Shown here: piece by piece, positions 1-64,000 of the stretch
Layout of the letters: every line of letters starts with the position of its first letter
Numbering within the stretch: the stretch's first letter is position 1
Assembly: GCF_032884065.1 (NCBI RefSeq)
Contig: NC_088868.1
Location: 11,470,335 to 11,534,334, forward strand
From: Artemia franciscana
Lineage: Eukaryota > Arthropoda > Branchiopoda > Anostraca > Artemiidae
Length of the DNA stretch: 64,000 nucleotides
Direction of reading: 5' to 3'
Position numbers and translations under genes: made by a program
Notes under the pieces: model-generated
What the model was told of the DNA's origin: nothing
The model's input: only the letters and a program-made list of their open reading frames with translations
Databases searched by the model: none

Positions 1-31
1 CCACAATTCTGCTTTTAAAACAATTAAAAGC

Positions 32-504
32 TTTAGCGTAAAGAGCGAGGGATTGCGGAGAGGACAACCCATTTCATATACGGAGTAATTTCTGTTCGTT
101 TTAAGTTTTAATGTCGCTCCTTACTTTCAGTTAAAAAACTAAGTTTTTTTTTATTTAATTTCTGAACGTTTTTGAATTAATGCATGTTTGATTTTGGCTT
201 TCCGCACATAAATTATTAAAATAAAATTTGTATATTAATTCTTTTTTTGGCTAAATGACTTTCTCTTAGTTTTCATCAGACGATTTTGAGAAATAAGGGG
301 TGGGGAAGGAGGCCTAGTTGCCCTCCAATGTTTTGGTTACTTAAAAAGGCAACTAGAACTTTTAATTTTTACAGAACGTTTTTATTAGTAAAAAATATAC
401 GTAACTTAAGAATTAACTTACGTAACACACTTTTATATTCTTATATTTTATTATGTATACGAGGGGGTTTGTACCCTCGTTAATACCTCGCTCTTTACAC
501 TAAA
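32..504. mobile_element. Short non-autonomous element with 19-bp inverted ends
   Basis: Ends TTTAGCGTAAAGAGCGAGG (32-50) and its inverse at 486-504 differ at one base. The interior at about 275-410 shares the 'GGCCTAGTTGCCCTCCAA ... ACTTAAAAA' block with the longer repeats at 776, 2200 and 9010, so this looks like a short derivative of that family. No coding capacity. Confidence 0.6.
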
Positions 505-572
505 TCGTAAATTTTGTCCCAATTCTTTAAGAATGACCCCTAGAAAGGCCGTAGAATAAATAGTTGAAATTA

Positions 573-650
573 CTAAAAATACTTCAGCATAAAGAGCGAG
601 GTAGTTATCTCCTCCTAAATACCTCGCTCTTTATGCTAAAGTATTTTTAG
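573..650. repeat. Near-perfect hairpin with 30-bp arms
   Basis: 573-602 and 621-650 are inverted copies with one mismatch, separated by an 18-nt loop. The arms contain GCATAAAGAGCGAGG, the same end motif as the 32-504 element. It is probably two element ends head to head, or a solo foldback end. Confidence 0.7.
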
Positions 651-775
651 AACCCCTTATATGCGTAATAATCTCTGTTCGTTTTAAGTTTCAATGCTAC
701 TCCTTACTTTCAATTGAAAAAACGTTTTCATGTTTATTTTTTCATTGTTTTTTTATAGTAATGTTAGAAAATCGT

Positions 776-1509
776 GCGCCCTTTTCATTGAATTTTTCTT
801 CCCCCATGACATGTTCCTCCAAGGAAAGATCCTCCCACGTAGGCCCTTTCCTTAAACCCCACCCCCAAACCAAAAAAAATCCCCCTGAAAACGTCTGTAC
901 ACTTCCCAATAACCATTACTGTATGTAAACACGGGTCAAAGTTTGTAACTTGCAGCCCTTCCCCCAGGGATTATGGGGGAGTAAATCCTTTCTAAAGACA
1001 TAGTTATTATGGTTTTCGACTATGCGAAACAAAATGGCTATCTCAAAATTTTGATCCGTTGACTTTTGGATAAAAATGAGCGTGGGAGGGGGCCTAGGTG
1101 CCCTCCAATTTTTTCGGTCACTTAAAAAGGGCACTAGAACTTTTCATTTCCGTTAGAATGAGCCCTCTTGCGACATTCTGGGACCACTTGGGCGATATGA
1201 TGACCCCTGGGAAAAAAAAACGCTGATACGCTGAATGCGATGGTGTTACTGTCGTTAAGATCATATGACTTTTGGGTGGTGTTTCCCCCTATTTTCCAAA
1301 ATAAGGCAAATTTTCTCAGGCTCTTAACTTTTGATGACAAAGACTAAATTTGGTATATTTAGAGATACATTTTGATATATATTTAGAATCAGCATGAAAA
1401 TCCGATTCTTTTGATGTATCTTTTAGCATCAAAATTCCTTTTTTACAGTTTCGTTTACTATTGAGCCGGGTCGCTCCTTACAACAGTTCGTTACCACGAA
1501 CTGTTTGAA
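776..1509 (+). mobile_element. Dispersed repeat family, copy 1 (internally deleted)
   Basis: Closely matches 2200-3018 from GCGCCCTTTTCATTGAAT to the hairpin ACAGTTCGT-TACC-ACGAACTGT at 1483-1504. It lacks about 115 bp present in copy 2 after the A-run near 1210. No intact ORF spans it; the short ORFs inside are shared noise. Probably a non-autonomous transposon. Confidence 0.65.
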
Positions 1510-2199
1510 AGTCTATGCCCATTTGAAATCCGCGTTCTAACTTCTCCATCCATTGTGTCTCTGATTTGCGGCAGTTAAGCATTCATATTTATTGGAATCT
1601 ACTAGCTTTTAGGATCAATATTGTACGGCATATTAAAGAAAACTTAAAGCGGGTTATGGTAAAATAGTAGCTAATCGTGGTCATTATTATCGAAAAGCGC
1701 TCGCATTGCTATACACTAGTTTTTGCGACCATTCAATACTTTTCCTATCTGGTATTTCACCTATCCTGAAAAAAAGACAAGATCTGGCTGAATTGTGTAT
1801 ATTATATTTCCGCTATTGTAAGTTTCTGATTCATTTACCCCGGTCTTATAGGAAAAAGAAAATAATTCGGTATTTCGGGGGTTCTGACATTATTACTCCT
1901 TTGCGGAAGTTAGGCTCAAAATTGGAAAAGGATTATATTTTTTCTCTGTGCCCCTTCCACCTCTTAGTTCATTTATTTTCCCGTTAGTTTTCCCCTTTTT
2001 TCGCTTTATAGTTGTGTTATCTCTTAGCAGTTCTTTCGTTAGTTGAGTTATGGTTCTGGTATATATGTTTTATTGCTCGTATAGTTGTGTTATTTTCAAA
2101 TTATACTCCATAATAGAGAGGCTCCGAACACCCAGCATTGTATATTAAGCTCTGAATTTGATGTTTTTTTCTAACGTGACCAGATTCGTCCTGCGCCCT

Positions 2200-3018
2200 G
2201 CGCCCTTTTCATTGAATTTGTTTTCCCCCATGACATATTTCTCCAAGGAAAGATCCTCCCACATAGCCCCCTCCTCTCAACCCTACCCCAAAACCAAAAA
2301 AAATCCCCCTGAAAACGTCTGTACACTTCACAATAACCATTATTATATGTAAACACAGGTCGAAGTTTGTAACTTGCAGCCCCTCCCCCAGGGACTGTGG
2401 GGGAGTAAGTCATCCCGAAAGACATAGTTTTTATGGTTTTCGACTATGCTGAACGAAACGGCTATCTCAAAATTTAGATCCGTTGACTTTGGGAAAAAAA
2501 TGAGCGTGGGAGGGGGCCTAGATGCCCTCCAATTTTTTTGGTCACTTAAAAAGGGCACTAGAACTTTTCATTTCCGTTATAATGAGCCCTCTTGCGACAT
2601 TCTAGGACCACTTGGTCGATACGATGACCCCTGGAAAAAAAAAAAAAAAACAAATAAACACGCACCCGTGATTTGTCTTCTGGCAAAAAATACAAAATTC
2701 CACATTTTTGTAGATAGGAGCTTGAAACTTTTACAGTAGAGTTCTCTGATAAGCTGAATCTGATGGTGTCATTTTCGTTAAGATCCTACGACTTTTAGGG
2801 GATGTTTCCCCCTATTTTCCTAAATAAGGCAAATTTTCTCAGGCTCGTAACTTTTGATGGGTAAGGCTAAACTTGATGAAACTTATATATTTAAAATCAG
2901 CATTAAAATGCGATTCTTTTGATGTAGCTATTGATATCAAAATTGCATTTCTTAGAGTTTTGGTTACTATTGAGCCGGGTCGCTCCTTACTACAGTTCGT
3001 TACCACGAACTGTTTGAT
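2200..3018 (+). mobile_element. Dispersed repeat family, copy 2
   Basis: Fullest copy in the window, with the same 3' end as copy 1: TTGAGCCGGGTCGCTCCTTA followed by the 9-bp-stem hairpin at 2992-3013. The shared homology ends a few bases later (TTTGA). No transposase is visible. Confidence 0.65.
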
Positions 3019-3347
3019 TTCGGTATTTTTCATTTCTAGCGTCGTAATCACAACACTTCAAAAAGACATTTACCACACTAATAGCATCTGAAGCCTAATT
3101 ACTTTTAAACTCTTTTAGCACCGTCTCTACTTCGTTTTTACAAAAAAAAACTCTTTCGCTTCCAAATTATTGAATATTTTCTCATTATCTTCGATTTCGT
3201 TTTCTACAATTTCACCAAGGCTTAACTGATTCAAAAATCAAAGCCTTATGCAGGGGGACCCCTCCATCCCCCAAAATGTTTGTCAAACTCGCAAAAATAT
3301 AACAAAAACTAATATGAACAAATTTTCGGTGCGTCTTTTAAAGTTTA
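3019..3347. other. Intergenic, nothing recognised
   Basis: AT-rich sequence between a repeat copy and a possible coding fragment. It holds short A and C runs (about 3,353-3,376). No gene signal seen. Confidence 0.5.
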
Positions 3348-3644
3348 TTAGTACCCCCCCCCCTCCCAAAAAAAAACGAAGGAATTTAGTGAACACTTCC
3401 CCAAGTCCCAATTTAAAGAGATATTATTATTTATTTTGAGGTTAATTTCGATCGATTCCTGAACAAGCTGTTTTATCCCCAAATCATTACTAATGACAGA
3501 AAAATTTTCTAAAAGTATTTTGTGGCAGTAGTCACTAAATTGTTTATCAAATTTAATTAAAAATGATCTAACAAAATATTTCGTTAAAACAATTTCTAAT
3601 AGTATTGAACAAGTTACAAAAAGACCTTTGAGGCAAACTGCCAA
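3348..3644 (-). pseudogene. Unrecognised 98-codon reading frame, possibly retroelement endonuclease tail
   Basis: The C-terminal half (KILLENFSVISNDLGIKQLV then QESIEINLKINNNISLN) has the look of the end of a GIY-YIG-type domain as found in some retroelements, ending in a homopolymer region. There is no matching N-terminal part and no start context. A chance ORF in AT-rich DNA is a real alternative. Confidence 0.25.
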
Positions 3645-4684
3645 AAAAGCAAGATTAGCTTTGAAAGCTTGTATTCAATTATTATTATTTTTTTAATGAA
3701 TTTATCATCTCACGTCATTTTATTTATTAGTCCTGGTTGAACTCCGTATAAGTAAGGATGCTAGGGCTGTTTTAAAAAGTTTTTTAAAAACATTTTTAGT
3801 TTAACTTTCACATTTTAATGTAAGTATATATTTCTGGTGTCGTGCTGAAGACGACCCTTGGACATACGGCTGAAATATTTACTGAATTGAATTCCACTGT
3901 CTTGAAAAATTTCCCAATTATTTCTAAGCTGTGTTTGTTTGATATGAAAAGGCAGTGTGTTCTTCAACGCTATTTATATTACTCTTTCACTATCATATTG
4001 ACCAATCTACTGATTTCAGTTACGTGATTCTATGATTAGTAACTGACAGATACCTCAGTTTTCTCAGGAGAAGTTAAATTTTAATTCAATTTAATAGCTA
4101 TAGATACTACAAAAAAGGTACTTAATTTCTTCAGTTAGATCGGAGATGGGTTTCTAAGCCATGGGAGTATCGGAGGTAGACCTGAAAAACGAAATATTTC
4201 ATCAGCGACCTTTAGGATAACCAATAAAAAAAATTTTAACGGGTAACAAAATAAAATGTAATGTATTCGATAAAATAGCACAAGCACGTCAATGAAATTA
4301 TTGAAATATTTAATACAATTGGAATAATTGGACAATTTAATCATCCCCTATAGAAATTAGCAATAAAATAGGTAAATTTTTTATTTCATTATCGACACAA
4401 CCAGATTCATAACATGACACTTATCTAATTTTGCATTTATTTTTTCTCAATCTTCCCACTCACATGTCTGTAAAGTTAATTTCTTAGGTAGTCTGTCATA
4501 CAAGTCCGTCCAACAGGACAATTTGCCAACTTTGGCTGTCCGCAGCCCACATTAAGGCTCCAAAGCTTTAGTGAAGCCACTCTAAAAGGTCCAAAATGGT
4601 AGAAGTAGGACAAACTACAGTACTTCCAAAGACCAGAGGCTCCCTTTGAAGGACAGGTCCTAACAGCATTAGTGACAGTGTTCT
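3645..4684. other. Intergenic, nothing recognised
   Basis: AT-rich; the short ORFs on both strands lack conserved motifs or coding-like composition. A moderately GC-richer patch begins near 4,490. Confidence 0.45.
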
Positions 4685-4900
4685 AGAAGCAAATCATCTC
4701 CCTCTTCCTGAGCCACTTATTCTTCTTGTGATTATGTTTAGGATTAAAAATCCTGATATTCTTCCTAAAATCCATATGTTTTAAGAAGAAAATGCGTAGG
4801 ATTGACTATTCAAGAAATAGACTCGGTCCTGAGGAAGCTTCTCCCGAGTGACACCCCTGAGGGAGACTATCCCTTCAACGACATCGGCGGATTTCTTTGA
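4685..4900 (+). pseudogene. Unrecognised coding-like fragment with frameshift
   Basis: Two adjacent frames look coding: one reads LPLPEPLILLVIMFRIKNPD and stops, and the frame beside it continues with RRKCVGLTIQEIDSVLRKLL then PSDTPEGDYPFNDIGGFL and a stop near 4,900. Composition is higher in GC than its surroundings. This fits a frameshifted 3' end of a transposon or host-gene fragment. I do not recognise the family. Confidence 0.3.
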
Positions 4901-4911
4901 ATGGAGATTCA

Positions 4912-5040
4912 ATGACAATATTTATTTTATGACTATTTATTATTTATGACTATTTTATTTATGATTATTTATATTTATTTTTATGACTATTTATTTTATT
5001 TTATGACTTCAATGACTATTTTTATGTTTATTTAAAATTT
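4912..5040. repeat. Degenerate TGACTATTTATTTTA tandem repeat
   Basis: About eight imperfect copies of a 13-17-nt AT-rich unit (ATGACTATTTATTTT and variants) in a row. Confidence 0.7.
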
Positions 5041-6582
5041 AAATAGCAGATCAGATAATTTGGTGTGCTTTGGAAAGCAGTTCTTGTTTAAATGAAAATC
5101 TACTTGATTGTATAACAAAAACCCGATGCAAAAATTCATCACGCAAAATGCATCATTTGTAAAATCAGTCCACGTACACATAAGGATGAGATATAAGCCA
5201 CCCAAAATGTCACCTTCGCGAAACTTAGCTAACAGCCACAGATGGGTCAAATATTGGCCGAAGTTCACCGAAGAATTGGCAAAAGGCTGACAATCGTGGG
5301 AGACCATCGTTCAGAGGTATTGTTCAGATACCGCTTGAGGCGAAAACACCTGGTCCAGCTGCAAGCAAGTGAGCAAGATTTAACATGGCACTAACATGAA
5401 TTTAAAACGGCGAGTGTCATAGACTGCGCATGCTTTACACAGCTGAATAAAAAAAAACGATTATAAGATTAGCGTCAAAGGCAGCATAGCACCACAGATT
5501 AAAGTTAATAAGAGTGAACTTCTTTGGCATTCCATTTGTAATGGTTATTTGCATTTGTTTTTGTTGTCACAGACCAACTTGAGTTGTATATTAGGAGTCT
5601 CCTTAAACATTTCAACTCGTACAGTAGGTGAAAAAAGAAACCTTTTTGAGAATTCTAACAACCGTATTAAGCTCTTCAATTGTTTTTAATAAACAATATA
5701 ATACCACAACCGAATATGATTGTAAAAAAGGTCGTTGTCAGAATATCAAAAGCATAATAATAATATAATGCGAAGTAATGATAATAATACAATAATAATA
5801 ATATAAATAATAATAATAATGCGAAGTAATAATAATAATGTGAATTTTTCCTGCTTGAAATACTTCCAAAAGGATAGGTGTGTGGAAAGACCTATAATGG
5901 GTGTGCGTGAAAGAAAAAACGCTGAGAACCACATGACAAGGAAGACAAAAATATTTAACTAGTGGCATCCCATCTTTAGGGAGGGAAGTGACATGGGCGA
6001 AATCGCCCTTGTGAGTATCAAATGGTCTGATTAATAATTTGCTACCGAGTGAATATATAAATTTGATTATATTACCAAATATGCCTATGAAATTCTTCTA
6101 TGATTTGAAGATGAGTTTGTGATTTGTTTTTTATTACTTTCATGGTGCTAGATCAAACTTTGTAAAAAATTGTATCGAGGTAAACATTTTGAAACAAGAG
6201 TCTACTAAGTAGGCTGCTAAGTAGAAATTAAAATAAAATTTAGAAATTGTCTGTGGACAACAGAAATATTATTCCCAGACAGAAGAAAGAAAAATTACAA
6301 TCATAGGCACATACAACCAACATTTCAGTTTAGTCTCTACGTTTAAAAAGGGCATTTATGTATCGAGTTTTGTAGGGACCCTTCAGATATTTATCAGAAG
6401 GATGAGAGGATTAACAACCCTCCCCACCCGAGGGTACAGATATGGCGCCAACGTTGATGCACTAGATTCCATTCCTCTCAGGCAAACCGGATGTTCAGTT
6501 AGCAGCGGCTATAACACACTAAAAGGGTGTAACAGTGTAAACACACAAACAAGCTGAAATTATAATTCCTGGAAAGCTTAAG
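5041..6582. other. Intergenic, nothing recognised apart from an AAT microsatellite
   Basis: 5,745-5,845 is an (AAT)n-rich stretch with two GCGAAGTAAT interruptions. The rest has only short ORFs without recognisable domains. GC-rich scraps at 6,410-6,530 may be old repeats. Confidence 0.45.
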
Positions 6583-7010
6583 AAAAAGTTTATTTTTTAA
6601 GGCCAAATACCTAACCTCTCGGCAATCACACTTATTTAACAAAAAACCCAAAACTTTTTAGAGATAGGATCCTAAAAAGGATTTTACTGTGCCCTAAGTT
6701 CACGAAAATTTAGGGACTGGGGAAAAAGTTAATTTTTTAAGGGAAGATATCTAACCTCTCGATAATCAAACTTATTTAACAAAAACTACAAAACTTTTTA
6801 GGGATAGGATTGTCTGTGCTGTCTGTGCCCTGTGCCTTGAGTTCACGAACATTTAGGGACTGGGGAAAAAGTTTATATTTTCAGGAAAAATGCCTAACCT
6901 CTCAACAATCACACTTATTTAACAAAAACTACAAAACTTTTTAGGGATAGGATTATCTCCCTGTCCCGTCAGTTCACGAAAATTTAGGGACTGGGGCGAA
7001 ATTTATTTTT
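6583..7010. repeat. Three-unit tandem repeat, about 140 bp per unit
   Basis: Units begin near 6,583, 6,723 and 6,867, each with 'CTAACCTCTCG-CAATCA', 'ACTTATTTAACAAAAA' and 'TTTAGGGACTGGGG'. Units differ by small substitutions and indels. They lie downstream of the DJ-1 3' end. Confidence 0.8.
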
Positions 7011-7265
7011 TAATATGAAGGGGAGGGGATAAATAGCCCCTTCCCCCATCCAAAAATATATTTTTCAGATCCCAGGGAGGTGCGAAAAATCTAGCGGGAG
7101 GGGGCAAAGAAACTCCCGATTGAAGCCTCTGTTATATCCCCTTTGTTTTTTAGTTATATTTTTAAAGAATTAAAATGGGGGGATACATTTCAACCAAGAT
7201 TAAAAATATTTGACATAAAGATGGCTTACCAGCTCAAAAATGCCCCCCTCCCTCTTCATAGTAAA

Positions 7266-7271
7266 TTTATT
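7266..7271 (-). promoter_or_regulatory. Candidate poly(A) signal of DJ-1
   Basis: An AATAAA hexamer on the minus strand, about 125 nt after the DJ-1 stop codon and at a plausible 3' UTR distance. Other AT-rich matches exist in this DNA, so it is a best candidate only. Confidence 0.45.
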
Positions 7272-7396
7272 AGTCCCAGAGCCTCCTTTAATGATGCAGT
7301 AAGAAAAATGGCCTTCATTTATGAAATATACCTGAAAAAGCAAGGAATCCAGCTGTTCCCCCCAAACATGCAAAAGAAAAAAATACCTTTTAAAAA

Positions 7397-7536
7397 TCAG
7401 AAAGCACTATAGTCGACAGGCTGCATAACCATAAACTTCGCAATTTTTTCACAAACTTCAGGTGACAGTAACTCGTGAATTATCAGCAAAGCGAAGTTTA
7501 TCGCAGTTCCAGGTCCACGACTTGTAATTATTTTGC
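7397..7536 (-). CDS. DJ-1: DJ-1 coding exon 5 and stop
   Basis: Starts after a TTTCAG acceptor with KIITSRGPGTAINFALLIIH, the conserved DJ-1 C-terminal strand and helix, and ends VDYSAF followed by TGA at 7397-7399. The tail is slightly longer than in human DJ-1. The preceding intron, 7,537-12,143, is 4.6 kb. Confidence 0.95.
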
Positions 7537-10500
7537 CTGAAACCAAAAAATTAACAAATCAATTCAAATTAAAGCCAGATCAAACAGACACTTTCAACAT
7601 ATCATAATTTTTGACCTTTAGAGTTATTATTGGACATAGAAAGATGTTCAAAATAAAACTGAATATTTTTAAATCAGACACTAACGAACATCTGTTTAGT
7701 CCAAACCTATTCGTTGTTCGTAGCTAGGCATTGGTGACAAGTGTTGTACAGACCTGAATTATTCTTCCTTTTTTTTAAGCGTTCTTAATTGAACGTCTTA
7801 ACGACTTCCGCACGCCTTAACAGCTTCTGCATAAATTTTCACAACCAGACAATGGTTTTAAAATAGCAAAAGATGACCAGTCTCAGGTGATTAAATGATA
7901 AGATAAACACTAGGGCGATAGCAACAGGAGAAACGTTACATATTTCATATTTGTATTCCAGAAAAAGATACATCATGGTTGCAGCGCAAGCTGCAACCTA
8001 GTAAAGAGCGAACAACAGCCCATAGTAACCAAAAGTAAAAAACGCGTGTTGAAAAAAACTAACTAGTGAAAAAAAATTGTCATCTGACACTGATTTAGGA
8101 ATGGCGACTATTATTCCGGTTCGTCCTAAACGTAAAAGTTTATTGCGAAAAGAAATTTATGGTGATTTCGAAAAAAAAGTCTGAAACCTCTCGAAAATGG
8201 CAACAGATCAACATGAAAAGTATACCATTGGAATCAGCGTGATCAAAAAGTAGGGTAGAGGGAAATTACAGTCCCCCTCCTTAACAACAAGGAAAATCAC
8301 TTTTTTGCATCGGTAGCACTGATGTGTCTCCCGTTTTTTTTTTCTTGTTTTTTTTTTAAGGCCTAGCGGGTTACCAGAACTTCATAGAGAGATGCTTAAT
8401 GACTCATTCAAAAGCTATTTCTCATAATATATGTGTTTCTTATAAATTCCCCCATCTGCAAGTGCCATATGGCACTAAAATCGCACTTTTTGTGCCATTT
8501 CTCAAGGGGTGGCACTAGCAGGCTACCAGAACACCATAGACAGATTTTTTTATGGCTCATATGAAATATATTGCTCATATCTACATTCCTCCTATAAATT
8601 CCACCATCTACAAGTTCCAAATGGCACTAAAAACGGCATATTTGGTGCCATGTCTCAAGTGGAAAATCTGGGGCTATTGGGCAAGCAGAACTTATAAGAG
8701 TTACGTTTAATAACTTATTTGAAAGCTATTTCTCATTCCTACGTGCTTTTTTTGTCAATTCTATCATTCGTAAGTGCGATATAGCACTGAAAACAACACT
8801 TTTGGTGTCACTTGTGGAAAATCTTAGTTTTTGTTAAGTGGGCTATTGTTTTGTGTATTTTTTGTAATTACTTACTTTTTTCATTTTTATATACTTTAAC
8901 TTTAATTGACATACTTTTTCCATTACTATTAGAAGAATGTTAGTCTCTAAGCTTCATGAAATAAAGAAAAAATAAATTTTCAACTGAAAATAAGGTGCAA
9001 CATTAAAACTTACAACGAGAAGAAATTATTACGTATATGAGGGCGGTCGCCCCCTCCTCAACACATCGCTCTTCACGCTACAGTTTTAGGCACTTATAAA
9101 AAAAGTTACTTATTGTTCTAATTAAACGACCCTTGTGTTTCATGAGTCGTTTTTACATAATTCGGACAAAATTTAAACTTTCGTGCAAAGAGCGAGCAAA
9201 AGTGAATCGGTAAAGAGAAAGCAAGACATATAAAGAAATTTCGTATAGGAATTCTGGCAAACTCAGCCAGAGTATAATTTCCCCTAAAGAAATCACCCCA
9301 TGGAAACTTCACTCTCCATGGAAAATTCTCCCAGCAGAAATTCGTCTTCTCCTCCCAGCCAAAAATATATGCATACTTCTCAATAAAAAATAAAACAATG
9401 GGCAATTTTTTCAAGTTGAAAATCTTTCTCTAGGGCTTTAAGGGGTCATTTTATGTCCAAAGACATAATTATTGGGCCTTTCAACTATGCGAGAAAAAAA
9501 AGCTATCTTAAAATTTTAATCAGACGATTTTGGGAAAAAGTGGCGTGGGAGGGGGTCTAGTTGCCCTCCAGTTTTTTGGTCACTTAAAAAGGGCACTAGG
9601 ACTAAAATGAATCATTCCCCCGAACGTTCTAGACCCACTGGGACGATACGATCACCCCTGGGGAAAAAAACAGATAAAAAGCATTCGTGATCTTTCTTCT
9701 GGCAAAATTCATAAAAGTCCACATTTTTGCAGATATGAGCTTGAAACCTCTACAGAAGGGTTAGTTGATACACTGAATCTGATTATATGTATTTCATTAG
9801 AACTCTATGACTTCCATAAAAATCCAAATACAGATCATTGAAATATTGACAGTTTTTTCTGCTCTACCAAAAGTTTTGTATTCATAAAACTTTACAGTTT
9901 CATAGAATATAGTTAAACTAAGAGAAAAGGTTTTTCAACTAAGGTAAGGAGCTAAAACTTAAAATAAATATAAATTACTCTGTATACAAGGGGAACACTT
10001 TGTTCATTAACCAAAAGATTTTTTAAGGCTTTGAAATTTTTTTTTCCAATTGTAAATTTTCTTTAAAATTTGAAAAAAGGTAAACTTCACAATAAAGAGT
10101 AGGGAGCTAAGGAGCAGGCAGCCCCCTTCATAAAAAGACTATTCTGTTCAAATAAGTTCCAAATCTGTTCCTTACTTTCAGTTAAAAAGCTTTTTTTATT
10201 TAATTTCTGATTGTTTTCCAAATCACACCAAGGCATATAACCAAGATATAATTAGAGGTACAGGTCCCTTAAATCCCTGGTTAATTGTTTTTAAAATTTG
10301 TAAATCATTAATTGTACGTTCATTAGTACCATTCAACGTTTAAACTTGCAATTTCAATTTTGGACGGAATTTTAATATACTTAAAAATTGGTAATGAATA
10401 CTAATTTTGGTGAAAAGTCCTTGTTAATATTACGATTAAAGAATTTCCGTTGGATGAAAAGGAGTATAATTGTTTGAATGGATGGAAATTAAGTGAGACT

Positions 10501-13500
10501 TTTGATATTCTGCATAACTGAAGCCGTCACAACCTTTATAATATGATTTTCTTATCGATAAATGCATTACATACATTCGTTTAAATACATTGAAGTACTT
10601 AATATAAATAGAGAAAGAAAAATATTACCATTTACAATTGCTGAAAACTACGTTCCTAGCAGTATTTACCACCCCATAGAAATCCCCCCCCCCTAGAAAA
10701 AGCCATCTATGTGCTTTCAGATATAGGAATGTAACATTTTAGCTGTATAGAGAAACATTTTAATTAATTCCTACACCCCCATACCTCTTTCAACATTTAT
10801 CTGAAGCTCCTCAGGCAGAATAAGCCTCAGGAAGAGTATATAAGAATATACCCTATCCCTACCTAGACAATGACTCACCCCATTCATTATAGCTGATACG
10901 CAATTACAGATCACCAGACATAGCCTAACTTCATTACAAAAAAAGCGCATCAACTTGGTTGAATCCAGTACTGCCATTATTTGGCATTACTTCTTTTGCA
11001 ACTGGGAAGCCTAGAATATAGTTATTGATACTTTTAAATCAATTAGCTTCTCAGAATTTTAAACTGATTACAAATTCGTCCTCTTCGGGGTAAAGTCGTA
11101 GTCTGGTGTCCTAAACCACCTAAACTGTCACCCAACCATCACTGCTATTTTGGTGTCTGCCCCCCCCCCCTGGAAAATTTTCTGCCGGCGCCCTTGGAGT
11201 TTCATTCTTCATTCCCTCTCATAAAGTTCTTACTTCCTTTAAATATGTTCTGGTGACCTCTTTTCACACTATTAAAGGATACACTGCGTTTAGCTGGGCC
11301 TCCAATAGATTGTCAAAAAGCATAATTTTTAGCAACTATCCATTCTTCATCCACAAAACGTAACCCAACCATCCTAACTTGCTTTTCATCTTAGCCAGTT
11401 GTCTAAACCGTGTTTTTGTACAGCATATTGTACGAATACCTAAAACAATCACTAGACAATGTTTTTCAACACCTCTGAAAAATATCTAGCATATTTTCCT
11501 AAAGTTTTGGAAACAACCATATTTCAGAGCCATATCCGACGACTTTCATTAGCGTGGCTTTTAGCTACCTAATTTTAGCTCTAAAGCTTGTCCTTTTATT
11601 TTTCAATACCCTTTTAAACTACAAAAAAAACTCACTATACCTTGGCTATTCTGCTTTTTACGTTTTACTACAACCACTACCCTTACTAATGACGGTATAT
11701 AAAACTATCACTTGGTATTTGAAGTTCTCTTCTCTGTACATTTTCTTAGTACCTACAACAAAGTTTACCCAACTTTATTTCAAATCTAAGCCACTTAGTT
11801 AACACACAAAAATTTCTTAACATTATATCTCAAACCTGTTCTTGTCCTCTGAAGTCCCGACAACTCTAAAAATCAAATAATTTTGTTAGCACTTTCACGA
11901 AGGACATTCAAACCATCTGCGTTATTGAAATCTAAGAGTTTTATTATCCTACTTAATGCCATTCTTTCCCAAAATTCTTGTTTAAAATAGCTCATTAAAA
12001 AAAATTTACTTTTCAAGTTTACCCCCCCCCCCATCACAGGAATATTTGTACATACTCACCCCCCCCCTTCTCTCCGAAAATTTTCAATAAGTGACCACCC
12101 TAATAATTAAGACAAAAAAACATAGAAAGTAAAAAAAACACACCATCTTTGCACGCTATTTGTTCTGAATACTGATAGCCACCAGCAACCAGCTTGTCTT
12201 GAACACTTGGGTGGGATGTGACCTTCTTGCCAAGGCCAATGCTATGAGTCATTAGACACAATGGACCTAAAAACAACAATATTTAAATTAGAGATAAACT
12301 GTCTCCAAGCTATTCAAAACTGCTCTATAGTAAAGTAAGCCGTTGATATCAAAGTTAGATAAGTTTCCCGCCACACACAACACTTTTCAAGAGTAAGGAA
12401 GGAGCATGTTACTGATAGTTGGCACACAATCATAAACGAATCTTAAGACGTGGCATGGCCCGAGTATTGACAAAAGAAAAAAAGTTTTAAATGCAATCTT
12501 AAAAAGAGATGTTTATTCACTTCCAAGCAGGATACACTATAGCTGAATCTTAGAGCGTGAAAGATAAAAGGGACTTCAATCATAAAAATCAGCACTCATG
12601 ACGACCACCATGCCAAAATGTTTCTTCAAAAAAAAAAAAAAATCAAGACAAAAAAAATTCAAATATTTGGATAGTACATTGCACTGTCAATGATTTTGAA
12701 AACAAGATAGAATAGAAAATTGGTGATCGCATTATTTTCACTCAAAATATTTGGACGGTACTACAAAAAGGCCTGTTGCAGAAACGAGAGTTAAGCTGGG
12801 CAAGCGTACCTAAGGATATAGTCCCAAGGCGAGTAAACAAGGATCAGAGGAGATACGCTACTGCACAGCAGCCAGGTAACAAGGGTCTGGTATTGATTAA
12901 GTCCCAGGCGGCGATTTTGCCACCCCCTTCCATCCCTCCCCCAACAGCCAGCTAGTACAGTGTTTCAACTTTATAATGTAACTCCATTATTTAAGAAGTA
13001 TTGCTACCTATATGCCCATCCCAAGCCTCTATTTATTTAAGTAAGGAAATTGTAATAGCACATCGAAGGAAAAAGCTAACACATTGGGCCGTAATGTGTA
13101 TACCGGAGAGGGTCACTCCCAAGTAAATTGGGTCTAAAATATGAAGAGCCGTACAAAAAAGAAATCTTTGTTCGTCAGATCTGTATATAGTTCGAATTCA
13201 AGTATATATAGTAGCAATAAAAGAAAAGATGAACTCACCAGCACAGATAGCAGCAATAATAGATCCCCTCTTTTCGTGGTTTTTCAGCAGCCTGGCGACC
13301 TTTGGACTCTTAAAAAAAATAGCTTTAGTAAAAAGTAACGCTATTGTACCTGCATAAGGTTTATAGTTATTGCTACGTAAAGTAAGATGTTTATAAACCC
13401 AGAAAAGCAAGGAAATGGTCTCGTTGTACCCCTCCCAATTTTTTTCTCAAGAAAAACTTCTCGTTTAATAAAAATTAAACTATTGCAGAATTTGAATATG

Positions 13501-16500
13501 GAACCTCTGAGCGTATTACTCAAGACAACCAGTAGGGTACTTCATTTTTAACCAACAATCTTTCCAAATTCGGCACTTTACTCCTTTTACTAAGTGTTTA
13601 GCCACCATCTTAATGTTTATTCTTTGCCATTCTCCAATACCTGACAACACTTTGTCGGTTTCCCCTTCCAGTGCTCATATTTTTATACTTGCAACTTCTC
13701 AAGAGAGAAAGAGAGATGGGGTTCATGGAAAGAAAATATTCCACTAATAGCTAAATTGGATGTTTATCAGGAAGTAAAATTTTTTTGTATTTACACTGCT
13801 ACATAAGCTGGGTTGAAGATAGTTTCTGAGCTAAGCTGACAGTTATTGTTAGCCCATGAAAATTGAACTACTACTTTAGAGCCATGGTAGTATAATATAA
13901 CATATTTAATTTCTTGAGGTTAACAATTGCTGTTTGTTCCAACAGCTTTTACTTACATAAAAAACTTAGATGAGAAATCTTGACAATCAAAATCAACATA
14001 AACCATAGACTTAACAATCAGGTTTCAATCAAAAGTGCCAGTCCAGAATTCTGTGATGCACTGCGTCCTGAAAATGACTGGTGAAAACAAGTAATTTTAG
14101 TTAATTAACCATCTTTGGCCCACCATTAGATGGTGATGTTGCGCATAATAGATAGATGATGCCAGTAACAAAAGTATTGAACTGACAACTCTAGCAAAGC
14201 AAACCCAGAAAAAAATTACTTTTTGGTGACAGACCTACCTCAATGGCAAATTTATCTAAGTTCAACCAACCTCAATAAATAACCAAACTCAATAAATGTA
14301 ACATACCTGACTCAGATTTTCAACCCCTTTGAGTCCTCCTGGTACAAGAATAACATCATACACAGCTTCATCATCAATATCATCCAATGATGCATCTGGA
14401 ACAATAATGACCCCACGACTACAAGTCACTGGATCCTTACCATGAAGGCTAGCAAGGGTCACATTTATCTGTTAAGGATAAATATAATTAGAATTCAGGG
14501 TTTTTTAAACTCTGCTGAAAGCAAATCAGGCAGAAGTTAATAAAAGGAGAGGGGAATCGTAAAGATATTCAAAAAAACAAGATTTTTATTTTGAGTAAAT
14601 AGAAAAAACAAGAGCTGTAAGATCTTTCATTTTATGTCTTGAAGATAGAAGCACCTATGATATGTACTTTCTTTAACCAAACTGTAAATTGATTAGCAGG
14701 GTTGCCATCTGCAGTGATGAAACGAAATATACTTCTTTGGAATTTCCTTTTCGTTTTTCTTTTATAGTCGCCTTTTCGCATTCTGTTCAGAGGGTTAAAC
14801 ATAACCGTTATAATATATTTTATTTCCGAGTCTGGTACCCTTTGTGCCTGTTCTATCAAAACTGTTATGACTCACCAAAATCTTTAGTAGAAGTGGTTGT
14901 AAGTTTTGTTTCTTTACGAAGTCTAAAAATAGCCAGATAAATTCTATGGCAGGCTAAAATGTGACCATAACATAGCTTTGGAATACTGCTATCAGAAAAT
15001 AACAAAACTATTTCATGATGAAATACCAGAAAGTGATATAAGATTCAGTAGAAAAGAAAATTTTAAAGTTAATATTTTTGTAATTATATGCAATTCTTTT
15101 TTTAGCAACATTAAAAAAAGATCTGAGGAATATAAAACTATTAAAAATAACTTTTCATGATAGTGATGTAAGTGACTCTTCAATAGAGAAATTAAAATGC
15201 TTTGAACAAGATTTAAACCTAGCAGAACTGAAAAATGAAGCATTACAGTATAACTCTTTTATAAGTAAAGCCAGTATCCATGTGGTCATTTCTTCAGGAA
15301 AATAATATTATTACAACATTCCCTAATTTAAACATAATTCAGATAATTTATTTAACCCTTACAATAAGCAACGCAAACGGTAAAAGATCATTCTCAGTAA
15401 TGGTCGAAATAAAAAAGAAAAAAATAGAGTCCACATTAGACTCTAATGTGGCTCAGTTCAATGACTGACTCTCGTTTTGGTTCTGAAAAGGACATGGCAT
15501 GATTAGTTTGTAGACATGTTCAAAGTAAAGCCATCTTGATAGTATTAGCAGGCTACTATAGACTAGCTTTAGAATTTGTGTCACAGCTTGAAATTCACTA
15601 TTGTATAGAGAGAAATAACAGGATTTCCAGAGTTCATATTTTGTTTTCTTTCATCTTCATTTCAAGTCATACTAAAGCATAGAGTCCACAAAAATAGTTC
15701 AAATGTCAGATAAGAAAAACTCCAGTGTTGGCGCAAACCCCAGGGCCAGAAGGTAGGCGCCAATAATGCAGTAGGTTTCAGACTTTTACAGTGAAAGAAG
15801 GAGGCAAACTCCAAACTTTTATTGTAGAGATTTTTGTTTGTTTCAAGTTAGATTTGCATATTCAATTTAAGTTTTACTCGTTTTAAGATCTATTAACTAT
15901 TTATATTAGTAGCTATTGTTTGTTTGTTTGCTAAGATTGTTTATTTTATTTCTGTTCGTTTTGGGTTTCATATATGCCTCAATAGCAAAATATTTTTTGT
16001 TCGTTTTAAGCTTGATTTGTATATTCAACTTAAGCTTTACTCGTTTTGAGATTTATTTATTCATTTATATTAGTAGCTGTTGCATGTTTTTTGCTATGAA
16101 TGTTTATTTAATTTCTGTTTGTTTTGGGTTTCATTTATTTTTCAATAGTAATTTCTGGTTGTTTTGAGTTTGATTTATTGTAGGTTTCTATTTCTTCATA
16201 TCTTAAGTTTAACATGACCTTTACTTTTCTTTAAAAAACTTCTTTTTCAGAAAGTGTTCTTTTTAAATTAACCATAATCAAGTGCTTGCTTTAGCTATAC
16301 ATATTCATCACTAAAATTCTTTGGACGAACTTATGTGATGGGTGCTGTATGTGACTTACAGGTTTTTATCATCTGACTGAATCCCTCCCACACTGAAGAC
16401 AGACAATCAGCATCTACATAGATAATTAAAACGAAATCCTTGTTACTGCATTTCCTTGATAGATTTTTCATATTAGACGGGAGCACAGATAGGAGTATTT

Positions 16501-19500
16501 ACAGCACTGTGAAGGGGAAATATTGTTAATGTTCCCTGACAGCCAACTCATGGGCCAGGACAGATAATCAAGAACTGTTTTTGTAGTTCAGGCAGGATAT
16601 TTTACTTTTACAGACTTTCTGAAGCTAGTATATGTTCTGAATAGCAACATGGTTTCAATTATTTAGAATACAAAAGGGTCGAGAACAATGGAATACCTAT
16701 CCTTTCTGAAATGTGAGGAATGATCCTAAGGAACACAGATATTTGACAGTAGGCGTATGTTATAGTGCCAAATATCCCCTTCAGTTGTGCTTAACAGCAG
16801 AATATGGTGGTAGAAACCTCCTGTAGCCATCCTGGGAGTGGCATGGCATCATAGTATTTGGAAAACATCCCAGTCTAGTCTCTATTCACGTTTTTACTAT
16901 TCCTTTACACTGCTGAAGAATTGACAAAGCAATTCAAGCATTTGGTGGTTTCTGTTTTGTCCAAAAGGACATTTCAAAGGACAGGGTTACAGTCTTGACA
17001 GTGCCATAACTATCAAAACCTTAAATCCACCATGAAAGACAAATTGTGATTTTATTTGCCCCTTGGTTTCCATTCTTCTACTCCCAAAAAAAGCAGCATC
17101 CATTCTTAGTCATATTCTTGTAATCTGTAAAACTATAGAAAGTATATTTTATAGTAAAACTCAATCAACAATCCCTCTCTGTGCAGTGTGCCAAGTACTT
17201 TTTCTAAATCAAAGTGAGGATCAACGTGACACTGGTCAGCCTCAGCACATTGGAGTCAGGCTTCCAAGTAGTGCCTGGTTGCTGTCTTCTCTATTATATA
17301 ATTTGTCTATGCCAACTTTTCAGTTTCTCTCATACTCTGATCAGACTGCACCGTTTCATGGAGAATACATTTATCCTTCTTTGGTGTGTGGATGCTGAAA
17401 TCAAACTCCTTGAGAAAGTTAATAAAGGTCTCCCAGAGAAAGATAGGCTTCTAAGTTTTTCTGTGGTGTTCAGCATAGAGCCTGAATAGGTTTGCTTATT
17501 TTTGAAATTTTGAGGCAGATACTTCTTTCTAGTAGAAGAATAGCAGTAATAGAATCCCAGAGCAAGTAAGTATCTTATCCACTTTCTTGGATGCTTATAG
17601 ACATCCCTTTTTATCTTATTCAGAGGGTTTGATTTCTTATCCATTCTCCAAGAAAATCCAAAATCGTTGTTCTTAGCTACATTTCTTGAAGAAACTCCAC
17701 AAGATCTAGGAATTGCACTAAAAATTTTTAGACAAACTTTCTTCTTATTTTCATCATCATACGAACATAACAAGGCACATAATATCTTACAGTGTCATTT
17801 CTTTTTGGTTCTGCTTTCAGAGTTTGCTCTGAAACAGGTTCGGAATGAGTGAGCACACAACCAGTCTTTTTATTGGATTTTATTGCCAAGCCCTATATAG
17901 TAAGAAAAGATCCCTTTTCCTTGTTTGTCTGAGAAGTTTTTGCAAAACTTACACCTTGGTTATTCTGAAAGACAAGGGTTTAGTCTGATTTTTCTTGCTT
18001 TAATTTTACTCAACCTTTCTGTCAGTTTTCTTTCATCTCTTTTCCTAACTCTAACAAGATTTTCTTTCCTTGTTTTATTTGTACACTTTCTTTAAGTGGA
18101 AGACATTCTTTGCTTTCTGATGCTCACATGGTCAGATGAAAAGCCTCTTTGTTGTCTGAGGCTTCCTCATCTGAGTTTTCATATCTGAACTGGTTATGTC
18201 TACTTCCTTGCTCTCTGAATCGAAGGCTTGATTTCAGGTACCCTTGCCAATTAAAACACTAGCTTCATGTAAATCAAAGTTTACTTCAGACAAATCTTCA
18301 GTTCATATCTCCCAGCTGAGGTGGCTTAGCTTCGTTGTTTTCAATGGAAATGTAGTCAGATCCTGAAGAACAGTGGCTCAAATCTCCAGAAATTATACAC
18401 ATAACTTACAAAACAATGTGTTAATTGGCATTAGAAATTCAGTAGGAACAATGACTATCTTATCTATGATTTTGCTGTTGTTGCTTCACTGCAAAAATTA
18501 TTTTCTTCTGGAGGCAATATATGCTGCAATTAAGAAGCTGCAAGATATGTGGTTTCTGCTCAACACCCTTGTATGGTAGTCCCAGATATGTTGTTTCCAC
18601 CATGTCTATATCTCCTGACATATGAATCGGAAGCAATCAAGATATGCACCATTCAACACAGAACTTTTTGGCAAATAGAACTGTGTTAAAAAGTGAAAAT
18701 CACAAATTTTACAAGATACGCAGTTTCCACTTGACACCAACGATATGACACTTCATGATGGCATTACTAGGTTATTTTTATAAAAGGAATTGGTCTAGAT
18801 ATAAAATTAGCCTTCAAATGAGCCCTTAAAAATCTCTCTATGATATTATAGTGTCCAGCTACCAGCAAAGAAAAAATGGACATCAGTGCAACCTATGCAA
18901 AAAGTGATTTTCCGTGTCTTAATCTTTAATCTTGATCTTAAGATCGTTTTTCTTAATTCCTGTAGCTTAGTTTTTGTTTAAATGTTACTATTAAGGATTA
19001 ACTGAAAAAGGAACCACTCCTGCATCAGGTAAAAATGGTATTAAAAGAAATGTTTTAGAACTTTTGGTTAATAAGGGCTGTGTTTTGCTCTTTACTAGGT
19101 TGCAGCCAATACTGCATCCATGGTACATTACAAGATGAAAAATAACAAAGAACCATATTAGAGTCAGCAAACATATTGCTGACTCTAGGAGGGAGCATGG
19201 GGCAAGCTAAGTCTGACAATTTCTGAAGTGATGATAGAGTTCTAGGAAACTAACTTTGATACTCCATCCTTAGGTAGCATAGGATTGGTGCATCTCAACA
19301 CGGCAAAGAGGTCTAAACATTGCTAAGCTTCATGCCAAGCAAAGTCATGGCTGATCTATTGCAGGGTGACCTTGAAGAGTGGCACCCTTCTAGGAAATTA
19401 TAGCCTAGTAAATGAGACAGCATTTACATTGGATTCTGATTAATGGATAATTCTTCAGGGTTTAGTTTATTTTGGGCTGCCTGTAGCAGCATAATATTTC

Positions 19501-22500
19501 TAGGAATTAACATGCAATGAGTTGGCAGTAATAGGCTTGAGGTTGTCTGTACAGGATTTCAACTCTTGTTGATAGAAGAGCATCACCAAGTGCTGAAAAC
19601 CATTTTGTGGCCCAAGATTGCATAAAGCCTCCATTCAACCGAGGTCCCAAAAACCTTTTACAATCTGGTTCTAAGCTGGCTTAGGCACTTCTGTGTAGAC
19701 TTGAGAAGATGTCTCAGGCCCCATTCTGCACTGGTTCTGGGACCATGGCTTTTCCTGTAGCCAAAAAAAAATTCAACGAATTAGAAAATATAAAAATTAA
19801 AACTTGGAATATTCCAATGTTAAAAAATGACATATCAACATTTTGACTGACAAATTCAAACACTTCAAACTGCAATTATTTAGAGTTCAGAAACTCATAT
19901 CCTAGGAATAGAAAACATGAAATTAGGTGATAGGGAATTTTTTACTCAGGCAGGAAGGATGAGGCAAATAGACAGGGAGTAGGGCTCATAATGAATAAAG
20001 AATCTGCTAAGTCTTGTTTAGGTTGGGAAGGTATTAATAATATAATGCAAGCTTCTTATTTTATGACTAAAAAAAATTATTTACAGCTGCAGGAACAAAT
20101 AGACAGGGTCCCAGGTAGAAATATGAAGAACTTATTGGGATATTTTAACACCAAGGCCAGTAGAAATGGAGATAAATGGTAGCCTAGGTAACCTTGAATG
20201 TACAGTTCTAGTCTAGGGACACAATGATCCACAATTTAATAACAAGCTTCAGATCGACATGAAAGTCATCAAGAGCTTCGTGAAACTAGATATCCTGAAC
20301 AGAAATGATGCTTTTGAGTTACCTCTTGAGCCCCAAAACTACAAAGATGTGAAAGATGTGTTGTGAGGTCCCAATACAGAAGCTTATCTGAATGAAGAAG
20401 GACCATCAGGGAAAACTGTTGAAGGAGTTTAGGCTGACGTGCTTGGGATTCTACATTGAACTGGCAAAGCAGATGAGAAAGCAGGTCAATCAAAAAGATA
20501 AGACGTTACAATCTCTCGAGTACTTACACCCGAAAATTGCCGCGAATGGAACTGTTGAAACGATTAGTCCTTTGATCAGCAGATTTAGCAGACTCCTGGG
20601 GAAAAGTCAGAGTGAGATAAAGTCTCCTAGAGACACTCTCAAAAACCAGTGGCTGAGCCTGCCAGATTTCAAAGAAGAAATGATCCTGAAGTCTGGTGGT
20701 GAAGAGCTAGTGTCCTCACCATCTTATTTTTGGAAGCTCTTGTTTGATGTGAAGAACCCAACAGCACCCCCAAATTCTTTGAAATATAAAACTTTTTGTT
20801 GAACTTATGCACGTTACCTCACTCACGTGCTGGTGGCAAAAGACAGTTTTCTCAACCAACAAACATTAAAACTATGTTGTGAAATCGGTTGGAAGTGAAA
20901 ACTGTCAATTCCCTCATCCATGCACCATATGTGAAATTCAACACAGTCTTTCCCTTATAAAGGTCTTTTCATGCTGTCTAGGCTCTTCTGTTCAATCCAT
21001 CTTGAGCCGCGAAGATGGCAAAGGCCTAGCACAAAATATTTCGGATTTGCTTAGACTTTTGTTGTGCACCATTCTGCTTTTGGTGGAAAGGATTGCGATT
21101 ATATAAGCCTTTCTATTGTCTTTTACAGAAGCCGTCAACCTCTTCTCAGAAGAAAGAGATTGGGCAGTGAGAAATGGATTTTCCTCAAAAAACCATAGCT
21201 ATGACACCAAAAAGCCCTTCTCTTTGGTTTTCTGTGCTTTTTCTTTTTTATTTCAACATTAAATTGAGCACATGTGATTTTTGTCTTGTCACTATTTGCA
21301 AAGAATTGACATTTCTTTTTTTTTGGAAGAATAAATTATCTTTACACAGAACAAATGATATTTGTCTTGTCATTATTTCTCTCCTTATCAAGTTTCATCT
21401 CCTAGTTAATTAATCCCATGAATACGTTAATGTTTGGATAAAATAACGATGTGGTTGTGTATTTTTGCAAGAGCAATGTTACCAAACGCGTTGGCAAAAG
21501 CCAGATGAAAAGGATGTGAAGCACGTTCAAAGCCAAGCACCTTTCACTCACTTTTTGATATCAGTCTGCAGGGAATGGTTGACAAACTTTTGCAGAAGAT
21601 CTGATATACTACTGAAGGAAAATAGGGGGCAAGGGCAATTAAGCCATGTAGGCAGCAACAGACATTGTATCTGTGATCTGCTGGTGCAAATCTTTTAAGC
21701 CCTGTCTTCATTATGGCATTTTCCAGCCAAAATGGCTGGGGTGGCTCATAGTGAAGACTGGTTTTATGGCCGTTTTTGTTTTCTCACTGTAAGAGTAGAC
21801 ATTTTGGCTGAAAACGTGAAAACTAAATAACACATTTTGTCATTCATCTTAGTTGTACTCCAACTTTTCTTTACATTCCTGTAACACTGCAAACACAGCA
21901 CAAATGACTCAAAATCTTCTGCAGTTATTATTATTTAAGAATTAACAAAGCTTCTTGACTACTAAGGTCTCAGCCCTGCAGTGCATTCCTTCAGCATGAT
22001 TTGACCTCTGGGTCCCGTATTACCAAGCTAAGGTCAAATCCACTGCACCACCACAGGACAAAAATCTTCTGCAGTTCATGAAATAAGACTGTGCTTTCAA
22101 ATTTTTTGCCAAAAACGACAAAAATGAAAACTGTCATCCAAAAAGTGGCAAAGCCAGTTCTGGTGCCAGAAAACGCCATAATAAAAACAAGGCTTTACTG
22201 AGTTTTTGGAAGAAGAATAACTAGTACAACCGAAGGTTCGAGAAAACCCGAGAAATTGTACTGGATTCTTTTTCTTCTTTGCATATTAGGTGATTTGGGG
22301 TTTTTCATGGGATTTTACTTATTTTAAGAACCACTTTGCTTTTACTTGAAGAAGAATAACGTAAATCTGGCCATGGTGTTGTGAGAAAGCCATTTAAAGC
22401 CTTTTTTATGTCAACTTTTAAAGTATATTGCCTAATTTTCTAGGGAGACACTAAAAGTGTCACGTTTTTGCTGAATTTGACACTTTAGTCCCAAAAGGTT

Positions 22501-23647
22501 TTGGCAACCCTACTCCTTCTCTCTCTAGAGGGCCCTGACCTTTGATGGCCTTTAAAAATATGTGTATTATAAAAGTGAAATCTTGCAAAATAGATCTTCT
22601 GCTTAATTGAAATACAATGAAATTGTTTTCAGCTTCATAACTTTGCTCAGTTCCATTTTATAAGGTTTTAAAGATATACAAATACATTTCCTAAGTTAAA
22701 AAAGAAAAAAACATTGATATGGCTCAAAATTCTACTCAAATAACAGGAATTACATTTTTGGAACTAAAGGCAGAGAAAAAGCAACTAGTAACTGAAAATT
22801 AAGGTAAAATGTTGTTTTGTCAAAATTTCAATAGGTATAGACTTGTCATGTAGGCAAATTTCAGGGCCCTCTAGAGGGAGAAGGAGTAGAGGTAGGTGCT
22901 TTAAAATACCTTCCCGGGACATACTTTAGCCTGTAGAACCATCCCTGAAAGTTTCATTTTCCTAACCTTAACCCTTTCCAAGATCGCAAGAAGTCAATTA
23001 ACTAGAATTTTACCAAAAAATTGAGGTAGGCCTATAATTTTTTTTGTTAAAATTCTAATGGGCTAGGTAGGCCAATAGACCTGTCAAGTATGCCAGGCAA
23101 ATTCATAAGACATAGAAATTAGCAGAGAGTTAACATGGTAACTTGGTAATACCTTCCTGGAGTATTTCTTGGCCTGTGTTTATTGCTGAAATTTTTATTT
23201 TAACTTAACCCCTTTCCAAGATAGTGAAATACACCCTGTCTAGAATTTTATCCCTAACTCTATATTATTACCCATTTTTCTCATTTATCAATAATGCCAA
23301 AAAGGGCACTTTGAAACAGTAATTGGTCCAAAAAGGACTTAATTTTCTTTTCTATAGAGAAATGTAGTACCTATGGGTAAATTATTACCACTAGATTTCT
23401 TATTCTATGCTCTTTCGACAGACAAAATTGCTTTTGTGACAATTTACAGGTAAATTTAACTGTTTTACACACAATAGGCCTACTAGTAGGCTAATTTTAG
23501 TTGTTCTTAATAATTTAGAAAAGATCTTCATTCAGTAAACTAAAAACAAGCTTTAATTACTTCAGCACGTCTAAGAGTATCCACAGAAGCTACTACTTCT
23601 GTTTCTTCTGAGCCTTCAGCAAGTAAAACGAGGCAAGTTTTGGCCAT
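7397..23647 (-). CDS. DJ-1: DJ-1/PARK7 orthologue, complete, five coding exons
   Basis: Small cytosolic DJ-1/PfpI-family protein, known in animals for protection against oxidative stress and for deglycase/chaperone-like activity. Coding exons run 23647-23561, 14468-14307, 13308-13239, 12266-12144 and 7536-7397 on the minus strand. All introns are GT...AG, and the phases (0,0,1,1) chain without a stop into 582 nt, or 193 residues; human DJ-1 has 189. Key residues are present: the nucleophile-elbow Cys in IIAAICAG, the acidic partner in AEGSEETE (Glu17, equivalent to human Glu18), the His in KKVTSHPS, and the TSRGPGT segment near the C terminus. The ATG is in a good context (AAAATGG). The odd features are the 9-kb first intron and the start exon sitting between two inverted transposon relics. 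The family call is very secure. Exon 1 is the least conserved part but fits in length, phase and motif. Confidence 0.95.
7960..8090 (-). repeat. Dispersed repeat end, shared with 19,030-19,150
   Basis: Reads on the minus strand GGGCTGTTGTTCGCTCTTTA then CTAGGTTGCAGC, with a 22-bp palindrome GGTTGCAGC-GCAA-GCTGCAACC. A diverged copy on the plus strand at 19,070-19,130 shares GCTCTTTACTAGGTTGCAGC. Probably an old transposon end; both copies lie in DJ-1 introns. Confidence 0.5.
8365..8830. repeat. Three-unit tandem repeat, about 155 bp per unit
   Basis: Units start near 8,365, 8,517 and 8,681 with 'TACCAGAAC-TCATAGA'-type starts and share 'GCTATTTCTCAT', 'AAGTGC-ATATGGCACTAAAA' and 'TTTTGGTGCCA...CTCAA'. 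Diverged about 25-30% by eye. In DJ-1 intron 4. Confidence 0.7.
8960..9900 (+). mobile_element. Dispersed repeat family, copy 3 (mosaic)
   Basis: 9,430-9,790 aligns to copies 1 and 2 (GTCACTTAAAAAGGGCACTA, CTTCTGGCAAAAT, AGATATGAGCTTGAAAC). The start at 8,960-9,080 is an inverted match to the family end also seen at 60-180. The middle, 9,090-9,420, is unrelated. The copy lies in DJ-1 intron 4 and lacks the 3' hairpin. Confidence 0.5.
9901..12143. other. DJ-1 intron 4, 5' part: diverged repeat ends, no gene seen
   Basis: 9,930-10,020 and 10,080-10,220 repeat the dispersed-family end motif (CTTACTTTCAGTTAAAAA on one strand, its inverse on the other). 10,680-12,070 contains C-homopolymers and old repeat-like sequence with short ORFs (such as 10,771-10,977 minus) that I cannot assign. 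Confidence 0.45.
12144..12266 (-). CDS. DJ-1: DJ-1 coding exon 4
   Basis: Phase 1 in and phase 1 out, 123 nt. The peptide PLCLMTHSIGLGKKVTSHPS contains the His (human His126 position) that lies next to the reactive Cys, followed by a VQDKLVAGGYQYSEQ segment matching the DJ-1 'HPLAKDKMMNGGHY' region. The acceptor is TTTTTAG and the donor GTGTGT. Confidence 0.95.
12267..13238. other. DJ-1 intron 3
   Basis: No gene or clear element. It has an A-run near 12,627-12,640 and a G+C-richer patch at 12,780-12,960 that may be an old repeat. Confidence 0.5.
13239..13308 (-). CDS. DJ-1: DJ-1 coding exon 3 (nucleophile elbow)
   Basis: 23 codons plus one base. The peptide SPKVARLLKNHEKRGSIIAA ends in ICAG, the DJ-1 nucleophile elbow with the reactive cysteine (human Cys106). 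The donor is CTG|GTGAGT and the acceptor follows a T-run. The Gly codon after ICA is split by the intron. Confidence 0.96.
13309..14306. other. DJ-1 intron 2
   Basis: About 1 kb of AT-rich sequence without recognisable coding or repeat structure. Confidence 0.5.
14307..14468 (-). CDS. DJ-1: DJ-1 coding exon 2
   Basis: 54 codons, phase 0 to 0, with acceptor TTAACAG and donor GTATGT. The peptide begins INVTLASLHGKDPVTCSRGV and continues through IIVPDASLDD to the conserved LVPGG turn and ENLSQ. It aligns without gaps to the DJ-1 region between strand 2 and the helix before the nucleophile elbow. Confidence 0.96.
14469..14969. other. DJ-1 intron 1, start
   Basis: Non-coding as far as I can see. 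It contains CAGGGTTGCC at about 14,698, which resembles a hAT terminus and precedes the hAT fragment at 14,970. Confidence 0.4.
14970..15470 (+). pseudogene. hAT transposase fragment, ZMYM1-like, C-terminal
   Basis: Two frames together carry the end of a hAT-type transposase. 14,978-15,160 reads RFSRKENFKVNIFVIICNSF then KKRSEEYKTIKNNFS. 15,280-15,468 reads TTFPNLNIIQIIYLTLTISN then ANGKRSFSVMVEIKKKKIES, the hAT dimerisation motif with the (A)N-G-RSFS signature. A frameshift and a gap separate them. The element lies in DJ-1 intron 1 on the opposite strand. A CAGGGTTGCC sequence at 14,698 could be its 5' end, but no partner end is visible. Confidence 0.7.
15851..16175. repeat. Two-unit tandem repeat, about 162 bp, of a dispersed family
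   Basis: Units start at 15,851 and about 16,012 and share 'ATTCAA-TTAAG-TTTACTCGTTTT', 'TTATATTAGTAGCT' and 'TTTCTGTT-GTTTTGGGTTTCAT'. An inverse match to the last motif occurs at 34,660-34,860 and a weaker one at 85-180. Confidence 0.7.
16176..17289. other. DJ-1 intron 1, probable decayed transposon body
   Basis: GC is higher than in the neighbouring AT-rich DNA and the region abuts the transposase-like fragment at 17.3 kb, so it may be the rest of that element. No frame is long enough to name. Confidence 0.35.
17290..18250 (-). pseudogene. Decayed transposase-like repeat, copy 1
   Basis: The minus-strand frame 17,773-17,330 (147 codons) contains CLKIFSAIPRSCGVSSRNVA then WRMDKKSNPLNKIKRDVYKH and CYSSTRKKYLPQNFKNK. 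The pattern (HTH-like block, basic K-N-I-K-x-D, then CYSSTRKKYL) recalls an uncharacterised DDE-type transposase family of arthropods and cnidarians. I cannot name it. Upstream minus-strand sequence to about 18,250 is rich in Lys/Glu codons but broken. It matches 31,198-31,830 closely, so it is a dispersed element, not a host gene. Confidence 0.5.
18251..20189. other. DJ-1 intron 1, repeat-like sequence without a recognisable gene
   Basis: 19,030-19,150 matches the repeat end at 7,960-8,090 (inverse). The remainder shows only short ORFs. 19,990-20,180 has a 63-codon plus-strand frame without known motifs just outside the left palindrome arm. Confidence 0.4.
20245..20925 (+). pseudogene. hAT transposase remnant, left copy
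   Basis: The longest open part, 20,392-20,802 (136 codons), runs from MKKDHQGKLLKEFRLTCLGF through LPDFKEEMILKSGGEELVSS to SYFWKLLFDV and then shifts frame. The shifted frame after 20,760 continues into the dimerisation region seen better in the right copy. The N-terminal DDE part is missing, and the C-terminal region is interrupted by the 465-bp deletion. Confidence 0.75.
21911..22077 (-). mobile_element. tRNA-derived SINE in left arm, with target-site duplications
   Basis: On the minus strand the unit begins TCCTGTGGTGGTGCAGTGGA (A-box-like), has CAGAGGTCAAATC (B-box-like) about 40 nt later, and ends in an AATAATAA tail. It is flanked by direct repeats of AAAATCTTCTGCAGTT at about 21,912-21,927 and 22,062-22,077. 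That is the structure of a short pol III retroposon. The exact tRNA source is unclear. Confidence 0.75.
22510..22889. mobile_element. 380-bp element with 29-bp inverted ends
   Basis: 22,510-22,538 (CTACTCCTTCTC...GGGCCCTGA) is repeated inversely at 22,861-22,889 with one mismatch. The arms contain the palindrome CTCTAGAG. There is no coding sequence. It abuts the hAT end of the left arm exactly, so the two elements share a junction. A MITE-like element is the simplest reading. Confidence 0.65.
22805..23275. repeat. Two diverged copies of a 235-bp unit
   Basis: 'AATAC-TTCC-GG-C/GATA-TT-GCCTGT' and 'TTAACC-TTTCCAAGAT-G-GAA' followed by 'CTAGAATTTTA-CC' occur at 22,905-23,015 and 23,140-23,255, preceded by matching 'GACCTGTCA-GTA-GCA-AATTTCA'-type sequence. 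They lie in the palindrome spacer, 3' of DJ-1 exon 1. Confidence 0.6.
23561..23647 (-). CDS. DJ-1: DJ-1 coding exon 1
   Basis: Encodes 29 residues from the start Met: the first beta strand followed by AEGSEETEVVASVDTLRRAE, the conserved DJ-1 N-terminal turn with the acidic residue that pairs with the catalytic Cys. The donor GTAATT is weak but in phase 0, and joins the INVTLASLHG start of exon 2 exactly where other DJ-1 proteins read RRAGI-x-VT. The exon lies in the 1.17-kb spacer of the hAT inverted repeat, and the transposon end starts only 34 bp upstream of the ATG. A separate 5' non-coding exon could exist further upstream but I cannot see one. Confidence 0.88.
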
Positions 23648-24109
23648 TTTGAATATTTTGCTAATTTTGTGGTTTTTCGTACAGGGTTGCCGAAATCTTT
23701 TGGGACTAAAGTGTCAAATTCAGCGAAAACGTGACACTTTTAGTGTCCCCCTAGAAAATTAGGCAATATACTTTAAAAGTTGACATAAAAAAGGCTTTAA
23801 ATGGCTTTCTCACAATGCCATGGCCAGATTTACCTTATTCTTTTTCAAGTAAAAGCAAAGCGGTTCTTAAAATAAGTAAAATCCCATGAAAAACCCCAAA
23901 TCGCCTAATACGCGAAGAAGAAAAAGAATCCAGTACAATTTCTCGGGTTTTCTCGAACCTTCGGTTGTACTAGTTATTCTTCTTCCGAAAACTCAGTAAA
24001 ACCTTATTTTTATTATGGCGTTTTCCGGCAACAGAACTGGCTTTGCCACTTTTTGGACGACAGTTTTCATTTTCGTCGTTTTTGGCAAAAAAATTGAAAG
24101 CACAGTCTT

Positions 24110-24295
24110 ATTTCATGAACTGCAGAAGATTTTTGTCCTGTGGTGGCGCTGTGGATTTGACCTTATCTTGGTGATACGGGACCCAGAGGTCGAATCATGC
24201 TGAAGGAATGCACTGCAGGGCCGACGCAGGGACCTTAGTAGTCAAGAAGCTTCGTTAATTCTTAAATAATAATAACTGCAGAAGATTTTGAATCA
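24110..24295 (+). mobile_element. tRNA-derived SINE in right arm
   Basis: Same unit as at 21,911-22,077, in mirror orientation: TCCTGTGGTGGCGCTGTGGA, then CCAGAGGTCGAATC (closer to a true B box), then an AATAATAA tail. It is flanked by AACTGCAGAAGATTTT at about 24,118 and 24,276. The insertion site is identical in both arms, so the SINE predates the duplication. Confidence 0.75.
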
Positions 24296-25663
24296 TTTGT
24301 GCTGCGTTTGCGGTGTTACAGGAACGTAAAGAAACGTTGGAGTACAACTAAGATGAATGACAAAATGTGTTATTTAGTTTTCACTTTTTCAGCCAAAATG
24401 TCTACTCTTACGGCAAGAAAACGAAAACGGCTATAAAACTTGTCTTCACTATGAGCCACCCCAGCCGTTTCGGCCGGAAAATGCCATAATGAAGACAAGG
24501 CTTAAAAGATTAGCACCAGCAGGTCACAGATACGATGTCTGTCGCTGCCTACACGGCTTAATTGCCCTTGCCCCCTATTTTCCTTCAGTAGCATATCAGA
24601 TCTTCTGCAAATGTTTGTCGACCATTCCCCGCAGACTGATATCGAAAAGTGAGTGAAAGGCGCTTGGCTTGGAACGTGCTTCACATCCTTTTCATCTGGC
24701 TTTCGCCAACTCGTTTGGTAACGTTGCTCTCGCAAAAATACACAACCACATCGTTATTTTATCCAAACATTAACGTATTCATGAGATCAATTAACTAGGA
24801 GATGAAACTTGATAAGGAGAGAAATAATGACAAGACAAAAATCATTTGTTCTGTGTAAAGCTAATTTATTCTTCCAAAAAAAAGAAATGTCAATTCTTTG
24901 CAAATAGTGACAAGACAAAAATCACATGTGCTCAATTTAATGTTGAAATAAAAAAGAAAAAGCACAGAAAACCAAAGAGAAGGGCTTTTTGGTGTCATAG
25001 CTATGGTTTTTCGAGGAAAATCCGTTTCTCACTGCCCAATCTCTTTCTTCTGAGAAGAGGTCGACGGCTTCTGTAAGAGACAATGGAAAGGCTTATATAA
25101 TCGCAATCCTTTCCACCAAAAGCAGAATGGTGCACAACAAATGTCTAAGCAAATCCGAAATATTTTGCGCTAGGCCTTTGCCATCTTCGCGGCTCAAGAT
25201 GGATTGAACGGAAAAACCTAGACAGCATGAAAAGGCCTTTATAAGGGAAAGACTGTGTTGGATTTCACATACGGTGCATTCCATGTTATGAAGGCTTATG
25301 AAAAGTAAGCAGATACATAATGAATCGGATTCCAATTCAGAAGCATTATACAGAGGTCCAGCCACATCCTGGGTTCAGAAACGACCATGTTTTTCAAGAA
25401 AGAAAGGAGAAAATTTCAAGAATGTGAGAGTATGAAGGGAAACTTTAATGCAGAATTCCTGCACAAGAAATATGTTTAAAGCTTCGGCTTTCATTTTTGA
25501 AAAAAAAAATCAATTTTTAGTGGTTAACCATTTTGGAGGAAAAAACTTCAGCTAATGCAATCCAATTTCAGTTATTTGTTTTTCTGATTGGTGAGTCAAA
25601 TAGTTCAGGTTCAGATTTATTCTCTTTTTGCTCATCCTTGTCGTCAGTCTCGCAGTACCACCT

Positions 25664-26420
25664 CTAAAAGTTGTTAAGTGATATTGGCGGAATCTGCCAC
25701 CGATCCACCGACGCAGCGCTACGAGTAACCATCCGCTTTACATGGATGAGTGAATCGACAGTTTTCACTTCCAACCGATTTCGCAACATAGTTTTAATGT
25801 TTGTTGGTTGAGAAAACTGTCTTTCGGCACCAGCACGTGAGTGAGGTAACGCGCATAAGTTCAACAAAAAGTTTGATAGTTCAAAGAATTTGGGGGTGCC
25901 GTCGGGTTCTTTACATCGAACAAGAGCTTCCAAAAATAAGATGGTGAGGACACTAGCTCTTCACCACCAGACTTCAGGATCATTTCTTCTTTGAAATCTG
26001 GCAGGCTCAGCCACTGGTTTTCGAGAGTGTCTCTAGCAGACTTTATCTCGCTCTGACTTTTCCCCAGGAGTTCGCTAAATCTGCTGATCAAAGGACTAAT
26101 CGTTTCAACAGTTCCATTCACGGCAACTTTCGGGTCTAAGTACTCGAGAGATTGTAACGTCTTATCTTTATGATTGACCCGCTTTCTCATCTGCTTCACC
26201 AGTTCAATGTAGAATCCCAAGCACGTCAGCCTAAACTCCTTCAACAGTTTTCCCTGATGGTCCTTTTTCATTCAGATAAGCTTCTGTATTGGGACCACAC
26301 AACACATATTTCACATCTTTGTAGTTTCGGGGCTCAAGAGGCAACTCAAAAGCATCATTTCTGTTCAGGATATCTAGTTTCACGAAGCTCTTGATGACTT
26401 TCATGTCAATCTGAAGCTTG
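25664..26420 (-). pseudogene. hAT transposase remnant, right copy with dimerisation domain
   Basis: 26,271-25,861 encodes the same 136-codon block as the left copy. An overlapping frame, 25,933-25,664, continues with KFFELSNFLLNLCALPHSRA, GAERQFSQPTNIKTMLRNRL and VDSLIHVKRMV, then stops. GAERQFS...RNRL is the hAT C-terminal dimerisation motif. The switch of frame near 25,925 is present in both copies, so both derive from an already broken gene. Confidence 0.8.
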
Positions 26421-26477
26421 TTATTAAAGTGTGGATCATTGTGTCCCCAGACTAGAACTGTACGTTCAAGGTATTTA

Positions 26478-27960
26478 CCTTACCAAGCAAAATGGCAGAT
26501 CACCAGACATTAGCCTTAAATTGACACTCAGTTTATCCCCAAAGGCTATTTATACAGTGCATAGTGATGTTTCCAGTTCACAAAAATTTGTTAAGGTAGT
26601 CCATAAGGACTATTATAATAAATTATTATATAAATTATGTGCCTTGAAGGTAGATTTAAACAATGGCACAAGAGTCAGAACTTGTCATAACGATTGTCAG
26701 AAAGACGAGAAAAATCAATGTTTCATTAGGCCAGCAATAACCACAAAAAAATACTGTTGATATGTCAGATTTTACAGCCGAACTAGCAGGCCTTCCTCAG
26801 CAAAATAAAAACCTCCCCTTTTCACATCTTCATGACAATGGTATAAAGAGGTCAATATAGAGTCCTTTCACATTTGAACTTCTTATGTTTAGGGGTGTCA
26901 GAGAATCACAACTGAGACACTGAGTAGTTACAGAATTACTTCAATCTGAAAAGCTGTCCTAACTGAAATAACTGTGTAAAAATTATACTAGAAAAAGGGT
27001 GACCACACCTTAGTTAACAACTAGGTTTATAGCTATAGAATCTACAATACTCATAGAATGAACATCTGGCCTATACCCTCATGTAGAGATGCATCAAAAT
27101 GTGAAATGAGGAAAAAACCCAAGTTGGTCAAGTTAGGATTGCCTTCAGCCAACCTGCTTGTTTACATGTCTGTGGTCGATTTAGACGCTTCATAACTTGT
27201 TTTGTGTGCGTAATCTTGGAAAGCTTGGTTGGTTTTAATAATAGTCTTCTGTTTCTTCTTTAAACAGGCCACCAGGTTACAGCATGTAAAGCGAAACATT
27301 TTTAACTGCCGTTCTTGCATCCTTTCATCACTTTAGGCAAAAAGCACATTTCGTTAGTTAGCACTTGGTACATTGGATGTGATGTTCGGTCTATGACAGT
27401 ATTACATGTTCTTGACAGCTACCAGAGAATTTTCTAGTGAGTTAGACTGTACCCATACGGGACAGGGTCCACCCTCTCAAATGCATGTGAACTTAAACTG
27501 CATATTTACTAAAAGCCTAATGTCTTAATTCAGGAAATCAACTTAGGTTCACCCTCGTCCAAAAAAATATTTAGCAGCAGCAAATCAGATCAGGATCATA
27601 TAGTTTGCTACTAACTACTATCCAGGCCGCACCTCTGCATACTCCTGTAGACTACAAGTCATAAAACAGCTTAAGCTTTTACTTACCAGCAGTCATATGC
27701 TTGCTTCAGTTTTTTATCAAATAAACTTTTTTCTAAACTCTCTTGAGCAAGTCACATGTTTCACCACGTTTGAATTTTCGTGCTTTTAAAAAGGAAAGTA
27801 GTGTGGATACGATAAAAAAAAAAATCCCTAAGACGAAAACGAACCTGAAAAGCACAAAACACAAATTAAAAGCAGTTGCAGTTAAGAAAAAACTGAAAAT
27901 AAATACATACGGTGTTGATTTTGAAAAAATGTCACAAAGTGTCCTTTTTTCCAAAAAGTT
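26478..27960. other. Upstream of DJ-1, no gene recognised
   Basis: Short ORFs only (such as 26,431-26,760 plus). No known domain. This is the interval where a DJ-1 promoter or 5' non-coding exon could lie if transcription reads through the right hAT arm. Confidence 0.4.
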
Positions 27961-28046
27961 TCCTTTTTTCACCCAATAGTGGCACGGTGTCACCCAGAGT
28001 GAAATAGTGTCAAAAAAGCACTAAAAGTGTCCCTTTGGCAACCCTG
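27961..28046. mobile_element. Possible solo hAT end
   Basis: Sequence rich in 'GTGTC' repeats (AAAAAGCACTAAAAGTGTCC) ending TTTGGCAACCCTG at 28,046. It resembles the 22,440-22,512 end in style (CACTAAAAGTGTC...GGCAACCCT). The rest of the element is not identifiable. Confidence 0.4.
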
Positions 28047-28267
28047 GTTTCGGATACACAGGGACAAGATGCACCATTTCCTGGAATTTAATGGATTTTC
28101 AATGGGGTTTTAGGGAATTTTAATGAAATTTTAAGGTCCCAAAAAAGCTAAAAAAGAAACATTTGTAGAAAAGCTTTTCATGGATTAGAGGATTTCTGGC
28201 ATGATTCTAAAAACAACCAGTAATAGAAGTTTTTTCAAATGGAAGCGAACTAACAAAACTTTTCATT

Positions 28268-28329
28268 CGGAATCGTTTAAAAGTATCCACATAGGCTACT
28301 ATTTCCGTCTCTTCTGATGCGAGGCTCCC
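28268..28329 (-). pseudogene. Decayed second copy of DJ-1 exon 1
   Basis: The minus strand reads SEETEIVAYVDTFKRF in one frame, against SEETEVVASVDTLRRA in the functional exon at 23,561-23,647. The nucleotide match is about 75-80% by eye over 52 bp and continues weakly into the 3' intron. The 5' part with the start Met is not recognisable and no donor GT is kept. It is most simply a decayed duplicate of the first exon. An alternative first exon is less likely because frame and start are lost. Confidence 0.65.
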
Positions 28330-30189
28330 ATGGCATTAATAAAGTTTTTCATGAAACTGTAAACTATAAAATTTGTCCCACTCACACAAGAGTTTTACCT
28401 TTTTACTTTGCAGCAATTTTTATTGCAAATAACTGAATCAATCAGAAGTGCAGCTGAGGAAATCATCATTTTTGACATTTTTTGTCTTTTAACAAGTAAT
28501 GCTTAGATTAAAATGTTTTTTGTCTAACCATTATTCTGTTACCAAGGAAAATATTTAAACCAGTGTACAATATTGTATATGTAAATACTTATTTGTTAGT
28601 AGTTTATTTAAAATTTTCTACGAGCCTTCTGCTGTTGGCTGAACTTTGCGGGCTTTCAAGTTTCTTCCCCTAAAAAGTCCCATAGGTTTGGACCCAAAAC
28701 GACCTAAATACAGCAATAATTCTCATTATCACACAGTTCGATAGAGATTTGACTTTCTTCTATATCAAATGTCATTTATCAACTTAGAACCTACCCTTCT
28801 CTTCTTCAAATAATGAATTTCGTCTTGACACCCTTAAGGTGCTATTTTTTCTAAAAAATTATAATGCAATGAAACAAACGCTTCTTCCTAGATGTTCTGA
28901 AGACGAGAATTTGGAGCATCACCCCCTTCCTCGGAAAATTCAGACCGGATATAAACTTTCCAATAGGTTAACGCATGAGTATCCCTCCTTCCCATCTTAT
29001 TCAAAAAACCCCTACCCCTTTACATCTGTCACAAAGGTTGGTATGAATTCTGACCCCCCCCCCTCATCTCACAGAAAACGAGGGTGCTGCAAAAGCAGTG
29101 CTGCATCGAGACATTTCTAAAAGCAAAACCAGTACACTAGCTTTCGCATTCAATAACCATAGATTGAGATCTGACAATCCTTTCTTGTAGATGTGCAAAT
29201 GACGAAATTCGGAAAAATCATCGTTTTCGCCCTCACTCGAATATAAGTTCAACTATAACAAGACTTAAGAAGTTCACTTCTTGTAGTTTTATATGCACGA
29301 GGAATTTAAGGACATACCCTCAGAATCGAAAATTCCAAAAAAACAAAAAAATTCCAAATTTCAGACTTCCAGGATTATTTCCTAGAAAGTAAACAAACGT
29401 GCATTATTTTTTAGCTCTGGCTACTAAGAGATAATTTTGTGTTCAGCATGCATCTGATATTGCATGATCCGAAAGAATTTTACTTTTAGAACTATGATAG
29501 TTCTGTTCCGCTCCCCATTTATCCTATTTGGTTGGCTTGAAAAAGTGTTTCCCTGGAAAATCACTAAAAATAGCTGACTTTACAATGTTTTGATTTCCTG
29601 AAACAGAAATCGAAGCGCATGAAAGATTAGTCAAAGAACGTCAAAGTCCAAGAGGGATTTGCTGGTTGCAAAAAAAAAAAAAAAAAAAAAAAAAACAAAA
29701 AAAAAACAGAAAACTACATAACAAATAGTTTTGATGAAAGGCACGTACATATCAGTAGATGTGAGCAATTCCTAACAAAAAGAGATGCACAAATAGGCCT
29801 ACTGCGCAATTTTACAGAAAATTACTCGTTGGATCACAATGATTTTGAGATAGCGAAGAAACACACCCACCGTTTCTTTTTTTTAGCATATTTTTCTTCT
29901 CCGCACATGAATCTTTTCATTCTTCGTTTTCTTTCGATCTTCATTTTCTTATCTCACTTGCAGAAATATTGAAAGTTCGAGGTGTTGACACCTACATTAT
30001 TCTCAGCAAATTCTGGATAATTAAGATCGCCGTTGCGCAAATAACTAGTCATTCACAAGAGCAAACCAGCCGAAAAAAATTTTTAAGTTATTCTCCACTC
30101 CTTAAAAATACGTCAAACAACACAACTCATGTTGAATTATGAAATTCGATCTGATTGATTGTCCATTACCAGACAATGGGTTGTTTTTT
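28330..30189. other. Intergenic, nothing recognised
   Basis: Contains an A-rich run at 29,670-29,707 and a C-run near 29,056. The ORFs at 28,839-29,120 (plus) and 29,064-29,252 (minus) overlap one another and show no family signature. Confidence 0.45.
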
Positions 30190-30440
30190 TTTCAGATGAA
30201 GAAGCCTTAGGAGAATTGGAAAATAAGTCTGAAAACTAAGATTAAAACATTGAAAGCCATGGAAATGACAGTAGTTAAATATGGTTGTGATTCTCGATCA
30301 CTTCAAAAGGCTGAGAAAGATATATTGAATTGTCTTTGGGGGAATTGTCTATGGATAGTCCTAGGTACTTGTTTGACTGACTGTATATAAAGCAAGTACG
30401 ATTCTCTAAACCCGCGTTCGGGAAAAGCCTTAGAGGACAT
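30190..30440 (+). mobile_element. RTE-type LINE fragment
   Basis: The plus strand reads KTKIKTLKAMEMTVVKYGCD then ILNCLWGNCLWIVLGTCLTD, matching the C-terminal region of the RTE-like LINE at 58.5-59.6 kb ([20 protein letters not shown]). It is heavily decayed and flanked by an upstream T-run. Confidence 0.7.
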
Positions 30441-31139
30441 AAGGTAACTCATTTTCCTGTTGAATGCCCCCTTCTTAATATCCACCCGCCTATTTTTAAA
30501 GTTCCTCAGCCAGAAAATTTAGCATTTTTTATACTACTGGAAGAACTTTTTGACTCAACAGTTTCTTTAAATTAACCCTAAATTTTCTCTTCTAATGTAT
30601 TTGTATTTTACACGTTTACACCAGACACAAATTAATTCTACACACATCACAGTATAAATCATCAACGTCTCACAAGGTTGATCGCAAGAACTTTCCACTT
30701 GAGAGGGGGAGGGGGCCAGGCTGTTAATTTTTTATCCAAAAGGACCATGAAAAAGCCATATTTCTTCCGAATATTAAAGTAATTTACATTAGCCTCTCAA
30801 TCCGCTGATGCATATACATTCACTATCAACAGATGTTTTATGAAAATGTCAAAAAATAAAATAAAAGGAAATAATATTTATTACTTTTGTTTGTAAAAAA
30901 AAAAAAAAATGAATTGGCTGATAATGTTTTTATTTGCCAGAAGAATGTCTTGTTATGAGTATTGCAGAAAATTTGCTTTTTATTTATCTGATATCAAAAC
31001 AGGGCTTTAAAAATTACAATTTTCCTTTAAGAAATTAATTAATTACTTGGGAAATTCTTTTATGGATGTGTACTACATATTAGGATTCTAATCATATGTG
31101 ATCGATTCAACCAACATGCAAACAAAACCATTTTTTGGT
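30441..31139. other. Intergenic, nothing recognised
   Basis: AT-rich, with an A-run at about 30,896-30,909. No coding or repeat signal identified. Confidence 0.45.
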
Positions 31140-31880
31140 TTCCTCTTGCCGCTAAAGGTTGATACCCCGTTTGCCAGATTCTGCTACGTTACTTTGTGTA
31201 TTTGTCTATGCCAACTATTCAGTTTCTGTCATATTCTGATCAGACAGCACCATTTCACAGAGAACACATTTATCCTTCTTTGGTTTGTGGAAGCTGAAGC
31301 CAAATTCCATGAGAAAGTTAATAAAGGTCCCTCAAAGAGGTATATGCTTCTAAGTTTTTCTGCAGTGTTCAGCATACAGCCTGAACAGGTTTATTGTTTT
31401 TGAAATTACAAGGCAGATACTTCTTTCCTGCTGAAGAACAGCAGTACTGGAATCCCACAGCAAGTAAGTATCTTATCCACTTTCTTGGATGCTTATAAAC
31501 ATCCCTTTTTATCTTATTTAGAGGGTTTGACTTCTTATCCATTCTCCAAGAAAATCTAAAATCATTGTTCTTAGCTATATTTCTTGCAGAAAATCCCCAA
31601 TATCTAGGAATTGCCCTAAAAATTTTAGACAAACTTTCTTCTTATTTCCATCATCATAGAGATAAAATAGGGCACATAATATCTTACAGAGTCTTTTCTT
31701 TTTGGTTCTGCTTTCAGAGTTTCCTCTGAAACAGGTTCAGAATGAGTTAGCACACAACCAATCTTTTTTTGGATTTTATTGCTGAAACCCAAATAGTAAG
31801 AAAATGTTCTTTTTCCTTGTTCGTCTGAAAAGGCTGAAGATTGATACCCCGTTTGAAAGATTCTGTTACGTTACTTTTTT
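31140..31880 (-). pseudogene. Decayed transposase-like repeat, copy 2, between direct repeats
   Basis: 31,198-31,830 matches 17,295-17,950. The minus-strand frame 31,632-31,369 contains IFRAIPRYWGFSARNIAKNN and WRMDKKSNPLNKIKRDVYKH, nearly identical to copy 1. The segment is bracketed by two direct copies of TTGATACCCCGTTTG...AGATTCTG-TACGTTAC, at about 31,158-31,197 and 31,839-31,878. Confidence 0.55.
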
Positions 31881-33675
31881 TTACATCCTGCGGTTTCAAT
31901 GCGGATTTTTACATCCTGCGGTTCAATGCGGTTTTTTACATCCTGCGGTTTCAATGCGGTTTTTTACATGCTGCGGTTCAATGCGGTTTTTTACATCCTG
32001 CGGTTTCAATGCGGTTTTTTACATCCTGCGGTTTCAATGCGGTTTTTTACATCCTGCGGTTCAATGCGGTTTTTTACATCCTGCGGTTTCAATGCGGTTT
32101 TTTACATCCTGCGGTTCAATGCGGTTTTTTACATCCTGCGGTTCAATGCGGTTTTTTACATCCTGCGGTTCAATGCGGTTTTTTACATCCTGCGGTTTCA
32201 ATGCGGTTTTTTACATCCTGCGGTTCAATGCGGTTTTTTACATCCTGCGGTTTCAATGCGGTTTTTTACATCCTGCGGTTTCAATGCGGTTTTTTACATC
32301 CTGCGGTTCAATGCGGTTTTTTTACATCCTGCGGTTTCAATACGGTTTTTTACATCCTGCGGTTCAATGCGGTTTTTTACATCCTGCAGTTTCAATGCGG
32401 TTTTTTACATCCTGCGGTTTCAATGCGGTTTTTTACATCCTGCGGTTCAATGCGGTTTTTTACATCCTGAGGTTTTTTACATCCTGCGGTTTCAATGCGG
32501 TTTTTTACATCCTGCGGTTTCAATGCGGTTTTTTACATCCTGCAGTTCAATGCGGTTTTTTACATCCTGCGGTTTCAATGCGGTTTTTTACATCCTGCGG
32601 TTCAATGCGGTTTTTTACATCCTGCAGTTTCAATGCGGTTTTTTACATCCTGCGGTTTCAAAGTGGTTTTTTACATCCTGCGGTTCAATGCGGTTTTTTA
32701 CATCCTGCGGTTTCAATGCTGATTTTTACATCCTGCGGTTCAATGCGGTTTTTTACATCCTGCGGTTTCAATGCGGTTTTTTACATCCTGCGGTTCAATG
32801 CGGTTTTTTACATCCTGCGGTTTCAATGCGGTTTTTTACATCCTGCGGTTTCAATGCGGTTTTTTACATCCTGCGGTTTCAATGCGGGTTTTTACATCCT
32901 GCGGTTCAATGCGGTTTTTTACATCCTGCGGTTCAATGCGGTTTTTTACATCCTGCGGTTTCAATGCGGTTTTTTACATCCTGTGGTTTCAATGCGGTTT
33001 TTTACATCCTGCGGTTCAATGCGGTTTTTTACATCCTGCGGTTTCAATGCGGTTTTTTACATCCTGCGGTTCAATGCGGTTTTTTACATCCTGCGGTTTC
33101 AATGCGGTTTTTTACATCCTGCGGTTTCAATGCGGTTTTTTTACATCCTGCGGTTTCAATGCGGTTTTTTACATCCTGCGGTTCAATGCGGTTTTTTACA
33201 TCCTGCGGTTCAATGCGGTTTTTTACATCCTGCGGTTTCAATGCGGTTTTTTACATCCTGCGGTTCAATGCGGTTTTTTACATCCTGCGGTTTCAATGCG
33301 GTTTTTTACATCCTGCGGTTCAATGCGGTTTTTTACATCCTGCGGTTTCAATGCGGATTTTTACATCCTGCGGTTCAATGCGGTTTTTTACATCCTGCGG
33401 TTTCAATGCGGTTTTTTACATCCTGCGGTTCAATGCGGTTTTTTACATCCTGCGGTTTCAATGCGGTTTTTTACATCCTGCGGTTCAATGCGGTTTTTTA
33501 CATCCTGCGGTTTTTTACATCCTGCGGTTTCAATGCGGTTTTTTACATCCTGCGGTTTCAATGCGGTTTTTTACATCCTGCGGTTCAATGCGGTTTTTTA
33601 CATCCTGCGGTTTCAATGCGGTTTTTACATCCTGCGGTTCAATGCGGTTTTTTACATCCTGCGGTTCAATGCGGT
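31878..33675. repeat. Minisatellite of 27/28-bp units, about 65 copies
   Basis: The unit is TTTTTTACATCCTGCGGT plus TCAATGCGG (27 bp) or TTCAATGCGG (28 bp), with point variants (CTGCAG, CTGAGG, TGTGG, 5- or 7-T starts). The two lengths are interleaved. All three plus-strand frames are stop-free over long spans (longest 31,804-33,693, 629 codons), because no phase of the unit contains a stop. Repeated 'FLHPAVQCG', 'FFTSCGSMR' and 'FYILRFNAV' peptides result. I do not consider it a gene: there is no non-repeat domain, and frame changes with every 28-bp unit. Confidence 0.95.
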
Positions 33676-33945
33676 TACAACGCAAGAGGATAAATTTGCT
33701 ATCAATCGACAGCTGAGATTCTTTTTTAATCATATACTAAATTTTTCAATTCTTTTCTGCTTTTTAAATACTTTTTTTAAATTTGTTGTGCATATTTAGA
33801 CAGAAAAAATAACAACAATTTATTTATGAAGATCGCAATAGTTAGCGATGGCGCATATTAAAGCATGTTGGTCCTTCAAACAGCTAACGCTACTTTAAAA
33901 TATTCACTAAATAAAAACATATATAAAAGAAGTACAAAAATGAAT

Positions 33946-33951
33946 TTTATT
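33946..33951 (-). promoter_or_regulatory. Candidate poly(A) signal of Set1
   Basis: An AATAAA on the minus strand 69 nt past the Set1 stop and about 270 bp before the 27/28-bp minisatellite begins (reading along the minus strand). The distance is reasonable for a short 3' UTR. Confidence 0.5.
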
Positions 33952-34019
33952 ACTCTTGACATTTTTCAAATAAAAAAGATCAGCATAGCTAAAAAATTAG
34001 AGAAACAATTTAAACTGGC

Positions 34020-34193
34020 CTAATTTAAAGTACCACGACAATTAGGTGCACCACAGAGACATCTAATCTTATTTTCTTCATAAGGAAACTTATAATCATA
34101 CGTTATTTCTTCATTAACTGCAATCTGCTGTTTAGAATATATCACAATCTTCTTTTGGTTGTCAATTGTAATAATACGGGCGTAACAATTAGG
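34020..34193 (-). CDS. Set1: Set1 terminal exon: SET end and post-SET
   Basis: 57 codons and TAG (34020-34022). The peptide begins [20 protein letters not shown], includes [11 protein letters not shown] (the catalytic-site Tyr strand) and ends [13 protein letters not shown], the post-SET CxCx4C zinc motif. It completes the pseudoknot begun in the previous exon. Confidence 0.98.
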
Positions 34194-37047
34194 CTAAAAA
34201 AAAAGACAAATCAAAATGTGCATAAGATGAATACTGAATTCCTTATAGACCATAACAGATGTAGGAAGAAACCAACGGGAACATCAATGTCCATAAGTAC
34301 AAACAGAATCAACAATGAGAGGCGATAAGGGGATCTATCCAATCGTAGGAGGGATCCTGCCCATATATACAGGTGTGTTAATGCTGATACATTTCCACAT
34401 ACTAATCTGACAAATTCTATTTTTCTTCATTTTTCAATTTTTATTTTAGAGACTTAAGGACCAAAGCAAGTGATTGTGTCTTCACTTCATAGTAAAAAAG
34501 ATACTCTATATGAAAAAGGATACAAAACCATTCATTTTAACCCTTAAATACCTTTTTTTTAGTATTTAGAAAACCTACTTCAGCTTATTGTAGTACATTC
34601 CAAAAATGTACGATTTTATAAATTAATTATAAAAAGTTTTTCAAAGAAAAGTAAAAAACCCATATTAAAACTTAAAACAACAGGAAACGAAGTAATTTAA
34701 TAATTCAAACTTCAAAACAAACAGAAATTACTATTAATGAATTAATGAAACCCAAAACGAACAGAAATCAAACTGAAAAATCCAACTAAGCCTAAACTAG
34801 AATTACTGCAAATAAGAGCTTAAACAAATAATGAGGCTACCGCCTCATTAACCCTTCTAAAAGCCAGAGCTTCATTTGCACTTTGCAAATGATATGTTTT
34901 AAAGTTCTTAATATATAAATTTAAAAAAAAAAGGCTGCGACTCCAAGAATTAATATTATTATATTTTCCAAAATTTATCTAGCTCCATTAGTCAAATATT
35001 TAGAAAATGAATTGCTCATTCATTTACAATTTCGTCAACCCAAAACACTGCTTCAAAAAACTCAACAGATTACTTAAAATAACCGATCATTCTTTGCAAA
35101 AATAAAATCAAAGCGATTTTTTTTTTTATAAAACAAAGCGTCCTTTCATAGCAGTAAAGTTTAATTAAACGTCAAATCAGTAATTATTCTGGTAATTTTT
35201 TTTCCTATAATCTCGATTATCATCAGGATTTTACTTAGGTTTTGTTGATGTTTTGACAAATGAAACAACGATGTAGAAAATACATACGATTTCGAAAAAA
35301 TCTCAAATGAAACTCGAGCCTTTTAAAAATTTAGAGGAAGGAAGGGGTGGCCCCACCCTAATTTGCGGTAGCTCGTCTTTTTAAACATTAATTACCCTTG
35401 TGATTGCAATAGCCGTTTAGTTGCTGATGATGCAAGGATAAATAAACAAGAGCTAAGAGCTCACATAGCAGTTGTGACGAGGCCGGAAGAACCAAGAGCC
35501 CATACGGTATGAGCTCTAGCAAAATTCTAAGAATCAATAGATTGGTTTAAAAGGAAAATCAGAGGCTTTATGCCGGTCGGGATTTAAAATAAGAGCTGTG
35601 AGTCACAAGGTCCTTCTAAATATCAAAATTCATTAAGATCCGATCACCCACTCGTAAGTTATAAATACCTCATTTTTTCAAATTTTTTCCTCTCCCTTCA
35701 GCCCCCCAGATATTCGAATCTGGGAAAATGACTTTATCTAGTCAATTTGTGCAGCTCCTGACACGCCTACCAATTTTCATCGTCCTAGCATGTCCAGAAG
35801 CACCAAACTCGCCATACCCCACCCCTAACTCCCCCAAAGAGAGCGAATCCAGTACAGTTACGTTAATCACGTTTCTACGACATTTGCTTATTCCACCCAC
35901 CAAGTTTCATCCCGATTCCTCCACTCTAAGCGTTTTCCAAGATTTCCTATTTCCCCCTCCAACTCCCCCCAATGTCGACACATCTGGTCGGCATTTGAAA
36001 AAAGAGCTCCGAGATATGGGTTCCTTCTAAATATCAAATTTCATTAAGATCTGGTCACCCGTTCTTAAGTTAAAAATACCTCAATTTTTCTAATTTTTCC
36101 AAATTAACAACCCCCAGCTCCTCCAAAGAGAACGGATCCCTTCCAATTATGTCAGTCACGTCTCTAGAACTTGTGCTTATTCTTCCCATCATGTTCCATC
36201 CCGATCTCTCCACTATTAGCGTTTTCCTAGATTTCTGTTTCCCCCCTCCAGCCCCCTATTTCCCCGAATCCAAATTCGAGTCAAAAATGGAGCATCTGAG
36301 ACATAAGATCCTTCTATACGTCAAGTTTCATTAATATCCGATCACCTATTCGTAAGATAATGATACCCCAATTTTAAAGTTTTACAAAAATTCCGGTTTC
36401 CCCCTCCAACTCCCCGCCCCCAATGTCAGGGGATCTGGTCGGAATTTAAAATTAGAGCTCTAAAGCAAAAGATGCTTCTAAATATAAAATTTCATTAGGA
36501 TCTGATCACCCATTCGTAAGTTACAAATGCCTCATTTTTTCTAATTTTTCCAAATTACCCCCCCCCCCCCCAACTCCAACAAAGAAGCGAATCCGGTTCG
36601 GTTATGTCAGTCACGGATCTTGGACTTGTTTTTATTCTTCCCACCCAGTTTCATCCTGATCCCTCCGCTTTAAGTATTTTCTAAGATTTCCGGTGCCTCC
36701 CAACTGCCCCCCCCCCCCAATGACACTGGATCCAATTGGGATTTAAAATAAGTGATCCAAGTTACGAGGTCCTTCTAAATACGAAGTTTGATGAAGATCT
36801 GATCACTCCTTCGTAAGTTAAAAATACGTCATTTTTTCTAATTTTTCAGAATTAATCCCCCCCAACTCCCCTAAATAGAGCAGACCCGTTCCGATTATGT
36901 CAATCCCGTATCTAGGATTTCTGATTATTTTCCCCACCAAGTTTCATCCCGATCCCCCCACTCTAAGTGTTTTCCAAGATTTTAGGTTACCCCCACCTAA
37001 CTCCCCCCAATTTCCATTTCGGAAAGATATTGGAACCACACTTAATA

Positions 37048-37104
<57 letters not shown>

Positions 37105-39166
37105 ATATATATAAAAATAAGTTGTCTGTGTGTGGATCTGTGGGTGGATCAGGTGACGTCACCTGAAAAAACTGGATCAGGTGACGTCAAAACTGAAAAA
37201 ACTAAAAAAAGGCAAAAACTACAAAAAAAACTAAAAACTAATAAAAAAAAATAAAAAAAGCTAAAAAACTAAAAAAACTAAAAAAAGGCAAAAACTACAA
37301 AAAAAACTAAAAACTAATAAAAAAGCTAAAAAACTAAAAAAACTAAAAAAAGGCAAAAACTACAAAAAAAACTAAAAACTAATAAAAAAATAAAAAAGCT
37401 AAAAAACTAAAAAAACTAAAAAAAGGTAAAAAACTAAAAAAACTAAAAACTAAAAAAAACTAAAAAAAAGGAAAAAACTGAAAAATAAGCTAAAATAAAG
37501 GTAAAAACCAATAAAAAAATAAAAAAAAAACTGAAAAAACTAAAAAAAGGCAAAAACTACAAAAAAAACTAAAAACTAATAAAAAAAGTAAAAAAGCTAA
37601 AAAACTAAAAAAACTAAAAAAACTAAAAAAAGGTAAAAAACTAAAAAAAATAAAAAATAAAAAAAACTAAAAAAAAGGAAAAAACTGAAAAATAAGCTAA
37701 AATAAAGGTAAAAACCAATAAAAAACTAAAAAGAAAAAAAGGAAAAAACTAAAAAAAATTTTCATCTAAAAAACTAAAAAAAACTAAAAAAGGTAAAAAC
37801 TAAAAGAACTAAAAAAGAAAAAAATAAATGACGACACTCAAAGAGAAAGCGACCAGGACAAAAGGAATGTTCGATTAGCAATCAACAAAGCACCGGGACA
37901 CAGGGAGTATAAATGACGACCAGGACATAAGTAAAAAAAAAAACTAACAAAACTAAAAAGAAGGTAAAAACTACAAAAAAAATTAAAAAGAAAAAAACTA
38001 AAAAAAGGCAAAAACTACAAAAAAAACTAAAAACTAATAAAAAAGCTAAAAAACTAAAAAAACTAAAAAAAGGCAAAAACTACAAAAAAAACTAAAAACT
38101 AATAAAAAAAAATAAAAAAGCTAAAAAACTAAAAAAACTAAAAAAACTAAAAAAAAGTAAAAAACTAAAAAAAACTAAAAACTAAAAAAAACTAAAAAAA
38201 AAAGGAAAAAACTGAAAAATAAGCTAAAATAAAGATAAAAACCAATAAAAAACTAAAAAAAAAACTGAAAAAACTAAAAAAAGGCAAAAACTACAAAAAA
38301 AAACTAAAAACTAATAAAAAAAGTAAAACAGCTAAAAAACTAAAAAAACTAAAAAAAGGTAAAAAACTAAAAAAAATAAAAAATAAAAAAAAACTAAAAA
38401 AAAGGAAAAAACTGAAAAATAAGCTAAAATAAAGGTAAAAACCAATAAAAAACTAAAAAGAAAAAAAGGAAAAAACTAAAAAAAATTTTCATCTAAAAAA
38501 CTAAAAAAAACTAAAAAAGGTAAAAACTAAAAGAACTAAAAAAGAAAAAAATAAATGACGACACTCAAAGAGAAAGCGACCAGGACAAAAGGAATGTTCG
38601 ATTAGCAATCAACAAAGCACCGGGACACAGGGAGTATAAATGACGACCAGGACATAAGTAAAAAAAAAAACTAACAAAACTAAAAAGAAGGTAAAAACTA
38701 CAAAAAAACTAAAAAGAAAAAAAAACTAAAAACTAATAAAAAAACTAAAAAATCTAAAAATCTAAATAAACTAAAAAAGAAAAAAAAAGGAAAAAAATAA
38801 AGGAGAAAAACAAAACTAAAAAACGAATGTATATACAGACCGGGACACCGGGATACAAATGACGACCGGGACACAGGGAATATAAATGACGACCGGGACA
38901 CAGGGACACAACTACAACGGGGACACCGGGGGAAACAGGGGGATATAAATGACGACCGGGACAGGGAATGGTCGATTAGCAATCACCATCAACAAAGCTC
39001 AAGGGCAATCATTAGAATCATGAGGTATAGATCTGAATACAGATTGTTTTCCCATGGACCATTATATGTTGCATGTTCAAGAGTCGGTAAACCTGACAAT
39101 CTATTTATATGCAAAGACAATGGGACAGCAAAGAATGTTGTATATTCGCAAGTTTTACGTAGTTAA

Positions 39167-39226
<60 letters not shown>

Positions 39227-39378
39227 ATATTCACAGGTGGGACACAGGGACACAACTACAATGGCGCGTAACTATTATGGCGCGTAACGACTTACGCGCG
39301 CGGGGGGGCTTGGGGGGGGCGCGAAGCGCCCCCACCAACTAGGTGTTGGGGTGGCGCGAAGCGCCACCCCAACAGCTA

Positions 39379-39449
<71 letters not shown>

Positions 39450-41047
39450 TTCGGTTCCAATATCTTTCCGAAATAAAATCGCTATAACATAAACACAAGG
39501 GCTGAAATCTCATCTTCTATGACGAAAAAGGTCAAAGTGGTTACGGTAATACAGACAGAAAAAATAGTTCTTCGTAAACAATATGATTTAAACTATAAAA
39601 CAAATTATCAAAAGTTCAATTAAAAGACAAACATATAAAATGAATTGAAAACTTACATTACAACTATGATTGATAAACCTAGCCAAATTGCCACACTTTG
39701 TTGCATCAATAATAGATTCAAGATCAATCCTAAAGAGATAACTCGACCCGATGCCCGTTTCTTCATAGTGCTGCTCCCGAAGATCGGCCATTAAGGGTCG
39801 CACTCGTTGACCCACATATTCAATCACCATTTCATCTGCAGCAATCGGCTCCATTGCAAATAAACCCCAATCGTGGATAGACGACTTTCCAAATTTAAGT
39901 CTTTTTTTACGGAACTAAAAAGAAAGCATGTTATTAGAAACGTATACCAGTACATTACATAATATGGAAAATAAGGTTGCACATTGCACCCTCCTCTTAA
40001 CTCTATAGCTTATCCCACATATCTTCATTTCAGCCAGAGTCTTTCAGAAGAAGAGAATAATGTTTGAACACAAAATAAAATTTTTTACGCAAATTAAGAT
40101 TTGGCATACTTTCCAAATCGGAGTCGTTTCTGAATCTATGTCTTCATTTGTCTTTTTCTGGTCAAATCGGTTGAATTATGTCAACATAAATACCAATCAC
40201 CCAGTTAGATTGATAAAGGCCCCACCATGTCAAGGGACATATTAATTGATCATTGGCTCTAAGGTGGCGAAAGGAGCTTCGCCGGAAACAGGTTAATGAA
40301 GACTAAAGTTTACAGAACTTAAAAAAAAAAAATAACGTCTTTAAGAAAAGTAAGTCATATATGGGTCTATCACCGATATCCGATAGTATACTAAAAAATT
40401 CTCCTTTTAGCCAGATTTTTTGAAAAGAAAGCAATAAAGTTAGAACCCTGCGCAGAAAACAAGATAGAAAGTGCTTTCAGATTGGATCGTTTCTTAAAAA
40501 TTGAACAAAAATACAAAAAATACTTTTTTAGAGAAGAAACTTGCAGAAGGGCCTCTCAAAAATACATAGAATATTATTCCAGTATTTTCCATTTAAGGTG
40601 GAGTTTTTGAGAAGCAGTATTGTTATAAACTCAAGTCAAATATCTTGTGTCAAATATAATTAAAGACAAAAGCATTTCTAAAGTTGATTTTGTTTCTTAA
40701 AGATTTAAAAATAAATTCAATGATAAAGGATGTTTCCACAGGGAGTTCAAAAAGTGCAGAGTTGACAAATCTTCTTCAAATTTCCTGGAGGACCCTTTGG
40801 ATCTCCTTTCCCCCATTTACAGACACTGAAACTATCAATCACTCAAGAAATATTTTAGGCTAGAAAACAAATAGAGGAAACAAGCTTCGCTCAAATCGAA
40901 GGGCGTATCAACAAAATAAGAAGACGGTTGTACACAGTTAGCATCTTATCCAAACAGTAGGAATTAACGGCGCATAAAGTTTTAAATCTAGAATAGTTAC
41001 GGAAGCTTTAGAGACAAAATACTGAAATAACCCAAACATCCATAAAT

Positions 41048-41135
<88 letters not shown>

Positions 41136-44100
41136 CACAACGCAGTCTAACCTGAATTAATTTTATTTCCAAAAAAATTTGTTCAATTTAAGAGACGAGG
41201 ATAATTGTAGTACTTTAGAAGTGACATCTTTAGAAAAGACAGCTTGTAGATAACACTCTCCCCTAGCCTGGGTTTACCAATAGGCCCAATAAACTCGGGT
41301 CTAGGGGCACAATAAAGAATAAGTATCACTGAGTGATTTTAAAACAGCACAAGAATTCTGTGGCCACTTAAAAACTGTCAGATGTCTCCCAAAAATGGAA
41401 GTTGAGAGTTCGGTATCACCTCTTGCGTTCTGTTCAGTGCTACCAGTATCACAGAATTTTCTGGGATTTCCTAGAAAATCTTGCGAAAACAGAGCGGCCA
41501 AAACCCTGGGGGCTAGGAGCGTCAAAGCCTTAAATCTAGCCCTATTCTCACCCAAAAGCCTTTCCCACATAGTCTCCAGAGTCAGAGTTTTAGAGAAGAC
41601 AGCGGATAAGGCAAACATGCAACATCGACGCACTACGAAATAAAATCTGGAAGACTGTTTTAACCTGGATCGCTTCTTATAGAACTCAGAACTCAGATTA
41701 AGTTCTGGTCGAAGACAACTTCAGCAGAAATCACCGCCGCAGACGACCGCCGTCAATAGACGAAAAGTATATCTAATTGAAACGAAATATTAAAGTCTGC
41801 AAGAAGAGTTTTCATCAAAAGATTCCCCGGAATGTCAATATAAAGGGGGGCCAATTAGCATATTATGATAACGAAATATTCCCTGTAAATCCAAGCATAA
41901 CTGCAAAAAGGGGAGTGTATAACCCCCTTCCTCATAAAGTACTTTAGTCCTGGACTACCTAAAACTAAACGGAAGCTCCTCAAATAGGACTTAGTGTAGC
42001 AAATAAGTTCGAGATTTACTACGAGAATTATGCAAAAGATTGAATAATGTAATATACTGTTCTAATCATAACTTCAAGTAAAGCGATCTTAATCACTATG
42101 ACGAAAAAATATCCAATTTCAGGTATAACTATGTGCGCAATCACGAATATGTTTGAACTTTTGTGTCGATGCAGCCTGACAATTACCAAAAAAACTTACT
42201 TGCGACAAAAATGGCATTCAAGTTTATTAAAGAAGCCAAGGAGATAAGATAAGAGATTTAATTTCAAAAAATGACTATCACAAGCCCCGAAGGACCGAAT
42301 TTGCATTTCGGAGTCATAAAACCATAAAAATAATAATAATAAAAAATCATAAAAAAGCAGAACAACTAGAAAACTGGCTAAAGAACGTCAAAAATGACAA
42401 AATCAGAAAGAGAAAGCCATTATTTAGTAAAAAAAGCAAAATGTCAGAAAGTTAAAAAAATTCAAAACTAAAACAAAACCAAAAGAGTGAGATAAAATTA
42501 GCGTTGAAAAGGTTTAAAAGAGAACATATAAGCAAAGGGGAAGGAATAAAAGAAATAAAAAGAACATAAGCTTGGGTATCACCAGTACGAAAAAAAAAAG
42601 AAGAAAAAAAAACTAGCGATTTATTTTATTAGTAATGAAGGGGAGAAAGGTTTTTTCATAGCTGGAATTGAAGACGAGATAGGAACGGGTTCAGAAACAG
42701 TACGTAGCAGGTGATGACAGGATGGGGTTTTACGTGCGAAGGTTTATTATTGCATTTTCTTTTTTTTTTTGCAAAGCGGAGGCACAACGTTCCTCTCCTG
42801 TGCTTGGCATTTTCTAGAAGGACCGAGTAGCTTCTTTAAAAATTATTCTCAGGGTTCTTTTTCGAATAGATTTGATTTTTTTTTTCTGGCTCGTCGCCAG
42901 GATGCCAAACTGGACAAGCTTATTCAAGATGCGGGCTGACAAAGGAAGTATAGATCCTTATAGAATGGGATAGGGGACGTTACATTTATTCAAGAGCTTA
43001 GGAAGCGACATGGACGCATTAACTTTATGGACAATATCTTTAACGTGGATATCCCACTCTAAATTAGAGTAAATTGTAACCCCAAGTAATTTAATGGAAG
43101 ACACAGAAATATCTGGGGGGATATGGTTGAGGAAAAGGGGTGATGTCTTAAGGAAACATATTGGCATTATCACGGATTTAGAGGGGTTTACTCTCATGTC
43201 CAAGACCGCAGCGTCATCTGCGATATAATTGAGGATACTCATAGGGTTGATCACTAAGTTTCGGTAGCAGGTTTCAACAACCGTTAGGTCATCCACAAAT
43301 TTCCATTGTCGGGAAATTCCTTAGCAACATAACATAAAAAAGGAGGGGACCTAGCAGAGAACTTTGGGGTACTCCATTGTGGACAGGGAGAGGACTAGAA
43401 TAATGATTCTGATATTTGACTACCTGTGATCTATTCGGTAAAAAAGGAGGTGGCCAATTTGACCGGGAAAGGATCAATATTGAAATTAGTTACAAGTTTC
43501 TCAACCAAAATATTGTGGTTAACAAGGTCAAATGCTTTTTGAAGGTCAACGGGAATTCAATTTAGCCAGTAGTTAGGTTTTTCGAGACTTTTTCCTATTG
43601 AGTCAATAAGAAAAACAAGGTAATGGGAAGTAGATGCGGATTTGATGTTCGCGAATTGTTTCAGGACAGTAAAAAGTAGGATTTTCTCCTTTAGCCAGTC
43701 CGCAAGGAATCCTTCATATAGTTAAACTAGGTTTTCCGTCTTTCTTTTTCAAGGGGGCTATGAAACCATGTTTACAAATTTGCGATTATTGGCCACACTC
43801 TGCAATCTTATTGAAAATAACAGACAAGGGCGCTGAGAGAAAGTCACTGAGAGCGCTAATAAGAGGAAACGGGATATATAAAGGGTAGACCACTTGTTTT
43901 TCGTAGTTTCCCAATTATTCTTTCGATCTGAGACGGAGATATGGAGGGGAAAGCAGGTGAGAGAATATCAGTGGGTAAATGATAAGACAATGAAGGAAGG
44001 CTCTGGACGATAGAAGCAAGCAACTTGTTAAGATCCCCAGAAGTAGTAACTTCTGGGGATTCAGGTAGGTTGAAATCAAGCTGGTCTAGACTCCTACCAC

Positions 44101-47100
44101 ACAACTTTTTTGTGCCTCGGAATACCAATGTTTGGTGTATTGGTGAACAATTCTTTGACCTTGTTCTTGTAGTATGATCACGCAGATTTACGTATTTCCT
44201 TTTTAATTGCTATTCTTGGTTTATTAGCTTAATCCAGTTTACCATTTCTGAAAAGATTTTTTTTTCTAATTAGCGCTTTTATGGGTTGATTAATAAATGG
44301 TTTGTCACTTGAACACTTTTTAATTTTTTTTCCGGGAAAGAAATTAGATATTTATCGTTTAGCTTTTTGTGAGAAGTAGTGATTTTTTCATCAAGATCAT
44401 GCAAATTATAAATATAAAACCAATCCTCAGTACTCAGCCACGTTCCAAAAGAAAAAAGCCAGCATTTTGAAGGGGGCGGAATGAGCCACAAGCTACTGAG
44501 AATGTATGCTTAAAATTAAGAGGGGGACAGTAGGAGGGGAAAATGATAGCTCCCACCCAATGGAGGCAGAGCTTGGGGGGGGGGACTGTAAAATTATTCA
44601 GATTAGTTAGAATGAAATCTAAAAAGGTATTTCCTCTGGTTGTTGGTATTTTAGCTATTTGCTTAACTTTTAGAGAGGCGCTAATTGAATGCAAATTGAA
44701 GTTCAATGGCGTCACCAACTAAAAAAAGTCCGGCATTAGGGTACTTAGAAATAACAAAATCAGCTCTGGTATTCAATTGTAAAAATTTGCGTTTTGCATC
44801 AATGTTTGGTTTGGCGAGTAATAAAAGACAGCTATTGCAATGATATCATAGGGACGGGGGAGTACTTTATGTTTAATACTTAGCCAAAGGATTTCATCGT
44901 ACTCCGATAAATTTGGAACAGGAATAATTTTTGGGAAAAGATTGTATTTAGTAAAAAAACATGACACCACCGCCTTTTTTTCAAGTGGGTGATCCAAAAG
45001 ACGGAGCTTAATAAACTCTGAATAATTTGACAAACGGAGTGACCTTTGGTCATGAGACTGTACCTCTGTAACAGCTATAACGGTAATTTGATTTAATTCG
45101 GATAGCACCTTAAGGTCAGTAAGTTTAATAAAGTTAAGGCTTTTGGCGTTAGTGATAAAATTTTTTTGGAAATTTAAAGCAACTGGAGAAACGTAACTGT
45201 CGTTGAGTTTCAGTAATTTTTGGGGTGGGTTTTGAATTTGGGCTGTGGGATGGTGCAGATAATTTTTGGGGCGGAATATTTATTACAGGACAATTTTCAC
45301 ACACAGGAACTCTCAAATCAGGGTCACATTGGTAGGGTACCCACGGGGAATAAAGTGTAAGGGATAGGAGAAAGGTTTCCTGGTGATACGGGAAGTCAAA
45401 TTGGAAGTGTTATAGGGAGGGATGGTAAGGCAAGAAGATGCTGGGAAAGGGAAGTAGGGTGGAGGGTGTCTGAGAGGGGAGAGGTTTATTTCGGCAAGTA
45501 GCAAATGAAGGCCAGAACCAGTAATCAAATTCTTGGATGTAACCCCAGGTTTCCTGGGGTATGCTGCTCTGCATCGGGTATGCAGGGGGATAAGACATGA
45601 TGTCGACTGGAGGAAGGCCCAGGGGAGGAGGGGGTCGCGAATGCTTTCGGCACTGCCCTAAAAAAGATTAGGTTTTAAACCCACCCTCCGCCCCCTGGTG
45701 ATGCATGAGCAAAATTACACGACTTATCAATACAAGATAAAACAGAACACAGGTCAACATGATCAAAAATACACTTATCAGACACACAGATTCCCGAAAT
45801 AAAATGACAACAAATATGAAGAAACTTGTATTGTTTACGAAACTTGCAGAAACCACTATTAAAATGATTACAGATCACATTTTCCTTTCTGCTTATTTTT
45901 ACATTTCTTTCCTTTTATCCTTCTCTTGTGTAATTTTTCCGAAAGTAATCAACATTAGTAATCAACGTAAGAAAGTAACAATATCATAGTCTGGTAATGA
46001 ATCCTCCGTAACCTTGCTATTCCTTTCATTTGGTTTATTATCACCTGATAATTTATGCAACAAATCGGAAGTCACTAAACCATTGACGAACTCAAGAACG
46101 TCATAAGTAGTCATACTACAAGTAGGTATTTGTGTGCTCTCTTGGAATCTTTTGCAGTTAGTACTGGAGTTACTGAACTTTTGAATGTTTATCTTCCATA
46201 AGAAGGCGATGGGAGTTGATATCTTCAGTATGTTTTTTAATTTGAGACGTTCTCATTTTTTATGACGTTCTTGAGACGAACTCCAGAACGTCATAAGTAG
46301 TCATACTACAAGTAGGTATTTGTGTGCTCTCTTGGAATCTTTTGCAGTTAGTACTGGAGTTACTGAACTTTGATAAATTGCTCCCCTAGTGTAGTGTAAT
46401 AATCACTTCGTTGTTTTTTCAGTCTTCTTGTAATTTGATGATTTTTGATTTTAAGGTCACTTGATTGTTTTGTAGAGTTGAATGTTTATCTTCCATAAGA
46501 AGGCGATGAAAGTTGATATCTTCACTATGTTTTTTAATTTCCAGATCACATTCATGGAGAATATCGTTACCCTTCTTTTGGTCACTAAAGAAAATGTCAA
46601 CTTGCTTTCTCAAATCTTCCATGGCTGCCTCATGGTCTAAATTCTTCTCTAACTGTGAATTGTATTTAGCTCAGAGACCAGCCAGCTGTTTGATATATTG
46701 AACACAGTCAACACAAGGGGGGACTCGGGAAGCTTGATTTTTTAAACTGATTTCGGGGTTGTTGATTTTGTGACGGACTTGGGTGTACAGTGCAGTTTAG
46801 AGCCAGGAGGCAGAGAAAGTGGTGTTAAAGGTGGTTCAGGGTCGTCGGGGGGACTGGGAGTTAAAACATAACCACTCACAACCTTGTTTTCTCCCCTCAA
46901 TAGAAATGCTTGCACACTTTAGATGCAACCACTTTTGACACCGACTGCGCTGCACTTCTTCCACTAGCTGCACTCAGGGCATCTGAATTTAATGGACCTT
47001 GACATAATAGTGAAACAAATAATCCGGATTTTAAAGCTCGGAACTGGTCAATGACTGAATTTGGTATTATAATAACTTCCAAAACGGGTTTCAAAAATTT

Positions 47101-50100
47101 ACCCGACATAGGTGTTTACAGGTCAAATGCCAGAAAGAGACTGAATGCCAGGAAGGTCCGAAGAATATTAAAAAGGTATACAAAAATGGATATCAGGCAT
47201 GATGATTACAGAGACCACTTAAATGACCACTTTTATGCTTTGAACTAGAAAACCTGTTGATCTTGTTCGTATTGATAAAATTTGGGTGCTATACTTTCAA
47301 AATTCTTAGATACCTGCTCAGATATCATGTAACTTACTAATTTGTCTAATTGACGTGTAAGCCAAAACCAAATATCAGTTTTGCTATGTGATATTTAAAA
47401 CACAAATACCCCAAAGTTGCAATAGAGAGAATAAACTTTTTGTCAACTAAGATACTCATCCCCCACCCAGCAAGTAGGTGTAACACATGGAACCAACAGG
47501 AGTAGTCTACACTTGACGTCATTAGAATACTATCCAAGGTAAGAAAAACTCAATTTCTATGTTCTCATACAAATGAAAAATAATAGTTTTTCGAGTATCC
47601 GGCAGCAAGTACAAGTAGTGCAGATTAGGTACCTACGCAATGGAGAGGAGGGATGAAGGGGGGCTTAGAGCCCACCCCAAAACGATATTTTTTCTGAATT
47701 TATGTGAACTTCCAAGGGGCACTTCTTAGCACTGACATTCCAAGAGGGTTTAGTTCAAGACTTCTTCGCAAAAGAGGTTCGCAGACGGCACACAATGGTC
47801 GTGAAAAGCAGTCTTCAAATAGGGCTTATGAGAAGTTTATGTCACAAAAGTAGAGATTGAAGTCCACAGCCAAATTGCCTCATATAAACTAAAACATGTC
47901 TCCCCTGCTAAAGTAAACCCCCTCCGAAAACCTCCCAAAAACGTTTCATGTCACGAACAGAATTCAACAAATAGACATAGAGTTGACCGTACAAGATTGA
48001 CCGAAAACTAGAAATGAAAGAAATTCAGTTCCCTTTTCTATTTTTCATTCAGAGTTTCGAGCAATGTTTATTCTGCATTATCAAACATATAAGAGAAAAG
48101 GGCAAAAAAAAACTCACCTTAAGTTGATTAAATTTCAGTAAATCACTATCAGTTGCGATCGCTCCAAAGGCAGTTAGAAGCCGACGCTGATTCGACCTAG
48201 CTTCTCTTGATAAAGTTTGGTTTTTCACTACTTGCTTTTCAGCACCAGCTATAACAGCAGGGTTGCCAGCTTGACTACTGTCCCACGTTCTCCCTTGAGA
48301 TTCTGCAACACTTCGGGCAAAGTGCGACTGAAACAGGAAAAAATAGTACGCTGATCACCAATAGCAGCAAGGTTATCAAAATGACGTCCTACTTTTCCCT
48401 TTTTTTTAAGGCAGCTTAAACATAAAAGGCAGGTTTGCCCCAAAATTTGAGAAAATTAAGTAGTAAAAACTACTTTTTAACGCATAGTTGAAAAATTACT
48501 CAAAGATTTACAATGAAATTTCACTAAAACCAAGATTTAGTTAGCGCTATTTTGAGCCAATCAGGTTCTTCGTAGGATTTTATGATTGGATAAAAATTTT
48601 ATGGAAAATCTCATCGTGAACGGACCTTTAACGCTTCCTTAGAAATTCCCTAAAGAATATTATCTATTGGGTCAATAGCAGCTCATTTGTGTTTACTGTT
48701 GAATCCTGAGCAGCATATTATATCAATTTATACATTCAAGCAGGCTGGAGTTATTACTTACGCATTTCGCTCCTTTGACAATATCCTATTATTTTCAAGA
48801 ATTTTGTCACTTTCGGGGGCCTCTTGCCCATGGAGAGAAAGCGTCCACACAAAAGACTAATAGCTTCTATTGATTTTCTTTTATCCCGAGTCTAAAACTT
48901 TCGAAACTTCACCCTTAAATTTAATCAAAATTTTATTTAAAAAAAAATTTACTGAATCTAAAAAAAATTGAACTAAAAAGTATTTGCTATGCAAGATAAC
49001 GTAATCGAAGTCTACATGGGTAGAATATTTCATAAGCCTCTCTGATATTAAGAAAAGAAGAATTGCTTTCTAAAACATACAATACAGAATTCTAAAATAA
49101 AAGCTCAGAAAATGATATTACCTCAAACCAATCAGAAGTAATAGTTAGTGTTGCCAAGACTCCTTCTCTCATGAATATAAAACAACACAACACAAGGAAA
49201 AAATTACAATTTAAGGATGGCAGATTTCCAAAAACTTTGAATGGATTGGGATGGAGGAGGAGCATGCGTAACTGTGTTGGCCTAAGGCAGTTTGGTATTG
49301 CAGTGAGTTGTTAGTAGTAGCAGTAGTTCCTTGCATTTTCATGGTTCTCTCACACTTTTCTGGAGAGGCAGATGAGAGATGGGGGGGGGGCTTCCATGAT
49401 TTTGTAATGGGAGAGTTCTCCACATCCTCCCCACGTTTATTTTTTCCAGGTATGATCCACAATGATACGATACAAATTTGTATTTTAATTTAACATCTAA
49501 TACCACACTGTCTTTCTATAATAATCTTGACCTAATAATTCACCAAAAGTTTATCCATTTCGATTTTTCCACATACCTGACGATTCAGGATACAAAACCT
49601 ACCATCCTGTTCTGGCAGGTACGCAGGGGGGGATTAAATGTTTAATTTCCCCATGGTTTCTTGGGATTATTGGCAAAAGTATGACATTTTTTAAGGATCT
49701 AGATACATGCATGAAGCTTTTTTTGGGGGATTTTACAGCATGCAATTATCTGATCAAGTCACTGCCCAATTATTAACCCATTTTCTGTCTAACTTTTTAC
49801 CCTCTTTGAAGTAATTAGCGATTGTACTGTTATTTTAATTTGTAAAAAGAGTTTGCTTTCCACAGTAAAATAGAATTATCCTTGATATTATGGCGTTTTC
49901 AGGATAAAGTACAACTTTTAATGGATCAATTTTGAAAACTATCATTTTTCATTAAAATCGAAGTTATTGCAATAGAAGAACTACCCCCACAAAACCTATA
50001 TTGCACTATTAACCCTAAAATTTCCCTTTCAGTGGGATATAATAGATTAATCAGTGGTTCTAAATCGCTATGAACATAACCTGAGTCTAAAACGTACTTT

Positions 50101-53100
50101 TGAGGCCTCAGTCTCCTTCCCCCATCCGCTACAATACTACTGATTAAAGTTAATCTGTATTTTCCGATATACGTGCTTTTTGCATTTATTTAGTTACTAT
50201 AAAAAAAGTGCTACTTTGTATCTACTGTTTCGAAGGTTTTGGCCCCCCCCCCGAAATAAATTCCTGCGTACGTGCCTGATCCAGTTTCAGATCCAATCAG
50301 TATGAGTAAAAAAGAATACTACAATCCTGATAATGAAGACTATGTCAAGGGCACAAGAGAGGCTAGAGCCGCCATTGCTACAATCTAGGGTGGCGTAATT
50401 CCCAATGAAAGAAAGTGTTTATTGCCAATATTGTGTTTGCAGAATCATTCACCCCCCTCCCCCCCCAAAAAAAATATACTGCATTGATATTGGTATTTTA
50501 TTGGCAGTTGGCAGGTTTACTAAAGTGATTTTTAATAACAACTGCGAATTTGTTTTTGATTTTGTATTGCGGAATTCTATTCTTTTTTGTAAGTTTTATC
50601 TACACTAATACTAACACAATTACTGTGAATTCATCACCACTGTCTTTTTAACATTCGAGTTTAACTCCCTTTCTTTTTTTATCAGTTTCAGTTGATATGA
50701 CAAGATGATAGACGTCGTATCTTCCTTTTTTCTTTTTACTTGTAGTGTTTATCAGATTGGCTAGGTTTTACAGGGTCAGATTCATCTGATTTCATAGCTT
50801 TATCAAGTCTTTTTTCTCTTAGCTTCTTGGCGTTGTTCCTTTAATTCATTCCCTTTAATTATTGCGTCTTTTGTCATTAAGGTTTGACCATATCGATAAG
50901 GAACGTGCACAAGAAGGGGGGGGGGAGAGCTAATTATTTCTCGCTGATTACATTTTTTTATACAGCGAGTTTAGAGACTTTCTATCCTTGCTATGTTAAA
51001 AAAAAGACAAAAAAAGAAAAAGACAAGACCAGGAATTGGAGCGAATTTTATTTCTTTGAACTCTACTGCAATAACTCCATATTTCTGCTGCAATAATTCT
51101 CAATTATTTTTTCAAATATGGACAACTGGACACCTTCCTTCCCCCTTGTACATGTCTGATGAATATCATTGTTTGAAATCGATAATTGGATAATTAAAGT
51201 TAAGACATTGCAAAAAACACAGAATAATTAAGTTTTTTTTTTTTTGGGGGGGGGGGGGGTGCTCGAGGTCTCCTTCAGTGTTTCCACTTTTAATTTTTTT
51301 AAATCCCTAAAAGACTAATGGCAAATCCCTAGAAATTTACATTTGCAACATCAAACTTCATATAGGTTTCTCCATTTTCTGGCTTATTTCCAAATCACTA
51401 GTTAAGTTTTGTTATGCTAACTTTTAATAGCATTTGCTCAAGACGACTTATTTTGCAACTCACCTTTATTTGTACCAAATATCTTCTTTTAACGTTTAAA
51501 ACAATGCTTTATATTTACTAGATAAGTTTGGTTTTCAATTATGTATTCTGGTGACTGATTTCGGATTCTGGACCATATATGGATATTTTATTATTTTTCT
51601 TTCTTTACCATTAATTTTTCCTTCCGTTTTTACTAGTTTTGCTTCCTTTTACTAGTTTTGAAGCACCCCCATTTTTATTTGAATTGGAAAGACGGACTGT
51701 CATTACTGATATTCAACTGGTCGCTTTTTCAAGCATTATTTCTGTTTTGACTTGTTTTTATGTAAATAAAATGAAAAAAGAGAAAAAGTTAGCGGTAGCT
51801 GAAGTAGCTACGCGTTTCGTGTGCAGCAGTAGCTTCTTTTCGTGTGCAGCAGTAGCTTCTTTTCGTTTGCAGCAGTAGCTTCTTTTCGTGTGCAGCAGTA
51901 ACTTCTTTTCGTGTGCAGCAGTAACTTCTTTTCGTTTACAGCAGTAGCTTCTTTTCGTGTGCAGCGGTAGCTTCTTTTCGTTTGCAGCAGTAGCTTCTTT
52001 TCGTGCGCAGCACTTCTTTTCGTGTGCAGCAGTAACTTCCCATCTCCAAGAATGTATTGGGCACTTTCTTGGGCCCGCTTGATATCATATTTGATTTCAG
52101 AATTCTACGTAGCGTAACTGTTTTAAGCTTGTTCCGTCATAGTTCGTTTCCGGTATAGTTTTTCTTAAAAAAAAACAAAAAACAAACAAACGCCAGTAGG
52201 CAACCGCAACCATATTTTCAATATTTTCGACATCGATAAGACTTTGCTTCCTCCGCTACTGTTCAATTTTGCTTCCATCCCATGATACTTTCCCATACTT
52301 TCAGACAAAGGGTTGGAGAGAACTAGGCCGTAGTGACTGAGCTGATATAGGGCCAACCATTTCTGCATACTTATGGATGTCATCATCGAAATGAAATCGA
52401 GTTTGGATCTGCTGCACAGCTTCTATTCAAGAAAGATTGTGCAGCTAATCTTTTTAACCGCACCATGGGGCACACACCAGGATCTGGTTTTAGTGTCAAG
52501 AGAGTCTTGCCCATTAGGACTCAAATAAATACTGTCGAGGGGAAGGTAATCACTTGAGTCATTCACATTTAGTTGAAATGCATTCGTTGATTTCACATAG
52601 TCCTTCTTCAACTTCTTGTTTAATTGAGCAGTACCTCTGCACCTTTGACAGCACGGGTCCATAATCTGCACCTTTACCAGGTTTTCTTCAAATAATTAGG
52701 TAGAAGTAAAAGAATTTCGGATTCTTCTTTTCTTGACTTCTAGGTCAATTTGGTTGTTGTTGTCGTCATCTCCTAGAATGTGATAACCACCAGACTATCA
52801 GCTGTCTGGAAAAATGGGATTCATTTTTTTTTCATTAGTTTAGGAGCATTATTGCCTACGTCGTGACTCGGGAGGGAAAACTACTTCAATCCCATTTTCC
52901 ATTTATGGGTCAGAAAAGGAATTTCTAGGGCCAAAACCCTAGATATTTTTTAAAAATCCAGACGACGTGTAAAAATTCCCAAATCAAATAGTTTGCCCTT
53001 AAAAGACCGCAAAAATCCTCATTTTAGGGGAAAAATCCCTAGAATGGAAAAACTGATCTTCTTCCGCAAGTCCCTGGTGAAAGCTATTGTTCCAAAATTA

Positions 53101-56100
53101 GTGACTCAGCACCACCAATGCTATCACTCTACTATCACATTAGTGTTTATCACTCAGTATCCAAATAGTACTCAACGCTGTGGCTAATCTAGATGTTGCT
53201 ACTATTCTGGCTTTGGTCCACCTCATAATTTAGTCCTTAGCGGTCAATGGATCCTATTTAGTCCTATTTAAGACCCACAGATGATATTAACTTAATTTGG
53301 TATTATTTTCATTTCCTCCAATAAAGAATCCCCAATATTCTCTTTATTTATGTTTTGGTTGAAAATAATTATTATGACATACTATAATACTATTATTATA
53401 TATATACTATTATACTTGAGAGAACAAAAGAAAATTTCAATCATAGTAAAAGACACTCACCTTGTACTTAGCCTTTTCTTCCGGGTCAAGTTTATAAAAT
53501 CCTTCAGATCGAGCACATCCTGTTTTATGAACCCGAGGTTCTTCACGCCTTCTTTTCTTTGATGGATTATAAGGTATATCTGTCACTAAAGAAGACAAAT
53601 GAAAGAACATTAGAACCTTAGGAAAATTACAACCATAATCTCAATCAAACCACATATTGAATGCAGTCAAAATATTCTACTGGAATTAAAATTAACCATA
53701 CCCTACACAGTAATTGGCTGTCTCCGAAACCACAACCCTGAAATAATCGTATCATTCTACAAGACGCATTACAATTCAAATATTATAAAAATTATTATTA
53801 TAAACAGAATTTAAATATTCTACTGGAATTAAAATTAACCATACCCTATGCAGTAACTGGTTATGTCTGCGAAACCACAAACCTGAAACAATCTTATCAT
53901 CCTACAACACGTATTATAATTAAAATATTATAAAAATTATTATTAATAACACAATTAAAATATTTTACTGGAATTAAAATTAACCATACATATATATTAA
54001 TCTATGCAGTAATTGCTTATGTCTGCGAAACCACAACCCTGAAATAATCGTATCATTCTACAACACGTATTACAATTAAAATATTATAAAAATTATTATT
54101 ATGAACGCAACTAAAATATTCTACTGGAATTAAAATTAACCATACCCTATGCAGTACTTGGCTATGTCTGCAAAACCACAACCCTGAAATAATCGTATCA
54201 TTCTACAACACGTACCTGAAGCTATGTTACTAAGCAAGCCTTTATTCTTATACAGTATGTAGATTTCATTAAAATTCTGATGAGTTGTGCACGTAGTTTT
54301 GATAAGTCTACCCTGTTTTTTTTTCTAACTGATAGGGGGCTAATTTTAAAATATTTGTTGGGAGGGGGAGGCAAAAATATCAAAAATTCTGTATTGGGGG
54401 GTTAAGAAAGGAGGGCAAATATTTTCCTTAACGCTTTGCTGTTGAAATTCTATTATTTTTGACAATAAAAGGATTTTTCACATTCAATATTTGTATCTTT
54501 TTTAAGCCTAATCGTCCAACAGAGTAGAATTGGAATAAATTACTTGTGAAATGTAATTAACATCCAACATTTTCACTCTTTTTGAACCCCACTACCGCTC
54601 CGATTAAGTAGAAGTTACAGTAGTTTACCATTACAACTGAAATTAATGATATTTGAAGAAAGGAGCATTAATTTGAAACAAGTGTCCAGTACTTTTCAAC
54701 TTCTTTTTTAAGTCCGGCGGCTACTTTAGATTAGCTTGACCCTCACCATAACTTTAGAAAACAGAAATGATTCAGTCTGTTTAAAAACGATCTAATGTCC
54801 ATGATGTAATTTGGGAAATTTTGGAAATGGCAAAAGCATGAATCACCGAGAAGTGAAATATGTACCTCTGCATTGATTACTAATTTAACATAAAAGAGCG
54901 GAACTAAAATTTTGAAAAAAAGACAAAGAAAAATTAAAAAAAAAACTGAGATATTTGAATACTGAAATACTTGACGAGAAAAGAAGAAAAAGAGAAAAAG
55001 AAAGGAACACTAAAAGAAAGAAACAGACATCCTTAAAAGCATTTCAGTGATAAATTTGATAAATTCTAAGGCTAACAACCTGTTTTAACATGCTGGAAAC
55101 CGATTTTCTTGTCACGCCTACCTGAACTGAATTTTTTTATTCTTTCCCTGGGTAATTTTCGAGTTGGTCAGGCAACAATTACTGAGGGATTGTCAACATA
55201 AAATAAATAAACCTAAATCTTTTTTTTTTTACGCCTCAGCACTTTAATACAATAGCAGCTAAAGATGAATTAGACAAATAGCTGGTACTTGAGAAAAAGA
55301 ATTAAAATGAAATAACTAGAATCAAATGAAAACATAAACAACGGATAAAAGTGAGAAAATTCACGGCCAATGTTTTTAGTGGAGTATTTTTTATTCCATT
55401 GACATAATTCACATTTTTACCCGTTATTTACCCATTATTTACAATTTACTTGTAAAGGAAAAGGCAGTGTGGTCTAAATATAATTCATTCAACCGATATG
55501 AGAACGAAAACCAGGGTTGCCTATTCGAACCCAGCATTTACTTACCAAAAATCCAGAATACTTATACTAGGTATAAGTATAATTTGGTATTAGTTATACC
55601 ATACTTCGATAACCGGATAATAGTCGATAACACATTCGTCGTTTAATGTACATATCAGAGCACTATTTTTCCGCCACACTTGACACAATTCGGCCACACT
55701 TCTCCATGCCACAAGTAGTGCGCGCCATATGGTTTACAGTATTTGGAAAATTGTGTAACCCTTTTTTGATAGTAATAACTTACCCGAATGATCAACCCAA
55801 TGGGTGTCGTTCAGCCAATAGCCTTGTGAATCAGCAGCCAACATGGCTTCGTATGATCTTTTAAAGTACCGAATATCTTCAGCATCAATACCCTTGGCAA
55901 GGAAGGCATAGAGCGTATTCATCTCTTCCATTACATCCCGCTTTTCAAAGCGAATAGCTTCACGTGATCTATAAGGTACGGTAGATGTCTCTGTTCGCTC
56001 GTGTGTCTTCGAGACTAAAATATAACAAAAACAGTAAATTCAACAAAAAGAAGAATAGTTGACTAGCATGTAGACAAACACAGTGAATAGTTACTAAGTC

Positions 56101-59100
56101 AAAAAAGTACCATACGCCTTGCGAAAGAAAAGAAGAAACGCAAATCAACAACCAGAAAGCACTCAAAATAAAACTTACGAAAATAGTATTATTCCGATTT
56201 AATCTGATTCTTTTAACTTTATAAAAACGAAAGAATATACTAAATACTTTTATGAAAGATAAAAGTCGAAAACCCCCATAAGTCCCTAAGAAAGAAATAA
56301 GCTTTGCAAGTTCATATATAAAAAATACGTTGGATTTGAGTTTTTAAAGAAAAATAGCTACGCACTTGAAACAGCCAAAATTATTAAAGCTAGGAACAAG
56401 AATTCTACCAACAGTCCACAGTAAAAGGGATAAAGGATAAAAATCCTTCAGAGCCATTGCTGGTGCATAGGGCGTGAAGGGGATAAAAAGAATAAAGGAT
56501 AAAAATCTTTCCGAGCCATTGCTGTCGCACAGGGCGTTGAAACGATGTTTCAGTTGCTCGGTATTTTTTAAAAGGAAAAGTAGCAAGTTTGTCACCCAAC
56601 CTTGCTGCGGCAGGGATGCGGCAGGGCAACCTTGCCCCGGGCCTCGTACTGCCAACTAGTCTGGACTGCAAACAAATAATTTCGGGTGTCATTGGCACGA
56701 TAGCGGCAGAGAAGATTTATGAAAGGCTAATCAGCCTAAAGGCACATCAAAATTTACAATCAAGATGGAATTTGAACTATGCTTATTATGCTTTCCATAT
56801 TTTAAAGAATAAAGTGATATAAGAAATTAACTTTAAATTTTTTCGTTTCGCACAGATTTTTACTTGTTTGCAAGACAAATCCAATTAAATTCTAAATAGT
56901 GCATTTATGAAACATTTTTTTGATTTGCATAAGTTTGAATTTCTATTGTAAAAAGGAGGTGCTAATTTGTTCTTGCTTCTTATTTGCTCTAGGCCGCCTC
57001 CCCCCCCCCAAAAAAAAACTCCGAACTTGAATATTTAGAATTAGAAATCAAGCAAGTCTTCTCGTACTGACTTCGATATGCGAATTTTTATTAAAATTAT
57101 TTTTCAGGTTTTTTTTTGTTACATTAGTTAGTGGGAAAAGATCTAATTTTTCGCTGTCCATCGAAATAAGACTACTTGACTTCACGGTTTGATACATTTT
57201 CTATCAGAAAATATTTTGAAAAAAGGGTTCTCTGCCAAATTTTAATTTGCAATTATTCCATGGCAAAATTAAAGTTTCGCATAAATCATACAAGTTGCGA
57301 ATATCATACCCTTTCTACCTTTCATTTACAAACATAATATACAGTTTCTTGATACTCCGACTCAACAAACTTGTGTTTGTCATATAGGAATAGGTGCACA
57401 CATCCAAAATTCTGATGTGAAAGTTAAGTATTTGGCATTTTTAAGAACTATTCACAAAGAAATATTATTAATAAGATTTAACTAGCGTTAAATTGAACCA
57501 ATCTGAATTTTTCGTAGAATTTTTTCAGCCAATCAGAAAAATTATCTGAAAAACCTGATTGGCTAAATTTAGCCCTAGTTAAGTTTCGATATGTGTAAAT
57601 CTCATTACGAATGAGCCTATTGGAGTTGATTAAAAAAAGAGGCATATTTCGACCTGAAGTGACGAAACATCACTCGAGGAGATTAAAATTATAAATACCT
57701 AAAACTTAGGAGTCAGCATCATAAATAGAAAAAAATGGATACTTCTAATGGGAAGTTCAAGACAATACAGAATAAATTTTAATAGCCTTGTAATTTTTGG
57801 AAGAGGTTCAAAACAACTCCAAAAAATAGGTAGCTTGAATGAGAAACATGTGAAACAACAGGAACAAATGCTTAATCTCGGTGGTTGGAAAGGGAGAATG
57901 AAATCACTCCTCTCCTACATATTAGGTTAGACAAGATATTTTCATTGGTGATATATTCTGAAAAATATATGCAGCTTACTTTTTTTACCTCTAAGCTCAT
58001 CAACTTGCGATATTCGATCTATTTCTTTGAAAGCGACCCTACTAACACCCGGCTCTTGTTCGGGGGGCAAACAGTAGGGATGATCCAAGTAAATTGAACT
58101 GGTAGTCGATTTTCCGGATCCGGAATCCGGAGATCCCACAATCTTTTCCTCTCTTGGTATACCCTCAGCCAATGATAAGAGAGCTTCAACAGCGGATTCA
58201 TCTTTCCCTACCTAAAATTTTGAAATACTCTTACTTCTTGTTATGATATTCCGAATTAGTATATTGCATTATTCTGAACTAAGATAAGATTTTATTCATA
58301 AATAATTAAGCAGAAGAGTAAATACATGACACTAATTCCTCAAAAAAGGCTCAAATATCAGTAAAGGCTCCAATGCTGGACAAAACCACATCATAAAAAA
58401 AGAAACAGAAGAGGAACCTTTTTTTAAAAAGAACTATATAAGTACAACATCCTAGCTAGTAGCATCTTAGAGCGATTTTAGAAAAATTTTAATCAAACCA
58501 TTGTACAAGAAAGTTGATAAGAGTGAGTGTGATAATTATCGAGGATTTAGTCTGGTCTCTATAGGTAGCAAATTATTTAGTAATATGATACTTTTTAGAC
58601 TGAGAGATGTTATCGACAAAGTTTTAAGAGAAGAACAGTGCCGTTTAAGAAAAGGTAGAGGATGTGTCAAGACCAAATTTTCACTCTTAGGTTAATAATT
58701 GACAGGTGCCTGAGTTATCAAACACCTTTGGTCCTCAGTTTTATAGATTACGAGCAAACGTTCGATTCTGTTGACAAAAGAGCTTTATGAAAGGTTTTAT
58801 CCTTGTATGGAAAACCAGACAAATACATTAAAGTGATTAGAGCCTTTCAGAGGTTTTGTGAGTTCAGGGTGCTAGAATAGGTTTGAAAATAAATGTTCAG
58901 AAGACTAGGAATAAGTGAAGATGAAAAGTTGACGTTAGACAACGAAATGATTGATTAGGTGGACAGCTCCACTTACCTTGGTAGTATTATTAGTAAAGAA
59001 GGTGGGACCATTGAAGATGTTAAAAGTAGAATAGCCAAGGCTCAGGGTGTTTTTCACAATTAAAAAAAAAAAGTTTGGAAGAATAGGAAGATAAGGGTGC

Positions 59101-62100
59101 AAACCAAGATTAGAACATTGGAAGCTACAGTGATGACAGTTGTCAAGTATGGCTCTGAAGCATGGGCGCTCCTAAAAGCAGATGAAGATTTGCCACGTGT
59201 TTTCCAGAGAATCGCCTACGGATTGCTCTGGGCATTCGGCTGACTGACCGTATTTCAAGCAGTAGACTGCATGAAAAGTGAGGTTCAATCCCGCTTCCCA
59301 AGGCTATAATGAGAGAAAGGTTGAGATTGTTAGGGCACGTTCTGCGGATGAAGGAGGATAGATTGCCAAAGATTGTCCTTTTCGGCGAAAACTCTAGGGC
59401 TAAACGGAAAGCAGCTCGTCCGCGGCTGGGGTGGGAGGATGTCATAAAGAAAGATTTGAAGGGAATGGGAATTTCCTAGGAAGGTGTAAAGAGGGAGGAT
59501 TTGAATAGATTGGGATGGAGGAGTGTACGTAGTTGTGTTGGCTGGGTGTTGCGTTGAGTGATTAGTAGTATTGAAAAATTTTGATTTAAGGGAACATTAA
59601 AAAAAAACAACAAAAAAAACAGTAAAGTGTGGATCCACAGGCCTTTTAGGTTAATTCCTATTCATGACACCCTAGCCTAGCCAATCAGGCCAAGTTCACT
59701 TTTTTAAAGATCTTTTGGTGCTAGTCTCAAAGCATGTTTTAATTCTAGATTGATGCGGCGAAAACGTGAGGCCAAACTTCTTTAAAACAGGGTTCATGAT
59801 GAATTATATTGCTTAGCCTCACAAACCTTTATAAAATCAATCCCTATCACCCGCAACCTCTATAGAATTTATAGAAAAAGCCATCTGTTTTTAAAATTTA
59901 TGTTTATAACGCTTTTGAAATAAATGGAATTTTCATTTCTTTTTTTCTTTTTTTTTACTGCTATTTCTACAGTTTTGTAAGTTAAAACAAACCTGCGTTT
60001 TAGCCACGATTAGGTATATAACTACACACGGGATGAATATGTTATAGTTTTTAAAAACTTGCCAAAAAACAGAGAAAAAATATTTTTAAGTTAATTGTAC
60101 TGACTTTTAAGGCTTTTAAGCTAAGGCTTGTACTAATTGCCCGAAGAAAAAAATAACTAAAAATAGAGCTAGACACTCCATGAGACACTTCAGAACTATT
60201 TAAAATCATCTCTTAGAGAATTCCATCAAATCAGAACCATCTATTTATTCATTCAAACGATTTTTCGACAGATGGAGACATGAAGACTAGACTAAATAGT
60301 CTTCATAAATAGTGCTAAGTGTCTTCTACATTTTCCAATGATAGAATAGGTACCTTGTTGGGGCTCAAAACAACAACTGACACTGGGCTCAAAACAATCG
60401 TCACAAAACACTTCAAATGATGGCAACGAAATTTTATGGAGAAATTATTACAAAGTTTGTTCGCAGACATGAGAAATGCGTCAATAGCTAATATGTTTAT
60501 GTTGAGAAGTAACCCTAACTGTACTTTTGTTAATAACGTTTTGTTAATCTTACGTCTTTTCTTCATAGCTAAACGGAAGTCTTATAACAACCGTTTGATA
60601 AAGTTAACTCAGCCATTGTTTATCTCAAACCCCCTTTCAAATCTACCTCATGCAACTCAACCATGTTCATCTTGACCCTCGTTCGACTCAACTCCGCGTC
60701 GCTGAAAACCCATTCAAATCCACCCGGTTCAACTAAAACCCCATATAACCAGTTTTTGGTAAAACACATTTAAGCAATTATTTGCGGAAATCTATGGATG
60801 GTCTACGTAGTGCTTAAGTAGGTTGATCAAACAGTAAAATCCCTCGTTCTTATGGCACGATAATTAGCTTGAAATTCCATTTAAACTGAGCCCTTCGTGC
60901 AAGGGTTTATGATCGTGTAATCTAATTATGTTTCTAATGATTTTAATTACTACTATGAAAGGTATAAGAGGTGAGGGTGTTCCCAATGGTGTCATGCCAA
61001 ATATTTTCTACTTAGTGCCACTTTATTGGATATTTAGTCAATCTATCTTTATCAAACAACCGTTTGATAGAAACTGATAACAACAAGTTATATATGAATA
61101 AAATTATATAACAGAAGGATAACAACCCTTATTTATCCTAAAAAATTTACAATCTTATCATACAAGTCTCCAATAAAAACTACACAACAATTCAGAAATG
61201 TACACAGGGGATTTTTTTTTAAGTGGAAAAATGTTAAGGAAACCAAATACACCATGGAATCTCAAATATTCGGAACAAGGAGCCGTCTGGTTCATTATTA
61301 GAACTTATGAGGACAGTTATTGAACAACAAGAGGAATTAATACAGATTTTTTTCCAGGACTTAATCCAGATGGACACCATCTTATGGTGTATTGGTGTAT
61401 AGTACGCCTTCACCAAGAAGAATGGAAAATGAGGGATAATTCGCCCTAAATAATCTTAGAAAAAGAGTTTTAATGAATAAAAACTGGGGTGAATGGGGCT
61501 AAGTAAATAAAACCCAAGGTATTTTTTCTTCAACTCTATAAACGTTTCAACCATCAGGAGCTAACTAAAACAGAAAGCCAAATTGTAGAAATGGACTCAT
61601 ACCGTCTGGATATCAGAGGTTTTGTCCACTGAAATATCAGCAACTTGGACTGGGCGCTCTTTATCCTCTTTTGAACGAGGAAGAGGAGACACCAAGATAC
61701 GATTTTTCCTAATCGTCTTCTTCTTCGCCGATGCCACAATAGGACTTCTCGTTTCTCCATCAGATACTGAAACTGCTGGTGATGGTTTCTTCATAATTAT
61801 GTCTAGTTCTTCTTCGCTCTCAGTATCAGACAGATATACTAGTAAAAAAATTCCCTTTAAGTACAAGCAAATATTAAAAAGAAGAAAACATCAAACTTGC
61901 AATCTTCGACACTTTTGCAAAGAAAAGCGAACCGCGAGTTCCTTATGGTTTAATCCACTCTTAATTAGCTTGGCTACAATAAACAATACGCTGCAAGTAA
62001 GAATTTTGTTACACAAAACGAGGGAGTTTAACAACATACTAAGGACACGATATAAAACTTTGCGACTGACGCGGAGTACCGACTAGGTTTAAACTGAGTT

Positions 62101-63815
62101 AGAGATATTTAATAATCCGAGGTAAAATTAAAAAAAGTTTACAAACATTACGAGAGCAAAAATAGTTAAATAGAGACAATAGAACAGTGAGCTCCCCCTC
62201 CCCTCCGCCTTTAAAAATAGACTATTCCTGCAGACCATAGTCGAAACACTGCATGTTCTACACATATAAACGCAAAAAAAAAAAAAAAAAAAAAAATCAG
62301 AAATTACATAGACGCAGATTTTAGTCCCTATCCAAAAGGGTTTAATATTGCCTTTAAATTTCGCTAAAGTTTTTGGTTTTCATATTTTTTTTTTTATAAA
62401 TTTCATTTGAGTCTAACAGTTAAGATGAGTTAAAAAGTTGATGGTGAAGTATACTATGACGTTGTTTCGACGGAATGCGATCTAAACTAACGAACATTTT
62501 GTGGAGATTGGCACGAAAACTAAACACAAAATGACATTCTTAAAAAGTAAATCGTAATAGGTAAGTATTTTTCTGTACAAGAAAGATTTGTTGTTTTTTT
62601 ACAAGTTGGTTCCTATTGGAATTCATAAAAGAGCCTAAATTCGTGTTAGATTTTGACATTAGTAAATTTTTATACCTGATTTTTTTATTTATTAGTTCAT
62701 TTAAAAGTTATAAGTAAGTTATCACTTCTTTCTTTATAAGTTAATCCCTATAAAACTGAAGAAAGCTAATTTTTTCCTTATACAAAAATCGAGAAAACTT
62801 AGTTAAAAATATTCACCATTTTTGCACTTACATTATTTATAGCTATTTCTAAAATACAAGAAGCAAATAAAAAACAAATGTTTGAAACACAAAACAAACA
62901 TTCATAAGTCTCAGTTCAGGTACAGCACCGTTGCTGAGAAGATAATATAAGAGAATATCAGTCTTCAACTAGGGCTTATTCCGTCACCTAATGTCAAGAC
63001 AATAAACAAAGGAGATTGGATAGTTTTTAGTGTGCATTTCTTTTATTTTTTTTGTTTCTTATGTTGAGATTCTGGAAGGTGTGAAGGCATAGCGTTGAAA
63101 ATATTTTATTGGTAAATTTTTTGTTTATTCTTTGTTTTACCCCTTTTTCTTCCTGGCCACGGAGCCTTACGGGGGAGACTATGTCCAAGTGTTTTTGTAG
63201 CATACTTATCGTTGAATAAACGCTAAGCTCTGAGAATAAAACAATACAGCATTTACTGTCTTTTGAACTGCCCTCTAGCAAATAATTCTTCATCTGAAGC
63301 TCTTTTCTTTGCATTTATTTTCTACAACCAAGTCTAAATTTGGTGCATGTGCGCGATGATTTGTTAATTTTCCAAAATAAATATCTTACCTTATAAAAAA
63401 GGTGATTTCAGAATTTTTAACAACATTTTTAAAAGAAGTAAATTGACAAGTAAATAGAATACAACAAAATGAGTTACTCACCTTTGGATTTAGGCCGTTT
63501 TTCAATTTTGTCTTTCGTTCTATTCTTATCTACCCGTTTTTCTATAGCCACTTTCTCTTCGACCTCTACTTCCTCCTCCTCATCTTTAACCTCACCTTCC
63601 TCTTCTTCAGATTCTTCTTCTGATTCTGATTCACTACTGCTCATCTCTACTTCGCTCTCACTTGACGATGAGTATATCCTTTTCTCAGCGACCTGAGATG
63701 GCTCTGGCGTAATCAGTTTCTGTTTTTCTTCCCCCTTTTCAACATCACTTTCAGGACTACCTTCCCGCTTTTCCTCGTCTGATTCTGGAGGAGTGAGCGG
63801 CTTCATCATTTTTTT
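34020..63815 (-). CDS. Set1: Set1/SETD1 histone H3K4 methyltransferase, C-terminal 596 residues (5' end off window)
   Basis: Catalytic subunit of the COMPASS complex, which methylates histone H3 lysine 4 in the nucleus. Eight minus-strand exons (63815-63482, 61838-61603, 58211-57989, 56014-55784, 53585-53461, 48327-48118, 39914-39657, 34193-34020) all have GT/AG borders and mutually compatible phases, and join into 1,791 nt ending in TAG with no internal stop. In order the protein has an acidic Ser/Glu-rich and basic linker, a LDHPYCLPP segment, the N-SET block ending [10 protein letters not shown], the Win motif (GCARSEGFY) that binds WDR5, [15 protein letters not shown], the SET domain and the post-SET motif. 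The N-terminal RRM and middle region must lie beyond 64,000. Introns of 2-8 kb are full of repeats. Identification as the Set1 class (not Trithorax/MLL) rests on the N-SET block and the sequence of the SET core. Confidence 0.97.
34194..35339. other. Set1 last intron, 3' part
   Basis: 34,660-34,860 is an inverse match to the dispersed family seen at 15.9-16.2 kb (AAACCCAAAACGAACAGAAA). The rest is AT-rich and featureless to me. Confidence 0.5.
35340..37016. repeat. Tandem array of diverged units of about 290 bp
   Basis: The landmarks TTTCATCCCGATCC, GTTTTCCAAGATTTC, 'CAATGTC..C.GGATCTGGTCGG' and 'TTTCATTAAGATC-GATCACCC-TTCGTAAGTTA' recur at about 35.9, 36.2, 36.65 and 36.94 kb, with a partial unit at 35.56 and a deleted one near 36.37. 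Units are C-rich (CCCCCTCCAACTCCCC) and diverged. The short plus-strand ORFs inside are by-products. It lies in the intron that splits the Set1 SET domain. Confidence 0.8.
37190..38710. repeat. 725-bp tandem duplication of A-rich sequence inside the Helitron
   Basis: The landmark ATAAATGACGACACTCAAAG occurs at about 37,825 and 38,550, with the same flanks (AAAATTTTCATCTAAAAAAC before, CACCGGGACACAGGGAGTAT after). Each copy is itself built of short AAAAACTAAAAA- and GGCAAAAACTACAAA-type units. Confidence 0.85.
39170..39226. repeat. (TA)n microsatellite inside the Helitron
   Basis: An uninterrupted TA run of about 50 bp preceding CTATATTCACAGGTGGGACA. It is separate from the TA repeats flanking the Helitron at 37,045-37,101 and 39,380-39,446. 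Confidence 0.9.
39657..39914 (-). CDS. Set1: Set1 exon: SET domain, first part
   Basis: 86 codons, phase 0 to 0, acceptor TTTTAG, donor AAT|GTAAGT. It encodes [20 protein letters not shown], then [27 protein letters not shown] and [16 protein letters not shown]. These are the SET fold strands, the S-adenosylmethionine-binding face and the start of the NHSCNPNC pseudoknot, which the intron splits between Asn and Pro. Confidence 0.98.
39915..41048. other. Set1 intron upstream of the SET exon, nothing recognised
   Basis: AT-rich, short ORFs only. No element ends identified. Confidence 0.5.
41049..41139. repeat. A72 followed by (AC)n
   Basis: An A homopolymer of about 72 bases at 41,049-41,120, then about nine AC units. 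It could be the tail of a plus-strand retroposon, though the sequence before it is not recognisable as one. The run length may be affected by sequencing error. Confidence 0.85.
41301..41643. other. GC-richer patch open on both strands
   Basis: The minus frame 41,633-41,301 (110 codons) and plus frame 41,395-41,643 (82 codons) overlap. Base composition is clearly less AT-rich than the flanks. I recognise no family. It could be a fragment of an old transposon or processed sequence inside the Set1 intron. Confidence 0.3.
42900..44128 (-). pseudogene. LINE reverse transcriptase remnant
   Basis: 44,128-43,856 contains [20 protein letters not shown] (RT fingers). 43,477-43,289 contains [20 protein letters not shown] followed by [16 protein letters not shown] (RT block 4). 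A shifted frame then gives [10 protein letters not shown] (the catalytic DD block) and [18 protein letters not shown]. Remains of the C-terminal SPHLE...ACPVWHPGD motif follow at about 42,930. Frameshifts and stops make it inactive. Confidence 0.8.
44434..45108 (-). pseudogene. LINE endonuclease domain remnant
   Basis: 45,108-44,773 reads [20 protein letters not shown], with EV as the endonuclease acidic motif, then [21 protein letters not shown] shifted frame, 44,718-44,434, continues with [20 protein letters not shown], the typical TRG-LD-ILTN block of LINE apurinic-type endonucleases. Broken by at least one frameshift. Confidence 0.75.
45313..46720 (-). pseudogene. LINE ORF1 remnant
   Basis: 46,622-46,419 encodes [20 protein letters not shown]...[18 protein letters not shown], a coiled coil. 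45,878-45,675 reads [20 protein letters not shown]...DKCIFDH...KSCNFAHA, with regular Cys/His spacing like CCCH fingers. 45,598 onward is Pro-rich ([16 protein letters not shown]). The coiled coil and the finger region are separated by duplicated sequence and stops. Confidence 0.65.
46085..46550. repeat. Overlapping duplications within LINE ORF1
   Basis: A block of about 100 bp starting GACGAACTC-AGAACGTCAT at 46,085 recurs at 46,275 (offset 190). A neighbouring block, GAATGTTTATCTTCCATAAG, at about 46,183 recurs at about 46,482 (offset about 300). Both are nearly identical, so recent. Confidence 0.85.
47111..48117. other. Set1 intron, no gene recognised
   Basis: Short ORFs only. A 'GTACCTACGCAATGG' start followed by G-rich sequence at 47,630-47,680 resembles the 49,614 element end but lacks a partner. 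Confidence 0.4.
48118..48327 (-). CDS. Set1: Set1 exon: pre-SET linker (REARSNQRR)
   Basis: 70 codons, phase 0 both ends. I placed the start after the pyrimidine-rich acceptor CTGTTTCAG at 48,328, because it is the only nearby AG that keeps phase 0 with the previous exon and opens the whole exon. The end of the peptide, [17 protein letters not shown] and then [10 protein letters not shown], is strongly conserved in Set1. The first 40 residues ([11 protein letters not shown]...) are variable. Confidence 0.9.
48530..48610. mobile_element. Half copy of a MITE also found at 57.48 kb
   Basis: TTTAGTTAGCGCTATTTTGA then GCCAATCAGGTTCTTCGTAG matches the left half of 57,478-57,592. The right inverted half is not recognisable. 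Confidence 0.5.
48611..49224. other. Set1 intron, nothing recognised
   Basis: AT-rich sequence between a MITE half-copy and an RTE fragment. Confidence 0.45.
49225..49320 (+). mobile_element. RTE-type LINE 3' end fragment
   Basis: TGGATTGGGATGGAGGAGGA ... TGTGTTGGCCTAAGGCAGTT ... GTGAGTTGTTAGTAGTAGCA matches the last about 90 bp of the 58.5-59.6 kb LINE (GATTGGGATGGAGGAGTGTA). Strongly 5' truncated. Confidence 0.7.
49614..50272. mobile_element. Possible non-autonomous DNA element with 14-16-bp inverted ends
   Basis: CTGGCAGGTACGCAGG at 49,612 and the inverse of CCTGCGTACGTGCCTG at about 50,258-50,273 match at 14 of 16. Both ends carry a G/C homopolymer next to the terminus. No ORF and no clear target duplication. 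Confidence 0.4.
50273..50390 (+). other. Short coding-like frame, unrecognised
   Basis: Just outside the element above, the plus strand reads [20 protein letters not shown] then ARAAIATI and a stop near 50,388. The composition is protein-like, but it is only about 36 codons and I know no match. Confidence 0.2.
50391..51815. other. Set1 intron, nothing recognised
   Basis: Contains C-, A-, T- and G-homopolymers (about 50,450, 51,000, 51,234-51,260). Short ORFs only. Confidence 0.45.
51816..52042. repeat. Minisatellite, 22/23-bp unit, about ten copies
   Basis: The unit is GCAGCAGTAGCTTCTTTTCG plus TGT or TTT, with TAGC/TAAC variants and one shortened unit near 52,010. In a Set1 intron. Confidence 0.9.
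52165..52671 (-). pseudogene. Unrecognised frame-shifted coding-like region
   Basis: Two successive minus frames (82 codons ending near 52,423; 73 codons 52,386-52,165) have balanced amino-acid composition ([40 protein letters not shown]). Neither matches anything I know. They do not fit the Set1 exon chain by phase or content. Confidence 0.2.
52672..53460. other. Set1 intron, nothing recognised
   Basis: No coding or repeat structure identified next to the Win-motif exon donor at 53,460. Confidence 0.5.
53461..53585 (-). CDS. Set1: Set1 exon: Win motif
   Basis: Two bases plus 41 codons. The sequence reads [20 protein letters not shown], then [20 protein letters not shown]. The GCARSEGFY core is the WDR5-interaction (Win) motif of Set1/SETD1. 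Acceptor CTTTAG, donor AAG|GTGAGT. Confidence 0.96.
53671..54215. repeat. Tandem repeat, about 145-bp unit, 3.7 copies
   Basis: Each unit starts AATATTCTACTGGAATTAAA, includes ACCATACCCTA-GCAGTAATT and CCGAAACCACAACCCTGAAA, and ends in AATATTATAAAAATTATTAT. Starts are at about 53,671, 53,814, 53,959 and 54,114. In a Set1 intron. Confidence 0.9.
54216..55783. other. Set1 intron, nothing recognised
   Basis: AT-rich with poly-purine patches (about 54,960-55,020). A CAGGGTTGCC near 55,513 looks like a hAT terminus but has no partner. Confidence 0.45.
55784..56014 (-). CDS. Set1: Set1 exon: N-SET domain
   Basis: 77 codons' worth of sequence with split codons at both ends, acceptor ATTTTAG, donor CGG|GTAAGT. 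The peptide runs through [37 protein letters not shown] and [14 protein letters not shown]. This is the N-SET domain, which in Set1 enzymes contacts other COMPASS subunits and is needed for activity. Confidence 0.96.
56015..57477. other. Set1 intron: short duplication, otherwise nothing recognised
   Basis: 56,425-56,540 holds two copies (period about 77 bp) of GATAAAGGATAAAAATC-TTC-GAGCCATTGCTG...AGGGCGT. Other short ORFs are unassigned. Confidence 0.5.
57478..57592. mobile_element. 115-bp palindromic MITE
   Basis: Starts TTAACTAGCGTTAAATTGAA then CCAATC and ends GATTGGCTAAATTTAGCCCT then AGTTAA. The two halves are inverse copies with a few mismatches and small indels, meeting near 57,535. 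The TTAA at the ends could be the target duplication. Confidence 0.7.
57989..58211 (-). CDS. Set1: Set1 exon: LLSLAEG / LDHPYCLPP block
   Basis: 74 codons plus one base, acceptor AATTTTAG, donor GAG|GTAAAA. It contains [13 protein letters not shown] and [15 protein letters not shown], short motifs kept just upstream of N-SET in animal SETD1 proteins, separated by a Gly/Ser-rich stretch. The other two frames are also largely open here, but only this one continues the chain. Confidence 0.9.
58480..59575 (+). mobile_element. RTE-type LINE, 5'-truncated and decayed
   Basis: The plus strand encodes RT segments [40 protein letters not shown] then [11 protein letters not shown] (58,501-58,695), [12 protein letters not shown] in a shifted frame, [40 protein letters not shown] and a 3' part to about 59,570. 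Much of RT blocks 4-5 (including the catalytic DD block) is deleted near 58,870. Inactive. It is opposite in strand to Set1, in whose intron it sits. Confidence 0.85.
59576..61602. other. Set1 intron, weak coding-like scraps
   Basis: 61,265-61,400 (plus) reads [20 protein letters not shown] then [12 protein letters not shown], which resembles the N-terminal coiled segment of some retrotransposon gag proteins; low confidence. 60,315-60,566 has overlapping frames on both strands. Nothing else seen. Confidence 0.3.
61603..61838 (-). CDS. Set1: Set1 exon: linker before N-SET
   Basis: Two bases plus 78 codons, acceptor TTACTAG, donor ACG|GTATGA. The peptide starts [20 protein letters not shown], continues with a Lys/Arg patch ([17 protein letters not shown]) and ends DKTSDIQT. 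It is disordered in character. The phases match both neighbouring exons exactly. Confidence 0.82.
61839..63481. other. Set1 intron, nothing recognised
   Basis: AT-rich with an A-run at 62,274-62,296. No element or exon signal found; the surrounding exons join in phase without needing another. Confidence 0.5.
63482..63815 (-). CDS. Set1: Set1 exon: acidic Ser/Glu-rich linker
   Basis: 111 codons plus one base, acceptor TTTTGCAG, donor AAAG|GTGAGT. The peptide is low-complexity: a [11 protein letters not shown] start, then Glu/Ser tracts ([17 protein letters not shown]) and a basic end (KRPKSK). It resembles the disordered acidic region upstream of N-SET in Set1 proteins. It is assigned to Set1 by strand, phase (one base left over, completed by the next exon) and position, not by a conserved fold. 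Confidence 0.8.
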
Positions 63816-63837
63816 CTGCAAAATTACGTCAAAAATT

Positions 63838-63980
<143 letters not shown>

Positions 63981-64000
63981 AGTAAGACGGCACTAGACCC

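Follow-up and report, generated by a model that had tools for sequence, protein, structure and literature searches.

The DJ-1 gene (Parkinson-disease protein 7) of Artemia franciscana lies in a 64,000-bp window, the whole stretch analysed here, in which a hAT transposon adjoins the start codon. This arrangement raises the question of where transcription of the gene now begins. The gene has five exons, GT-AG introns throughout and an ORF of 193 aa:

23,561-23,647, minus strand: coding exon 1 (29 aa, MAKTCLVLLAEGSEETEVVASVDTLRRAE), with a GT donor
14,307-14,468, minus strand: exon 2
13,239-13,308, minus strand: exon 3, containing the AAICAG cysteine
12,144-12,266, minus strand: exon 4, site of the sole haplotype difference in the CDS, which is synonymous
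7,397-7,536, minus strand: exon 5 and stop codon (total protein, 193 aa)

The protein scored 193 bits against TIGR01383 (curated cut-off, 131.25) and, with its intact ORF and AICAGP cysteine motif, was assigned to the DJ-1 family. A six-frame genome search gave 11 DJ-1 matches, of which 10 were the five exons in two haplotypes and one was an isolated copy of exon 5; no second complete DJ-1 gene was found. The assembly appears to contain a second haplotype of the locus, in which the exon 1 sequence is the same. Four of the matching stretches were aligned, covering the window apart from 1-1,353, 14,549-15,485, 31,861-39,379 and all positions after 48,421, and the haplotypes differed there at ca. 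1% of non-CpG sites. The DJ-1 CDS showed 1 synonymous difference in 582 bases as compared to 5.7 expected differences (P 0.023). This result shows, if modestly, that the coding sequence remained under selection.

The elements around exon 1 are as follows:

23,648-23,681, minus strand: gap between the ATG and the hAT element (34 bp, no haplotype differences)
23,682-28,046, minus strand: right hAT element (R), complete, 4,365 bp, with CAGGGTTGCC at both ends
23,674-23,681: near copy of the 8-mer flanking R, an imperfect repeat, TTTTCGTA
28,047-28,054: far copy of the 8-mer flanking R, an imperfect repeat, GTTTCGGA
25,667-26,479, minus strand: broken transposase remnant, with PF05699 (Dimer_Tnp_hAT) over 25,667-25,960
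20,191-22,512, plus strand: left hAT copy (L), located within intron 1 of DJ-1, in opposite orientation to R and cut off at 20,191
22,511-22,888: small element at the end of L, having inverted arms of 35 nt (91%)

As the first-pass annotation had stated, exon 1 with its GT donor is enclosed in the spacer of 1,171 bp (1.17 kb) between the inverted hAT copies, and 34 bp separate the ATG from the terminal CAGGGTTGCC of R on the upstream side. The same annotation took the right copy for a relic ending at 26,477, which proved incorrect: this is where the truncated L stops matching, and R continues to its far end, GGCAACCCTG (28,037-28,046). An end of R at 26,472, as in L, was rejected since all five near-complete copies run continuously through that point. 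These five, among 12 longer copies fetched from the genome, are near-full-length relatives of R, two of them spanning positions 12 to 4,365 unbroken and three spanning 1 to 4,365 but split into two or three pieces, no more than 198 bp being absent between them. With a far-end query, all 40 scored of 252 candidate places stopped at query positions 745-747.

The flanks TTTTCGTA and GTTTCGGA agree at 6/8 positions, identically in both haplotypes, and fall below the 7-of-8 rule for 8-bp duplications given in the available text of PMC8721813. As proof of the ends of R they are weak alone, since 0.96% of the 8-mers in the window match equally well. Elsewhere in the family, 8-bp target-site duplications were perfect at two copies, L031 (gtagtcgt) and L032 (accagaac), and 7/8 at L033, which is probably the same insertion as L032; L029 and L030, which share a far flank and lack 11 bases at the start of the near end, showed no 8-bp duplication. 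PF05699 matched R with an E value of 6.6e-7 (29.5 bits; cut-off, 21.4), and the frame changes of the transposase, read by eye, are common to L and R. Since the remnant reads towards DJ-1, the end adjoining DJ-1 is the 3' end of R. No N-terminal transposase domain was matched among the pieces of R scanned, in which the frame is broken, and the seven open stretches in the far third of R gave no transposase match in Pfam. R thus lacks the unbroken transposase gene of an autonomous element, which is not required for hAT membership. Judged from its terminal inverted repeats, its dimerisation domain and the target-site duplication seen in its family, R belongs to the hAT superfamily.

L is present, like R, in the second haplotype, and carries a 461-bp deletion at 20,919/20,920 in the haplotype of the window only. 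BLAST aligned 20,920-22,511 with 25,279-23,683 (94.7% over 1,598 columns, E 0) and 20,191-20,922 with 26,472-25,741 (95.5% over 732 columns, E 0). The small element was inserted at the end of L, with a TA duplication seen by eye.

Beyond the far end of R, two further features were found:

28,248-28,317, minus strand: decayed fragment of a second DJ-1 exon 1 with ca. 20 bp of intron-like sequence
28,336-28,600: old dispersed repeat directly upstream of this fragment (query end, 28,600)

The repeat is 72-80% identical to 38 other scored places. When the joined upstream flank of exon 1 was compared with the flank of the fragment, no homology was detected (score, 11.8; null median, 13.7).

The sole AG within the 34-bp gap had a splice-acceptor score of -8.2 in a simple weight matrix that gave -1.1 to 5.9 for the four real DJ-1 acceptors. 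A better candidate lies in the transposon:

23,750-23,768, minus strand: best-scoring acceptor-like site at most 120 nt from the ATG, located in the hAT end (TATTGCCTAATTTTCTAG/G, score 3.5; first exonic base, 23,750)

Another acceptor-like site further upstream, at 23,904, scored 4.6. That the next upstream ATG is 139 nt away was counted in favour of a start in the hAT end. Counted against a promoter there were the weak TATA-like TATATTGC at -123, the only such signal; a stable stem of -27.5 kcal/mol, computed for 102 nt together with 19 nt from exon 1, within such a 5' UTR; and the polarity of the element, which faces the ATG with its 3' end and not with the end where its own promoter would be expected. 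A conserved promoter island in R was unsupported: 4 of 948 non-CpG sites differed over 23,648-24,681, and the ATG-proximal 1 kb of R ranked at 16% of 363 windows in conservation, which is not unusual in a comparison of little power. Rfam (gathering scores) and tRNA scans were empty, and a search by pattern for relatives in viral_contigs and genome_contigs gave none.

The CpG pattern changes at exon 1:

13,574-23,566: CpG-poor domain, covering most of intron 1

The best single change point in the tested range of 8,000-31,800 was 23,568, inside exon 1, and CpG depletion like that of intron 1 was not seen further towards the 3' end of the gene (8,009-13,571). The CpG o/e of L was 0.37 and 0.29 in the two haplotypes, unlike copies elsewhere, while that of R was 0.82, matching five copies elsewhere (0.69-0.83). 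Changes since the haplotype split numbered 19 at CpG and 14 at other sites in L, as compared to 3 and 15 in R over the shared stretch (Fisher P 0.007) and 8 and 49 over the whole length of R (P 3e-5; 101 unpolarised sites set aside). The polarised L/R count used columns ungapped in L, L', R and R' with at least two outgroup letters, leaving aside 6 unpolarised sites, 6 complex sites and 109 changes common to all four; the outgroup votes came from both L032 and L033, probably one insertion, and none from L030. Unpolarised differences at CpG sites agreed (L, 15/74; R to 26,472, 11/198; P 0.0007). An age difference as the whole cause of the contrast is answered by the changes since the split. Some age difference is possible, since the L stem is longer at non-CpG sites (21 vs 11 changes, P 0.11). 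In the frame-0 stretches L has 5 in-frame stops and R none; with three L stops masked in both copies, PF05699 scored 15.0 bits in L and 22.1 bits in R.

The low CpG of far R (0.39) was rejected as a sign of methylation: the whole family shows it (0.37-0.45 in five other copies), and the polarised changes of far R since the split (2 CpG, 23 other) lack the methylation-type look. Its unpolarised CpG differences (5/46, 10.9%) did not differ from those of the CpG-poor domain outside L (7/70, 10.0%), which counts against a start in the hAT end. Both copies of the repeat pair 17,301/31,200 are nearly CpG-free, and four further short or distant repeat pairs gave small, mixed counts. Decay of CpG in the gene body, away from the promoter, was thus found, indirectly, by mutation pattern. 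These CpG changes suggest that L has been methylated in the germline like a transcribed gene body and R has not; L appears to lie in a stretch decaying like methylated, presumably transcribed DNA, with R outside it. An unmethylated R would be expected as well from a longer transcript whose initial 5 kb are unmethylated, which counts against a start in the hAT end.

The two ends of R and its full-length relatives show that the only complete DJ-1 gene found received a complete hAT insertion 34 bp upstream of its ATG, which shifted the old 5' flank by 4.4 kb, an empty site not having been seen. A second, decayed copy of the same family lies in intron 1. Since R is a complete insertion, the old flank now lies beyond 28,054, and the earlier suggestion that the original upstream region was displaced is supported. 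Transcription would now most likely start either within the 34-bp gap or within the final few hundred bases of R, and we lean towards this account, as somewhat probable, for a DJ-1 gene still under selection. Since DJ-1 looks intact, the start of its messenger was probably remade from transposon DNA; if transcripts start there, the transposon end would be the promoter-proximal DNA of DJ-1 and probably most of its 5' UTR. The first-pass claim that any promoter or 5' UTR must lie in, or be spliced across, transposon DNA holds unless both fit inside 34 bp. Its suggestion that a transposon-borne promoter was taken over is plausible and favoured by the CpG contrast, yet unproven in view of the missing conserved island, the weak TATA-like hexamer and the 3' end. 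A more specific reading, in which the hAT 3' end is the working promoter and 5' UTR and the edge of a germline-methylated body falls between two copies 1.2 kb apart, L silenced and R open, is tentative: possible, if not quite probable.

An old promoter beyond 28,054 may still work, with a non-coding first exon spliced across R to an acceptor in its near end (23,750 or 23,904). The first exon of human PARK7 is non-coding, the two candidate acceptors (3.5 and 4.6) fall within the range of the four real ones, and the CpG fraction beyond R (28,047-28,600, 6/75) is indistinguishable from that of the spacer (P 0.50). However, the methylation-type decay of L is absent from R at a distance of 1.2 kb; AATAAA occurs at 25,621, 24,870 and 24,014 on the transcribed strand of R; and acceptor-like sites scoring at least 2 are common on this strand (5.7 per kb). 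The methylated-like state of L and not of R favours, without proving, a start in the hAT end or the 34 bp, and we consider the distant promoter unlikely, though a serious competitor. That the insertion cut the ATG off from its old flank could also mean that DJ-1 expression is crippled and the locus weakly expressed or dying. This is improbable: all splice sites are intact, the methylation-type decay of intron 1 favours germline transcription, past or present, and, since both haplotypes, diverged by ca. 1% at non-CpG sites, carry the insertion with one synonymous CDS difference and no other complete DJ-1 was found, the insertion is not a fresh, private lesion.

The first-pass annotation described exon 1 as enclosed in a palindrome. 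Inverted copies do stand on both sides, 95% alike and 1.17 kb apart, and in maize, according to the available text of PMC8225341, inversions can arise when alternative transposition takes place between hAT ends; the unity of the structure was overstated, however. R is complete, with two ends of its own and imperfect 8-bp flanking repeats, the L/R match stops at the transposon end on the inner side, and L029, at an unrelated site, matches R no less closely (95.7%) than L does (95.2%). A single inverted duplication or one composite element around exon 1 is thus very improbable. With L truncated at 20,191, two insertions are the best reading of the palindrome, and L and R look like separate insertions of one family.

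A transposon has taken the place of all but 34 bp of the 5' flank of a widely conserved gene, found here as a single complete copy, and the coding sequence has nevertheless been preserved; cap sites in the hAT end would make this a clean promoter replacement at a conserved gene. The two close copies flanking exon 1, each in two haplotypes, offer a controlled test of gene-body methylation against promoter protection. No such case was found in the titles and abstract openings of literature on PARK7, transposable elements, promoters and invertebrates.

The gene resembles known DJ-1/PARK7 in its 193 aa, its AICAGP cysteine motif and its match to a DJ-1 structure (E 3.3e-58), and differs in that intron 1 is 9.1 kb long with transposon copies and the ATG sits in the first recognisable exon. 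R is like other hAT elements in the 8-bp duplications of its family (8/8 in two other copies), its many copies, its CAGGGTTGCC ends with a shared subterminal GACACTTTTAGTG and its C-terminal dimerisation domain, and unlike them in its 6/8 flanks and broken transposase. According to the portions available, loss of gene-body methylation in Nematostella opens intragenic transposons, particularly DNA transposons, and transcripts start there (PMC13345969), which speaks for a start in the hAT end; in cnidarians methylation can be directed at transposons themselves, most of all at young ones (PMC8857917), which speaks against it. As in the invertebrate gene-body methylation of these two accounts, in which transposons stay silent within methylated genes, the intronic L is CpG-decayed, while the upstream R and five copies elsewhere are not; the difference is that methylation is read here from mutation at one locus. 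Known promoters and 5' UTRs of host genes that derive from transposons share with this locus the position of a transposon end, 5' of an intact and constrained gene and outside the CpG-decayed body; the locus differs in that the transposon adjoins the gene by its 3' end. The event is of a known kind.

The DJ-1 gene is complete in the window, with five exons on the minus strand encoding 193 aa and GT-AG borders at all introns. The encoded protein matched DJ-1 structures (~3e-58) and scored 193 bits against TIGR01383 (cut-off, 131.25). The exons, and a decayed relative of exon 1 past the right hAT element (R, 23,682-28,046), are as follows.

DJ-1 exons and exon-1 fragment
23,647-23,561, minus strand, DJ-1 exon 1
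14,468-14,307, minus strand, DJ-1 exon 2
13,308-13,239, minus strand, DJ-1 exon 3
12,266-12,144, minus strand, DJ-1 exon 4
7,536-7,397, minus strand, DJ-1 exon 5
28,248-28,317, minus strand, decayed second DJ-1 exon-1 fragment past the far end of R

Searching the genome in all six frames with the DJ-1 protein gave 11 matches, ten of which were the five exons in two haplotype copies. The eleventh was a lone exon-5 copy on the opposite strand, ~0.25 Mb off (C6:11,222,453-11,222,596, in scaffold coordinates), whose protein match equalled that of the gene's own exon 5; no further DJ-1 exon was matched near it in this search.

Exon 1 was found twice on one scaffold by genome search. The 48.9 kb preceding a 100-N gap matched the start of the next contig (~97-99% in long aligned stretches); the first contig ends at the gap within the match, and the first base of the second already lies within it. 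This is how a contig joint between two unmerged haplotypes looks, and the assembly probably contains an unpurged duplication here, a true tandem duplication being less likely. The gap itself (C6:11,468,120-11,468,219) lies left of the window, and the contig ends flanking it overlap by ~49 kb. Both copies contain R, the inverted left hAT copy in intron 1 (L, 20,191-22,512) and the exon-1 fragment, and the 8-mers flanking R are identical between them. The haplotype differences include a 461-bp deletion in L, confined to the window copy, and a haplotype-specific insertion or deletion in intron 1: 937 bp near exon 2 (14,549-15,485), holding a CAGGGTTGCC at 14,697, are missing from the other copy. 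The DJ-1 coding sequence is modestly constrained, with one synonymous difference between haplotypes in 582 sites where the locus average predicts 5.7 (P 0.023).

The first-pass annotation was exactly right on exon 1, on the 34-bp gap and on CAGGGTTGCC as the hAT end at 23,682. Its placement of the other end of R at 26,477 was wrong, as the opposite end is GGCAACCCTG at 28,037-28,046. The 13-mer GACACTTTTAGTG near this far end has only three occurrences in the window, counting both strands, all by the ends of L and R. When the far 747 bp of R were used as a genome query, there were 252 first-look candidates, and all 40 that were scored stopped at query 745-747, which is the transposon end. Twelve longer copies were fetched, five of which (L029-L033) span nearly all of R unbroken across 26,472, the remaining seven matching parts of it. 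The 8-bp duplications were perfect in L031 and L032 and agreed at 7/8 positions in L033, which probably represents the L032 insertion again; L029 and L030, two views of a single insertion, lack the outermost bases of the near end and showed no 8-bp duplication. The flanks of R itself agree at 6/8 positions, which is weak taken alone. The transposase remnant of R has a hAT dimerisation domain, and since it reads towards DJ-1, the end beside the gene is the transposon 3' end. R is a complete insertion, supporting the earlier suggestion that the old upstream region was displaced, and is present in both haplotypes.

The inverted arms proposed in the first-pass annotation are real, aligning at 94.7% identity in one block of 1,598 columns and at 95.5% in another of 732. 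L is truncated at 20,191, and at its inner end lies a small element whose inverted arms are 35 nt long. Because L029, at an unrelated site, matches R as closely as L does (95.7% and 95.2%, respectively), the palindrome is most simply read as two insertions. The exon-1 fragment had a local score of 53 (maximum of 31 in 300 shuffles; 36 for the highest-scoring other site in the window), extends ~20 bp into intron-like sequence and, by coordinate arithmetic, lay ~0.33 kb upstream of exon 1 before the insertion. Neither an in-frame ATG nor a donor was found in it by eye, and an old dispersed repeat starts just upstream (~28,336). Duplication of exon 1, followed by loss of one of the two copies, thus probably preceded the arrival of R.

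The CpG fraction was 0.137 at 8,009-13,571, depleted to 0.055 at 13,574-23,566 and 0.213 at 23,568-26,180. Over 8,000-31,800, the best single change point is 23,568, within exon 1. L and R provide a matched test of CpG loss: among 110 differences in 2,320 columns, in 52 (51 of them transitions) L had lost a CpG present in R, in five (two transitions) R had lost one present in L, and the other 53 were of neither type. Age could explain this contrast, and in-frame stops are carried by L, but comparison with the second haplotype and with copies at other sites removes most of the doubt. Since the haplotype split, L has undergone 19 CpG and 14 other changes, as against 3 and 15 in the same stretch of R (Fisher P 0.007) and 8 and 49 over the whole length of R (P 3e-5). 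A plain count of CpG sites differing between haplotypes gave 15/74 in L and 11/198 in the part of R ending at 26,472 (P 0.0007); it was less tidy in the remainder of the CpG-poor domain (13,574-20,190; 7/70) and in the far part of R (5/46), at ~10% each, and the far part when polarised had 2 CpG and 23 other changes. The CpG content of R (0.82) equals that of the five copies elsewhere (0.69-0.83), and that of L in the two haplotypes (0.37 and 0.29) falls outside their range. The natural reading of this decay is that germline methylation would cover intron 1, as in a transcribed gene body, but not R. The cited passages of PMC8857917 describe invertebrate promoters as usually unmethylated, with methylation concentrated on gene bodies, and young transposons in cnidarians as themselves methylation targets. 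In Nematostella, according to a passage of PMC13345969, intragenic transposons, DNA transposons particularly, start transcripts when gene-body methylation is lost.

Other repeats in the window include a pair at 17,301-17,936 and 31,200-31,832 (87.7% identity), nearly CpG-free at both sites, and a CpG-rich 28-bp tandem array at 31,877-33,676 (o/e about 1.4-1.5), in which one frame is open for ~635 codons and is clearly repeat-borne. Further tandem arrays lie at 53,669-54,214 (unit 145 bp) and 51,815-52,039 (unit 23 bp).

On balance, it appears somewhat probable that DJ-1 transcription is initiated either at the margin of R facing the gene or within the 34 bp beside the ATG (23,648-23,681), in which case the hAT end would have become promoter-proximal DNA and 5' UTR of DJ-1. 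A promoter borrowed from the transposon is plausible and now indirectly supported. Two observations count against the favoured start: motifs are weak, and the 1 kb of R closest to the ATG showed no unusual conservation between haplotypes (rank 16%, 363 windows). The main rival is that the old promoter beyond 28,054 was retained and the transcript is spliced across R. Fair acceptors for such splicing exist in the hAT end at 23,750 (3.5) and 23,904 (4.6), the four real DJ-1 acceptors scoring -1.1 to 5.9, and none usable is present in the 34 bp (-8.2). However, R carries AATAAA on the DJ-1 strand at 25,621, 24,870 and 24,014 and shows no CpG decay, both of which speak against a transcript crossing it. 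A transposon at the 5' end of a gene is a known kind of event, and this locus owes its usefulness to the matched pair of hAT copies, present in two haplotypes.
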